Assembly (NCBI RefSeq): GCF_027887165.1
Contig: NC_077234.1
Location: forward strand, 189,139,319-189,203,318
Direction of reading: 5' to 3'
Length of the DNA stretch: 64,000 bases
DNA from: Monodelphis domestica
Taxonomy: Eukaryota > Chordata > Mammalia > Didelphimorphia > Didelphidae
The notes under the pieces were generated by a model. That model saw nothing but the letters and a program-made list of their open reading frames with translations, was not told where the DNA came from and ran no database searches. Below, piece by piece: positions 1 through 64,000 of the stretch (position 1 is its first letter; each line of letters starts with the position of its first letter). Both the position numbers and the translations under genes were made by a program.

Positions 1-171
1 AGCCAAATTCAAGAACTATCAGACCAAAGAAAAGATATTACAGGCTGCCAAGAAGAAGTCATTCAGGTACCATGGAACCACAGTGAGGATAACACAGGAT
101 CTGACTGCATCTACACTGAAGGACTGAAAGGCATGGAATATGATATTCCAGAAAGCAAGAGAACTAGGTCT

Positions 172-986
172 TGTGACAAGGATATCATTTTAAAAGACTA
201 ATATATATTAATTTAAGGTCACCAAGGAATTCAGCTATGTAATTCCTAAATGAAAACTCAAGTCAGCAGTCAACCTTTTATGGAGTTTTATGGAGGGAGA
301 GAGGGAGAGAAGGGAATAGGGCTTAAATACCCCCTCTGTTTAGGCTGGGCCAAAGGCCCAAGCCCTTAGATAGCTGAGGCAAAGAAGAGAGATCAGTCCC
401 TATCACTCACGTGACCAAAATGGAGAAACAGTCTCAGGGGCCTCTACCTCCTCAGACCCCGCTATCTTTAAGGAAACCATCTAAGTTCCCTCCCCTCAGT
501 TCTCACATCTACCAATCACTGTCCATGTCTTCCCTGTGCCAATGGTGGCTCTAGCTTAACCCAGGACCGCCCAGAGGTCTGCCCCTTTGCACATGTCTGT
601 TGAAGGTCATATTCTCAAATAATTAAATCTTGATCCTTGCTGCAGCCCTTCCTAAATCCTTTTACTCTGAGTAGGGTAGAGATTGTAAGTTCCAAGACCT
701 GGTTCTGTCATTCCAAGTATCTCTATTGTATCAATTCTAAAATCAATCATGACTCAAAGAACTTCCTGTTCTATGCTTAAGCATAGGCCAAAGCCCTTTC
801 CATTGTTCAGCAAAAGGTTTCTGTCCTAAAGCAGTCCCAAGTAGGGAGGAGAAGGAACCTCCCATGCCAAGGGGGTTCACATTCCAATAGAGTTCCCACT
901 ATCAGTAGGAAATTCCCTCCAAGCATGAAACCTTCCAATGGTGAAATTTCCAACATTCACAAGTCTAAGAAATTTTAAGGTTTACA
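172..986 (-). mobile_element. Solo LTR, copy 1 (4-bp TSD GTCT), inside L1 ORF1
   Basis: This 815-bp element read on the minus strand begins TGTAAACCTTAAAATTTC and ends TTGTCACA. It is flanked by GTCT at 168-171 and 987-990, and L1 ORF1 continues on either side. TG..CA ends and a 4-bp duplication fit a class I (gammaretrovirus-like) LTR. No internal proviral sequence or coding region accompanies it. It lacks about 90 bp present in copy 2. Confidence 0.88.
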
Positions 987-1375
987 GTCTACCACCAATA
1001 ATAAACTACCCAGCAAAACTAACTATATTCTTATAGGGGAAAGAATGGCAATTTAACAAAATAGAAGAATTCCAAGCATTTGTAAAGAAAAGACCAGATC
1101 TGAACTGAAAATTTGATGTCCAAGCACAGAACTCAAGAGAATCATCAAAAGGTAATTAAAAAAGAGGGAAAAAAGAAAAACAAAACAAAACAACAACAAA
1201 AAACCAACCTTTTTTAAAAGAGATTCAATAAGTTAAAATGATATGTATCTCTTTTAAGAAAAGAGGTCATTGGTAAGTCTTAAAAACTTATTATAACCTA
1301 GGCAGTTATAAGAATTACACTTAGGGGGAACAGTGAAAAACTGTATAGGATGAAATAATAAAACATAAATAGGTG

Positions 1376-1460
1376 TACAGATATATGTATGTATAAGTGC
1401 ATATATGTGTGTGTGTATATATGTACATGTGTATACATGTATATATATATATATATATAT
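1376..1460. repeat. TA/TG microsatellite in the L1 inter-ORF region
   Basis: Alternating purine-pyrimidine sequence (tatgtatgtata, tgtgtgtgtatata, then pure TA). It generates a spurious open frame on the minus strand. Confidence 0.85.
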
Positions 1461-4400
1461 GCAACTAGAGCTAAAAAAAGAGGTTAATACTAAAAGAAAT
1501 GTGAAAAGAAACAAAAGGGGGTAAATTTATATGTCACAAAGAAGCTCATGGCGGGAGAGGTGAGAACATCAATACACTGGAAGGGTAAAGAGGTTGGAGA
1601 TAGGAAATGCTCAACTCTTATGTGCATTGAAATTGACCCAAAGAGGAAAGAACAATCCAATCCACTGGGGCAGAGAATAGACTCGTGCCCTATAGGGGAG
1701 TAGAAGGGTAACAAATGGACTGGTGGGGAGGGAAGCAATACAAGGGAGGGAGAGGGTGAGGGGGAAATTTTAGAAAGCCTACAGGGAAAATAAGGAAGGC
1801 AATAAGAAGGGAGGGGGGTAGAAAGGGAAGTAAAATAAGGGTGGGAACTAGGGTGACTGATTATAAAGAAACATTGATGTAGAAGGAAATAATGAAAGAA
1901 GAAAAGGCAGGACCAGGAGTAAAAATCAAAATGCTGGGAAATACACAGCTAGTAATCATAACTCTGAATGTGAATGGAATGAACTCACCCATAAAACGCA
2001 AGCAAATAACAGTGTATTAGGATTCAAAACCCTACCATATACTGTTTACAGGAAACACACAGGAGGAAGATAGATACGCATAGGGTGAAAGTAAGAGGAT
2101 GGAGCCAAATCTACTGGGCATCAACTGATAAAGAAGGCAGGAAGTCACAATCATGATATCTGACAAAGCCAAAGTAAAAATAAATCTAGTTAAAAGAAAT
2201 AGGGAAGGTAATTACATCCTGATAAAATGCAGTATAGACAATGAGGAAATATGTATGTACCAAATGGCATAGCATCCAAATTTCTAAAGGAGAAACTAGA
2301 GGAACAAAATGATGAAATACACAGAAAAACTATACTATTGGGAGACCTGAACCTTCCTCTATCTGAACTAGATAAATGAAACCTTAAAATAAATAAGAAA
2401 GAGGTAAGAGAAATGAATGAAATCTTAGAAAAATTAGAGTTAGTAGACATGTGGAGAAAAATAAATAGGGACAAAAAGGAATATACCTTCTTTTCAGTAG
2501 CATATGGTACATTCACAAAAATTGACCATGTATTAGGGAACAAAAACATTGCAAACGAGTGCAAAGGAGCAGAAATAATAAATGCCACCTTCTCAGATCA
2601 CAATGAAATGAAAAAATAATTAGTAAGAGTACATGGAGAGGTAAATCAAAAATTAATTGGAAATTAAACAATACGATTCTCCAAAACCAGTTAGTCAAAG
2701 AACAAATCATAGAAACAATTAATAATTTCCTTGAAGAAAATGACAATGATGAGACATCCTTTCAAAACCTATGGGATTAAGCCAAAGCAGTTCTCAGGGG
2801 AAAATTTATATCCTTGAGTTCATTTATTAACAAATTAGGGAGAGCAGAGGTCAATGAATTGGACATGCAAATGTTAAGAAACTAGAAAGTGAACAAATTA
2901 AAAATCCTCAGATGAAGACTAAATTAGAGATCCTGAAAATCAAAGGAGAAATTAATAAAACTGAAAGTCAAAGAACTATTGATTTAATAAATAAGACTAG
3001 AAGCTGGTACTTTGGAAAAACAAATAAAATAGACAAAGTACTGGTCAATCTAATTAAAAAAAGGAAAGAAGAAAACCAAATTGACAGTATCCAAGATGAA
3101 AAGGGAGACCTCACCTCTAATGAAGAGGAAATTAAGGAAATCATTAAAAATTATTATGCCCAATTATATGGCAAAAAATATGGCAATCTAGGTGATATGG
3201 ATGAATACTTACAAAAATATAAATTGCCTGGCCTGACAAAGGAAGAAATAGATTATCTAAACAACCCCATATCAGAAAAAGAAATTGAACAAGCCATCAA
3301 AGAATTCCCTAAGAAAGAATCCCCAGGTCCAGATAGATTCACAAATGAATTCTATCAAACATTCAAAGAACAACTAATCCCTATATTATACAAACTGACA
3401 GAATAAGCAAAGAAAGAGTTCTACCAAATTCCTTTTATGACACAAATATGGTACTGATCCCAAAACCAGGCAGGTCAAAAACAGAGAATATATAGACCAA
3501 TAGACAAAAGAATATAGACCAATCTTCCTTATGAATATAGATGCAAAAATCTTAAATAGGATACTAGCAAAAAGACTCCAACAAGTCATCACAAGGGTTA
3601 TTCACTATAACCAGGTAGGATTCATACCAGGAATGCAAAGATGGTTCAATATTAGGAAAACCAAAGACAAAAACCACATGTTTATCTCAGTAGATGCAAA
3701 AAAAGCCTTTGATAAAATACAAAACCTATTCCTACTGAAAACACTAGAAAGTATAGGAATAGAAGGGCCTTTCCTAAAAATAATAAACAGTATATATCTA
3801 AAACCATCAGCAAACATCATCTGCAAGAAGCCTTCCTAATAAGATCAGGAGTGAAACAAAGATGTCTATTATCACCTCTATTATTTAACATTCTACTAGA
3901 AATACTAGCTGTAGCAATTAGAGAAGAAAAAGAAATTGAAGGCATTAAAATAGGCAAGGAGGAGACCAAGTTATCACTCTTTGTGGATGATATGATGGTC
4001 TACTTAAAGAATCCTAGAGAATCAACCAAAAAGCTAATCAAAATAATCAACAACTTTAGTAAAGTTGCAGGATACAAAATAAACCCGCATAAGTCATCAG
4101 CATTTCTATATATCTCCATCCCATTTCAGCAGCAAGAATTAGAAAGAGAAATTCCATTTAAAATCACCCTAGACAATATAAAATACTTAGGAATCTATCT
4201 GCCAAGACAAACACAGGAACTATATGAACACAACTACAAAAACCTTTTCACACAATTAAAACTAGATCTAAACAATTGGAAAAACATTGCTCATGAGTAG
4301 GACAAGCTAACCAAAAAAACTTTTTTACTAAATTAGAAAAAATCATAACAAAGTTCATTTGGAAGAACAAAAGATCAAGGATATCCAGGGAAATCATGAA

Positions 4401-5838
4401 AAAAAAAATGCAAAGGAAGGAGGACTTGCACTCCCAGATCTCAAACTATACTATAAAGCAGTGGACATCAAAACAATTTGGTACTGGCTAAGAGACAGAA
4501 AGGAGGATCAGTAAATAGACTTGGAGTAAATGACCTCAGCAAGACAGTCTATGATAAGCCCGAAAATCCCAGTTTTGGGGACCAAAACTCAGTATTTGAT
4601 AAAAACTTCTGGGAAAAATGGAAAACAGTATGGGGGAGATTAGGTTTGGATCAACATCTCACACCCTACACTAAGATAAACTCAAAATGGGTGAAAGACT
4701 TGAACATAAAGGAAACTATAAGCAAATTAGGTGAACACACAATAGTATACTTGTCAGATTTTGGGGAAAGACTTTAAAACCAAGCAAGAGCTAGAAAAAA
4801 ATCACAAAATGTAAAAGCAATAATTTTGATTACATCAAATTAAAAAGGTTTTGCACAAACAAAACTAATGCATGCAAAATCAGAAAGGAAGCAACAAATT
4901 GGGAAACAATCTTCATTACAAAAACCTCTGACAGATATAGTTACTCATATTTATAAAGAGCTAAACCAATTGTACAAAAAATCAAGCCATTCTCCAATTG
5001 ATAAATGGGCAAGGGACATGAATGGGTAATTTTCATCCAAAGAAATCTAAACTATTAATAAGCACATGAAAAAGTGTTCTAAATCTCTTATCACTAGAGA
5101 AATGCAAATCAAAACAACTGTGAGGTATCACCTCACACCTAGCAGATTGGCTAACATGACAGCAGAGGGAAGTAATGAATGCTGGAGGGAATGTGGCAAA
5201 GTTGGGACATTACTGCATTGCTGGTAGAGTTGTGAATTAATCCAACCATTCTGGAGGGCAACTTGGAACTATGCCCAAAGGGCAATAAAAGACTGTCTGC
5301 CCTTTGACCCAGTCACAGCACTGCTGGGTTTGTACCCCAAAGAAACAATAAGGAAAAAGACATGTACAAAAATATTCACAGCTGCACTCTTTGTGGTGGC
5401 AAAAAAATTGGAAAATGAGGGGATGTCCTTCAATTGGGGAATGGTTGGACAAATTGTGGTATATGTTGGTGATGGAATACTATTGTGCTCAAAGGAATAA
5501 TAAAGTAGAGGAATTCCAAGGGAACTGGAACAACCTCCAGGAATTGATGCAGAGTGAGAGTAGCAGAACCATGAGAACATTCATTGTACACAGAAACTGA
5601 TACACTGTGGTACAATCAAATGTAATGGACTTCTTCATGAGTGGCAATGCAACGATCCTGAAAAATTTGGAGGAATCTACGAGAAAAACCGCTATCCACA
5701 TTCAGAGGAAAAACTGTGGGAGTAAAAACACAGAAGAAAAACAACTGCTTGAATACAGGGGTCAAAGGGATATGGTTGGGGATGTAGACTCTAAATAAAC
5801 ATCCTAGTGCAAACAACAACATTGAAATAGGTTAATAC

Positions 5839-6767
5839 TGTAAACCTTAAAATTTCTTAGACTTATAAATGTTGGAAATTTCACCATTGGGAAATTTCAT
5901 ACTTGGAAAATTTCTTACTGATAATGTATTGGAATGTGAACCCCATTGGCATGGGAGGTTCCTTCTCCTCCCTTCTTAAGATTACTTTAGGACAAAAACC
6001 TTTTGCTGAACAATGGAAAGGGCTTTGACCTATGCTTAAGCACAGAACAGGAATTTCTTTGAGTCATGATTGATTTTAGAATTGATACAATAGAGATACT
6101 TGGAATGACAGAACCAGGTCTTGGAACTTACAATCTCTACCCTACTCAGAGTAAAAGGATTTAGGAAGGGCTGCAGCAAGGATCAAGATTTAATTATTTG
6201 AGAATATGACCTCCAACAGACATGTGCAAAGCCCAGACCTCTGGGCGGTCCTGGGTTAAGCTAGAGCCACCATTGGCACAGGGAAAATGATGGACAGTGA
6301 TTGGTAGATGTGAGAACTGGGGGGAGGGAACTTGGATGGTTTTCTTAAAGAGAGAGGGGTCTGAGGACTGGGGGGTGGTTGGAGAGTTTTGGCTCTGAGT
6401 GGTTGGAGAGGTGCTCTGAGAAGCTTGCTCTGAAGGAAGCTGAAGGTGGGGGCCTCTGAGACTGTTTCTCCATTTTGGTCACGTGAGTAATAGGGACTGA
6501 TCTCTTTTCTTTGCCCCAGCTATCTAAGGGCTTGGGGCCTTTTGGCCCAGCCTAAACAGAAGGGGTATTTAAGCCCTATTCCCTTCTCTCCCCTTTCTCT
6601 CTCCCTCTCTCTCTCTATCTCTAATTCCTTTCTTCCTCCTGTCTGTAATTAAACTCTATAAAAGGTTGGCGGCTGACTTGAGTTTTCATTTAGGAATTAC
6701 ATAGCTGAATTCCTTGGCGACCTTAAATTAATATATATCAGTCTTTTAAAGTGATTTCCTTGTCACA
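5839..6767 (+). mobile_element. Solo LTR, copy 2 (4-bp TSD ATAC), inside L1 3' UTR
   Basis: This 929-bp element is the same family as copy 1 but in plus orientation: TGTAAACCTTAAAATTTC at the left, TTGTCACA at the right, flanked by ATAC at 5835-5838 and 6768-6771. A pyrimidine-rich stretch (6577-6625) and an AATTAAA signal (about 6648) look like the R/U5 side. Compared with the L1 end at 15836-15979, the L1 3' UTR is simply interrupted here. No viral genes are present. Confidence 0.88.
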
Positions 6768-6799
6768 ATACCCAATGAAATTTTGTTGGCTACGGGAAC

Positions 6800-6837
6800 G
6801 GGGGGGGGGGGGGGGGGGGGGGGGGGGAGGGAGATGG
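6800..6837 (+). repeat. Poly(G) run of 38 bases
   Basis: This is an uninterrupted G run in the 3' UTR of the L1. The related L1 end near 15925 has only short G clusters, so the run expanded in this copy. It reads as poly(C) in CCDC138 pre-mRNA. Confidence 0.9.
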
Positions 6838-7524
6838 AAATGAAGTGATTATTGTAACCAAAAAAATTTAAATAAAAAAAATAAGACCTCATGAACTAAT
6901 ATAAAACTGGAAGGAAAATGTATCTGACCTATATAAAACCAATCTAGAAAATGAATATATAAAAAATGTACTAGTTCTTTACTATCTCTAATTTTATACA
7001 AATTCTACTAGACCCCTCTATAACATCCTTGACAAACTTTCATCAAGCTTTACTTGAATGTAAAGCTTTGAATGTAGGCTTTGAATGATAAGTTTAAACA
7101 ATTCTATTAAAAGGGTGTGCAAATGGATTTCTTTATAAAATCATTTAGGAGATATCTTAATATCTCAATATATTAAACAGGAATGAGGTTATCTGCAAAA
7201 TGGACAGAAATGCAATGTTGCCACTCAAATATTAAATAACCTACCTAAAAGTAGTAAAGTTTCTAGGTCCCAAGATCAATAGCCTTTAAATAATGACAGA
7301 AATGTAAATCCTTCTCAGCCAGCTAATTCTGGCAAAAAAACAAAATTATTCTCTGAAAAAAACAAATCATTCACGTTTATATAAAGCTAAACCCACATTA
7401 CCAAGTACCAACTATCAACAAGCAGACCAGAAAAGAAAAAGAAAATTGCATAGACTAAACAAATCATGAAGTGATTTCTTCACTGCAATATTTAACTGCC
7501 CAATTCAGTGTACAAAACAGAATA

Positions 7525-7835
7525 TAATAAATAAATAGGGATAAAAAGGAAAATCCCTTCTTTTCAGCAGCACATGGCACATATACAAACACTGACCGTG
7601 TACTAGGGCATAAAAACATTGCAAACAAATGTAGGAAAGCATAAATAATAAATGCAATTTTTCAGACCATAATGCAATAAAAATCATAATCAATAAAGGC
7701 TTATGGAAAGGCAAATTTAAAATTAATTGGAAACTAAATAATATAATTCTTCAAAACTGGTGGTCAAAGAACAAATCAAAGAAACAATTACTGATTTCAT
7801 TGAAGAGAACGACAATGAGGAAACAACTTATCTCT
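7525..7835 (+). mobile_element. L1 ORF2 fragment (endonuclease region)
   Basis: This stretch parallels 2460-2760 of the large L1 almost base for base (aaataaatagggataaaaag; accgtgtactagggcataaa), then stops. It is truncated at both ends and has no intact frame. The flanks 6882-7524 and 7836-8252 are AT-rich with nothing recognisable. Confidence 0.85.
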
Positions 7836-8252
7836 AACTAAAGGCAATATTTACCACTTCATCTGTCTTTGTTAGTTTCCATTTTCTGGTAGCCATAAAC
7901 ATTTTTATACAATATACTGGACAAGAGTGATAATGGGTATGTTTAAGTTGAAAATGAAAAAACTAAAACAGCTGGGCTTTTAAGTAAAGAACTTATCTAA
8001 AGTTCAAGGTATTAACAACGATAATTCATCTGTCTCAACACCAAAAATTACTTATTAAGCATTCTTATCCACATATATGCCATTACAGGTTCTAAACAAT
8101 TCAAGTAAAGACTATTTAACTGAATATATAAAATGTTTTATGTCATGCAAATATTCACAGAAAAAGCCAACTAGATATTCAAAGTACATGAAAAATGAAA
8201 TCTATTAGATGGAGGATGTCTGTGCTACTCTAAATATTCTAAAAGATAATTG

Positions 8253-8744
8253 TGGGGCAGCTAGATGGCTTAGTGAATTAAGAGCCAGGCCTGGAGGCAT
8301 AAGGGCCTGGGTTCAAATCTGGTCTAAGATGCTTCCTAGTTATGTGACTCTGAGCAAGTCATTTAACTCCAATTTCCCAGCCCTGTGATGGTGAACCTAT
8401 GACAAACATGACAGAAGGAGCACTCAGAGTCCTCTCTGTGAGCATGGGAGCCATTGCCCTCACCCCAACTCAGAGTTTGCCAGAGTTCATTACTAGAAAG
8501 CCAGAGGGACACAGGGCCAGGCAACTCAACACCCCTCTCCCCAGCAGCCCAATAGGAACGCCTCCTCCCTCCCCTGTCTGGGATAAGGCACTGGGAGCTC
8601 CCATGTGGCTTGAGGTTGCAGTTTTGGTACTCAGACTTGAAAAGGTTCACCATCACTGGCCTAGCCCTTACCACTCTCTTCTGCTTTTGAACTGATACTT
8701 AAGTATCATTTCTAAGACAAAAAGCAAGGGTTAAAAAAAAAAAA
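8253..8744 (+). mobile_element. Marsupial CORE-SINE interrupted by a hAT-like MITE
   Basis: The SINE head (tggggcagctagatggctta, then gttcaaatctggtctaagat and gagcaagtcatttaactcc) runs to 8392. It resumes after the inserted element with gcctagcccttaccactc and ends in aagcaagggtt plus poly(A). Confidence 0.9.
8393..8658. mobile_element. hAT-like non-autonomous element (MITE), copy 1
   Basis: The terminal inverted repeats are cTGTGATGGTGAACCT at the left and AGGTTCACCATCACTG at the right. The flanks tcccagcc / gcctagcc form an imperfect 8-bp duplication, typical of hAT transposons. There is no transposase; the open frames inside (8399-8695 and its complement) are by-products. Confidence 0.85.
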
Positions 8745-8848
8745 AGACAATTGTCAAGGTACTGAGCCAGAGTGGATGTGTTCTTTGATTTCACAACTAC
8801 CACTTCCATATCCTTACATACTATAAGTTAAAAAGGGTGGTCGCCAAT

Positions 8849-9331
8849 TGGAATAATTATAATTAAAATTATGAGGCTGTTAGTAGTTTTAACAATTTAG
8901 TTTAATCAAAATAGAGATAGTAAAACGAGGGAAATGTAGGAAGAAGGTAGAGAATTTCCTAGCCTACCGCCCTAGAGTCTGCTCCAATAAAATCCAACTG
9001 ACCACCAACATAAACCTCAATCCAAGAGTCTCTTCAGCACGAGCCACCATTGCAGGAGTGAGTCCCAGAGAGCAAGTGCGAATCAGAATGCCCGACTTCG
9101 TGTTAGGTCTCACTTATAAACATTTTTCTCCACACACTAGTTTTCCCACATCACACCTCAGGAACCAATCATAGTTCCTTAATTTGTCTGGCACTGCCCA
9201 GGGGGCAATGCTTGTGGGATCGATTTCCTATCTCTGAGTATGTGAAAGTTCTTTCTATCAATCACAAAGGATCTTTAAGTTCCTGACTGATTAAGTTAAA
9301 AAAAAAAGGGAGTGTTAATTCCCTTTTTACA
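8849..9331 (-). mobile_element. LTR-like sequence (second, unrelated family), no clear TSD
   Basis: On the minus strand it begins TGTAAAAAGGGAATTAACAC, carries CCAATCA and TTTATAAGTG promoter-like motifs, a GATTAAA signal, and ends near ATTATTCCA followed by ATTGGCGACCAC. The layout is that of an LTR, but matching target duplications were not found, so the ends are tentative. Confidence 0.45.
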
Positions 9332-9549
9332 ATAAACAGGTTCCTAACTTAGCATAATTTAGCATTTCTTTCTATTATTTTGATAAAACTCAATGTAATG
9401 GGTTTCCCTCATAATTGAATATATTTTATTGTATGCATTTAAAACATTATTCTGAGAAGAGATTTCTTCCAGCTATCAAAGGAATCCATGGCACCAAAAA
9501 GGTTAGTAACCTCTGCTCTATAGAAGTAAGCAACTTTTCCTTTGAGGTT

Positions 9550-11000
9550 TAAGCCTATATCATCTTATCCAGATCCTCCCCTACCAGCTTCTGGTCTTTC
9601 TCCCTCCTTTTCCCAAAAATAGAGTAGTAGTCTTAATAATACTCCTCTGCTCTTGCCCCTCCCCCATCATCCTTGATGACCTCCACATTCACAATGCTAT
9701 TCTTTTTCAGACACCTTTATTTCCTACTTCATCAACCTCAGTTTTCATGGCTTCTATATCTGCTCTATCTTGGCCACCCACAGAGATGGGTCAACCTAAT
9801 CAACAAAAAAAATTGCATCTTCACAAAACTGATGTCTGCATTCCTTTCCTTTTACTTCTTACTCTGCTAACTCCTCCTAATTTATTGTTTGCCTCACTAT
9901 AGTTTTCAGTCCCTAATCCTCCTTCTTCATAGCCCTTTACTGAACAAAATCTCCCTTTTAAGTCTTAAACTTCCAATTAAAGAATTGAATCAAATCTTTA
10001 ATCTTAGGTCCCTTTGAATCTGTTTTGTCTTCTCCATTTCAGTTCAAAATGTGCAGCAGTGGCACAAAATGTTTTCATCTGGCTACAATACAAATTTACA
10101 TTATGTAGCATCAACTAGTCTCTCAGTCTTAACTAGAAATAAATATATTATTTTCAGATTGACAATCATGCCCCTCAATAGTAGCTGTTCTGAAGTTCCT
10201 CTCCCAGCCTTCCTTTTTCATGGTAGTTGATTTCTTCTGAGCTTAGTATCTCAGTCATCCATTGTGAACACCTTCATCTCTTTTTTCTGTACCTCAAACT
10301 TCATCCTACATCTGTGCTCTCTCCCATCAGTCATCTCTCTAAAGAAGAGATGGTCATCTTCTAGTTACAGCTTACTCATTTCTACTAGAAACCTGGATCC
10401 CATTCCCTCCCATTTGCTTTTGAAATCTGACCCAGCTTTTCTTCACTTTCTCTTTTAAAATCTCTTCCTACCTCCCAGGTTTCTTAACACAAACATGTCT
10501 GTCTTATCTATCCTAAAAAAAAAAAAGTCTTCACTTGACTAGTCTACTCCATAAAACTACTTTTATATATCCTCCAGCTTTCACTGCTAACCAAGAATGG
10601 TCTAAGAATATAAACCTGCCGTCACTTGCTCAGCAAACAATCACTTTTCAACCCCTGTGCAATATGGTTTCTGGCTCTCCTAAAACCATACTATCAAAGG
10701 TTAAAATTGATCATTTGAGAGATAAATTCAATAACCTTTTCTCAGTCTCAGAGAAGTATTTCCTTGACATTTCTAAGCTTTTGACAGTGATGACTACCTC
10801 TCTTCCTGGTTACTATTTTCTCCTTTTGACTTCCCTAACATAGTATGTATTTAGGCTCTATCTAAAATCACTTTTTTTCACATTCTCTCTTTATCTGTGA
10901 GCTCATCATGTCCTAATGGTTTAAAATAAATTATTATCCCTATTCAAGTCATTATAAAATCCACATATGCAGCCATAATTTCTCTTTTGAACTCTAGTAC
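9550..11000 (+). mobile_element. L2-type LINE, internal (ORF2) region, decayed
   Basis: Pyrimidine-rich sequence with L2 ORF2-like phrases (catccttgatgacctccaca; gagctcatcatgtcctaatg). Frames are short and broken. Family assignment is from recall of L2 consensus wording. Confidence 0.55.
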
Positions 11001-11754
11001 TAATTAATAATTAATGGTCATCATCTTCACCAGTCTTTCAGTATTTCAAAGTGAAGATGTCCAACATAGATCATCACCTTCCTCTATAAATCTTCCTCTA
11101 TTTCCATTGAAAATATCACTATATTTACAGTAGCTGCACAACTTCAGACTCGTCTCTGGCACTTCCAAAAACAGGAAATATACAGGACAAAAGAAGGCCA
11201 GAGGAGATAGTTCAGTCACGTAAGGGCAGAGATATGGGAATTTTTGTAGGCAGTAAAGAAATTTTTCTTTAAAGGAAAGAAAGGAAATTATTGAGAAAGT
11301 AGGAATGATAAAAGAGGTACTTTTCTGGAGAAGACACAATGGAATAGTATCATAGACATATATGAAAGCAATAAAGATCATCTCTTTGTGTGAGATGGAG
11401 GAGGAGACAGCAGGGGAAACCATTTGAATTATGTGAGATGAGGAAGTGAATGGCTTCAATTTTCTTGGTGAAATATGAGTCAAAATCCTTAGCAAAGAGT
11501 GAGGAAGAGGGAGTGCACCATAGGAGACTTGAGAAGGAATAAAAACATTTGGAATACTTGATGAGGGAGATATAAAAGAAATGCATTGCTTCACTGAGAA
11601 TCCAGTTGAGATAATATAAATTAATCAACTGGTCAGCATGATTTAGTGATTTTTTTCCTGGCTTCATTCAGCAACTCTATGCCAACTGAAACTTCCTCTG
11701 AATATAGAAATCTTCTAAATTTGAAATTACATTGTTTGCCTTTGAGAAATTAGC
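11001..11754. other. Unassigned intron 13 sequence
   Basis: Minus-strand open frames here (up to 182 codons, 11046-11594) have no recognisable protein signature, and the base composition is like surrounding intron. Possibly an old, unnamed interspersed repeat. Confidence 0.3.
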
Positions 11755-12035
11755 CCTTATCGGTCTAGATGAGGACTGACTTCTACATCTCTGAATCTTT
11801 ATCTTCCCTCAAGGCTCCATTCAAATGTCCATTCCTCTCTGGTCTCTTATCTTCCTAATTATCAGTACTCTTTCTTTCCTAAAATATCCTCACATTTACC
11901 CACCATGTATGTTGTATCTTTTAGTAGAAATGTAAGCTTCTTTAAGGTAGAGAATATTTTATTTTTATCTTTGCATCTCTAGCACCGAGCATAGCTCTTT
12001 ACACATAGTAGGCAATTAGTTGAAATTAGCAAATA
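11755..12035 (+). mobile_element. L2-type LINE 3' end
   Basis: It ends with the usual tail wording: agaaatgtaagcttctttaa, tctttgcatctctagcaccg, acacatagtaggcaattagt. Confidence 0.7.
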
Positions 12036-12486
12036 AAAAGATGACAAAATCTAATGTTGATATAGCTGTGAAAAAAGCAGGCATGTTATTACACTGACAG
12101 TGGAGCTGGGAATTGGCCCAAACTTTTGGGAAACAATATGTAATTATCCAATAAGGTCAAAAAAGAAATAGGAAACACAGACAATCCAGATATGACTAAG
12201 TTAAAGACAATGACAATGGGTATCACTAGGGATAATAAAAATACAAACATGTACAACCAATTATAATCTCTGATTTCTTGTTCAATTCAGCTTGCCTGCT
12301 TATTTTGTTCTTTTCATATTAAATTGTAAATGAAAAGTCAAATTAAAATTTTACTATTGTTATAAAAATACATTTGTACTGAATTGAAATGAACTATTGG
12401 TCCATGATTCCATAGGTAGCCTCTTAGAGGAAAAGAAAAACATTATTTTTACTTTTTTTCTAAGGATATGCAATTTTAAAACTTAC

Positions 12487-12663
12487 GAGATTCCACTGTC
12501 ATTTGAAGTAAGCTATCCATTACATTGGAGAACAGTCCTTTATTGGCTATTTTTAGATGACTAAGTAAAACTGGCACAGCTTGATACTTCAAAAACATGT
12601 CTTTTCCTTCATCTGTCTTCAAGTCCAAGCAAAGAGAATCAAATGCCTGAGCCAGGTAATCAA
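12487..12663 (-). CDS. CCDC138: CCDC138 exon 13 (last exon in window)
   Basis: The acceptor is tgtttcag and the donor GAATCTC|gtaagt; it ends in phase 1. It encodes [20 protein letters not shown], then [20 protein letters not shown] and [13 protein letters not shown], close to human. Human continues KSLQPFLEACSN; that exon was not found to the left. Confidence 0.96.
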
Positions 12664-15600
12664 CTGAAACACATTAAATATGAAATCAACAATTCTTGTA
12701 ATCACTACCATAGATCATTAATCAGACAGAAAACTAAAACTGTCACTAACAAATCTTCAAAAGAAAGAAAAATGAAAGACTTGAGAAAAAAATAAAATTA
12801 AATGCAGTTTTCCACCCTAATTTGATGAAATTCAAATTGAAAAAGGAAATAAATTAGAATCCCCTCAGTTCCTTCAAGGTTCAGCTCAAGTGCTACATTT
12901 TTTAACAAGCATTTTGTGATTTTCCATTTTTTCACTCTTTTCTTTTTCCCACAAAAATAATTACTTTCTATATTTTTTTAATTAATTTGTCATAATAATG
13001 TACATAATCTCCTCCCCGCACCTCACCATAAAATGCAAGTCCCTAGAGGACAGGGTGTATTTTATTATCTTTGCAGCATTAATTCCGATACCTAGTAATA
13101 ATGCCTAAGATAAGCTCTTAAATGTTGATTGAATGGGTAAATGTGCAATAAATTAGACTAATTATTATAAATAAAACCTTAAAGCTTTTAAATGGAGAAT
13201 ACATATTTATGATTTTTACTTAAAACTATAACAATATAATATCACATTTTAACACTGTTTATGAGATAGAAAACAAAACCATTTCTTTTTTAAATCAAAA
13301 TCACCCACACCAAGTTAAAGGAACTAGCCACTAAGTGCTCATACAGCATTCAAGACCTCCAATAAGAGAGAAATTACTACCTTCCAAGGTAGATCACTAA
13401 AGTTTTAGATAGTTCTAATTGCTAATAACTTTTTCCCTTTCATCAAGACTAAGTCTTCCCATACCCACCTTTCAACCACTGCTCCTAGTATTGCCCTCTT
13501 CAGCAAAAATAAATCTGAATCCCTTTTTCATGTGATAATTTTCAGATTCTCAAAGATAACTAGCTAAGAATATCCTTTGTAAATTTTCTCTTTTCCAGGC
13601 TAAACATCAGTAGTCATCATCAGTAATGCATTTTTCATTACATCTTAAGGATAATCACATACTTCAAAAAATACATTTATTTAAACTTATATAAATACAA
13701 TAGCTTTCAAAATGTTTGTGTATGCTTAACAGTTAAAACCCATTATAAATCTGGCTCTAGCTAATCTTTTCGAGGCTTTTTAAACAACACATCCTTCATT
13801 CACTTCAATAGTGCATCCAAAATGACTGGCCTGTTTCTTGTTCTTCGCACCCATGTCTTATCTCCAGACCTAGGTTCTGGAATGCACTCCCTCCTTACCT
13901 CTTAGAATCCTTAGTCTCCTTCAAGTTTAGCTCAAGCTCCACCTTCTCCATGAAGACTTTCCCAACAATTTCATCTGCTAGTACGTCCCCCTAAATATTC
14001 CGTTGTACTTATTTTGTATATGCACATTGTATACCCTGATGGAATATAAGATATGTAAAGGCAAGGAGTATTTAATTTGTTTTTGTATCTCCTAGCACCT
14101 AGATAAGTATCTCCTGACTTTAATGTTACCAAAAAAAATTCTATTCAAACCTATTGCATTGGCCTTAAATTGGGATATCTTAATCTAAAAAATTCCAAAC
14201 TCTTTCACTACCTAGTAACCGTAAGAAATTTCATGTGTCAATCAAAAGCTCAAGTTTAATGATATTTAATCCTTATCATATGGATACTGTATAATTAGAA
14301 TTTGCCCCACTATGCAAAGCTTATATCCTCCCCACGTTAGCATGTAACATGAGAAGGAACATGGGAAACTGGGATTTAGACTCCTGAGGAGCAAATTCTA
14401 ATTATACAATACCATGTATGCCAACTGACTTCAGAAGAAAAAACTAAATCTGGTTATGACTATAAAGATCAAAGTATGTGAATTCCAGGAAAATAATATG
14501 CTTATGCCTATTTTTTCATAAGTTATGAAACATAACTGCCATTAAAAGCAAGATTTTTACCAAGATTAATATTACAATGACAATTTTTTTAAAACTAAAC
14601 CTATAGTTTCATCAATGTAAGGAACTCCCAGTTAAGAATGTTCTCTAATGATGCCAACTGGTACCTTCTCTGAAATGTACAGTTTTATTTATTATTATTA
14701 TTATTTTTTAAAACCCTTGCCTTCTGTCTTAGAGTCAATACTGTGTATTGGCTCCAAGGCAGAAGAGTGGTAAGGGCTAGGCAATGGGGGTTAAGTGACT
14801 TGCCCAGGGTCACACAGCTGGGAAGTGTCTGAGGCCAGATTTGAACCCAGGACCTCCCGTCTCTGAGGCCTGGCTCTCAACCCACTGAGCCACCCAGCTG
14901 ACCCCTGAAATGTACAGTTTTAGAGAGTTGGATCTCTGATGACACACTTAATATAAATAAAATATCTAATGTATCATCTATATCACAAAGGAATAAAATA
15001 TCTGAGCTGTTGTTAGAACAATAATTCAACATTTACTAAATCCATTATCACTCATGCTACCAACACCTAGTTTAGGTCCTCACTATTACTATCACAGGAG
15101 CCTTCCATTTTGTCCTCTCTACCTCAGGTTTCTGTCTATTTTAATCCATTCTCCACTGAGCCACTAAACTGATTTACCTACAGCACAAGTCTAACCATGT
15201 CACTTACCTACTCAACAACCTATGAAGCCCTGCTAATACCTCAAGGGTCCAATATAAATTTATCACTTCAGCATTTTAATCTCTGCACAACTATGTATAC
15301 CTTGTCTGTCTTTTTCTACTTCACTCCTCTCCATGTACTCTGCAGTTCATTTTGACTTATTTGCTGATCCCCGCATACTTTTTACTCCATCTGCCATCTC
15401 CATGCCTTCAGACTGGCTGTCCCTTATGTCTCCTGACCTCCACCTCTTAAAATACCTTGTTTCCATGAGGGGCTGCCCTTCAATTGGGGAATGGCTGAAC
15501 ACATTGTGGTGTATGTTGGTGATGGAATACTATTGTGCTAAAAGGAATAATAAAGTGGAGGAATTCCATGGGGACTGGAACAACCTCCAGGAAGTGATGC

Positions 15601-18600
15601 AGAGCGAGAGGAGCAGAACCAGGAGAGCATTATACACAGAGACTGATACACTGTGGTACAATCGAATGTAATCGACTTCTCCATTAGTGGCAATGCAGTG
15701 ATACTGAATAACCTGGAGGGATCTACAAGAAAGAACACTATCCACATTCAGAGGAAACACTGCGGGAGCAGAAACTCTGAAGAAAAACAACTGCTTGATC
15801 ACATAGGTCGAGGGGGATATGGCTGGGAATGTAGACTCTAAATGAACATCCTAATGCAAATACCAACAACATGGAAATGGGTTTTGATCAAGGACACCCA
15901 GTGAAACTGTGCTTCGGCTGCAGGAAGGGTAGGTGGAGGGGAGGGAGGGAAATAAAGTGATTAATGTAACCAAAAAAAAGCCCGATTCTCCTATGTACAA
16001 CCTTGTACTCAGTTTATATGCATTATGTATAAACTTATATAAGTGTGTGTTGTTTCCTCTTGTATTAGAATGCAAGTTCCTTGAGGGAAAGTGTTCCACT
16101 TTTGTCTTTATATCCCTAGAGCTTAGCACAGTGCCTGACTAAAGTAAAAGATACTTAATAATTACTTGCTGATTTATTAAACAAAACCTTTTCTATTATA
16201 CTTTAGAAAAGTTTATGAATATTGAAAAGCATAAACTCCCTAAAATTCTCCCTCAATAGAAAGATTAGAAAACATTTATGTCCAAATAATGGAAAAAGTT
16301 ATTTTTTGCAAGTGAGATTTCTGCTTAGAGGTCATGGTCTTAAAGTTTCCCCACTACACAATATACATTTCACCATATTGCAATTTATATCTTTGAATTA
16401 TTTTTGTCACATTAAATTACTTGAATAGAAATCTGATCATCAAGAATCAAAATTGTTATAGATCATTATAAAATGCAAAGCACTGCCATGAAAATAATCT
16501 CCACATGATAAAATCTTCAGAAATAAAGATTTCAACCTAGTACTCACTAACTTAATCAAAAAATTATTTTCTGTAGAATCTGGTTCAAAGAACAGAGAAC
16601 AATCTCCACACAGTACTGAAGCAGTTCTTAATTATCTGCAATATAGTAAAATTTTAATTTGTGAAATAATAAGAATCCTCTTTTTCTTTTACTTTAATAT
16701 AGCAAAGATAAAAGGATCTGAAGTGCACTTAAATCATGAACTAATTTCTCTGTAGGAGCAAAACTTTAATCAGAGCGCCACCTACTGTATTTAGGTTGAT
16801 AAGAATGGTAATTCATTCTTATCCAATCTTCTGATAAGGTTTAAAATAATTTGTATACTTCAGGGTATAATCAATTTTCCAATAAGGAATATATGATCCT
16901 TTTTTAAAAATTGCTTTGCGATCTTAATTTTTCTAACACTGAAGCTTTCTAAAAAACAGCACCAAAAATTTCTTTTTCAAAGAGCTGGGAGAGGAAATAA
17001 AGAAATTGAGGCTGAGTTTACATGACTTGTCTAAGCTCACAGGTAATAGCAGAACTGAATTAGAATCTAATATCTTAATCCAGGGTACTTATGGCTGAGA
17101 ATGTAAGCTCCTCATCTCTTGACAGCCCCAATAATCTTCATTCCAATAGTCTCTGATTTGGAGTAGGAAAGCCAGTAATAGCAACTGGTCATAAATATAC
17201 CATCAAATATTAGAATTTGCTATGTTATGTTTTTTTTGTTTTGTTTTGTTACACAATAAATAGTGATTAGGGTTCATTGTGAAGCAGCCTAGAAATGAAA
17301 AATACCTCCAAAGGCTTATTACACATCTGTATCCTACTTTTCTCCAATAAGAGCAAAGATGTAATAGTTAGACAGAATGAGCAATGAATTAAGACAGGAG
17401 TATAAAACTATACTCATGTTTATGAGGCTTTGCTATTCCCTTCTACTAGTAGAAAGCAATGTAAAGTTCATATGCAGGGAACAAAAAGAGAATATCCAGG
17501 AGTAGACGTAGAGTCCTGCCCAAAAATAACACCATTTAAAATAATATGACATGGCTAAGGGTATTGGGTAATAATTTTTTCTCTCTGTCCTCCCCAAAAA
17601 GTCTAGGGTAATATGGACAAATCGAAAACAAAAATAGGCAAACAATTTAAATCCGCGTCACATTTCCAACTTAATAAAAAAGTAAATAATGTGCCCGAGA
17701 AGACTCAGACTTGCAGTGACCAACTAACAGTTGGTCTAACCATGACTAACCAGGGCCTTACCTTCAGGTTTTCTAAAAGATCTCAAACTCCTCATCCACT
17801 ATGTCAGTGATGGTGAACCCATGGCATGGGCGCCAAAGATAGCATGCAGAGCATTGTCACCCTCCCGTCCCCCAACCCCCAATTCTGAGGGACTCAGGCA
17901 GAGCTGTTCCCTTCCCCCTCTCCACCTAGCACTCCATCTCTACTCAAAGGTTTACCAACACTGTACTAGGTGGACCAAAAATCCATCCTGAAATAAATTC
18001 TCTCTTTTCAACTACATTGAGAATCTCCAATGGCTAAAGAAATTAATTAATTCATACTGTCAATTAGTGTCTCCTTATGATAAATAAATACTCATGACAT
18101 ATCAAAAGGTGCCATAATAGCATCAGAAAAGTAAGTGAAACTTTTTTAGTGTTCTAATTTAACCCAAATCAGGACCTTACACCCTCAGCTATAAAATTTA
18201 GGCAAACAGTAGAACAAGTTATTGAATAAAATGTTTTCCCTTACCATCCCAAGAGTTTACCAAAAGTAAAGCTGCAAACAGATTTTGATAGCTTACCTTG
18301 AGTCACTGTTTTGAGTACAATTAAAGTTGACAGAAATCTCAAAGGTAAATGTGGGCTCTTAAAGAAAACTGCAGTCTTTGGCTTAGTTGCCACAAAAGAT
18401 TCTGGAAAGTCATCATGAATTCCTTTAGTTACTCCTTTTAAGAGTTCTTCACCCAGACGCCTCATTGTTGCTGTCATAGTTGAATGCTGTTAAAAACATG
18501 TACTATTTTCATAGTAGGGCTACACATATACATAATAAATGCCAAAATACAAATTCTAAATATTTGTTTTTAAATTTTATATTAAAAAAATATCCTAAAA

Positions 18601-21600
18601 TAAGTCAAAAATCATGAAAAAAAATTTGAATGACCTTGGATGAAATCATGAAAAAAAAAGATCTTATTAAAATATAAAAAAATTAGTATTTTATACTAGA
18701 GTATATTTGATTTATGAAACTCAACTTAAAGGGATTTTTTGTTGTTGTTTTTTAAACCTTTACCTTCTATCTTATAATCAATGCTATGTATTGGTCCCAA
18801 AGCAGAAGAATAATAAGGGATAGGCAATGGGGGTTAAGTGACTTGCCCAGGGTCACACAACTAGGAAGTATCTGAGGCCACATTGAACCTAGGACCTCTC
18901 ATTTCTGGGCCTGGCTCTCATCCACTAGCTGCCACCTCAACTTAAGTCTTAACGGAAATGAATTGCCTTATGAACAAGATGATTTCAGAGAGAACTGGAA
19001 GGACCTACATGAACTGACACAGAGTGAAATAAACAGAACCAGGAAAACATTATGCACAGTAACTAAAATATTGTGGGACTATCAAGTGTGGTAGACTTTG
19101 CTACTAATAGCAATGCAATGATCCAGGACAATTCTAAGGGACCTATGAAAAGGAATGCTATCCATATCTAGAGAAAGAACTGTTGGAATAGAAATGTAGA
19201 TGAAAACATATGATTCATCACATTTATTTGAGTATATATGATTAGGGATTTTGGTTTTAAGATTATTCTCTTTCAAAAACAAATAATATGGACACAGATT
19301 TTGAGTGATAATACATGTATAACCTAGTGGAATTGCTTGTCAGCTCTGGGAGGGGAGAGGGAAGAGGGGCAGGAGACAACATGAATCATGTAACCTTGGA
19401 AAACTTATGTGTAAATTTGTTTCTGAAAATAAAATAAAGATAAAAATTTTTAAAAGAAAGAAATTGTCTGCTGGAATCAAGATAAAAGTATCATTTAAAT
19501 TATTTATGTTCAATTACAAAAGTGAGGGGTAAAAGGTCCAGGGCCGAGTGAAGTATCAATATCCATGAGTTATAACAAGAACCACAAGAAGCTCTCCAAT
19601 GGGCTCATTCCTCCAATACATCACTATAGAAAGAAGATAATCCTGGGTTCCAAACCCAGGATTTTTTTTTAGATTAAGAAATATCTAATGGCTGAATAAA
19701 TTGTGTATATGATAGTGATGGAATACTACTGTATTTTAAGTAATGATGAACTGGAGGATTGCTATATGAACTGGAAGAACTGCCAGGAACTGATGCAGAA
19801 TGAAATGAAGAGAACCAAGAAAACATTTTACACAGAAAGTGAAACATTGTGGAAGAATCCAATGTAATGAACCTTGCTACTACAAGACAATCCCGAGGGA
19901 CTTATGAAAAAGAATGTTAACCACATGGAAAGAAAGAACTGTAGGAACACAGAAGAAAAACAAGAGATTTATCATTTAATTATATTAATATTAGATTGGG
20001 GGTTTTAGTTTTAAGAGTGCTTTACTGCAAAAATGAATAATATGGAAATAGATATGCGATAACATTTGTATAATCCAGGGGAAGTGCTTATTGGATCCAG
20101 GAGTGGGGAGGGAAAAGGGGAGGGAAGGAAAATGAATTGTGTAAACATGGAAAAATATTTTTTAAAAAGATATACAAGTTCAACTTATTTAACAAAAAGT
20201 ACTGCAATTTTTAAAAAATCCCAATTTAAGATCAATGCAAAATAGGTTTGAATAGAATTTTTTTTGTAACATTGCCAGTGCAATGCAAGTTCTCAAAAGT
20301 TCTACCAAGCTAGAAAGGCTTCATGTATGAGAACAGCAACAAACTATGTACATCTCATATCTAAACACAACCCAGAAAGATATGGAAATACATTTCACCA
20401 GCAAACTGGTTAAGTAATGAATTCTTTGATCACAAAGGTCCATGAAATAAAGAAAGATATGAAATGGTTCTTAGTGCTAAATATTCCTGTTCCACATCTG
20501 TTTTTTTAAACCTTTACCTTTTGTCTTAGTTTCAATTCTAAGGCAGCAGAGTGCCAAGAGCTAGGAAATCATGGTTAAGTGACTTGCCCAGCATCACACA
20601 GCAAGGAGTGTCTGAAGTCAGAGTTGAACCTAGGACCTCCTGACTCTAAGCCTTGCATTCTATCCACTGGAGTACCTAGATACTCCAGTGAGTACTCTTC
20701 ATGTGATATCTCTGTCCAATAACCAATAAAGGTAGACCTTCCTAGAGGGAACATTCATACTAACATTCTAACCACAAATAAAACCAAATGTCTTAAAGAG
20801 GCTGCAATTAAATGAAAGGTTCATAAGTTCTTCTCTGAAAAGCAAATAAAGGAGGAACTGGTAGAGTTGGTTTTCTCATAAGCCAAAGGCCATCCTCATA
20901 AGTCATGGGATACTTGCTCATCTCACACTGCAGCATTCATGATAAGCATCAACAGACCACCATGAAGATAGCTGAAATTCTAAGCACCTCCCCCCCCCAT
21001 CCCCAGGTTGGTCAGAAGGCTAGATCAGGGATATAAGGAGTGACAGACAGTATTGAGAACTAAACATACTAATGCCAGAGATTTCAAGGTCTCTAGTCTT
21101 CTAAAGCCACAGAGGCGCTTGAAAATACAGCACTCTGACCCTCAAAGGAAAAAGAGACTCAAAATGAAAAAAATTAGATTTTCCACAAGGATATTAATAT
21201 CTAGAAGATATAAAGCAAGATAAAAATCTCTTAACTGCTAATTTCAATTAATTCTCTTACCTTGAGAGCTTAGAAAAGGAAAAACAAACAATATAGGAAA
21301 AAATGCAAGTCAATAGCCCAGATTTAAGAAATTGATTTTAAATAGAAAGAAGTAAAAGTCAGGCAAAGAAAAGAAAGGTTGATGAACAACTAAATGAGTA
21401 CAGAAGGGAGACTAGAAGATAATAATACCATAAAAATAAAGGTAAAACAAAAAGGAAAAGAATACTTGATTGGAGCTGACTCCATAATTAAGTGTTCTTC
21501 CAGGGGCAGCTAGTTGACTCAGTAGATAAGAGTCCATGCCTGAAAACAGAAGGACCTGGATTCAAATCTGGCTTGCCACTTCCTAACTGCGTGACCCTGG

Positions 21601-24600
21601 GAAGTCATTTAAGCCCATCTGCCTGGCCTTTACCCTTCTTCTGCCTTGGAATTGATGCTTACTATTAGAGTGTTGTTTTTTTAGTATTCTCTCTAAACAT
21701 GGTAATTTCAATCCAACCTTGCCTTTTCCAGCTAGGGCAACCCTTGTTCATATAAATCCTTCGTGGGGAACCTCCAATATACTGGAGGCCTTCCTCTAGA
21801 TTTCTTGATAGTGTGCGGGCACCCATGAGACACATGAATTGTCTACTGGTTATCACTGGATAATCCCACTAAGGGTGCCCTACTTTCATTTCTCTGATAT
21901 CCTTTACACCACTATTCCTTTGTAATTCCCCATTAATGATATGCTATAGTCTACGCATTTCCACAACATATTTCTCTACAATCCTGAAATAAACCCATGA
22001 CTTTTAGGTTTGGAGATATTGCTATTCTATAAGTCATGGCCATAAAGAACAACTAGAGGGGCAGCTAGGTGGCTCAGTGGATAGACTGCCAGGCCTGGTA
22101 TGGGAAGGATCTGGGTTCAAATCTGGCCTCAGACATTTCCTAGCTACATGACCCAGGGCAAGTCACTTAACCCCAATTGTCTCACCCTTCCTGCTGTTCT
22201 GCCTTAGAACTGATGCTTAGTATAGATTCTAAGACAGAAAGTTATGGGTTTAAAAATAATAATAATCATAATCATAATCATAAAGTAATAGAGCTAGGAT
22301 TTGAACCCAATTCTTCTAAAATTCAAATCTAATGATCTTTCATTAAAAAATTTTCATGAACCATGCTATTTCTCAATTAGATCAAATGTTTTTCAGTGAT
22401 ATGGGATCTCATTTTGTAGGCTCTGTATTGTTCTTGGATTTGGTGTAATCCAAATAATATAACTAGCAAACAGGAACATCTGAAGACCTTACTAACTCAA
22501 GGTTCTCCTGCATCTAGATTTGTGCTGTGCATCATGATTTTTAATGATCAGAGGGTCACTGAGCAAAATGATTTACATCAATTAAAATTCCTTAGGAAAT
22601 AGAAATAGTCTGTCAATTTCTTTTATTCATTTTGCGTATTTTAGCATTTAAAGGGGTCGTCAGCTTGGAATTATTTTGATGGAACACCACTTCTTAGGAG
22701 GCAGCATGCTATATGCATAGAAAGATTACTTTGGAGACAGGAAAACCTAGCTCTAATTCTGGCCATATATATATACTAGCTTCTCCTTCAACAATAAAAT
22801 CTCATTTTTATCCTTCTAATTTGGTAATTTTCATCTTTATGTTAACAAGCTGACAGTCTAACTATACATTGATTCAGAATGGCAAGAAATCATTACTTGA
22901 ATGTTAGAATACAATTAATTCTATTTTGGGGAAATGACACTTAATGTTTATCATATCCAGGGCTTCTCAACTCTTTCTGAAGAAAATTTCTTTCCTTTCT
23001 CCTGAGCTATATTTATAATTCATTCGACTGGCTTAGACTCATCAAGCATTAAAAGTCTATTTTGACTTAATTGGAAGGGGATGGAATTTACTCCCACATT
23101 CTCTACAACAAGTGCTGTCACAAAACGTGCAATAATAATCCTGGTAGTTGGAATAAATGCATTACAATATACTATGAGCAAGTGTCCCATTAAATGTCTA
23201 TTGTTGCCTTTGGAAGTTCAATGGCACAAAGTTTATTAACTCCTTATTCTTTCTAAAATACCACTCTTCTTACCAAGGAGAACTCTTAAGTCTTTCTTCC
23301 ATTTGGCTACAACTTTCTGTTCCAGTTTTTTTTGTGAAAATTTCAATATTGGTTTCTTTGCTATTCCTTGAACAAAACACTCCATCTACCAACTTGGAGC
23401 ATTTTCATTGACTTTCCTTTTGTGGAATTCACTCCTTCCCCATTTCAACCTCCTGTCTTCCTTCCAGTACAAGATAAAATTCCACCTCTGCAGGAAGTCT
23501 TTCTGGTCCCTCTTAATCATAGTTCCTTTTTTTGATTCCTTCCCACTCCCAGTTTATTCTATTCTAGGCTGGTCATTGAAAAGCAGGTATGAGACTATAT
23601 TCAGGAAAGAATAATAAATGAATGTTAGTTGAGATCAGAAAGCTATTAATTACCTGTGTTCCATTATCTAATTGCCTTATAGACCAATAAATAAATTTTA
23701 TTACAGGTAAATGCAGTTTGGAGTTAACAAATGGCATCCATTGTAGCTGCTCCGCAATCACAGGCAAAAGCTGGAGAAAAATCGTTTTTAAAAAAAGCAG
23801 TCATTATATTGAAATATGTCCAAAAAATCTTCTGCACAAAACACTGTTTTTCAAAAATGTTTTTTGCAATGATAAAATCAGAATAACTATAAGACTTCTC
23901 TTAAAGTGATTACAATGAGAGACAATACTCTTAGGTATATAAGTTCTAGTATTTTTGTTGAAAATAAGGCTAATTTATATGCATGTTATGACATATATAC
24001 TTATAAAAATTACAATCCTTTAGTTACAATCCATGCCTAATCAAAAAGCCTTTATACCATTATATCCAGTTAACGTCTAAAATAGCAAAGACCAAATAAC
24101 AAATAATTGGGATTCTATTTATACCCAGTCTATTATCAATACTATTCATGTTTGTTTTAAGAAAATTTTCTTTTCAACAATGTAACCAATATCAATTAAT
24201 ATTCATACTCCAAATACCTATAATCAATCACAAGTTCCTCCTTCACAACTGAAGTGTAAACAGAAGCCTAAGTCATTAAAATGCTAAGTGTTCTTCCCAG
24301 TTGCTATTATGCAGTTACGTAATTGTTAATTTTAATATCTGACAAATATTTGGCCTTCTGGGGAAAAGATTTACCTAAGAGTGTTTTATTTACACTAAAA
24401 AAGGAAATATAAGACAACCTGAACTGGGAGGGCAAGGGGTGGGGGCAGGATCTGGCTATTCATTTGGAGTTTGACATAAGTGAAATGAACCTGAAATAAA
24501 TAGCAGTCAAAGAAAATTTAAAAGTTCTCATTTCAAGAGCTTTGTTGTTTAGAATTAAGCAATGAAAAATATTTTCAATGCTTTTTTGATATCTTAAATT

Positions 24601-27600
24601 ACAATGTTGTTTTTAAAAAATATAATTAAATTTCAAAGTTTTTAAAAATACCTTTACACATTTCTCTTGAATATAGTTTCTATGAGTGGACAATTGGCAT
24701 GACTGCTTTTGATCATCTCCTTCCCCAACTTCTGGTACCAGTTTGCTAAGATGATGATCTGATATCCATTCCATCAGAACAATTAAAATCTCATAGACAC
24801 GTCCATTAACCTATAAATAAGAAATCAAGCCAGAAATTATTTTATTCCAAATTATTCTCATTATTAAGCAATTAAAAATTTTATCAGGTAATTCTAGAAA
24901 AGCTAACATAAACATTTTACTACTCAATTTGTCTTTATTATATGATCTGGTCATACTTGCTCCAAAATAATAAAAAAAAAAATCCCCACGCAACATAAGA
25001 TGTTTGTTCACTCTCTATGCAATAAATAAGCCTCTGCCAAAATCAGCAAGTATTTGAAAACATATGCTTTAGGAATCAGAGAATTCTCACCCTAAGCTCC
25101 TTATGTAAGTTTGATGCGATGAAACTTTATTAACAACTGGATATGAATGACCACAATAAAGCCTTAAACAAATGGAAGATCTTGATAGTCAGTTAATTCC
25201 AATTTTAGGAACTTCTGCCGCAATGCCTTTCCTCAAAGAATAATAAAGAAAAATATGACAAATAAAAACCTATTTAGATGTCTTTTCATAGCATGGAGGT
25301 GTCCACAATTTTTAAAAGCTCATGTTTGTAGAGCTTCAGCAGATCTCATGTCAGACTAGAAAGGCCTAAGTATCTGACAACTAACCTAGCTAAGTGGAAA
25401 AGCTCAATACCAGAGGGTTCATAAATCTATTTCTTTAATTGAAGGCATCAAAATAGGCAAGGAGGAGACCAAGCTATCACTCTTTGCGGATGACATGATG
25501 GTCTACTTAAAGAATCCTAGAGATTCAACCAAAAAGCTAATTGAAATAATCAACAACTTTAGCAAAGTTGCAGGATACAAAATAAACCCACATAAATCAT
25601 CAGCTTTTCTATATATCTCCAACACAGCTCAGCAGCAAGAACTAGAAAGAGAAATCCCATTCAAAATCACCATAGACAAAATAAAAACTAGGAATCTACC
25701 TCCCAAGACAAACACAGGAACTATATGAACACAACTACAAAACACTCTCCACACAACTAAAACTAGACTTGAGCAATTGGAAATCTGTTTCTTCTTTCAG
25801 GGAGTCACAGCAATTCATTGAATGAATTACTAATGCACAAAGAAGCTTCCATTTGCACGAAAACTCTGAAGAACTGAGTATATGTACACACATATTTACT
25901 GTATTTTTAAAAAGGAACACAGAAAAATGTGACTTCAGATTCCACCTCTGAGACTGCCTGGGATCCTGAGCAAGTTACCTAATTGTTCAGGGTCTCAAGC
26001 AACTCCATAGAATATGTCTACTAAGTTACAGACAAGTTACTGATCTCTTAAGTTGGAGGAAAAAAGATCTCACATTGGGACTGCCTGTACTGAAAAAATC
26101 CAAGTATATATATGCTCTGAGAACTAGCCAGTGTGAAAAGGAAAAAAGCATGTATGTAGTAACTCAGAAACAATTTACATAACTGCTTAGATTTCTTTGG
26201 TCTGTTCTTTATTAGAGGGCCACTGTAATTTAGGGTCAGAAAGGAACTTAAAGGCAGGAAGTATAAGTGAAAGTAATGCTGGACTAGAAGTCAGGAGATG
26301 CTTGAGTTCAAATCCAAGGCTAAAATATTTCCTAGATGTGTGGGAAAGTCATTTAACTTCTCTAACTATCTCATTTATTGAACTAAGATAATGCCTATAG
26401 TACTTATCTCATAGTTATTGTGAGAATCATATAAAATAAGATACATAAATCACAAATAATGTATTATATAAAGCTGATTGTTATTATTTTAAAGAGGAGC
26501 CCTTGGCCTTCTTAGAATTGTTATTAAGGCATAAAATAATTTTTTAAAAAGGGAAAGAGAGGAAACTAAGGTCCAAAGAAATTAATTTACCCAACACTCA
26601 GCACTGAGTGACAATTATGACAGATCAATGATCAAAAAATTCTTCAGCTGTCAACAGACAATAAATCTCAATATAAAGAGATCTAAGGGCAGGGGGGAGA
26701 GGAGAATCTAAAAAAAAAAACAAATTTATTCTATTTGGCAATTGAGAGTTTTTCAATGTTTCTGCTTTCCTATTTTCAACAAAGGCTGAAAGCTTTACAT
26801 GTTTATTTAAGCATCAGAATATTTTAATCTTCTTTTGATGTCTTTTGATTAAAGGCTAAAAATGAACATATGTCCAATTTATCCTTCTTTTCTACTTATA
26901 AAATTGTTCACTGTACCTTATTAATTCTTGAAGTTGATGTTTTTTCTTGCTTGGTAGTTTTCGTTTCATGAAGGGATGGGGAAATTTCTTTACACTTCTG
27001 TACTGCTGCAAAATCACACTTCCTCTGTAAAGGTACATTTCTCATGAAATAAATAACATTTACTTAAAAATGACCCCAAAAAAGGACTTTTAAAAAAATT
27101 GATGTAAATGAGTAGGAAACTCACCTGTAAATTCTCTAAACGACCTTGAACTTTCTTAGCCTGAACTTCCAGTTTCTTGTTTTGTTTACTTACATCATTT
27201 AACTAAAAGAGAAAAGTAAAATATTTACAGAAATAAAATTTAGTGCCATTCTTAATCATATTACATACTATGTGTCAGATATTGTGCTAAATGCTGTGAA
27301 TACACAGAAAAGACTCATGATAGGTCTTGTTTTCAAGGAGCTACCTATCCAATGTAGGGGACAACATGCAAATAACTTTGTATATAAATAATCTATACAT
27401 AGAATAAACTGGGAGTGGGAGGGAATCAAAAAAAGGAACTATGATTAAGAGGGACCAGAAAGACTTCCTGCAGAGGTGGAATTTTATCTTGTACTGGAAG
27501 GAAGACAGGAGATTGAAATGGGGAAGGAGTGAATTCCACAAAAGGAAAGTCAATGAAAATGCTCCAAGTTGGTAGATGGAGTGTTTTGTTCAAGGAATAG

Positions 27601-30600
27601 CAAAGAAACCAGTGTCAATGGATCAAGAGACTCCCTTAGAAAGGACAATATTTGTTTTCTGGAATTATAACTCTCAATGCACCATAAACAAAATTTATAT
27701 ATACTAACTTGAACAAAATAAAAGGCATTTGCCTACCATATTTTCCTGTAAATTGATGTCATAAATGACCACTTGCATCTACAAGTGACAAATGGAATAC
27801 ACACATACATTCACACACACATGTACACACACACACACACACACGTTCACACATATATACTTCTTTTAACAATGAGAGTACAAATCTCACATTATTCATC
27901 AAGCTAATATGAGATCACTGTGAAAAAATATTGTTAGTTAGCAGTGTGCTAAAGAACTTATTAACTACAATTTTTTTCACTCTAGAACAGAATAGCCTAC
28001 ATATGCCTAACTACCACCAATGAGGCAGGCAAGTCATTTAGGGTTAAGCAATGAGGTACCTATCCTAAGGAAGAGATGAGGTGGCATATACCAAGTAGGT
28101 CAAATCACCATCACCATCTTGCCCACCATATCCCTTCTGATACTAGAAGAAAACAGCCCAGAATTCAGGGGCCAAAAGCACCAGGAAAAGCAGTGCCCCC
28201 AATACCAACAGTTCAGCTTGTAGCACAGCTCCCAGGGGTTATTAAGGAGGGGAGCAACCTTTCCAGTGAAGGGGCTCACCAGCCACATCACAACCAATAC
28301 CAATTCCCAAACAGTGGGCAGGCAAACCCGAGACACAGAAATAGCAGAGCCCCTAGACTACAAGCACTCCTTCCAGTCTAGCCCCTGTAACCAACATAAA
28401 GAGGAGTAATCTGATCGAGAAGGACCCTATCATCCCCTTGAGCATGAATTGCCATGTAAATAAACAGCAGGAAAGTAAATTTGCTTAAGCAGTATGGAGT
28501 CCAGAGGGAGAAACAGGCATCATGTGCCAAGAAATCCAAACCACCAACTTGACTGCTACATTGACCACCTCCCCGTGTAGTCTAGTGGAGAGAGTTCAGG
28601 ACATCCCAAATCCAGGAGCTCTGGGAATTATACTCCAAACTACTAGTGCTGTTTCTAGTCAGTGTCTCATAGACATCATTAAGGAGAATGACTTTTACAG
28701 GAATCTGCCAGTTCAACCAGCAGGAACACTACCCAATGACTGACTGCAATCCATGGGTGAATAAACCCAAGAGCTCCAGGATGCCCCCTTAGACCATTAA
28801 CCCTGCCACCAGACCAGTCTCTACAGCCACTGTCCTAGGAAGCAATGTCTGTAGCTTATCAATTGCCTCTGCAGCTGCTGTCATCTACTACCCTTCTCAG
28901 AAGCTACAGAAAAACTTAAAAAGAAAAGTTTCACCCCCAAAATATCATCAAATAACTGAACATCAGAAATATATGTATTTTCTCCATTGGAAATATTTTA
29001 AAAGTTGTATTATCATCTGCTTTGCCACTTCACCTTGAAATCAGGGACTAACTTGCTTTTTCAATTTGTATCCCCAGTGCTTAGCACATTATCCATTTAA
29101 TCTCTATTCCTCAAACATGACAGATAAAGACACAGAAACAGACTTTTTTTTCCTGCCTTGGTTTCAATGGCTTTTCCACCACTAAGAGCCTGAGATTCAA
29201 AATCTTCAGAAGAAAGTAAGTAAGCACAACACTGAGAAACAAAGGCTGCAAGATATCCAATATGACCAGAAACCAGTCTTGCAAGAGATTACTTGTTCCC
29301 AAAGCCAGAATACTTCTTTCAATGATTAGTAAAGACTATCTTTTTTTTTTAATCGGGTATCACTCTGTAATCTATAGAAATTTCATATTGTTAGCATCTA
29401 AGATAGTTATTAATGATCTTTTAAAGAGTCATGCTTATAGTCTGTGATAAAATTATCACTACTGTTACCAAATTTTCTCTAAACATGATGTATGTTAAGA
29501 TTTAAGTTTTACAAATAAATAAGACTGAAAATAGCTCTTGCCTGTTTTTTCAGGTTATCATTTAATTCTTTCAATGAATCAAAAGATGACTTGAGTCTCT
29601 TATTTTCTTTAGTCTTTTCTTTAAGAGCTTCTGTTAAGTGCTTAATTTCTTCAATATGATGCTTAGGAGAAAAAAATAACTTCTAAAAATTAGGTAAAAA
29701 TATGGTATTAATAACATATTCAGTGAAATCATCAACTAATCAATTAACTAAAAGTTTTGAACTTTAAATAATCAGCATTAAATTGTTAATATTTTAAATA
29801 ATAATAAATAACATTGTAAAGTTATAAAAAGCATAAAATTATAGAGCCAAGCTCACCACACCTTGAGACTTGATCATCATAAGAACTGTGGCTACTTTAA
29901 GTTCAGATTGCTAAGGATGAAACTCTAGGATCTATTTTTGATAATGAATAGAATCAAAACAATAATATGGCAGAAACCACAATAATAATATTTATGAAAT
30001 ACCAGTGGATATGTAATGTGGGAAAAACTGTTAAATGAAAATAAATTAATCAAGATTTTATCTCTTCCTAGAAAATGCTAAGTTCTGATAGAGCAAAATG
30101 CATGGGAAAAAAATCCAATGAAACATTTGCTAATTGCCCAAATATCCAATTCCAAATTAATATTGTATACACAATTCAACAACCTAAAGACCAGGAATAA
30201 TAGGCCAATCAATCATAAGTTTTATATAAATGATGACAACCAACCAGTATGATTGGCTTATTTTGTCAATGAATAGGAAAGACAATTTGGGGGCATGATG
30301 CAGACAGAGCCTAAAATAGTGCTAGACACAGGAAAGGATTTTGAGTATCCTAGAAATATAATATAGTACTTTAAAGAAAATAGTCCAGAATGGGTAAGAT
30401 GAATTGAAAACTAATACCAGACTACAGATGTTCAAAAGTTGCAACAGCACAACTATTTGAGCTTTTTAAGCAGCTGAGTTTCTTAGTAGTGTCATCTCTA
30501 AAATTGAATTATTATCAAGTATGAAATAATTTTATTTCATCAAATTATAATCAAGTCAACTAGTTAGTAAGCATTTATTAAGTGTCTGCTATATATGACA

Positions 30601-33600
30601 GACAATGTGCTAAGTGCTAGTACAATACTCACTAGCACAAACTTTTTATCTAAGAGATACAAAAAAATCTATCATATAAAACATGAGTACACAAAAAAGC
30701 ATATGATCTAGGGATTGGTAGTATCTCTTGACATTGACAAATCCCTTCATTAGGAAGCATGGCAAGCTATTTAGTATCATAAAAACCACTTCATTCCATT
30801 TTGCTGGCTTTGAAACTACAATAGTAAACTTCATTTTGCTTCAAGCTCTTAGCTTTACTACTTCTGGTTAAAAACTATAAAAGCAGAAAAACATGACTTC
30901 TCAAAAAAAGTTTCATTCAACTTAGTACACATGATTATTTAAGTTAAGTTATACTTGCCTCAAATTTAAACTGAAAGCAAATGTGCATTTCTTGGTCTTC
31001 AAGACCAAGAACACCCATAAGTGAAATCAAGTAGTAAAAAGTCAGTTTTTTAACTAACCATGTCAGGAAGAAAGCTGAAACATTAATCTGAAATATTTCT
31101 ACATAAAGTTACCTCCTTCATAATTTGAAATTTTGTATGAATTTCTTCTTCAACACTTTTAATTTTAGTCAAAGCAACTTCATGCTGGACTAGCAACTCT
31201 TCTTTTTGACTTAAAAAGTGTGCTCGTTTTTGAAGCTCTGTAGCAAACTCCTGTTGTCCTGCAGTTTCTTGCTGTATCAAAATATCAGGGGTTTTTTTAA
31301 GTAGTTTTTTTAAACAAACCCCAAATACACATACATTAGATGCAAACCACTGCTTTTTTAAATACAATTTTAATTCAATGAGATAAACATTCTTTAGAAA
31401 ATACTTGGGAGTCTCACTAAAATATGGAACACAAAATAGTTAGAAATAGCATTATCAGGAAACTTTAACAGAAATCTTGCAAAGAAATACATTGAGAAGG
31501 TAAACAATCAGATACAGATTTTACATGTGCACTTATGTAAAACATTTTTCCATTTTAGTTATTTTACATCCATTCCTTATTTTAAAGGACAGATGTGGAG
31601 TAAGATAATTTTTTAAAAGGCTTTCCTGAGTAATAATGTGAAGAAAACATTTAAAGTGTGTTTACCAGGGATATGGGGAATTTTCATCAGAGGGAATCAC
31701 TATGTGGTAAGGAAAAGGTCAAGGGAGAAGAAACAAGGGCCACAGTCTAAATCTGATTTTACAGATGAGAAAATTAAGGTTAGGAGGGGCAAAGTGATTT
31801 CCCTTTTAATCCTGTAAGAGGCAGCAAGGCATAATGTCAGAAGGACCTGGGTTAAGTCCAGGTGACTGCTATTAGGGGCTGCCTATGTGACCCTGGAAAA
31901 ACTCATTAACTGCACAGTTCACACTAAGCCTGCAAACTGCAAAACATATGCCAATCTGCACTAGTCGGGGGAACTCACCCCAAGTTTGCCTGTACCAATG
32001 AAATCATTAGTTTTAATCCCTCTCCCCACCCAATTCACCTCTCACCTAACATCCCATTCTCTTCTCACCTAAGATCCCATAGAAGTGGAGCCAGTCATAA
32101 AACAAACACATCTTTATCTGCCAGGTGTAGTTAACTATTTACAGACATTCTCCCTATATACCATCCCATCCATGTTTCCCCTTAAAAAACTTCAGGAAAA
32201 TGAACAGAGATTTAATTCTCCCTTCATTATCCCTACTGCTCAAATAATTAATATACTTTACATTCAACTTTTATTAGATGCTAACTGCTAAGAACATAAA
32301 ATAAAATACTTTGATATTTATAATTCATCATGTCTCTCACCTGCAATTTCTGATGTATCAGAGATAGCTCATTATATATCAGATCAATATGAGGTGGAAG
32401 TGAACTTTGCTTATGTTGGTTAAGCATCTTGTTAAATGATTCTAACTTGTCAGTATACTTCGATGATGAGCAATATTCATCACAGAAATGCTCACTAGAA
32501 GGCAATGAATTACATAGCACAGTAACATCTAAAAAGAGTGAAAAATTTAAAGTTAATTTTCTACATTAAAACTTAATTACAAAGTAAAACTAAGTATAGA
32601 TTTAAACTTCTTTAATTTTAAAGCATTATTTGAATAAATTTATAAGACACTAAACCATGGGGATCCCCAAACTTTTCATGGAAGAAGTCATAGCCTCCTC
32701 CTTTCCCTCCAAGAAATTATGAACAGCAAAAAAGAGGAATATGGCAGTTAAGTAATCCCTTTTACTGGTTAGAAACCAGGATTCTAAGGAATTTGGAATA
32801 TTTTACATAAAATCTATTAGATAAAACAACTAAACTCTAATACTTATTCGCCTCAACCAAATCACAACAACAAAACCAACAACCAAAATCAATACCAAAG
32901 GAGTCACAGACCAAAGTAAAACAGTTACTCCCAGAATCCACACCATTCAAATCAACAATAAGACAGAGTTAATCAAATAAAAAGAAGAGAAGATAATGGA
33001 AACATCCTGACACAAAGGAAAGCCTTCTCCAATAACAGCCAAGGGTTAAGGAGTCACAAATGGTCCAATATGGAGATCTCCACATAGGGCTTTCTTAGGG
33101 CATCTGCCATCACTCTCTGGATCAGTGATTCAGCCTGACTTCATCACATGTCCATCCCTCAGGAAAAGAGAGTACCACCCTCGGCCAGCATGGGTGATTG
33201 ACGGCATTGGAGGAAGAAACAAGACAGTGTTGGGGGTTCACTGAAATGGAGGAAAGCAGAGGGGCCACAACACAGCAGGTCCATTAAACCACAGGTCACT
33301 CCTTCCACTCCCCATACTGCCCCTACAATGGCTTAAGGAAAACTCTAAACCCCGACAGGCAAACCTGAAGGCAGTAATAGGGGCAGGACCAAAAGGTTAA
33401 GGAAGTATCCAACTTACTAACTTTGAGAAAAATATGTGAAGATATAAACTGAAGATTAAAGCTCTCTTCCAAAAAACATGACGAGGTTAAAAGACTACTA
33501 TTTTTGAGAAATAATGCCAGAAAATCGTCCATAGTATTGAAAACAAAAAGCAAAGCACAAATGCTAAAATCTAAATATCACTCAACAAAAGAAATTCAAG

Positions 33601-36600
33601 GTTGAATCACCAAGGAACACAATGATTAAACTTCATTATTTCAATTCCAAACAACAAGAAGCAGCAAGGAAAAAGGGTCTTAGCTAGCAAAGAAAATTAT
33701 CTAAAGAGCTCAAGACTAAACTTAATCTAAAAAAATAATAATAAAGATATTTCAAAAAGCATTTATTAGCTGAATGACCATTAGGCAAGTCACTTAAGTT
33801 TGCTTCAGTTTTCTCAACTTTAAAAATAGAAGCAAATAATCGTACCTACTTTGCAGGGTTGTTGGTGATGATCAAAAGAGATGTTTGCACAGTGAATGGC
33901 ACATAGCAGGTGCTAAGTAAATGCTTATTCCCTTCCCCTACCTCCCCCCCCCAAATACTTATTATTACAAAGAAAATCAATTAAATTGAAAAAATTATCC
34001 CCAAAACTCTTTTTTAACTTCATAGACTCTAGCTCAAGATTCCTTCCATGCAGGGTGGCTAGGTGGCACAGAGCACTAGACCTGGAGTTCGGAGAACCTT
34101 GGTTCAAATCTTATCTCATACATTTTCTAGTTGTGTGACCCTGAGCAAGTCACTTAACCCCATTTGCTTAGATCTTGCCCTTCTTCCTTAGAATTGTTAT
34201 TAGGGCAGATGTTAAGGGTTTAAAAAAAAAAAGGGAATCCTTATATGACTTGAATATGAAATTGACTTCTTTTCTGGTAAAAAAAACTAATAGTTCAGCA
34301 ACAAATATGTGAATAAATTATTATGCCTAACAACCACTATAACATGGCAATAATATAGGACCTTTAAAAATACACTTTTATTAAAATACAGAAAAGTAGA
34401 ACATATTTGAAAAAAATCAGAAACAATTCAAAAACCCAGAGTTTGATAAACTTGATAACATATACTATTTGGGGAAGAATTCCCAATTTGACAAAATAAA
34501 ACAAAAAACTATAAAGCAGTTTAGCAGAAATTAGATTTAAATTAACATTTTTTAAAAATTAGACAAATTAATTAAATAAAATACTATAAAATAAAAAAAT
34601 AAAAAAAATAAAAATTAGACAAATTAACATTTTAAGCCATATAGCATAAGCTTAAAATGGAAAAATGACCTGACTATTAAAGGTCATACTATAAAAAAGT
34701 TAGAAGGAAAATAAATCAGATAGTTTTTGTTTGGTTTTGGTACTAAGTTTCCATATTTCCACCACTCAAGAACCTGATCCCACTTCTGACTGGCAAGGAA
34801 GTTTTAACCTGCTACAATCCTAGCCTAGGCCAGTTGTCCCTCTTTAGGTACCCTAGTAAGTCACCTGTTCCCAAGGATTCAAAAAACTGGTCATGCCTTA
34901 AAGATGAAACTCAAATGGCCTTACTTCTACTGAGGCTTAGAACTCTCAACCTCAAGGAAACCACCAAGTCTGAAGCTCCTCCATAATGGGGATTACAAGC
35001 AAGAGACACCATGCTTAACTATTAGGTATTTTTCACAGCTATTGCTGGCAGTGAATTTTTACCCAAATAACTTAAAGAAGCGATTACAAAAAAATAAAAA
35101 ATATTTCAATGTTTTCACACCAACAAAATTACTGCAAGTATAATATGTAAGGCAGTCAACTGGAAAAAAAATCTCTGCAAAATTTCTGAAAAGCAGGTGA
35201 TATCCAAGACATAAAGAACCAATACAAACATATATATGTGATCAAAAGTAATTTCTCCAATAGATTACATAGTTAAAGGATATAAACAAACAAGCTTTCA
35301 AAAGAAAAAAAGGGAACTGCAACTATTAACAACCATATGAAAGGATACTGCAAATCTCATACATACAAGCAAGTGAAAACTATGAAATTTTCCCCTTATA
35401 TCAGAAAACCGTCAGAGATAAGAAAATAATCTATGTTAGTAGGATTGTAGAAAGAGAGGCAGAAAAAAGCAGCATTGGTAAAGTTTTCCCTGATCTAGAA
35501 ATTAATTTGAAATTATGTTAAGAAAATGACTCAAGGACTTCCTGGTAAATATGGCTGCAATCTAGACACGAATCACTTCCTCTCCCCGGCACCGAGCGAA
35601 ATAGACTACCTCAAAAGAGCACAAAAATCACCTTTGGAAGAACGGAGGGACTCTCCAGTACCCCACAGAAACGAACAAGAAGGAGGAAAAACTTGCACAA
35701 AAACTAAGCCGCCCTTCCCCCAACCTTTCCCACAAAACCAAATAAAATAATGTTAAAAAAAAAAAAGAAAAAGAAAATTACTCAAACAGCCATACCCTTT
35801 GACCAAGAGATCCCGCTTCTAGGCATATACTTTGAAGGCAATCCATATAAAGAACGATCCCATATGTACCAAAACATTCTTAGGATGCCTTTTTTAAGAT
35901 AGTAAAGAACTGAAATAAAGAAGATGCCCAATGATGGAGAAAAAGCTCAACAAGTGGTAGTGCATGAATGTAATTCAATGTTACTGTGCTAATAAGCAAC
36001 AAAGAATACAATCAATAACAAGAAACATGAGAAGACTTATATAAACTGATAAGAAATGAACCTGGAAAAAACACACAGAATAACTACAAAAATAAATAGA
36101 AAGAATAACACAATTAAGACAGCATATGGCCTTGGTATCAAAGAGAGTTGGGTATGAATTTGAACTAAAGACAATTACTCACTGTGTAACCCTGAGTAAG
36201 TCGCTTAAACTTTCTGGGTCTCAGTTTCTTTTATCTCTAAAACAAAAGAGCTAGACTCAAAAACTTAGAAGATACCTTCAGGCTCTCAGTCTATGTTAGT
36301 ACAAAATTATAAAAAATTATACTGGCCAAGCACAATCCCTAAGAAATGAGAAAATGTACTCCTCTGTATGTTTTTGAAGAAATGGGAGACTACTGATGTC
36401 AGTCTTGGTTAATAAATTGGCTAGTTTTGTTATACTATTTTGTGGCCCCTCTTTTTATTCTTTGTTATATAAGGGATGGAAGATGCTCAGGGAGGGAAGA
36501 AAGAATATATAGGAAAATGTAAATGACATAAAAATAAAAGAATTTTTTTCCATTTGAAAAGCTGTAGAGCTGGAAGAGATTTTTCAGAGGCCATCTATTC

Positions 36601-39600
36601 CAATCCCCTTCTTATATTATCAAGAAAAAGTGAGGTCCAGAAAGGTCAGGTGACCTGCCCAAGGTCACCTAAGGAGTGAATGAGCCTGAGAAGAATAAAA
36701 ACCAAACCAGAATGATGTATCATTCTATGACCAAGCTTGACTCAAAAGAGATGATAAAAAGGCACCTCTTCTCTTCTTGCAGAGAAACTTGCCCCTGCAA
36801 TGTATCATCAGATCAATCTGATGTACTGATCAGTTTTGTTGACATTCTTTTTTTCTGCTTATTTTTTGTTATAAAGGGAAGCATAATTAGTGAAAAGGAA
36901 AGAGAAGGACATTTTCAAAAATAAAGATGAAGTTAAAATATATCAAAACAATTTGTAAAGTAAGTAATTCAGCATCCACTTTAACACTTCTAGAAATGTT
37001 TTATTCTTCATTCTTGACCAAGTTAAAACTAAACTATTTTGAAATAGAATTTTTATTTACCTTGGGGTATTTCTTTTGTGAATGGTCTGACCGGCTGTTC
37101 TATGTTGACATTATGATCATTTTCAACTAACTCTTCTTCCACTTCCAGTGAACTCAAATCACAAAAATAATCCAAGTCATCATCTAGACTTTAAAAAAAA
37201 ATTATATATAACAATCTTTAAAAATCCCACAAACTATTCTACACTACACAAATGAAATGCACCAATAATCTTTATGTACATAAATGCCTTAAAGTTTAAA
37301 AAGCACTTTCCTTATAACAAAGCAATAATGTAAGAAAAGGTATTATTATCCTTATGTCATAGATGAAGAAATTGAGGCCTGGAGGGACAAAGTGATTTGG
37401 CTAGGGTTATCTAATTAGTATTTCAAATCATAAAGAAAAATGTTAATGTTAGTCAAAACAAGTGACCATTCACTACTTGTAGTTAATTGAAGTAGACTTT
37501 TACATATATTCAAACTTAGATACAAAAATGAGAAAATTAATTTGTAAATTACAGTAAAATTATATCAAAGGTGGAAAAATCTATAATATATATAAGAAAG
37601 TAAAAATAACACATGGCATAATAGAAAATGAGAGTAACAGAGGAATAGCTGCAGCAATCAAGATGATTTGGTTGGTTTAAGTCTCATTTCTGTCCTATAC
37701 TGGCTAGGTGATCAGCAAATCACCCATGCCCCAACAACCAAGACTATATAAATTAAGGAAGTTGGTCATCTGCATTGAAAAATAGAATTCTATTACTTAG
37801 TTCTCTACACTGATGAAAGCACAGGTTTAATCTGTGTGTATATATATGTGTGTTTCTCTATATATGTTCACATGTATAATATATGTGAATTAATAGAAAT
37901 AACACGTGTGTAAAAAAATAGAAAATCACTTTACCTTACCCTATACAGCCAATTTAGTTGTTCAAGTGTTATTTCTACTTCTAAATCTCTCACATTCAAT
38001 CTTTTTTTCCCTACTCATATATCCACCACCTTAATTAATGCCCACATCACTTCTCATTGGCCTCCTAACTGGTCCTCTTGCATCTGGTTTCGGTTCTGTC
38101 CAATCATTCTTACATCACAAACATACAGCAGCCCATAAACTCCAAAGGCCCCCAGATGCAGATTAATATGTAACTGGGAAATATTCAACAAATAAGTTAA
38201 AATACATATAATGTTAATATATTTTTTCTAAATCAATTTGTGGTCTACAGGGATTCTTGTAAATAGTTTAGTGTCCCCTGTTTCTAAATGAGATTGTCAC
38301 CACTGTTCAACACAACTGCAAAAGTGATTTTCCTCAAGTTGAAGATCTGATCATATCATTCCTCAATAAGCTCTTAAGGCTCCTTAAGGCATGCTCTTAG
38401 TATTCTAAGATCAAATATATAATCACTTCTATTTAGCTTTCAAAGTCTGTTGTAAATTGGCCCTACTCTATCTTTCCAACCTCATTATATTATTTCTCTT
38501 CCAAATTTGACAATCTGGCTAACTTCTTCTCTGTTGTTTACACAAGACATTCCATCTCCCAACTCCATGCCTTTGCACTAGCCATCCCCCAAATGCAGAA
38601 TGTACTATCTCCTTCCCTCATCACTTTTTACATGAAGCCTTTCCTGATCTGCCCTCCATGAATGCAGACTGAGCCTTTCCTAAATGTATCTTCCCCAGCA
38701 CAAAAGTGTTCTTCACATAAGTTATATGCATTAGATGTTCTGAATAAAGCTAAAATGATAAGTCATTCCCAGATTACTTACTAGAAAAGTATATGGAATA
38801 TTAACAAAGCTATCTTTCTTTTTTTGTAAGAAAATTCTAGTGAAATCACAAACTAATATAAGAACTTCAAAGCAATTTCACTTCTTCCTGCCTACACTCT
38901 GAAGTTTCAATAGAAAAAAGTAAGCAGTCTGAGAACATCAAGTAGAGAATTTAAATAAGTAAAGGAAAACATATACCTTTCATTTGAAATTTGTTTTTAA
39001 CTCTACAAAATATGAGTATTCCTGCCTGAAATCCCTAGAGAATTGCTCTCAAGCAAATTTGAATAGAGAATAGGACCTGGACCTATTACTAATGGAATCG
39101 CTGCTATAGTCAGGTAAGGAAACTCCTACCAATGCCAGTCAACACCTCCTCAGCAAATTTGATCCTTGATAACACATTACTTCTCATATAGCTTTAGTCT
39201 TACTTTATTTCTAAACTTCTCCCCTTCATGGGTGCCCTATACACCTAGTGTCTATACTATAAACTATGGTCATTTCTCATGCTTAATTTAGTGTAATACA
39301 CTGTCTTGGATTGTTCTGTAATAGTTTTATTATGTGTGTAAGTCTTGTCTCCTTAACAAAATTATATGCTCAAAAAAATTTTTTTTTAATTTTAATGGTC
39401 CTAATATAAGCTCCTTGAGGGGCAGAATAAATTATGCCCTTCTTTTGTGTCTTATAGCACATTACATACAAAGGGGACTCAATACTCTACAAACTATAAA
39501 CTATCATAAAGTACTATTGTTATTATTTGTTAAGTAAATTCACAAACATCTCATTGCTCAAGAAATATGGATTCATTGAGAGCCAGGTCTAGAGACGGGA

Positions 39601-42600
39601 GGTCCTGTGTTCAAATCTGGCCTCAGACACTTCCCAGCTGTGTGACTTAAACTGGGCAAGTCACTTAACCCCCATTGCCCAGCCCTTACTACTCTTCTGT
39701 CTTGGAACCAATACACAGTATTGGTTCCAAGACAAAAGGTAAGGATTTTAAAAATATATATATGGATTCAAATTAAAACAAACAGATTCCCATTTGAGTC
39801 TTGGATTATTCAAACTGAAAGTACAAATATAGAAATGTTTTTATTTATTTTAGGATGATTAAGATACTATTATATAGTTTATTATATATATATATTATAT
39901 AGTTAAATACAATTATATAATATTAAATCTAATAATGTTCATGCTCCACTCTTGGCTGTTTCTAAGTAAAAATGAAGAGGTTCCTTTCAACCTCTCTTCC
40001 TATCCATCACCTCCAAAACTCATACCACATAGACTCCAACCATCATCCCTACTGCCTCCACAGCAGAACCTTGGGTTCAATCAACCAGTATTTATTTAAT
40101 GTCTACTAAGTTCCCATCACTGTGTAAGTGCTAGATATACAAAGAAAGGAAAAAAAACAGAAGCAAAATAAAACCCTGCTCCCAAGAAGTTCAGAGTCTT
40201 CATGGATCCACTCTGGACTTTAGCAGTTGACCCTTCACTTATTTTTCTAGAAATATGCCTCCATTTCACTTCGACGCCACCAGACCCAGTGCTTCTCCCT
40301 TCTAGTTTCCCTTTGTACAGTCAGAAGGCAAACTCCCTGAGGATAAAGTGCCTTTATTGCCTGCTTTTATTTGTATTTTCGGTGGTTAGTACGACACCTG
40401 ACATGTACTCAGGCACTAAACAAAATGCCTTATCTAGCTAAGATAACTAAGGCTTATGGAACTCAAATTATTAGATTTAAATCTCTCAGGGAAAAAAAAA
40501 ACAAATTTCAAATCTAGTTTTTAGTATATTTATGAAATATTAAAGGGCCATCCCTAGTAGGGATAGAGACACCATACCAATTCACATTCTTCTTGGACAA
40601 GTCACAAAGGGGTTTTGTAGAATTTATTCCCAAATCATGAGAAAATATTAATGTTGAGTCAATGGACCGGGGCATAATGGGATCTGATGAATAGTTATCC
40701 AATACATCTGTCAGCAACCCAGTGGAATTGTTTATCGGCTCTGGGAGAAGGGAAGGAAGAAGGAAAGGAACGAAAATGAATCATCTAAACATAGGAAAAT
40801 ATTTTAAGTAAAAAACAATCTGTCAGCAAACAAAAAATTAAAATAAAAAAGTATAGACATATCACTTTTCAGAGAATATTGTTCCTACAATTTAAAGTGA
40901 AATTGACTACTTTGAGTATGTAACATCTTATTGCCAAAAGTTAAACTGTAAAACCCCATAAAGTATATCTACTTTTTAATATCCTCAGCACACAGTAGTT
41001 TCTTGTATTATTATACATGTCATACATTCTCAATAAATATTTAATAAAATCTTAGGTCACATACATTTGAACTCAATGAGACAAAGGGGAGGGCTGTATA
41101 GGACAGCAAATTCTAAATATTTTCAATAAAATTAAGATAAAAAATACAAGTCCTTCTTATCTTTTCAGAAACTAATGAGAGGTATTTTTAGTTCTTTTTC
41201 ATAATGTTGGAAGGGTCAAACAAATACATTTTTAATTTAATATATTGAATCTAGTCACATCTGTTCAAATATCAAATATATTTCAGGAAGTGTTCTCTTA
41301 AGATGAACTAATTTCCATTTTAAAATTTATAATCAGTAAGAATTATTATCTACAAAAGTTAATATAGGAAGAATGGTTAATATAGTAATAGGTGAATTGA
41401 GAAAATTAAATATCACATAAAAATATCAATCCCAATAGAGTTTATAATTGGAAGTCAATGACTAAATCTAAAATCTACGAAGTAATGACCAAATTCAAAA
41501 AAAAAAAGGTATTTTTATATGATTTTTTAGGGATATTTTAGTACCAAAATCCTACTAATATAATGACTAGCAATTCATTATAAAGGAGATAATACATATT
41601 TACAGTGACCTTTACTTAGATATAAACTAAATTAAATGTCAACCTGAGGCAGGGCTAGATCCTACTATATAAAGTACCCTCTATGGTTCAATTAGGCACT
41701 TTTATAGGCACACTGCAATAAGTTAGTTGCACATTATTACTTCATTTCAATAACTGGGATCTTAGTATAATGGATATATGCCACCAAATATGCCCCCTCC
41801 AAAGTTTTTTGAGTTTTTTTAGCCCAAAATAAAGAAGCTTTAAATGGGGAAGTGGGGAAAGTAGATACAAACCTATTAAAAAAGATAGAACCAGACTGGC
41901 TCAGTTTGACTAACAGGTTTTTAAGATATTTATAAATCAGCTATTAGTTTATCAAAATAACTGAAAATCACAATATTTGTTACTTATACTACCATAAACA
42001 AATTTTGTAGAGCTATTTTCTAAAACTGAACTTCATTATGAAAACCAAAATATACAAGAAACTTTATCTTCCTACCTGTGTAAGTAAGAGATCTTCTGCT
42101 TTTGCATTTGACCTGATTATCCAAACCAACAAACTAAAAGAAATAACATATAATTAGTACTTAAAAGATTATCTTAAAAATACTCAACTCTTGATTATAA
42201 GTTAAAATATAAAACCAACTTTTACAATGTTTTTATAATATCTCATTCTAAATACAAATACATTTTTTGAAAAGTTTTGTTAGGAAGGGAAAAATCTTAA
42301 GACAACCACAAGGAAGATGAGATGCCTTGAATTTGGCATCACACTTGTATGGAGCATCATAACTACTTAGTGAAGAAAGAGAAAGTATTGTTTAGCGATG
42401 TCCCCTATAAGGCCTATAATGCTGTGTACTTGATCTATCAAGTCAATAATGGCTTTTTCTCCCAGCATTCTGCAACTTATTTGTAACCCCTTACAAATAG
42501 AATACTGTATATAAAATTATTCCCCTTTGTTGTAGACTCCCTGAAGGCCTGTTTTAAGCTAAACTTTTTATATTATTTATTATACCATACTATATTATAT

Positions 42601-44866
42601 GAATGTGCCAGGAACACAAGAGATGGTCAATAAATTTTTTATCATTTCCATTTTTTAACAAATAAGAAAACCGAAGCTTAGAGGAATTAAGAAACTTAAG
42701 AAAGAGCCTCCCAAAGAAGCAGGATCATGGGCAAGACATCCTTATACTCAGCTCTCTGACCACTCCACATAAAACTGCTTCCAACTATCTTTTGAGGGAA
42801 GCAATTATAGTAAAGTGAAAGAAATACTGACTTTAAAAGTATAAATTCTGAGTTTAAGTCTTAGCTCTGGTATTTATTAGCAAGGTGACCTTGTACAAGT
42901 TCTTAACCTTGAAACTAGAAGATATTATGCTGTAATGGATAAGGCTGAGGACTTAAAAAAATAAAAAATCTGGTTTTATGTTCCTCCTCAGCTATGTTAA
43001 CTCCCAGCAGGTCATTAATTTCTTCTTAGCTTCAGTATCAACTGTAAAATATGAGGAATTGGACTCAGTAACTGTAAAACTATGACCCTTGAGTTTCCTG
43101 ATCATTAAAAAGGAGGTAAAAATACTGGAAACACTTCCACTCATTAAATGTTTAGGATCAACACATGAGAACATAAGTAAAGTACTTTTAGTACTTAAAA
43201 TAACAGCTAACACAAACAGAAATATCTACATAATTTAACTAATATTATTTTGTAATAGTAGTATTCTTCTAAGCATAAAAAATTAGTTTCATGCTAATTC
43301 TTAGGGCCATACTGCTTCTTTTTAAGAACACTTCCAAAATTCTCTAAATGTATAGGTTTGAAGGACAGAATATAAATGTAGAATGAAACATATTTTTAGA
43401 CATTTCCAACATAATGTGCTTTGCTTGACTATATGCATATTTGTGTTACAAGGGTTTTTTCTCTAAGATATGAGAAAATACATTTTTGTTCAATAAAAAT
43501 TATACAATTTTAAAAATTAAAATTAAAATAAAGTGGTTCTTTGGGGCTCAAGATGTAGCAAGGAACACACTGTATAAAACAAGACACTTGAAATGATAAA
43601 AGACGAATTCTAATTTTACCTTGACACTTACTTAGCTGTGTAACCCTGCTTTTAAGCTTCTCTGCCTCTTACCTTAAACTTGACAAGTCTAAAAGAACGA
43701 ACTCACCTTGTCTCCCTCCCTTAACTTCCTTTTTCTAAAATGCCCTCCTCCCCACCACCCAATCATTAATTCAACTTCAGTGGCATCGCTTCCAAGATTC
43801 AGGAAATTAACGCACAATTAAATTGTTTGGCAATTAAAATCTTTTTGTAACCTGGCCCCTTCCTATTATTTCCAATCTTCTTGTATTTTACTCCCCTCAA
43901 ACTCATCCTTGCTCTTCCTCCTCTCCCGAAACTCCATCTCCAGATTGGCATTTCCTCTGGTTGCCCCCATTCCTGTTACTTTCTCCCTCTTTCTAATCTC
44001 CACCTCTGGGTTTCCTTCAAGTTCTAGCTAAAACTGCATCTTCACTAATCCCCTTTAACTAAAGTTCTTTCTTCCTCTCCAAGAGTAGGTAATCGTTAGC
44101 ATGATGTCTCCATCATTAAAATGTGAGCTGCTAGAGGGGAGGAACTGTCTCTAGTTTGTATTCTCCGGCACAGCCAGGCCCAGGACATAAATGCCTGGCA
44201 ACTTGACTTGTGTGTATCCTCAGCGGTTCTTGAAAAGTCCAATGCTAGGCCCATTAAGGAAGACTTATTAGGGGTAGGTGACTTGACCATGTATCCCCAG
44301 TCCTTATTTAAAAGCATAGTTCCTGGTATAGAGTAAGGAGTTTAATATCAAATAATTGTTGCCTCGACCTTGCAAAATGGGGCTATATAAATATAACCTA
44401 CTTAACCGGGTGGTTGTGAGGCTCGAACGAGAAAAAAAAAAGCACACTGCAAACTTTCTACATCAAAGCGAGCTAATGTGAATCTCTTAATAATGGAGAC
44501 AACCAGACAGGATCATCACCTGCGCACTACAGCCATCCCCGCCTCCTACATCCCCAACTACAAAGACACCAACAGCTTCCTAGCCGAGGGATACGGGCCG
44601 CGGCGGCGGGGCGAAGCGCGGGAAGGGGAAAGCGTTCACTTTACCTGGCGAGAAATGGGGGGTGGGGACGGGAGGTCGTCTGCTCCGGGAGCAGAGTGGG
44701 ACCGAGGAAACCGACTAGGAGACAGGAGGAAGGGGCGGCAGTCTTCTAGACCTCTGGCCGCGGGAGGATTTAACCCAGTCTGGAAAGTGCTACAGATTCC
44801 GTAACGGCTCTTGAGAAACTCCAAGGCCATGTCCTGGCCGGGAGGCTTGACTAGTTTTGGCTCCAT
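12487..44866 (-). CDS. CCDC138: CCDC138, exons 1-13 (3' end outside window)
   Basis: Thirteen exons on the minus strand join in phase: 44866-44645, 42133-42076, 40707-40578, 37188-37061, 32528-32341, 31271-31113, 29661-29542, 27202-27125, 27024-26917, 24810-24652, 23770-23654, 18486-18297 and 12663-12487. They total 1834 nt (611 codons plus one base). Human CCDC138 is a coiled-coil protein of about 665 residues reported in centrosome/centriolar-satellite interaction studies; its molecular role is poorly known. The start [12 protein letters not shown] matches the human N terminus. Coiled-coil sequence fills exons 6-9 (for example [20 protein letters not shown]). The conserved C-terminal region starts with [10 protein letters not shown] and includes [17 protein letters not shown] and [19 protein letters not shown]. 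The human C-terminal exon(s) after VES were looked for on the minus strand of 1-12486 and not found. Oddities: a long exon 1, a GC donor after exon 7, and repeats abutting exons. Confidence 0.95.
12846..13140 (+). mobile_element. L2-type LINE 3' end
   Basis: Contains ttccttcaaggttcagctca, a diverged middle, then aaatgcaagtccctagagga and cttaaatgttgattgaatgg. It lies in intron 12, just past exon 13's acceptor side. Confidence 0.7.
13735..14110 (+). mobile_element. L2-type LINE 3' end
   Basis: Contains gaatgcactccctccttacc, ttcaagtttagctcaagctc, tgaagactttcccaacaatt and ttgtatctcctagcacctag, typical L2 3' order. Confidence 0.75.
14688..14905 (-). mobile_element. CORE-SINE with 17-bp target duplication
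   Basis: A near-complete marsupial SINE on the minus strand, from poly(T)/TTA at the left to ccactgagccacccagctga at the right. TGAAATGTACAGTTTTA flanks it at 14671-14687 and 14906-14922, a perfect 17-bp duplication, so the insertion is young and L1-mobilised. Confidence 0.95.
15060..16182 (+). mobile_element. L2-type LINE split by an L1 insertion
   Basis: The left part (15060-15466) has the L2 phrases ctgatttacctacagcacaa, catgtactctgcagttcatt and atgccttcagactggctgtc. The right part (15980-16182) resumes with tgcaagttccttgagggaaa and gcttagcacagtgcctgact. A truncated L1 separates them. Confidence 0.8.
15467..15979 (+). mobile_element. 5'-truncated L1 3' end
   Basis: It starts atgaggggctgcccttcaat, runs through ggaatactattgtgctaaaa and ends agtgattaatgtaacc plus a short poly(A). 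It is the undisturbed version of the 3' UTR broken by the LTR at 5839, which made that insertion readable. Confidence 0.92.
16183..17804. other. CCDC138 intron 12, mostly unannotated
   Basis: AT-rich. One MIR-like SINE remnant on the minus strand is visible at about 16985-17090 (gaaattgaggctgagtttac). No exon-like frame was seen. Confidence 0.6.
17805..17963. mobile_element. hAT-like MITE, copy 2 (internally deleted)
   Basis: It starts CAGTGATGGTGAACCCATGG and ends AAGGTTTACCAACACTG, with flanks cactatgt / tactaggt (6 of 8 match). It is shorter than copies 1 and 4 by an internal deletion. Confidence 0.75.
18297..18486 (-). CDS. CCDC138: CCDC138 exon 12
   Basis: The acceptor is tttttaacag and the donor ACTCAAG|gtaagc; 63 codons plus one base. 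It encodes [18 protein letters not shown] and [29 protein letters not shown], matching human STMTSTLRRLGEDIFKG and the conserved [17 protein letters not shown]. Confidence 0.96.
18730..18935 (-). mobile_element. CORE-SINE with 10-bp target duplication
   Basis: A minus-strand SINE with a T-rich left end and ctggctctcatccactagct at the right. CTCAACTTAA occurs at 18720-18729 and 18936-18945. Confidence 0.9.
18946..19456 (+). mobile_element. Older L1-related 3' end
   Basis: It resembles the L1 3' region loosely (gaactggaaggacctacatg; acagaaccaggaaaacatta) and ends with agtggaattgcttgtcagct, a purine-rich stretch and an A-rich tail. It is diverged, with no usable frame. Confidence 0.75.
19665..20170 (+). 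mobile_element. Older L1-related 3' end, second copy
   Basis: Same family as the preceding copy: atggaatactactgtatttt, aactggaagaactgccagga, then aagtgcttattggatccagg and gaattgtgtaaacatgg with an A-rich end. Confidence 0.75.
20500..20690 (-). mobile_element. CORE-SINE, diverged
   Basis: Minus-strand SINE: aaacctttaccttttgtctt, gttaagtgacttgcccagca, tgaacctaggacctcctgac. Confidence 0.8.
20691..21502. other. CCDC138 intron 11, nothing recognised
   Basis: AT-rich sequence with a short C run near 20992. No exon or repeat family was identified. Confidence 0.5.
21503..21680 (+). mobile_element. CORE-SINE, diverged
   Basis: Plus-strand SINE: caggggcagctagttgactc, attcaaatctggcttgccac, cttctgccttggaattgatg. 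Confidence 0.8.
22056..22290 (+). mobile_element. CORE-SINE
   Basis: Plus-strand SINE: aggggcagctaggtggctca, gttcaaatctggcctcagac, gggcaagtcacttaacccca, ending in an AAT/ATC-rich tail. Confidence 0.9.
22291..23349. other. CCDC138 intron 11, nothing recognised
   Basis: No exon or named repeat was seen. This interval ends at the left arm of the inverted repeat. Confidence 0.5.
23350..23562 (+). repeat. Inverted repeat arm A (213 bp)
   Basis: Reverse complement of 27399-27611 with two mismatches (at 23449 and 23540). It is an isolated slice of an L2-type LINE: neither flank continues the LINE, unlike arm B. It lies in intron 11, 92 bp past the exon 11 donor. Confidence 0.97.
23654..23770 (-). 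CDS. CCDC138: CCDC138 exon 11
   Basis: The acceptor is tttctccag and the donor ACACAG|gtaatt; 39 codons: [20 protein letters not shown] and [19 protein letters not shown], nearly identical to human over [10 protein letters not shown] and KFIYWS. One arm of a 99% identical inverted repeat starts 92 bp past its donor. Confidence 0.96.
23771..24651. other. CCDC138 intron 10
   Basis: AT-rich intron, no repeat family recognised and no additional exon. Confidence 0.6.
24652..24810 (-). CDS. CCDC138: CCDC138 exon 10
   Basis: The acceptor is tatttatag and the donor GTAAAG|gtattt; 53 codons: [24 protein letters not shown], then a variable stretch and [13 protein letters not shown]. Human has VPLNGQVYELLTVFMDWISDHHL here. 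Confidence 0.95.
25436..25785 (+). mobile_element. L1 ORF2 fragment (reverse-transcriptase region)
   Basis: Closely similar to 3938-4280 of the large L1 and truncated at both ends. It keeps the FADD active-site box ([20 protein letters not shown]) that the larger copy has lost. Confidence 0.9.
26255..26480 (+). mobile_element. MIR-like SINE
   Basis: Contains gctggactagaagtcaggag, ttgagttcaaatccaaggct, gaaagtcatttaacttctct and atctcatagttattgtgaga, the MIR core and tail in order. Confidence 0.7.
26917..27024 (-). CDS. CCDC138: CCDC138 exon 9
   Basis: The acceptor is cctttacag and the donor AATAAG|gtacag; 36 codons beginning [15 protein letters not shown] and ending [15 protein letters not shown], the counterpart of human RKYEFMTIQ to APVSKTYK. 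It is less conserved than its neighbours. The intron to exon 8 is only 100 bp. Confidence 0.92.
27125..27202 (-). CDS. CCDC138: CCDC138 exon 8 (coiled coil)
   Basis: The acceptor is ctcttttag and the donor TTACAG|gtgagt; 26 codons: [26 protein letters not shown], matching human LNEASEENRKIDIQAKRVQA. Confidence 0.94.
27240..27640 (-). mobile_element. L2/CR1-type LINE 3' end containing arm B
   Basis: Reading plus strand: tgtgtcagatattgtgctaa, ttttcaaggagctacctatc, acaacatgcaaataactttg, then arm B and agtgtcaatggatcaagaga. This is the usual order of the inverted family tail, so this copy is contiguous. Confidence 0.75.
27399..27611 (-). repeat. Inverted repeat arm B (213 bp)
   Basis: Partner of 23350-23562. 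It is embedded in a longer L2-type LINE that continues on both sides, so it is the likely source of the copy. It lies in intron 7, 197 bp before the exon 8 acceptor. Confidence 0.97.
27781..27848. repeat. CA-rich microsatellite
   Basis: Imperfect CA repeats (acacacatacattcacacac, then a purer run to 27844) in CCDC138 intron 7. Confidence 0.85.
28050..28930 (+). other. Unidentified GC-richer block, possible old processed pseudogene or LTR
   Basis: A 0.9-kb block in intron 7 is richer in G+C than its surroundings, with broken plus-strand frames at 28076-28381 (rich in His, Pro, Gln) and 28522-28743. It ends near an A-rich stretch (aaaaacttaaaaagaaaagt). I recognise no protein in it. A decayed retrocopy of an mRNA or an LTR interior would both fit. 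Confidence 0.35.
28990..29105 (+). mobile_element. L2-type LINE tail fragment
   Basis: Short match to the family end: tgaaatcagggactaacttg, tatccccagtgcttagcaca. Confidence 0.5.
29542..29661 (-). CDS. CCDC138: CCDC138 exon 7 (coiled coil; GC splice donor)
   Basis: The acceptor is ctcctaag; 40 codons in phase 0, encoding [20 protein letters not shown] and [16 protein letters not shown] as in human. The last codon CAG is followed by gcaaga instead of gt. The next exon continues in phase exactly as in human (KKQ then LN), and no GT lies nearby, so this is a GC-AG intron. Confidence 0.93.
29662..31112. other. CCDC138 intron 6
   Basis: AT-rich. A small L2-tail remnant on the minus strand lies at about 30560-30625 (gtaagcatttattaagtgtc). 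No further exon. Confidence 0.6.
31113..31271 (-). CDS. CCDC138: CCDC138 exon 6 (coiled coil)
   Basis: The acceptor is ttgatacag and the donor AAGGAG|gtaact; 53 codons in phase 0. It encodes [40 protein letters not shown] with clear heptads, matching human AEELQKREQFLLEREQLLFR. Confidence 0.95.
31272..32340. other. CCDC138 intron 5
   Basis: Contains a degraded CORE-SINE/MIR-like patch at about 31750-31915 (agaaggacctgggttaagtc). Otherwise unassigned. Confidence 0.5.
32341..32528 (-). CDS. CCDC138: CCDC138 exon 5
   Basis: The acceptor is actcttttttag-like (ctttttag) and the donor TTGCAG|gtgaga; it ends in phase 0. It encodes a Ser-rich stretch ([20 protein letters not shown]) followed by [21 protein letters not shown], the counterpart of human LLPHQISQIYDELFQIHLKLQ, where the coiled coil begins. 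Confidence 0.93.
33760..33930 (+). mobile_element. MIR-like SINE
   Basis: Contains ttaggcaagtcacttaagtt, gtacctactttgcagggttg and acatagcaggtgctaagtaa, the MIR core and 3' end. Confidence 0.75.
34044..34235 (+). mobile_element. CORE-SINE, diverged
   Basis: Contains gggtggctaggtggcacaga, ggttcaaatcttatctcata and gagcaagtcacttaacccca, ending in poly(A). Confidence 0.85.
35535..35770 (+). mobile_element. Short retrocopy resembling the L1 5' end, with poly(A) and TSD
   Basis: A 236-bp insert opens with gacttcctggtaaatatggc and holds ccccggcaccgagcgaaata and cacagaaacgaacaagaagg, wording I associate with the L1 5' UTR. It ends with AATAAA about 10 bases before a long A tract. AAGAAAATGACTCAA at 35520-35534 and AAGAAAATTACTCAA at 35771-35785 form a 14-of-15 target duplication. 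No L1 body follows. Confidence 0.65.
35786..36110 (+). mobile_element. Old L1 3' region, diverged
   Basis: Resembles 5290-5600 of the large L1 loosely (accctttgaccaagagatcc; atgcccaatgatggagaaaa; ttactgtgctaataagcaac). No intact frame. Confidence 0.6.
37061..37188 (-). CDS. CCDC138: CCDC138 exon 4
   Basis: The acceptor is ttttaaag and the donor CCCAAG|gtaaat. The first base completes a Cys codon with exon 3. It then encodes [20 protein letters not shown] and [20 protein letters not shown], matching human CLDDELDSFHDL and EEELIENDY. Confidence 0.93.
37980..38720 (+). mobile_element. L2-type LINE, 3' half
   Basis: Contains cattggcctcctaactggtc, aagatctgatcatatcattc, attccatctcccaactccat, gcctttgcactagccatccc and catgaagcctttcctgatct in the usual L2 order. 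Confidence 0.75.
39576..39759 (+). mobile_element. CORE-SINE, 5'-truncated, with 11-bp target duplication
   Basis: Starts at ttgagagccaggtctagaga and ends in aaggattttaaaaatatata. ATATGGATTCA flanks it at 39565-39575 and 39760-39770. Confidence 0.9.
40578..40707 (-). CDS. CCDC138: CCDC138 exon 3
   Basis: The acceptor is gttgctgacag and the donor AATTG|gtatgg; it enters and leaves completing split codons. It encodes [20 protein letters not shown] and [12 protein letters not shown], aligned with human DLDIYSGD and TPLGSLFKHVNVN. The intron sequence directly upstream of the acceptor is an antisense L1 3' end. Confidence 0.88.
40717..40812 (+). mobile_element. L1-related 3' end abutting CCDC138 exon 3
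   Basis: Matches the ends at 19322-19420 and 20067-20160: acccagtggaattgtttatc, ggctctgggagaagggaagg, aaatgaatcatctaaacata, then A-rich. On the minus strand its purine-rich stretch becomes the pyrimidine tract upstream of the exon 3 acceptor at 40707. Confidence 0.82.
40813..42075. other. CCDC138 intron 2
   Basis: AT-rich, no exon and no repeat family recognised beyond the L1 end at its left border. Confidence 0.6.
42076..42133 (-). CDS. CCDC138: CCDC138 exon 2
   Basis: The acceptor is tttcttttag and the donor CACAG|gtagga; 58 nt, phase 0 to 1. It encodes [19 protein letters not shown], corresponding to human YQSKYKRRTLTSP. Confidence 0.88.
42134..44644. other. CCDC138 intron 1
   Basis: MIR-like SINE remnants at about 42830-42960 and 43550-43670, pyrimidine-rich L2-like sequence at about 43800-44340. 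No alternative exon was confirmed. Confidence 0.5.
44645..44866 (-). CDS. CCDC138: CCDC138 exon 1 (start codon, extended N-terminal exon)
   Basis: ATG at 44866 opens [23 protein letters not shown], clearly the human start MEPRVVKPPGQD. The frame stays open through a Pro/Ser/Arg-rich stretch to a strong donor CGCCAG|gtaaagt at 44645, which ends in phase 0 as exon 2 requires. That adds about 50 residues after SRYG, many more than human has before exon 2. A nearer GT at 44793 would give a human-like length but puts exon 2 out of frame, so I chose the longer exon. Confidence 0.75.
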
Positions 44867-45010
44867 GACTCGTACCAGCTTTCTCTGAGCTGCCTGAGAA
44901 ACGGCATTCAAACCTGGAGCTGAAGGGACTAGAGCTCACGACGCCGGAAGTACGTCATTACAACCGGGTTTGTACGCATGCGCCCACATGCGCTCCGGGT
45001 CCATGGCACT
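44867..45010 (-). promoter_or_regulatory. CCDC138 CpG-rich promoter with ETS, CRE-like and NRF1-like sites
   Basis: Directly upstream of the start codon is a GC- and CpG-rich stretch in otherwise AT-rich DNA. It contains an ETS core CCGGAAGT (44944-44951) overlapping a CRE-like TACGTCAT (44951-44958), an NRF1-like palindrome ACGCATGCGC (44974-44983) and a second half-site CATGCGC (44987-44993). No TATA box was seen. This is the layout of a housekeeping promoter; site function is inferred from motif match only. Confidence 0.65.
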
Positions 45011-45129
45011 TCACCCTACCCAGGGTGGAGAAAGGGGTGCTCTTGGACCAAAAAAATCCAGGGAAACATTTTCCCCACCTTCTGGGTGACAGTGGCAAAA
45101 TGACGCTAGGGAAAAGAAACCAGGTGCAT

Positions 45130-45260
45130 TCAGGTATCAATTATGCAATCAACAAGCCTTTATTAAGTGTCTGCTATGTGCCGCATCTTGTGCTAGATGC
45201 TAGGGTTTCAAAGAAAGGAATGGCTGGGCCTCATCTTTCAGGGAAATAAAAGCACAAAAG
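45130..45260 (-). mobile_element. L2/CR1-type tail, inverted
   Basis: Plus strand reads caatcaacaagcctttatta, gtgtctgctatgtgccgcat, cttgtgctagatgctagggt, the inverted family tail. It lies 260 bp upstream of the CCDC138 start. Confidence 0.7.
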
Positions 45261-46259
45261 AGATCCCCACCAACAGGCATACCACCAAATATCAAGGAAT
45301 GAATGATTAGATAAAGAAAGAGAAGACTGAAGGCATAAATCTTCTTTCAAGGCTGAATGACAAGCAGATAATGGAAGTCTTCAAATAAAAATTAGATATA
45401 GCTACCTTTCCCCTTATTTTTGTAGTAGCTATTAACTATAAAAATGTTTGAAAAATTTTGTATGTATACCTCATTCTTTATATAATTCATTTGTAAGCAA
45501 ATGTGATCAAGATTGATTAAATTGTTGTATTTGGGGGCATTGGTGATGTCAGAGTTCTCAGTGTTAACAAAACTTTTCACATGTTTTAAAGTTCCATCTC
45601 TCAAATTTGTGCATTTAGGTAAATTTCATATTGCTTTTTAAAAGTTGGTAACAATGACTTTTTTCCCTTAAAAAATCATTTAAGTCACTTCATATTTCAT
45701 TTTTAGGAGAGCTTTTCATTTTTACAGAGGATATGTTTTCTCTCACTTCACTTTCTCCCCCCCCCCCCATTAATACTCCACAAAATCATATACTCTTCTC
45801 TGAATACTTCAGGAAGAAGCTTAAGTTTTCCCTTAAGTCTAGTTTCAACTGCATACAAATTACTTAAAGACTATTAGTTCTAAGGGCCTGTCTTTTTTGG
45901 TTAAATTTTCCTTTGTTCACAAAAACCTTGGAATTGTAGTGCTAGGAAAGACCTCAGTATGTTCTTAAAACCAAATAATTTCACAAATGAGGTGGTGACT
46001 AACTCCTTATTAAATCTATTCCCATGGCTTCTACCAAGTTTTCTCCTGGTTCTCCTTTGTGGAAAACTTATCTTGGTTTCTCATCTCCCTGGTTTCTGAG
46101 TTTTAGGAAATCCCCAAATTATCTTCATCTTTCTTCTCTATACAAACACTATGCCCTTATGCTAGCTTATCCATTTCTATGGATTCAATTACACCTCTAT
46201 GAAGATAGCTCCTAAATTGTTTTTCATCTGTGTATACAAATGAATGTTTTTTTTTTAAT
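45261..46259. other. Intergenic sequence between RANBP2 and CCDC138
   Basis: AT-rich with a C run near 45758. No gene or named repeat seen. Confidence 0.5.
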
Positions 46260-47090
46260 TTTTCTTGAATTCCAGGCCTACATTTTCAGCTTCCTCACCT
46301 AACTGATGTTATTAATGTCTCCATCCTCTTAATCACACAGTCAAAACCTTGGGATCTCATCTTTGATTCTTTCTTCTCCCTCACTGGACTATATTCAATT
46401 ATGTCTGGTCAGTAAACCTCCACAAAATATTAAGATACATCCCCTACCATCTCTCTCCTCTTACATTATCACAAAAATAAGTTAATATCTTCATTATCTC
46501 ATTTAGACTAATAACCTAACCTGTCTTTCCCCTCTCCAACATGTCCTCAAAGTTTTTGTTAGGCATAAGTCATTCCTACCATTAGCAATTCCTTATTGCC
46601 TATAGACTCCTGAATCCAGGATCCTCTAATTTGAAGCTTTGACTTATTTTTCCAGTTTTATTTCATGCTACTCTCTCCTTTACAACTTCTGCCATTCCAA
46701 CAAAATTATTATCTGTTCTCTGATATCTTAATTATGTGTTAATATAAATTATTAAACATCACATATCAATTCATAGTTAATTATATATATTATCCTTAAC
46801 TCTCCTACCTCACATGCATTTGCACAAGTCCTTCCCAGTGTCTGCTGAAAGCATTCTCTTCTTTCCTCCCACGATGCCCCCACAATACCCTAAGGTACAC
46901 AGTGAAGTCTTCATGTACTTTAAATCTCTATTTTAACTCCCATCACACCCAACCATGTATTACACTTAGCTTTGCACTTGTATTTTTCTCCAAAGGAATA
47001 CAAGCTTCTCAAGATTTCATTTTTCATCTTTGTATCACTAAGGCATAGAACATTACCCCACACAAAATAAGCAATTAATAAAATTTTAAT
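46260..47090 (+). mobile_element. L2-type LINE, ORF2 end and 3' UTR
   Basis: Contains aatcacacagtcaaaacctt, tctttgattctttcttctcc, catttgcacaagtccttccc and gaatacaagcttctcaagat, consecutive L2 landmarks. Decayed. Confidence 0.75.
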
Positions 47091-47604
47091 TTGCCAGTCA
47101 TCACATGATCTGTGACTAAAATTGAAGTTTCTTGGCTCCTAGTCTTCTTTCCGTTTCACCACACCTGAAATTCTTCTGAAAATCCCTGTTTTAATATAGA
47201 TAATTTTCTTTATTAAGGAAGTTACAAATTTACTCCATAAACTTGTTTACCATGTTGAATTCCACTCAAAAACTTTCTGCAATTTCCCAAACCTAATCAA
47301 GAGCCTACAATGATAGTAATGACAGTGTAGCCAACTATTGTAATTAAAATCCTCAGTCAGAAGGGCTGCTTGGTCACTACATTATATGAAAACCAATCCA
47401 AGCCCCTACCCTAAAACTTTATTTGATATTACCTTCATTAATTTTAATCCCAAGTCTAAAATATAAATGCTTTTTAATTAAAACAATGGCTAAATTATGT
47501 GGTAGAAAATGGCATGTTACTCAAGAACCAATCTAATCTTATAAACTTTTTTTTTTTTAAAGGCTACTTTTACCTACAATTATAAGTAATAGAACATTGG
47601 AACT

Positions 47605-47822
47605 GGGGGCAACTGGGTAGCTCAGTGGATTGAGAGTCAGGCCTAGAGATGGGAGGTCCCAGGTTCAAATCTGACCACAGACACTTCCCAGCTGTGTGAC
47701 CCTGGGCAAGTCACTTAACCCCCATTGCCTAGCCCTACCACTCTTCTGCCTTGGAGCCAATACACAGTATTAACTCCAAGACAGAAGGTAAGGGTTTAGA
47801 AAAAGAAGAAGAAGAAAAAAAA
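47605..47822 (+). mobile_element. CORE-SINE with 14-bp target duplication
   Basis: A near full-length young copy, from gggggcaactgggtagctca to a GAA-rich/poly(A) tail. AGAACATTGGAACT occurs at 47591-47604 and 47823-47836. Confidence 0.95.
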
Positions 47823-47836
47823 AGAACATTGGAACT

Positions 47837-50308
47837 AAAGAACCTTTCCAATCCCCTAACTGTACAGCTTAAGAAATATCAACTTCCCTATAATCATATA
47901 GTGAGAGTTGGATCCCAAATAACTATAACATGATTTCTCAAATTATGAAAATTACTTTAATACTTGCTGCTTCCAAAAGAAAGAAGTTCACTGAATTTTA
48001 AAATTTATCTGAGCAATCTGAATTATTCGTTACCTGTTTTAAAAAATTATCCTTGTTCTAAAAATCACCTAATGTGGTCTTCATCAGATCCATAATTTCA
48101 TTCAATATGTATTAGTAAAAAGAAGAAATTTCTAAAAAGATTATTTATAAATAAGTGTACAAAATGGTGAGTAGTTTCTATTCCATTTAAAATAAGGTTT
48201 TAATGAGAGGACAATATAAAATGATCAATGTTACAAAGAAATTTAATATAATGCTGTGTGCTTCTATACAGTTCAATTTTTCTTTATATTGGAGCAGTCT
48301 CAAAATTCCTTCCAAAAATATGTGACAAATAACCTTTGGTACAATGTCTCAAGTCATTTTTTACTTTAGACCAAGTATAGGGGGAATCAGAATGGGAAAA
48401 CAGAATGATACAGATAACCATTCTTTGCCAGTCTTTAAAAAAATTTTGTCACAATCAGAATGGTAATGACATTTTTCAATAAAGACTGACCTTTATTATG
48501 CAGAGCTTTAAAGGCTTTTGATATTCACCAAAAAAAAAGCCAATTCAAAGGTGTTTCTTAGTGCCTTAAATTTAGTGAGGGATGATAGATCAAAGTTTAG
48601 TCTAGGATTTTGAAAAATGCCATCAATCATTTTTTAAAAACCCTTCTTTCTATACTACCATATCACACAATACTAATTTAAACAAAGAAACCATATCAGA
48701 GCATTCCACTTCTAAGTGAAATCACTATTCCCTATATTTTCCTAATCAACTTGAAGAATGTACAATAGTTTTTAATTAAAATTGTTAAAGTAAACTTTTC
48801 CTTTGAAACTTGGCTAAGGTGTTCTCATTAAAATAATCATCCATCATGTATAGTAAGATCCTCCTCTGCTACCATTAAATTCTTCCCAAAAAATTTATTC
48901 TTGAACAGATAAATATGCAAGACATCTAATTTCTAATTACCCCAAGAAATATGATTTATTCACTGCTTTACAGTGAAAACTGAGCTGGCTAACTGAACTG
49001 TGACACTGATTTAAAAAAAAGAAAAAATAGAGGGTAGATGGTATATACTTATTGTTGGCATAAACTTATCTCAATTGCCACATAAATGTGTCATTTTTCA
49101 TGTAGAATCACCCTGTAATCTCCCCAAACACACTCACTTTCCGTTTTATTTACTATCTGGATATACCTTTAGTACTTCCACATATTTTTGATTTGCATCT
49201 GACCAGGGGTTAGGGGAAAATTACATTGATTACGGTCCTAAAATCCCATGGCCAACTAGTTTTCTCACCTTTTTAACTTCCCTCCCTGGTTTTGACAGTG
49301 CTAGAATAGCTAAAGGAACATCTAACTATAGAAGAATTTTTAAATTAGCTATATGGTTGATGTTACTTTTATTTGACAAAATTCATCAAGAACAGATAGT
49401 AAAGTAACATAGTATTAAGTAACTAGAAGCAATGAACATGGTACAAAGCTATTTTTTTTAAATGTGCAATATATCTCAACTGCAAGGAAAAAAAAAATCC
49501 AAGTTCTATTGAAAGAACCAGGCTATAGATTCTGAGGTAGTAGAAACTGATGACAGGAAAGTAAAGCCCAACATTCACAAAATGCTAAGGAACAAGCCAA
49601 CTGACCTATTAAAAAAATATAAGAAAATAAATTCCTGCCTGTTATAACAACACAGAAAGCTACAAATGATTGGAAGAGGGAAGTCATTCCATTAAAAACT
49701 GACTCAACACTACACATGGAGGTTAAAATCTTGGAACCTCAGAAGAGCACTTTGGGTAAGCCACTGCTCTCTTCATAGCTCCACCCAATTATAAATGGGT
49801 TGGTCTCCATGTACTTTTTGTGTCCCCCTCAAAAAAAGGCACACCAGTAGTTAAGATATCATAGCAAGTATATTTAAAATCTAAAAAAGATCCAAGTTAT
49901 GGTCCCTTTACTTTTAAAACATACGGTACATCAATGCAGGAAGTAAAATATCTTAAAATCAATTTAACAGAATCAAACTGCATATGTCATATTCTTTCAA
50001 CAACCAAAGAAGGGATATTGCTTTAACAATACTTATTTCATGTTAATTTTTAATACAAATCTCTGTCAGGAGTACATAAACACAAGTACACCTGAAATAG
50101 ACCAGTGTTTAAACTTTTATTTCACACCATGCAATGTCAATTTTAACACATTAAAAAATGACAACAGCTATAAGCTGCAATTTTACATTTATACATTGGA
50201 AATGTCCATTTTCAAAAGCTGAACATAATCACCATATTGTTGAGAACAGCTAAGCCTCAATTTAACTGTTTACAAAGATAAAAGTTTACTATGAAAAAAG
50301 CAGTGATT
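47837..50308 (-). other. RANBP2 3' UTR and downstream flank
   Basis: AT-rich sequence follows the RANBP2 stop. On the minus strand AATAAA hexamers occur at 50116-50121, 49368-49373 and 49145-49150; the first would give a 3' UTR of about 200 nt. I cannot tell which site is used. No repeat family or other gene was recognised here. Confidence 0.35.
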
Positions 50309-50614
50309 TTATATTTGTCCACACTCTGTGATCATAATTCTTTTGCTCACCAACCCTTTAGGAGAACCAAATGATTCAATCTTTTTCACAGTATCCATGC
50401 CATCTTTAACAAACCCAAATACTACGTGCTTAAAGTCCAAATGTTCTGCTTTCTTCAGAAGGATAAAAAATTGAGAATTATTGGTGTCCCGACCACGATT
50501 AGCCATTGACAATAAACCAGGACCAGTATGTCTCACTGTAAAGTTTTCATCTTCAAATGTGTTCCCATAAATGGACCGTCCTCCTGTTCCATCATGTTTG
50601 GTGATATCTCCTCC
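50309..50614 (-). CDS. RANBP2: RANBP2 exon 29: end of cyclophilin domain and stop
   Basis: The acceptor is ctctttag. The frame runs [60 protein letters not shown] and ends MITECGQI before a TAA at 50309-50311. The position equal to cyclophilin A Trp121 is His (AEHLDFKH), as in human RANBP2. The position equal to Phe113 is Phe here (SQFF), whereas I recall Val in human. The exon continues as 3' UTR to the left. Confidence 0.97.
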
Positions 50615-53600
50615 CTAAAGAGATTACAATTAAAATAAATTCTGAACACAATGATTTCAACAAAATTTAAAACTTAAAAAGTTAATTTCTTCAGTAATAA
50701 TCAGAAAGTATCAATTTCACTAGGACAATTCATTTTTGAATAAAGGTAAAAGCCTCAAGGGATTAACAATATTACATTAATCCACAAACAAGAATTAAAA
50801 CATAGATTATTTAAAAGCTCATTTAGAAAAGAAAGTTCAAAGGAATTTCAGAATCCAATTCTTCACTTTTATAGATGAAGAAACTAAAGAGAAAGAACTC
50901 TAAGGGACTTGCCTAAGGTCAAAACAGACAAGTGTCATGGTTAGAATTTGGCACAAGTATTCTGACTTCCCACAGCAAAGAAAGTCAAGTACAGAAAGAA
51001 TCAAAAGATAATAGAAGTGAACCTCCATATCACTCCTTCATTTTACAGATCAACAAAGTAATGCTCAAAAGTCTTTGGTAACTTTCCAGGATCATCCAGA
51101 ATTTTACCTGAGCTTCTCTAATTCCATTTCTAGTACTTCTCAAGCTGTGCCCAAATGCCTTGTCTAATAAAATGATAAAAACTACATTTACAAAGACCTT
51201 TTGGCAGCAAAGTAGATATACAGAAACTAGAAAGTGGGAGACCAGCTAGAAAGTTACTCTGATAGCTCAGTTATCAAATAACAAACACATCACAAAATGT
51301 TATCAAACTATCTCACAACGAATGTGTATTTAAATGTCTCAGTTGAGTGTCTACATTTAGTAAAGATTTTTGTTGGTTTTTTTAATCCAGTAAAATTTAA
51401 AAACCTAAAAAATTAATAGAATAAGAATAAATATACTAAATTCCACCCAAATGACTACAAAAGATTTAGTGAATTAAAGAAAATTTGGGGAAAAAAATTT
51501 TTAAACACTAAGAATAAGGGCAGTAAGGGATAGGCAACGGGGTAAAGTGACTTGCCCAAGGTCACCCAGCTAAGAAGTGTCTGGGGTCATATTTGAACCC
51601 AGATCCTCCGGACTCCAGGCCTAGCTCTTTATCTACTGAGCCATCTAATTGGTCCTGAAATAATTCATTTTTTAACAAATTTATCTAGGAAAATTAGTTG
51701 GCAACCTGATAGAAAAGGAATTCACAGCTTATACTATACAATCCTACAAAGAAGACTACAAGAACATGGAGGAACTGAAGAAGTAAAATAACTCTCTGAA
51801 CAATTCCTAACTAAAAAACATTGTCTACTAAGATTGTTCTCTACAATAAGAGCCTAGGTTCATACTTACTTGGCAAATGAAATCTGGAATTACACGGTGA
51901 AAAACTGAGTTCTTGAAACCAAAGCCCCTTTCTCCGGTGCACAATGCCCTGAAGTTCTCAGCAGTCAGAGGCACAATATTTGAGAATAATTCAATTGTTA
52001 TACGTCCTAGATGTTCATCATCAGCAAATATTTCAAAAAATACTACGGGATTTGTTTCCATCGACAATTCTGCTACAAGTGATACTTGTTCCTTCTGCAG
52101 TTTTGATAAGTTATGCTGACATTCTTCAAATCTCTTCTTAAAATTATCAGACATCTCTTTAGTTTTAAATCTGACTGCAAGCTGTTCAACTTTTGCTTCT
52201 CCATCTATAAACCCAAAAGAATCCCATTTAATAGCATTGAATCTCATGAACAAATTCTATGTCATATGCAAACTTTGAATTCAAAAGAGTTCTAAGGTTA
52301 CTGAAACTCACCTGCATAGTCTGTAGCAGTCCAAACTAAAGCATTATTTGAAACATTTAAGGATTTTAATTCCATTGCTTTGGTAATAACATGATTTGCA
52401 CACACTTTAAAGACTTGGTCTCTTCTCATGAGTATTCGATAATAGTTCTTCATTGTATGGAAAAGGATCTTTATTTCTCCAACTCCCCGTTCTTTCCACT
52501 GAACAATGTCTCTGTCCCACCTATAAAGTTTGGCTCTTTCTTTAAACAAAATTTCTTCATCTTCTTCTCCAGATTTCACTTCCACCTAAAACAAAAGATT
52601 ATTAAAGACTATTTTTCTACAACTGTGGCATTATAGCCAATTTGACTGATAGGTTGAGCCCCAGTTCCAATATTATATCCATTAGCATTCCTGAACCACA
52701 ATCTCATTAACAGTGTGACATGCATTAGCTTTACCTCCTAGAGAGGGCTGTGGGTAGAACATGGAACACGTGACTAGTAGCTATCATGCTGATCTTAGCC
52801 TCAATTATAACTACTACAAACCAAAGTGATACATACCACGAATTCCAAGTGACCATTGAAATTCTTTAAGATTTGTTTTAAACTGCATACAGACACATGC
52901 AAAATTTTCTGTACCAGTATTTACCATAACAGTATTTTAGTAGTACCATTTAATATTAGCAGTATATCATTTGACTAAACCACTAAACCACAATCTCCAC
53001 ACACCTTTTGCATATCTTTTTCTTTTAGAAATTAAAAACATCCCTTTTCAAGAATCCATATCCACTGTTGCTTTCAATATATACGTAATTTTTAAATGTA
53101 TCGCTTATTAATGTGGAAGATCAGCTTATGGCTGAAATTGACAAAGCTGAATTTGTTGATAAAACAACATTTTCTTACATGTTAGAGAATAGAAACTTTA
53201 TACATTTTCAAGTTTTTATGTTGTCAAACAGCTGTCTTGTAAATAAGGGAATGTGTTGGCCAAGTTATAGCATGAGTGCTAGGGTGGCACAGAGGGTGCT
53301 GCTCTGTTCCCTGTCTTCATAGGTCCTTAAGGCATTTTTGCATGCCCCTCTGTCTAGCCCCCCCCAATGTGAGGACTTCCTCCCTCCACTGTTTGGGGTA
53401 ATGCAGGGGGCTCACAGACAGCTTGAAATTGCAATTTGGGCATGCGATCTTGAAAACATTTGCCAATGCTGACCTAGGGTGTTACTCAGGAAATAATCAA
53501 TCCTTCTTAGTACTATTCTAGCTATTTCATTTCATATATAACATCTAATAAGCAATTTCTATAGGTAAACATGTGGTATAAGCCAGTGATGGTGAACCTT

Positions 53601-56600
53601 TAGATAACACATGCAAAGTCCAACGCTGCCTTAGAACCAAAGTAACACCCCCACCCCAACCCCAGAAAGGGGAGGGGCCAGAGGGCTCCACTCAAGGGAG
53701 GAAAGTAAGTCCTTCCATTGGGCTGCTAGGCTGAGGGGAAGGGAGGCATGGTGGAGAGGAGGGAAGGGAGCGGCTCAGTAGGAGTCCCTCTGCCTTTCTA
53801 GTAACTAAATCTGGCAGATGATGATGGTGTGTGTGCCCACAGAGAGGTCTCCCTGTGCCATCTTTGGCACATGTGCCATAGGTTCACCATCACTGGTATA
53901 GGGGATCATTTGGACTTCATCAAAGCATGAAAAAATATTCTGAGAAAACTAAAATTTTTATTTTTAGTAATTTTTCTTGAATCAAATGAATGTAAAATTA
54001 ATTCTTCCAGAGTTTTAGATTTTGAAATGATGTAAATCATTTTTCAGCAAATAAAAAGTGATAATTTATTTTTAGATGTAACCAATAGGAAAACAGAAAA
54101 AAACTTAAATGAATGTCATTGGGCTGATATTCAACAACTAAAGAGACAATAGAAGATAGGCCATTTAATCTCTCTAAAAATCAATTGCCTCATGTTGTGT
54201 CAAATAACTATAATTTTTATATTGCCAACATCATATGAGAATTGAATTGAAATAAAGAGCTTTGTGAAATTTAAATGCTAAAAAAACATATCATTATAGC
54301 TACAGACATCTTGTTAATCAATAACTAATTACCTCTGGTAAAGATACAATCGGTTCAAAATGTATATCTTCATTATGTACAACTTCTTCATCACTACCTT
54401 CTTCATCTTCGCCACCTTTACTGACTGTTTGCATCCCAAACACAGTTGCTCCAGTATTTGCCCACTGGAAATTTTTATCTAAGAAATATATTTTGAAAGG
54501 TTACTGAGTCATAAATTCTGAATTTTCTGCCAATAACATTTATATGGAAATTAAGCCATTTTCAGAAGTTAACTAATGTCTAATGCACAATACTCCTTAT
54601 GTTTACTAGACTACTGAGATTTAAAATTCTTATTACTAAAAGCAATGTTAATCCAGTCAGCAGAAAATCCTTGAACTTATAGTGTGTCCAATTCTGTAAG
54701 AAGAAATAACACTACATGGTCAACATCATATAATCCTTACTTTGCTACAGGAAAATCAATGCTGATACTAAATAAACCTGCAATTATTGTCATCCCTCCC
54801 CAAAATAAAGACAGAGAACAGATCAACAAAATCATAACTGGAAAGAAAATAACCACTATTTTAATATAATATAGTTCATTATAACACATTACAATCATTA
54901 ATTGTGATTCTAGACCTCCAATACTTCTGAGGCTCCTTAAAAACAAAGCAAATCTGAAGACAATCAAAAATGAAATTGGTTGCCTTGAGCCAAATGCTGC
55001 CTTACCTTTTGAACCAAAAGCAAAATCCCCAGAATTACCGGAAGCCAAATCTGCAAATGATAATCCTGTACTAGTACCAAATCCAAATGATAATGTTCTG
55101 CTTTCCACTTCTAAATAAAAAGTAAAATAAAAAAGAATTAAAATATTTGATTTAAGATTTATGACCATTATAATTTCTTTATCCAAGAAAAATGGATGGA
55201 AGATTCCAGCAATTTCCAACTTCTAAGAGCTATATAGTATCAACAAGACAAGAAGAGGATTTTTTTTAATAGAAGTAAAAAGTAATTAGGCACCTACTTT
55301 CATATAGCACTGTTCCAAATACCATCAAGAAGTAATAGAAGAGGGGGAAGCTAAGTGGTTCAGTGGATTGAGAGCCAGGCCTAGAGCTGGGTAGTCCTGA
55401 GTTCAAATCTGTTCTCAGATAACTTCCCAGCTGTGTGACCCTGGACAAGTCACTTAACCCCTATTGCCTAGACCTTACTGCTCTTCTGCCTTAGAACCAA
55501 GTATTGATGATAAAAAAAAAAAAGAAGAAGTCAAAAAGAAATGGTTTCTGTTCTTTCTCACTGGTTGAGGGAATTGAAAAAAACAGTGAATGAAAAAAAT
55601 TAATGTGAGGTGTGGAAAGGTAGGTTGGTGCCAGATGTGAAGAGCCGGAATAAACTAAAGGTTCTTGACCAAAAAAGTAACATGACACCTTGGGAAATCG
55701 TTTTAGCATTTATGTGGAGAAACCAGAAGCAAGGGGTCTGATTAGAATGTTAATAATGCAATAGTTCAGATGAGAGGTGATGAAGGCCTAAATGTGAGTG
55801 GTAACCCTCTTGAGAAAAGAAAATGGATTCAAGAGATGTTGTAGAGATCCAATGGTCAAGATTTATCAACTGAATGAATACTTGAAATGGTAAAGGGAAG
55901 GGTTATGGACACTGTGGTCCACTTTGCAACGAAGACTCTATGATCTCAAAAGACAGACCATAGGATCATAGATTTAAAGCTGAAAGCATATTTGGACAAA
56001 ACTACCCAAGATTAAGTAAGTTGCCCAAAATCATATAGAAAGTAAGTGCTGAATGTAGGATTTAAATTCAGGACTTCTCTGAACTCTAGAGTTAGTATTC
56101 CCTTTCCACTATACCATCCTGCCTCACATTCAAGAATTTTTGTTTATTATTACATTAATGGAGTCACCAAAATAAGCACAATACTAAATTTAGAAAATCA
56201 TTTTCTGGTTACTGTTAGTTTTTTTTTTTAAACCCTTACCTTCTGTCTTGGAGTCAATACTGTGTATTGGCTCCAAGGCAGAAGAGTGGTATGGGCTAGG
56301 CAATGGGGGTCAAGTGACTGTTACTGTTATTTTAAACCTTCTCCACAATTTAGATGTTAGAGCAACTTTACACCTTATTAGAAAAAAAAGAGAGCTCTTC
56401 TTAAATATATGAGCATAATGGAAAGTCACTCAGTAAACATTTTCCTAAAAAAGTATTCGTCCACAGGTAAAAGCCAGCAGATTTTTATTTTACCTTGGCT
56501 TGTGGAATCTGCCTCATTTTCTTTTTTATTAGATAAGTCTACAGGTTTGTCATTAACCCCAGATGAATTGTGGGCTTCATCAGAAGACTCAGTAGTAGAG

Positions 56601-59381
56601 TCAGGTTCTTCAGATTTACATATGAATGAAGCAGGAACTTTAGTCTCTCTAGTAAATGCTGTACCAGATGAACTTGTAACATCCTCCTCCTCCCCTTCCT
56701 CCTCCTCCTCCTCTTCTTCTTCCTCCTCCTCCTCTTCCTCTTCCTCATCTTCCTCCTCCTCCTCTTCTTCTTCCTCCTCCTCCTCCTCATCATCATCTTG
56801 GGATTTCTAAAAACGAAATAACAAATTATTTCACGATAAAAATGTTTCTCTTCAAATAAGACTATGGAATATTTAGCTAACCAAGTTCTCACTTAAAGAT
56901 TAATGACATGTCCATCTCTCTTATTCTTTTCAACCCTTTTGTCTTAAGATTGGAAATTCTTAAAAGAAATCTACTCCTGTTTCAGTCAATACCTTCTTTA
57001 GATTACAAATGCTAACTTACTTTAACAACTGAGAGCTGGGACCCATCATTAGGTTTAAAGTTGTTTAAGTCACTCCTAAGGCATAATTAGGAGAATTCGA
57101 AGAAAAGACATGTATGTAGAAGACAATAAATAAGTCAGTATATTTTCCTTTATGCTAAATGTACCAGTTATCAATTACATGAGAGAAAGAATAAAGATAA
57201 TTCTTACTTTTTCTTCCTGAACTTTTTGAACCTCTGAGTTAAAGTCCTCTTGATGGCTACTGTCTTCATCAGTATCACTGCAAACACCACAGAAAAAAGT
57301 AGGAGGAAGCTTTAGTGTTTCTGCTTTTGCTCTCTCGTCAGATGTTGGTTTCTTTTCCCAGATAATTACACATTCTTTATCGTGACCTGGAACATCTCCT
57401 ATAAGAAAAAAAACATTCATCATTAAAAGACAAAAGTAGGCATAAGATCAAAGTACCTGAATATGGTAATATCAACATATATTCCAATAACCAAACAACA
57501 GTAATTCATATGCCACCAAAATAAAGACTAGTGATTTTTAAAAATGCTCCTGTAGGAATAAGTCATTTATTGTAGTAAATCAAATCTTGCCTCTCCTTCT
57601 CCTACTGATATTTTCTCTCCCTACATTTTGTTTCCCCCTTTTTTCTCCCTCAGCCCAATCTCTATCAGAGATTCTGATTAATTCTAATAATTAATTATTA
57701 ATAATTATCTAACAAGTTAATTCTAAAAAATTCTTCTCCCTTCACCCTATGGTAAATAGGAAAATATAACAATTAAAATTATATAGAGCAATAATTCTTT
57801 TTTTTACATACTACAATACAAAGGTATATTTAATTACTTTAAATTATGTACATTGTTTTACTTATACCGAATAAGTAAAATTGCTATGGAATTACGGATG
57901 ATTCTAACTTAAAGAATATATATTTGGCTTAAAGTAAATCATATGTTAAACTAATACATTCTAGAAGAATATACTCTAGTTTCATTATACAGTTGGAAAT
58001 ACCCAGCTAAACATGAGGGAAAAAATGTGGGGAAAATGAATTTAAGAGAAGGGGGATTCTTAGGCTCAGAAATATTTTCTAGAATTCTAGGGAAAGATCA
58101 TGAATTGGAAAAATGATGCAGAAGGCAAGTAAACAGAAAGCTGAATATAAATTCTAGAATCCATAGAAGTTGCTAGCTTCCTCAATATCCAAATTTATTT
58201 TGATTCCAGTCTCATAGAATATTTTCCCTCTAGGATAATGGCAGGTTTTTTTTTTCCTTTTTCTTGGCAGCATAATCTTATTTTGTAATGATAGACATAA
58301 GATAAAATACAATTTCTATTTATGATTCAAAGTCAACTTTGCTAAAATTTGTATATCAAAACAAATAATAGCCATTTGTATAATTTGTTACAAATCTCTA
58401 TGTAAATTGTGTGTGCTTTTTAGGTTGATGCTAAGTAGACACTTTAAGATTTAAGAATCTATAAGATGTTTTAAGTGATATAACCATCATTTTATATTAG
58501 TTTACCTGCTACAAATTCTTGGGATCCTTTACATTCACCTGGGTCATCTGGATATAGTTTTCCATTAAGTTTCTTGACAGCTGTTTCAAAATCTTCATCT
58601 TAAAAATATGATTGTTGGTGTCAAACAAATGATTAAATACTGGCTAGTGCAGAGTATAACATAATTATTTAAGATGGGTTAAAAAAACATTAAATTCAAG
58701 TAATATAAATAGAAGCCAGTGACAAATATGAGACAACACACGAAATGCTAGAAAGGCATGAAGGTTAGAAAGACATTTCAAATCCTACTTTTGACATTTA
58801 CTAGCTATATGAATAAGAGAAAGCCATTTAATGTGAAAATCAAGCAATTCCCTACCACTAAAAGACAGTTTGTAAGCTTCATCACTGAAGAGAGTCCCCA
58901 CATAGCAAAATGATAGCAGCCACAAATATATTTGTACATGGTATATAAAAAGGATTTTTTTTTAATCTGAGCTAGATGAACTCTTTAAGATTTCTTACAA
59001 GATTCTGTGATTCGAAAATTGTTCCAACTAATTCTATGAAACAAATTAAACAGATTTCCAAAAATTTAAAACTGCATCAAAACTTTTGAGAAATTTTATA
59101 TAAACCCTGGCAACATTGTAATGAGGCACATTAAATATTTATATCAATACCTAGATATGCATAAATGTCTGCAATACTAGAGGACAAGAGCAGGGGATGA
59201 AATGAGGTCTTACCATCATCTTCTTCCTCACTAATGTAATCTGGTCTATTCTTATAGCAGAAAAAAGTTGGAGGAAGTTTAAGATCAACAGCAAGAGCTT
59301 TTTGTTCCGGAGTAGGGGTTAACTCATATACAATGAGTACTTCATCTGTGTAAAGTTCTTCTGGTTCCTTCTTCACTTCAG
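50309..59381 (-). CDS. RANBP2: RANBP2 (Nup358), 3' part: exons 21-29, C-terminal 642 residues
   Basis: Nine exons on the minus strand join in phase with GT-AG borders: 59381-59214, 58598-58506, 57398-57208, 56806-56494, 55110-55006, 54478-54333, 52585-52312, 52204-51870 and 50614-50309. The product is the C-terminal part of the giant cytoplasmic-filament nucleoporin that binds Ran-GTP, SUMO-RanGAP1 and Ubc9 and acts as a SUMO E3 ligase. In order the sequence shows IR1 ([20 protein letters not shown]), the M linker, IR2 ([20 protein letters not shown]; both repeats share LKLPPTFFC), an acidic tract, an FG segment ([15 protein letters not shown]), the fourth Ran-binding domain (core [34 protein letters not shown]) and a cyclophilin domain ending ITECGQI. 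The nine exons equal the number I recall after the giant human exon 20, which is not in the window. The neighbour downstream is CCDC138 on the same strand. The identification is certain; the exon 24 acidic tract is unusual. Confidence 0.97.
50615..51869. other. RANBP2 intron 28
   Basis: Contains the partial CORE-SINE at 51500-51656 and a MIR-like patch at about 50840-50970. No further exon. Confidence 0.6.
51500..51656 (-). mobile_element. CORE-SINE, partial
   Basis: Minus-strand SINE in RANBP2 intron 28: gggataggcaacggggtaaa, gacttgcccaaggtcaccca, tttatctactgagccatcta. Confidence 0.85.
51870..52204 (-). CDS. RANBP2: RANBP2 exon 28: end of RanBD4 and start of cyclophilin domain
   Basis: The acceptor is ttatag and the donor TGCCAA|gtaagt; the exon ends in phase 0. 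It encodes [17 protein letters not shown], the closing helix of the Ran-binding domain, a short linker ([17 protein letters not shown]), then the cyclophilin fold from [20 protein letters not shown] to [11 protein letters not shown]. The Arg of FHR and the Phe of PDF correspond to catalytic Arg55 and Phe60 of cyclophilin A. Confidence 0.97.
52312..52585 (-). CDS. RANBP2: RANBP2 exon 27: core of Ran-binding domain 4
   Basis: The acceptor is tttgttttag and the donor GCAG|gtgagt. The exon encodes [20 protein letters not shown] and [20 protein letters not shown], then [20 protein letters not shown] and [12 protein letters not shown]. The PH-like fold that grips the C-terminal switch of Ran-GTP is recognisable from WKERG, RILMRR and the NHVIT turn. 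Confidence 0.97.
53268..53472. mobile_element. hAT-like MITE, copy 3 (degraded)
   Basis: The interior (tggcacagagggtg, gaggacttcctccctccact, agcttgaaattgcaatttgg) resembles copy 1. The right end reads catttgccaatgctg and the left end is lost. It lies in RANBP2 intron 26. Confidence 0.5.
53584..53895. mobile_element. hAT-like MITE, copy 4
   Basis: It starts CAGTGATGGTGAACCTTTAG and ends CATAGGTTCACCATCACTG. The flanks gtataagc / gtataggg form a 6-of-8 duplication. The termini are perfect inverted repeats over about 17 bases. It lies 100 bp from degraded copy 3 in RANBP2 intron 26. Confidence 0.88.
54333..54478 (-). CDS. RANBP2: RANBP2 exon 26: linker into RanBD4
   Basis: The acceptor is atttcttag and the donor CCAGAG|gtaatt; the exon ends in phase 0. 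It encodes [20 protein letters not shown], an acidic [17 protein letters not shown], then [11 protein letters not shown], the usual entry sequence of a Ran-binding domain. Confidence 0.95.
55006..55110 (-). CDS. RANBP2: RANBP2 exon 25: FG segment before RanBD4
   Basis: The acceptor is tttatttag and the donor CAAAAG|gtaagg. The exon encodes [20 protein letters not shown] and [14 protein letters not shown], close to the human stretch before [11 protein letters not shown]. Two FG-type dipeptides bind transport receptors in the family. Confidence 0.95.
55335..55526 (+). mobile_element. CORE-SINE
   Basis: Plus-strand SINE in RANBP2 intron 24: gtggttcagtggattgagag, gttcaaatctgttctcagat, ggacaagtcacttaacccct, ending in poly(A). 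Confidence 0.92.
56218..56319 (-). mobile_element. CORE-SINE, truncated, with 10-bp target duplication
   Basis: Only the 3' half is present (tttaaacccttaccttctgt to caatgggggtcaagtgact). GTTACTGTTA at 56208-56217 and 56320-56329 shows it inserted already truncated. It sits 165 bp past the exon 24 donor. Confidence 0.9.
56494..56806 (-). CDS. RANBP2: RANBP2 exon 24: acidic tract plus conserved linker
   Basis: The acceptor is gtttttag and the donor CCAAG|gtaaaa; the exon starts in phase 0 and ends in phase 1. After KSQ, which aligns with human KSQTEE, come 39 residues of which 38 are Glu or Asp (codons GAG/GAA/GAT; one Gly). The conserved human features resume as [28 protein letters not shown] and ADSTSQ. 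The frame is intact over the whole exon and both ends match human, so the repeat is coding rather than intronic. The opposite strand gives a spurious poly-Ser frame. Confidence 0.9.
56681..56797 (-). repeat. GAG/GAA trinucleotide repeat coding for poly-Glu in RANBP2
   Basis: This is a purine-only run on the coding strand, broken only by GAT codons. Read in frame it gives three Asp, 13 Glu, one Asp, 17 Glu, one Gly, three Glu and one Asp. The mix of GAG and GAA codons argues against a pure slippage product; several interruptions are fixed. Confidence 0.93.
57208..57398 (-). CDS. RANBP2: RANBP2 exon 23: IR2 repeat
   Basis: The acceptor is tttcttatag and the donor GAAAAA|gtaaga; the exon ends in phase 0. 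It encodes [20 protein letters not shown], then [18 protein letters not shown] and [14 protein letters not shown]. The CVIIW stretch is the second SUMO-interacting core, and LKLPPTFFC repeats the IR1 signature of exon 21. Confidence 0.95.
57399..58505. other. RANBP2 intron 22
   Basis: AT-rich, no exon and no named repeat recognised. Confidence 0.6.
58506..58598 (-). CDS. RANBP2: RANBP2 exon 22: M segment between IR1 and IR2
   Basis: The acceptor is tttttaag and the donor GCAG|gtaaac; the phase fits both neighbours. It encodes [20 protein letters not shown] and [10 protein letters not shown], matching the human linker that begins [16 protein letters not shown]. The second half is more divergent, as expected for a linker. 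Confidence 0.95.
59214..59381 (-). CDS. RANBP2: RANBP2 exon 21: SUMO-interacting IR1 repeat
   Basis: The acceptor is tttttttatag and the donor GATG|gtaaga. The exon enters with two bases completing a codon and leaves in phase 1. It encodes [20 protein letters not shown], then [16 protein letters not shown] and an acidic ISEEEDD end. The VLIV core is the hydrophobic SUMO-interacting motif of IR1, and the remainder contacts Ubc9 in the human complex (family knowledge). This is the first exon visible from the right edge; nothing resembling exon 20 occurs between it and position 64000. Confidence 0.95.
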
Positions 59382-59905
59382 CTATAAAAAAAATACAGTA
59401 AAATCATAAAGCCTAAGTTTTAATAATCACTATTAGAGCCTTAGAACTACAGAATAATTTCTGCAATAAGGCATATAAAAATATTATATTTTAATGCAAA
59501 AAACTCATGAAGTAATCATTTTAAATTTTTTTCATATTCTGTATGAGACACACTACTATCTTCCTACATTGAACAAAAGATCTTTTATAGTTTTAAAGAA
59601 TTATCTTTAGTTATTTAGGTAAGATAATGTGCATACGTTCTAATCCAATTCTAAAACTTTATAAAATGTAAATTATTAAAGAGCCTTTTTTACTTGCTAA
59701 TAGTAACTAGGAAAGAGCCATGCACATGCAATTGAAGATAAACTTTTAAGTTAGGAAAATATAACAAAAAATAAGTTAATATAAGATAAATAATCAACCT
59801 TGAATTTCGCCTGCAGGGAAATCACATAACTCCCCTTAAAATGTTATGTGGTATTAGTTTAAAAGTTCTTTATATGCCAGATTAAGGCTTTAGACAAGCA
59901 CATGT

Positions 59906-59907
<2 letters not shown>

Positions 59908-59965
<58 letters not shown>
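59908..59965. repeat. (CA)29 microsatellite
   Basis: About 58 uninterrupted bases of alternating C and A lie in RANBP2 intron 20, 527 bp upstream of exon 21 in transcription order. A run this long and pure is probably length-polymorphic. Confidence 0.95.
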
Positions 59966-59966
<1 letters not shown>

Positions 59967-60455
59967 GCAATTTCATATACTGCCTAACAAAATAATAAAA
60001 AATACTCCCTCAAAAAACATGTTAATTTGAACTTCAACATTTTACCTTCAGGTAAGACCTCTGTGGCTAAAAATCATGCAAAAACTTTTCTTTATCCTAA
60101 ACTTGTAGGATAGGTAACTAGATCCAAAGGAGCTAATCACAGTTTTAAGCTAAAGAGACCAACTACAACATTAAACTAATTCATGCATGGTAGGGATCCA
60201 TTTATCTGTCTATAAGTGAAATAATTTTCTTTTCTCCTGCTGTCTTTACAACTAACATCTTCTGATCATCCCATTTAAGAATACTGACAACTGTTATGTT
60301 GGAAGAACATAAGGATAATATAAGGGCATACAAATAGTACAATAATAATTAGACCAAAAATAAAGTCAAGAGATGCAAGGTTCTAATCTTATTTTTTCTA
60401 TGATAATAAGCTTTGTAATCTATAGAAGTCATTTCTTTTTTCAGGACTCAAAAAT

Positions 60456-60650
60456 ATTAATTTTTAATTTAATTTATTTTTAAATTTAATTTATTTATTA
60501 TAATATTTAATTTAATTTATTTGTTATAATAAAAATAATTAAATTTAATTAGTTTTCAAATTAATTTTGAATCAATAATCGATTCTAGATTAAATAAAAT
60601 GATGGATTAAATAAATTAAATAATTAAATTAATTTAAAGAAGAAAATTTT
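60456..60650. repeat. AT-rich low-complexity block
   Basis: A stretch of taattt/aaatta words, with very little G or C, can fold back on itself at many places. No repeat family was recognised. Confidence 0.6.
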
Positions 60651-62044
60651 TAAGATGAAGGCTTGTTTTAGATCGAATCTGATCTAATCATGAAAGGATC
60701 TTTAAGTCTCTTCCAAATCAAATGTTCTGAATTATATAATTAGAACCAATTCTTGCTGTCCCATTTCAATTGTTAATAGAGTTCTTCTATTTCTTTTCAA
60801 CAGAAAGAACTCTTTAAGTTTTATTTTATTTTTCAATTTAAACTATCCAATATAGCTTAATAACAAATGTATATTCAAAAAATACTATGAGTTGAAGCTT
60901 AAAGAAATCCAGCAAATATTTAAACACATGGAGATTACATGAGATCAGTGCACAGTACCTTATAGAAATCTGCTTTATCAACAATGTAATGGGAAAATTT
61001 GTTACAAGCAGTTACCTTTTACTTGCAACACTTGAAGACTGTTTTCCCCGAAAACTAACATGTGACAGTTGGCTATGCAATATATTATTTCCTGATTGAA
61101 CATTTTCTATGCTATGAAATGAACAAGAAACTGAGAAGTGAATGTAGTAGGCCAAGTCAAAATGAGTGAAGTAGTGAAAAGCAATGTAGCAAAAAGTAAT
61201 GACTGCGTAGAACTATCCTCAAAACAGAATAAGGCAATAAAAAAATATGTGCAAGCATTACAGTATGTTAAATTATTTTCAAAAGATGTCTTCACCAAAA
61301 ATCAGCATTCTTTAACATGCATGTCTTAAATTGTTAAACATTTAATTTCATAATGCAAAAAATACTTTGTCAAAAGACTGCCAACTAAGAAAACTAAATT
61401 CATCTCACACTGAGTGCACTTTATACCTTTGCTCTCAGGCTGTGAGGAGGGGGTACTTGTCCAAAAAGCCATTGGATTAGATTTAAAAAGGCTAAAATTA
61501 AATCCTAGAAAATAAACAATGGTAAGGATTTGGGCACTGAAAGCAGGGAAAAAAAAAACTTGATTTTATTTTCCTTTTCTCCCTTAAAAACACAACACCG
61601 TCCTGTTCCCCAAACTCCTCACAAAGAAAAAAAATTAAGGTAATTTTTAGCACTTTATAGGTTGATCCAATACTATTTGATAGGCCAGTCATATCAGTTC
61701 CCACTGAATTACAAATATTTTAGTTTTCTGACCACTCTCAAAAAAAAAAAAAACAATCTTACATGAGGTTAAAAACAAACTGCCTGTGGTTTTCAGCTAC
61801 ACTTCAAAACACCCTCACAGTTGGAAGACTGGAGTCATAACTTAAATATTGGTAGGCCTACACATTTTCCCCAAAGAAGACTTTTAAAAAAATAACTGTT
61901 ATTCTATATTGTGCCATAGATAAATCATTAAACTATACCATTAAACTGGTATAACTATATTTTCTAGTTAATGAATCCTACAAATTAGTTAAGGAACAGT
62001 AAGTGCAACTGTTTAAACATTCCCTAGTTATTGTGAATCAGTAA

Positions 62045-62200
62045 GAACACTGTTAGGACCTGATTCTGACACTTAACTGTGTTACCTTGATAAGTCACTT
62101 AACCCCTTGTGAGGCTCAGTTTCCTCATCTGTAAAATGAGGGAGTAGGACTAGATGACCTCTGAGGTGCCTTCCAGCTCTAGAGCTATGATCTTATAAGA
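62045..62200 (+). mobile_element. MIR/THER-like CORE-SINE
   Basis: Contains ttgataagtcacttaacccc, ctcagtttcctcatctgtaa, ggactagatgacctctgagg and ccttccagctctagagctat, a well-preserved ancient SINE. Confidence 0.85.
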
Positions 62201-62961
62201 AATCAACTGTGTGTTTGAAGGATTGTCTAAAAAGAAAGTTAATGTTAATTATCAGAATATTACATATAGAATGGTAGCTTTTTTGCAAACGAATATTTTT
62301 AGGTTTATGTAGATTAGTCATTTGAATATCCTTTCTTTTAAAATAGCCACTAAACTTCCCAAAGTACACTGCACAATTCATTTTTAAACACCAACTTCTA
62401 TAGAAATTCACTACCAATTTCTTAAAAGTTTATAAAGAAAATTCAGTTAATAAATTATCCTGGAGGGATGCAAAATTTGAGGACAAAGTTAAAACTAAAT
62501 CTTCACCTAGGAAATGAATTACAAATACAGCCATTTTCAAACAAAGGGCACAAATTGTACAAGGCCAGAAACATTTATATTTGATCTACTTTCAAAAGAT
62601 TTTACTTTTAAAGGATTTTGGCCTTTCACAAAATACTGAATTAACAAAAGAATTTCAATACTTTGTGTACTTATCCATTATAACTAACCTTCACTCAAGC
62701 ATATTATTGTTAATGACTGAAAATATGAAAGAAAATAGGCCACTGAAGAACCAACTCTGGCAGAGGTTTTGTGCATTAGATATGTAAATTTAAAATGTAC
62801 AAGCAAAAGAATGTTAAAGGTAAGGTGAACTTTTAATAAATTTTTGATTAATATATTTTAATAAAATTGATTCCCTTGGTAATCCTGTATTTTGTATATT
62901 TAAAAACACTCTGATAAAAGATGCAGGTTTCACCAGACTGCAAAAAAATGAACATGACACA

Positions 62962-63155
62962 GGGACAGCTGGATGGCTCAGTGGATTGAGATATCGCTAA
63001 GCTTAGAGATGGGACTCTGTAGGTTCAAATCTGGTCTTAAGACACTTCCTAGCTATGTGACCCTGAACAAGTCACTTTATCCTATTGCCTACACTCTTCT
63101 ACCTTAGAACCAACTGGTTCTAAGACAGAAGGGTTAGCACTTTTTTTTTTTAAGT
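62962..63155 (+). mobile_element. CORE-SINE
   Basis: Plus-strand SINE: agggacagctggatggctca, aggttcaaatctggtcttaa, aacaagtcactttatcctat, with a T-rich end. ACATGACA-like flanks suggest a short duplication. Confidence 0.88.
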
Positions 63156-64000
63156 ACATGACAGAAAAGAAGGTAAGAACCCCTACTTTAAATTGCAAAT
63201 TAAGAGATTTACATATTGTAACTATCTTTTTTGTGATGCTTTTCAAACATATTTTTAGGATTTTTTAAACATGGAAGAAAGTTACAAAATAATTAGTTCT
63301 GTTCTCCAAACTATTTTTCTATGGAAACTTAATTTCTGTGTCAAAAATATTTTTCTATCTAAAGTATAGCTATTGATTTATATTTAAAATACTTGAAATG
63401 TATACTATTTCAAAAAATAAAATAAGCTTAACTTATTTTATTTGGAACCAAAATTTCCTCAGCCTGTGCCAATCAAGAAACTAGTGCTTCTGTCCAAAAT
63501 GTTCCATGGTCAATTTATTTTAGTTTAAGAAATTCTAAACTTTTCTCCACATCCCCTACTACAAACTGTTTTATATGATTTAACACAGATTACCAGATTC
63601 TCAATTAGTCAGGCATTTCCCAGATTCATCAGGAATTCCACTATCATTCCTTCAGATAAGAATTCATTTCATATAATATGCTTTAGGCTCAAATTCAATT
63701 CACATCAAATGTATATATCATCTTGCAATTTAATAGAACTACAAGTCTTCACACACAGTAAAAAAAATGTAGTGTCAGAAATTAAAATCTCTTTACAATG
63801 TTAAATGAAGATAACAAAGACCCTATAATGCTATGAGATCAAAACCCTTTTTTAAAATTACTCCTCAAACTAATTTTGGCTGAAAAAATTAAATTTAAAT
63901 ATTCTAAGGGAGAGTTATATCTTCTTAAAGGAATCTGATGATCTGCACCAAGCACCTTTTCTAAATGCAATTTTTAGCAAATAATACGGTAAAATGCTAA

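What the first reader, a model, noticed from the sequence alone, without database searches (positions are those of the whole stretch)
23350..27611. 99% identical 213-bp inverted repeat brackets CCDC138 exons 8-11
Positions 23350-23562 equal the reverse complement of 27399-27611 with only two mismatches. Arm B is part of a contiguous L2-type LINE; arm A is a bare slice with no LINE on either side. Such LINE copies are normally old and strongly diverged, so the match means a recent copying event (templated insertion or gene conversion), not two independent LINEs. The arms lie in introns 7 and 11, 197 bp before the exon 8 acceptor and 92 bp past the exon 11 donor. In the transcript they could pair over 213 bp and bring that donor and acceptor together, the geometry that favours back-splicing of exons 8-11 (462 nt, divisible by three).
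Basis: partly seen in the sequence, partly recalled or inferred. Interest (0 to 1): 0.75.

Follow-up and report, generated by a model that had tools for sequence, protein, structure and literature searches.

The report
Young inverted copy brackets CCDC138 exons
A short piece of an old, dead transposon beside one exon of the CCDC138 gene appears to have been copied recently, back to front, to a spot just past a later exon, so the gene's RNA can fold into a long hairpin that may splice four exons into a circle; this fits known processes and has not been seen in RNA.

Summary
23350-23562 is the reverse complement of 27399-27611 with 2 mismatches in 213 and unrelated flanks. The gene is CCDC138, minus strand; the arms lie just outside a four-exon block with AG/GT borders. 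Arm B belongs to an L2-like 3' end, 27622-27247; arm A's flanks show no significant L2. So arm A is most likely a recent inverted templated insertion copied from arm B, 3.8 kb away, without poly(A) or target duplication at the junctions, roughly 2-5 My old (0.24-19.5 My with counting error). Of 17 inverted matches in 8000-46000 this pair scores highest and is the only one joining the two introns that flank the block. The predicted duplex has 212 pairs, -400.8 kcal/mol, and forms in the minimum-energy fold of 4601 nt of pre-mRNA. Back-splicing of exons 8-11, or skipping them in frame, is plausible but unobserved. No relative and no RNA data were reached; the whole-genome search did not complete in 10 of 10 tries. 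Known processes in an unusual combination: a circRNA-type intron pair made by one local copying event rather than two transposon insertions.

The parts
23350..23562 (.). Arm A (intron 11): inverted copy, L2-sense on the + strand, antisense in the CCDC138 transcript; the presumed insertion
   Evidence: 99.06% to reverse complement of arm B; flanks without significant L2
27399..27611 (.). Arm B (intron 7): presumed source, L2-sense in the CCDC138 transcript
27247..27622 (-). L2-like 3' end containing arm B
   Evidence: local alignment to recalled L2 3' end, score 169 against a maximum of 60 in 500 mononucleotide shuffles
23349..23350 (.). Left junction of arm A: no poly(A), no target-site duplication at the junction
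23562..23563 (.). Right junction of arm A: possible 3-nt (TAT) microhomology with the left target end
   Evidence: read by eye from the junction printout; no control run
27125..27202 (-). CCDC138 exon 8 (78 nt), back-splice acceptor exon
26917..27024 (-). CCDC138 exon 9 (108 nt)
24652..24810 (-). CCDC138 exon 10 (159 nt)
23654..23770 (-). CCDC138 exon 11 (117 nt), back-splice donor exon
27203..31112 (-). Intron 7, which carries arm B; exon 7 ends at 31113 in phase 0 by reading frame
18487..23653 (-). Intron 11, which carries arm A; exon 12 starts at 18486 in phase 0 by reading frame
23540..23540 (-). Only non-pairing position of the RNA duplex: A opposite C (27421), a candidate A-to-I site
   Evidence: preference of ADAR for A opposite C is recalled
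23449..23449 (-). G opposite U (27512), a wobble pair, still paired

Best explanation
Arm A is a short templated insertion. A break or stalled fork in intron 11 of CCDC138 was patched with a 213-bp reverse-complement copy of part of an old L2 fragment 3.8 kb away in intron 7, most simply by a local inverted template switch of replication or repair synthesis. The result is one young, near-perfect inverted pair tightly around exons 8-11. In the pre-mRNA the arms can zip into a 212-pair duplex that juxtaposes the exon 11 donor and the exon 8 acceptor. I expect this to raise back-splicing to a 462-nt exon 8-11 circle and, as its linear counterpart, in-frame joining of exon 7 to exon 12, probably as a neutral by-product. 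Shown: sequence, gene, geometry, lack of rival pairs between the two introns, predicted pairing. Inferred: the insertion mechanism and direction of copying, the age, and any effect on splicing. My confidence is about 0.85 for the templated-copy origin and about 0.5 for a detectable exon 8-11 circle; the figure below is for the two together.
For: Two mismatches in 213 with abrupt ends. Arm B and its 3' flank form one L2-like element: adding the 3' flank raises the score against a recalled L2 3' end from 86 to 163 (0 of 500 shuffled-flank controls reach it), while arm A's 3' flank raises it to 98 (110 of 500 reach it). In-window L2-like copies agree: the arm matches the copy near 43906 (0 of 300 shuffles) and B's 3' flank the copy near 29033 (0 of 300). 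Both arms agree with each other and differ from the 43906 copy at 29 of 158 aligned columns, so they share their history long after L2 spread. The arm A junctions have no poly(A) and no duplication of 5 bp or more at the junction. Exons 8-11 lie in gene order and orientation, so the interval itself was not inverted. The arms are the top-scoring of 17 inverted matches and the only one of intron 7 with intron 11. Duplex -400.8 kcal/mol against -68.4 to -315.0 for the 11 of 16 other pairs that were scored; 212 of 213 arm B bases pair with arm A in the MFE fold of 4601 nt. Complementary young repeats in flanking introns are the documented facilitator of mammalian circRNAs, opossum included (PMC8516420, sections read).
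Against: No RNA evidence at all. No relative or second assembly could be examined, so an artefact, or an older insertion kept alike by gene conversion, stays open. Possible junction microhomology is only 1 and 3 nt and has no control. B's 5' flank does not match L2 beyond about 11 bp (267 of 500 shuffles score as high; 56 of 500), so the source element's 5' side is not proven; with the in-window 43906 copy B's 3' flank is only modestly supported (16 of 500; alone 22 of 300). A local alignment of arm A to the recalled L2 does run on weakly through its 3' flank into exon 11 (to 23713), within noise by the control. Thermodynamic folding ignores co-transcriptional splicing, which may remove introns before the arms, about 4 kb apart, meet. 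Four of the 17 inverted matches join intron 11 with sequence upstream of intron 7 and could favour larger circles instead. The tight placement is post hoc: a random landing within 10 kb on that side falls within 200 nt past one of the four donors with probability 0.08 (0.04 counting both sides).
Confidence: 0.5

Rival explanations
1. Same templated copy, but splicing is unaffected: the hairpin forms rarely in cells, or is unwound or edited, and the pair is an inert structural variant.
For: Introns of this kind often splice within minutes (recalled). No RNA data here. Gruhl et al. [quoted passage not shown]
Against: No other inverted match at E 1e-6 touches intron 7, the arms lie close to both splice sites, and the pair is stronger than the 11 other pairs scored.
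Confidence: 0.35
2. An old inverted L2-slice insertion whose arms have been kept alike by gene conversion or repeated template switching between the arms.
For: Homogenisation of inverted-repeat arms by template switching is described (PMC8604942, abstract in the listing). A second inverted pair in this window, 167-988 with 5837-6772, has a clean tract of 159 bp, reached in 1 of 10,000 permutations.
Against: Identity is near-complete right up to both ends of the arms, whereas conversion would be expected to leave decayed margins (inference). It still needs an initial templated insertion.
Confidence: 0.1
3. Assembly artefact: a chimeric or misplaced piece of arm B put into intron 11.
For: The insert is bare, short and near-identical to a sequence 3.8 kb away; no independent assembly was available.
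Against: Two substitutions separate the arms, and sequence on both sides of arm A runs on, into exon 11 on one side.
Confidence: 0.07
4. A sub-version of the best explanation: RNA-templated patch (class 2 templated sequence insertion), in which the intron 7 part of a CCDC138 transcript was reverse-transcribed and used to fill a break in intron 11.
For: Experimental templated insertions measure 73-414 bp (median 191), are class 2 events without TSD or poly(A), and seem to come from RNA (PMC5110952, parts 1-3 of 4 read). 213 bp without TSD or poly(A) fits.
Against: Those inserts came from distant, not nearby, regions (same paper). Proximity and inverted order favour a local template switch on DNA.
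Confidence: 0.2
5. Two independent L2 insertions, or a staggered-break inversion of exons 8-11 that duplicated its ends.
For: Both would leave inverted copies.
Against: The L2-like matches in the window with E of 0.002 or less are 63-70% alike against 99% here, and arm A has neither the L2 3' end nor significant L2 flanks. Exons 8-11 are not inverted relative to exons 7 and 12.
Confidence: 0.02

Closest known systems
Inverted repeats in flanking introns that facilitate mammalian circRNAs (Gruhl et al. 2021, PMC8516420; outline with abstract, sections 10-11 and passages seen)
   Same: Young, near-identical complementary sequences on both sides of an exon block; low GC (window GC 0.34; the gene alone was not measured)
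   Different: There the pairs are transposon insertions, most often young SINEs (SINE1 in opossum, Alu, B1, ID). Here one arm is an old L2 and the other a young inverted copy of it that shows no sign of retrotransposition
Template switch mutations that create RNA hairpins (Monttinen and Loytynoja 2022, PMC8794818; abstract and section 5 seen) and short-range template switching in great apes (PMC7954356; passages seen)
   Same: Reverse-complement copy of nearby sequence made in one event, giving a perfect RNA stem
   Different: [quoted passage not shown] this copy lies 3.8 kb from its source and encloses four exons
Class 2 templated sequence insertion polymorphisms (PMC5110952; parts 1-3 of 4 seen)
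   Same: Length, no target-site duplication of 5 bp or more, no poly(A)
   Different: Donors are distant in that class; here the donor is in the same gene and inverted

Membership tests
Intronic inverted-repeat pair of the circRNA-promoting kind | Complementary sequences in the two introns flanking an exon block, able to pair | tested here: met
Intronic inverted-repeat pair of the circRNA-promoting kind | Pairing across the exons not outcompeted by pairing within one flanking intron | tested here: met
   (blastn, E 1e-6): intron 11 has three inner SINE pairs, none involving arm A; intron 7 has no inner pair. Sequence level only
Intronic inverted-repeat pair of the circRNA-promoting kind | Back-splice junction reads from the enclosed exons | not testable with these tools
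   no RNA data
Template switch mutation (inverted templated copy) | Reverse-complement copy with abrupt ends at a site without prior homology | tested here: met
Template switch mutation (inverted templated copy) | Ancestral state without the copy in a relative | not testable with these tools
   whole-genome search unanswered; the other collections are of microbes, viruses, plasmids and metagenomes and were not searched for it
Class 2 TSIP | No target-site duplication of 5 bp or more, no poly(A) tract | tested here: met
   the longest word shared by the two 30-base flanks, TGAAAA, lies 9 and 14 bases away from the junctions
[quoted passage not shown]
   a near-identical donor lies 3.8 kb away in the same gene; other copies elsewhere in the genome could not be searched
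Class 2 TSIP | End-joining marks (microhomology, microdeletion, added bases) | tested here: inconclusive
   possible 1 and 3 nt microhomology read; no control and no empty site
L2 retrotransposition (arm A as its own L2 insertion) | Element ends at the L2 3' terminus | tested here: not met
   arm A stops about 150 bp before the L2-like 3' end that follows arm B

The most novel reading that the evidence does not exclude
A single local inverted template switch, without any transposon mobilisation of its own, created a lineage-specific circular RNA (and an in-frame exon-skipped CCDC138 isoform lacking 154 residues of the coiled-coil and C-terminal region) by copying a dead L2 across the exons. 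That would be a route to new circRNAs besides paired TE insertions, catchable here within a few million years of its birth.
Probability: 0.35. Interest if true: 0.6.

Novelty: new variant of a known kind. Interest (0 to 1): 0.4.

Why it matters
CircRNA-promoting intron pairs are usually credited to pairs of young transposons. If arm A works, a single DNA repair or replication slip can make the same structure from dead sequence, and a comparison between close relatives with and without arm A would be a natural experiment on what one intronic hairpin does to splicing in an otherwise similar gene.

Tried and rejected
Two independent LINEs: rejected, 99% against 63-70% for the in-window L2-like matches with E of 0.002 or less. 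Inversion with duplicated ends: rejected because exons 8-11 keep the orientation of exons 7 and 12. LINE-mediated insertion of arm A: no poly(A), no junction duplication, no L2 3' end. A known structured RNA or L2-derived microRNA in 18000-32000: no Rfam match at gathering threshold. A published CCDC138 circRNA: of 35 papers with the gene name (25 listed), two also hold 'circRNA'; of these I read the passages of one (PMC7885357, a miRNA-target list) and saw only the listing of the other (PMC12193209). The library lacks most subscription journals, and circRNA databases were not searched. CircRNA pairs made by inverted duplication: I saw none among the 2 papers, the 13 listed and the 12 listed of 237; this is weak evidence of absence. 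The search (inverted dispersed duplication) led nowhere.

Weak results that cut the other way: arm A's 5' flank reached 29 of 300 and 67 of 500 against L2-like targets; its 3' flank extended to 159 bp reached 5 of 300 against one copy, off the expected register; one weak alignment (E 8e-4) of arm A to 38503-38577 starts 12 bases inside arm A's 5' flank. I take these as noise; alone made 24 comparisons. Of those 24, B's 5' flank was never significant either.

The duplex energies cover 11 of the 16 other inverted matches; five were left out (14701/34050, 8254/14773, 8271/18816, 8646/14701 and the self-palindrome at 39694). A fold of the whole intron 7 to intron 11 span was not run (judged too long for the time limit).
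Full report
OBSERVATION. The two arms, 23350-23562 and 27399-27611, are reverse complements with 2 mismatches in 213. Homology stops at once on both sides. In 20 order-1 Markov shuffles of the window the longest inverted exact match was 16-20 bases; the arms hold a run of 99. They share a recent common source and are not a chance match.

GENE. On the minus strand four exons with AG/GT borders lie between the arms (78, 108, 159 and 117 nt, each divisible by three, together 462 nt). Their 154-residue translation matches Pfam CCDC138_cc and CCDC138_C. Exon 7 ends at 31113 and exon 12 starts at 18486, both in phase 0 by reading frame, so the block could be circularised or skipped without a frame shift.

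WHICH ARM IS THE COPY. A check without the recalled sequence agrees: the arm matches an L2-like stretch near 43906 (0 of 300 shuffles), and the 3' flank matches one near 29033 (0 of 300) and one near 45174 (3 of 300). Adding B's 3' flank lifts the L2 score from 86 to 163 (0 of 500 controls); adding A's lifts it to 98 (110 of 500). With the in-window copy near 43906 the same test is weaker: 16 of 500 for B, 212 of 500 for A; on the 5' side 56 of 500 for B, 401 of 500 for A. B's L2 match reaches only about 11 bp past the arm on the 5' side, so the slice starts near the point where the recognisable element starts. That arm A is the insertion and arm B the source is an inference from this context.

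HOW IT GOT THERE. The junctions of arm A show no poly(A) and no target duplication; possible microhomology is 1 and 3 nt, without a control. Exons 8-11 are not inverted. This speaks against ordinary retrotransposition and staggered-break inversion and leaves templated insertion. Size, lack of TSD and lack of poly(A) match class 2 templated insertions (73-414 bp, median 191 in the experimental system; PMC5110952), but those donors are distant; a donor 3.8 kb away in inverted order fits a local template switch better (PMC8794818, PMC7954356).

AGE. Two substitutions in 213 (Poisson 95% interval 0.11-3.4%) with yearly rates of koala, Tasmanian devil and Virginia opossum (0.87, 1.27 and 2.35 e-9 per bp; PMC13247528 passages) give 5.4, 3.7 and 2.0 My, overall interval 0.24-19.5 My. 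This assumes no conversion and the right group of animals.

WHAT IT MAY DO. In the transcript the arms form 212 pairs, one of them G-U; the single mismatch is A opposite C at 23540/27421. Predicted duplex energy is -400.8 kcal/mol; the 11 of 16 other inverted matches that were scored give -68.4 to -315.0. Of the 17 matches in 8000-46000 (E 1e-6; 39 in the whole window) this is the highest-scoring and the only one that touches intron 7; intron 11 has three inner SINE pairs, which leave arm A free, and four pairs that reach upstream of intron 7 and enclose larger blocks. In the MFE fold of 23200-27800 the arms pair as expected, a test that a duplex this long could hardly fail. The acceptor of exon 8 and the donor of exon 11 stay outside the duplex (196 and 91 nt away). 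This is the arrangement held to favour back-splicing in mammals, opossum included (PMC8516420). No RNA was examined, and the placement is post hoc: 8% of random landings within 10 kb on that side would fall within 200 nt of one of these four donors.

VERDICT. A real and probably recent inverted templated copy that gives CCDC138 a strong intronic hairpin around exons 8-11, unopposed at the sequence level. The copying is well supported; circRNA or exon skipping is a sound, testable prediction. Each half is a known kind; their union is unusual, and I saw it in none of the listings, which cover only part of the literature.

Noticed in passing
167-988 and 5837-6772: A second, longer inverted pair (812 aligned columns, 94.7% identical, 12 gaps), apparently two opposed copies of one interspersed repeat, holds a 159-bp clean tract (604-761 with 6055-6212 exact) reached in 1 of 10,000 permutations: a possible conversion tract between inverted copies, or uneven mutation.
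   Followed up: partly
25437-25783: A roughly 350-bp LINE-1 ORF2-like slice (name recalled from its translation) in the intron between exons 9 and 10, 92% and 88% identical to 3934-4183 and 4188-4282.
   Followed up: no
14682-14880, 18748-18920, 20491-20663, 21479-21650, 22058-22271, 34050-34231, 39576-39779: Related SINE copies in both orientations through CCDC138 give most of the rival inverted pairs; the best of those scored (-315.0 kcal/mol) joins 14682-14880 with 39576-39779 around much of the gene.
   Followed up: partly
27790-27850: A TG/CA-rich microsatellite lies about 180-240 bp upstream (transcript sense) of arm B; such tracts can stall replication forks (recalled).
   Followed up: no
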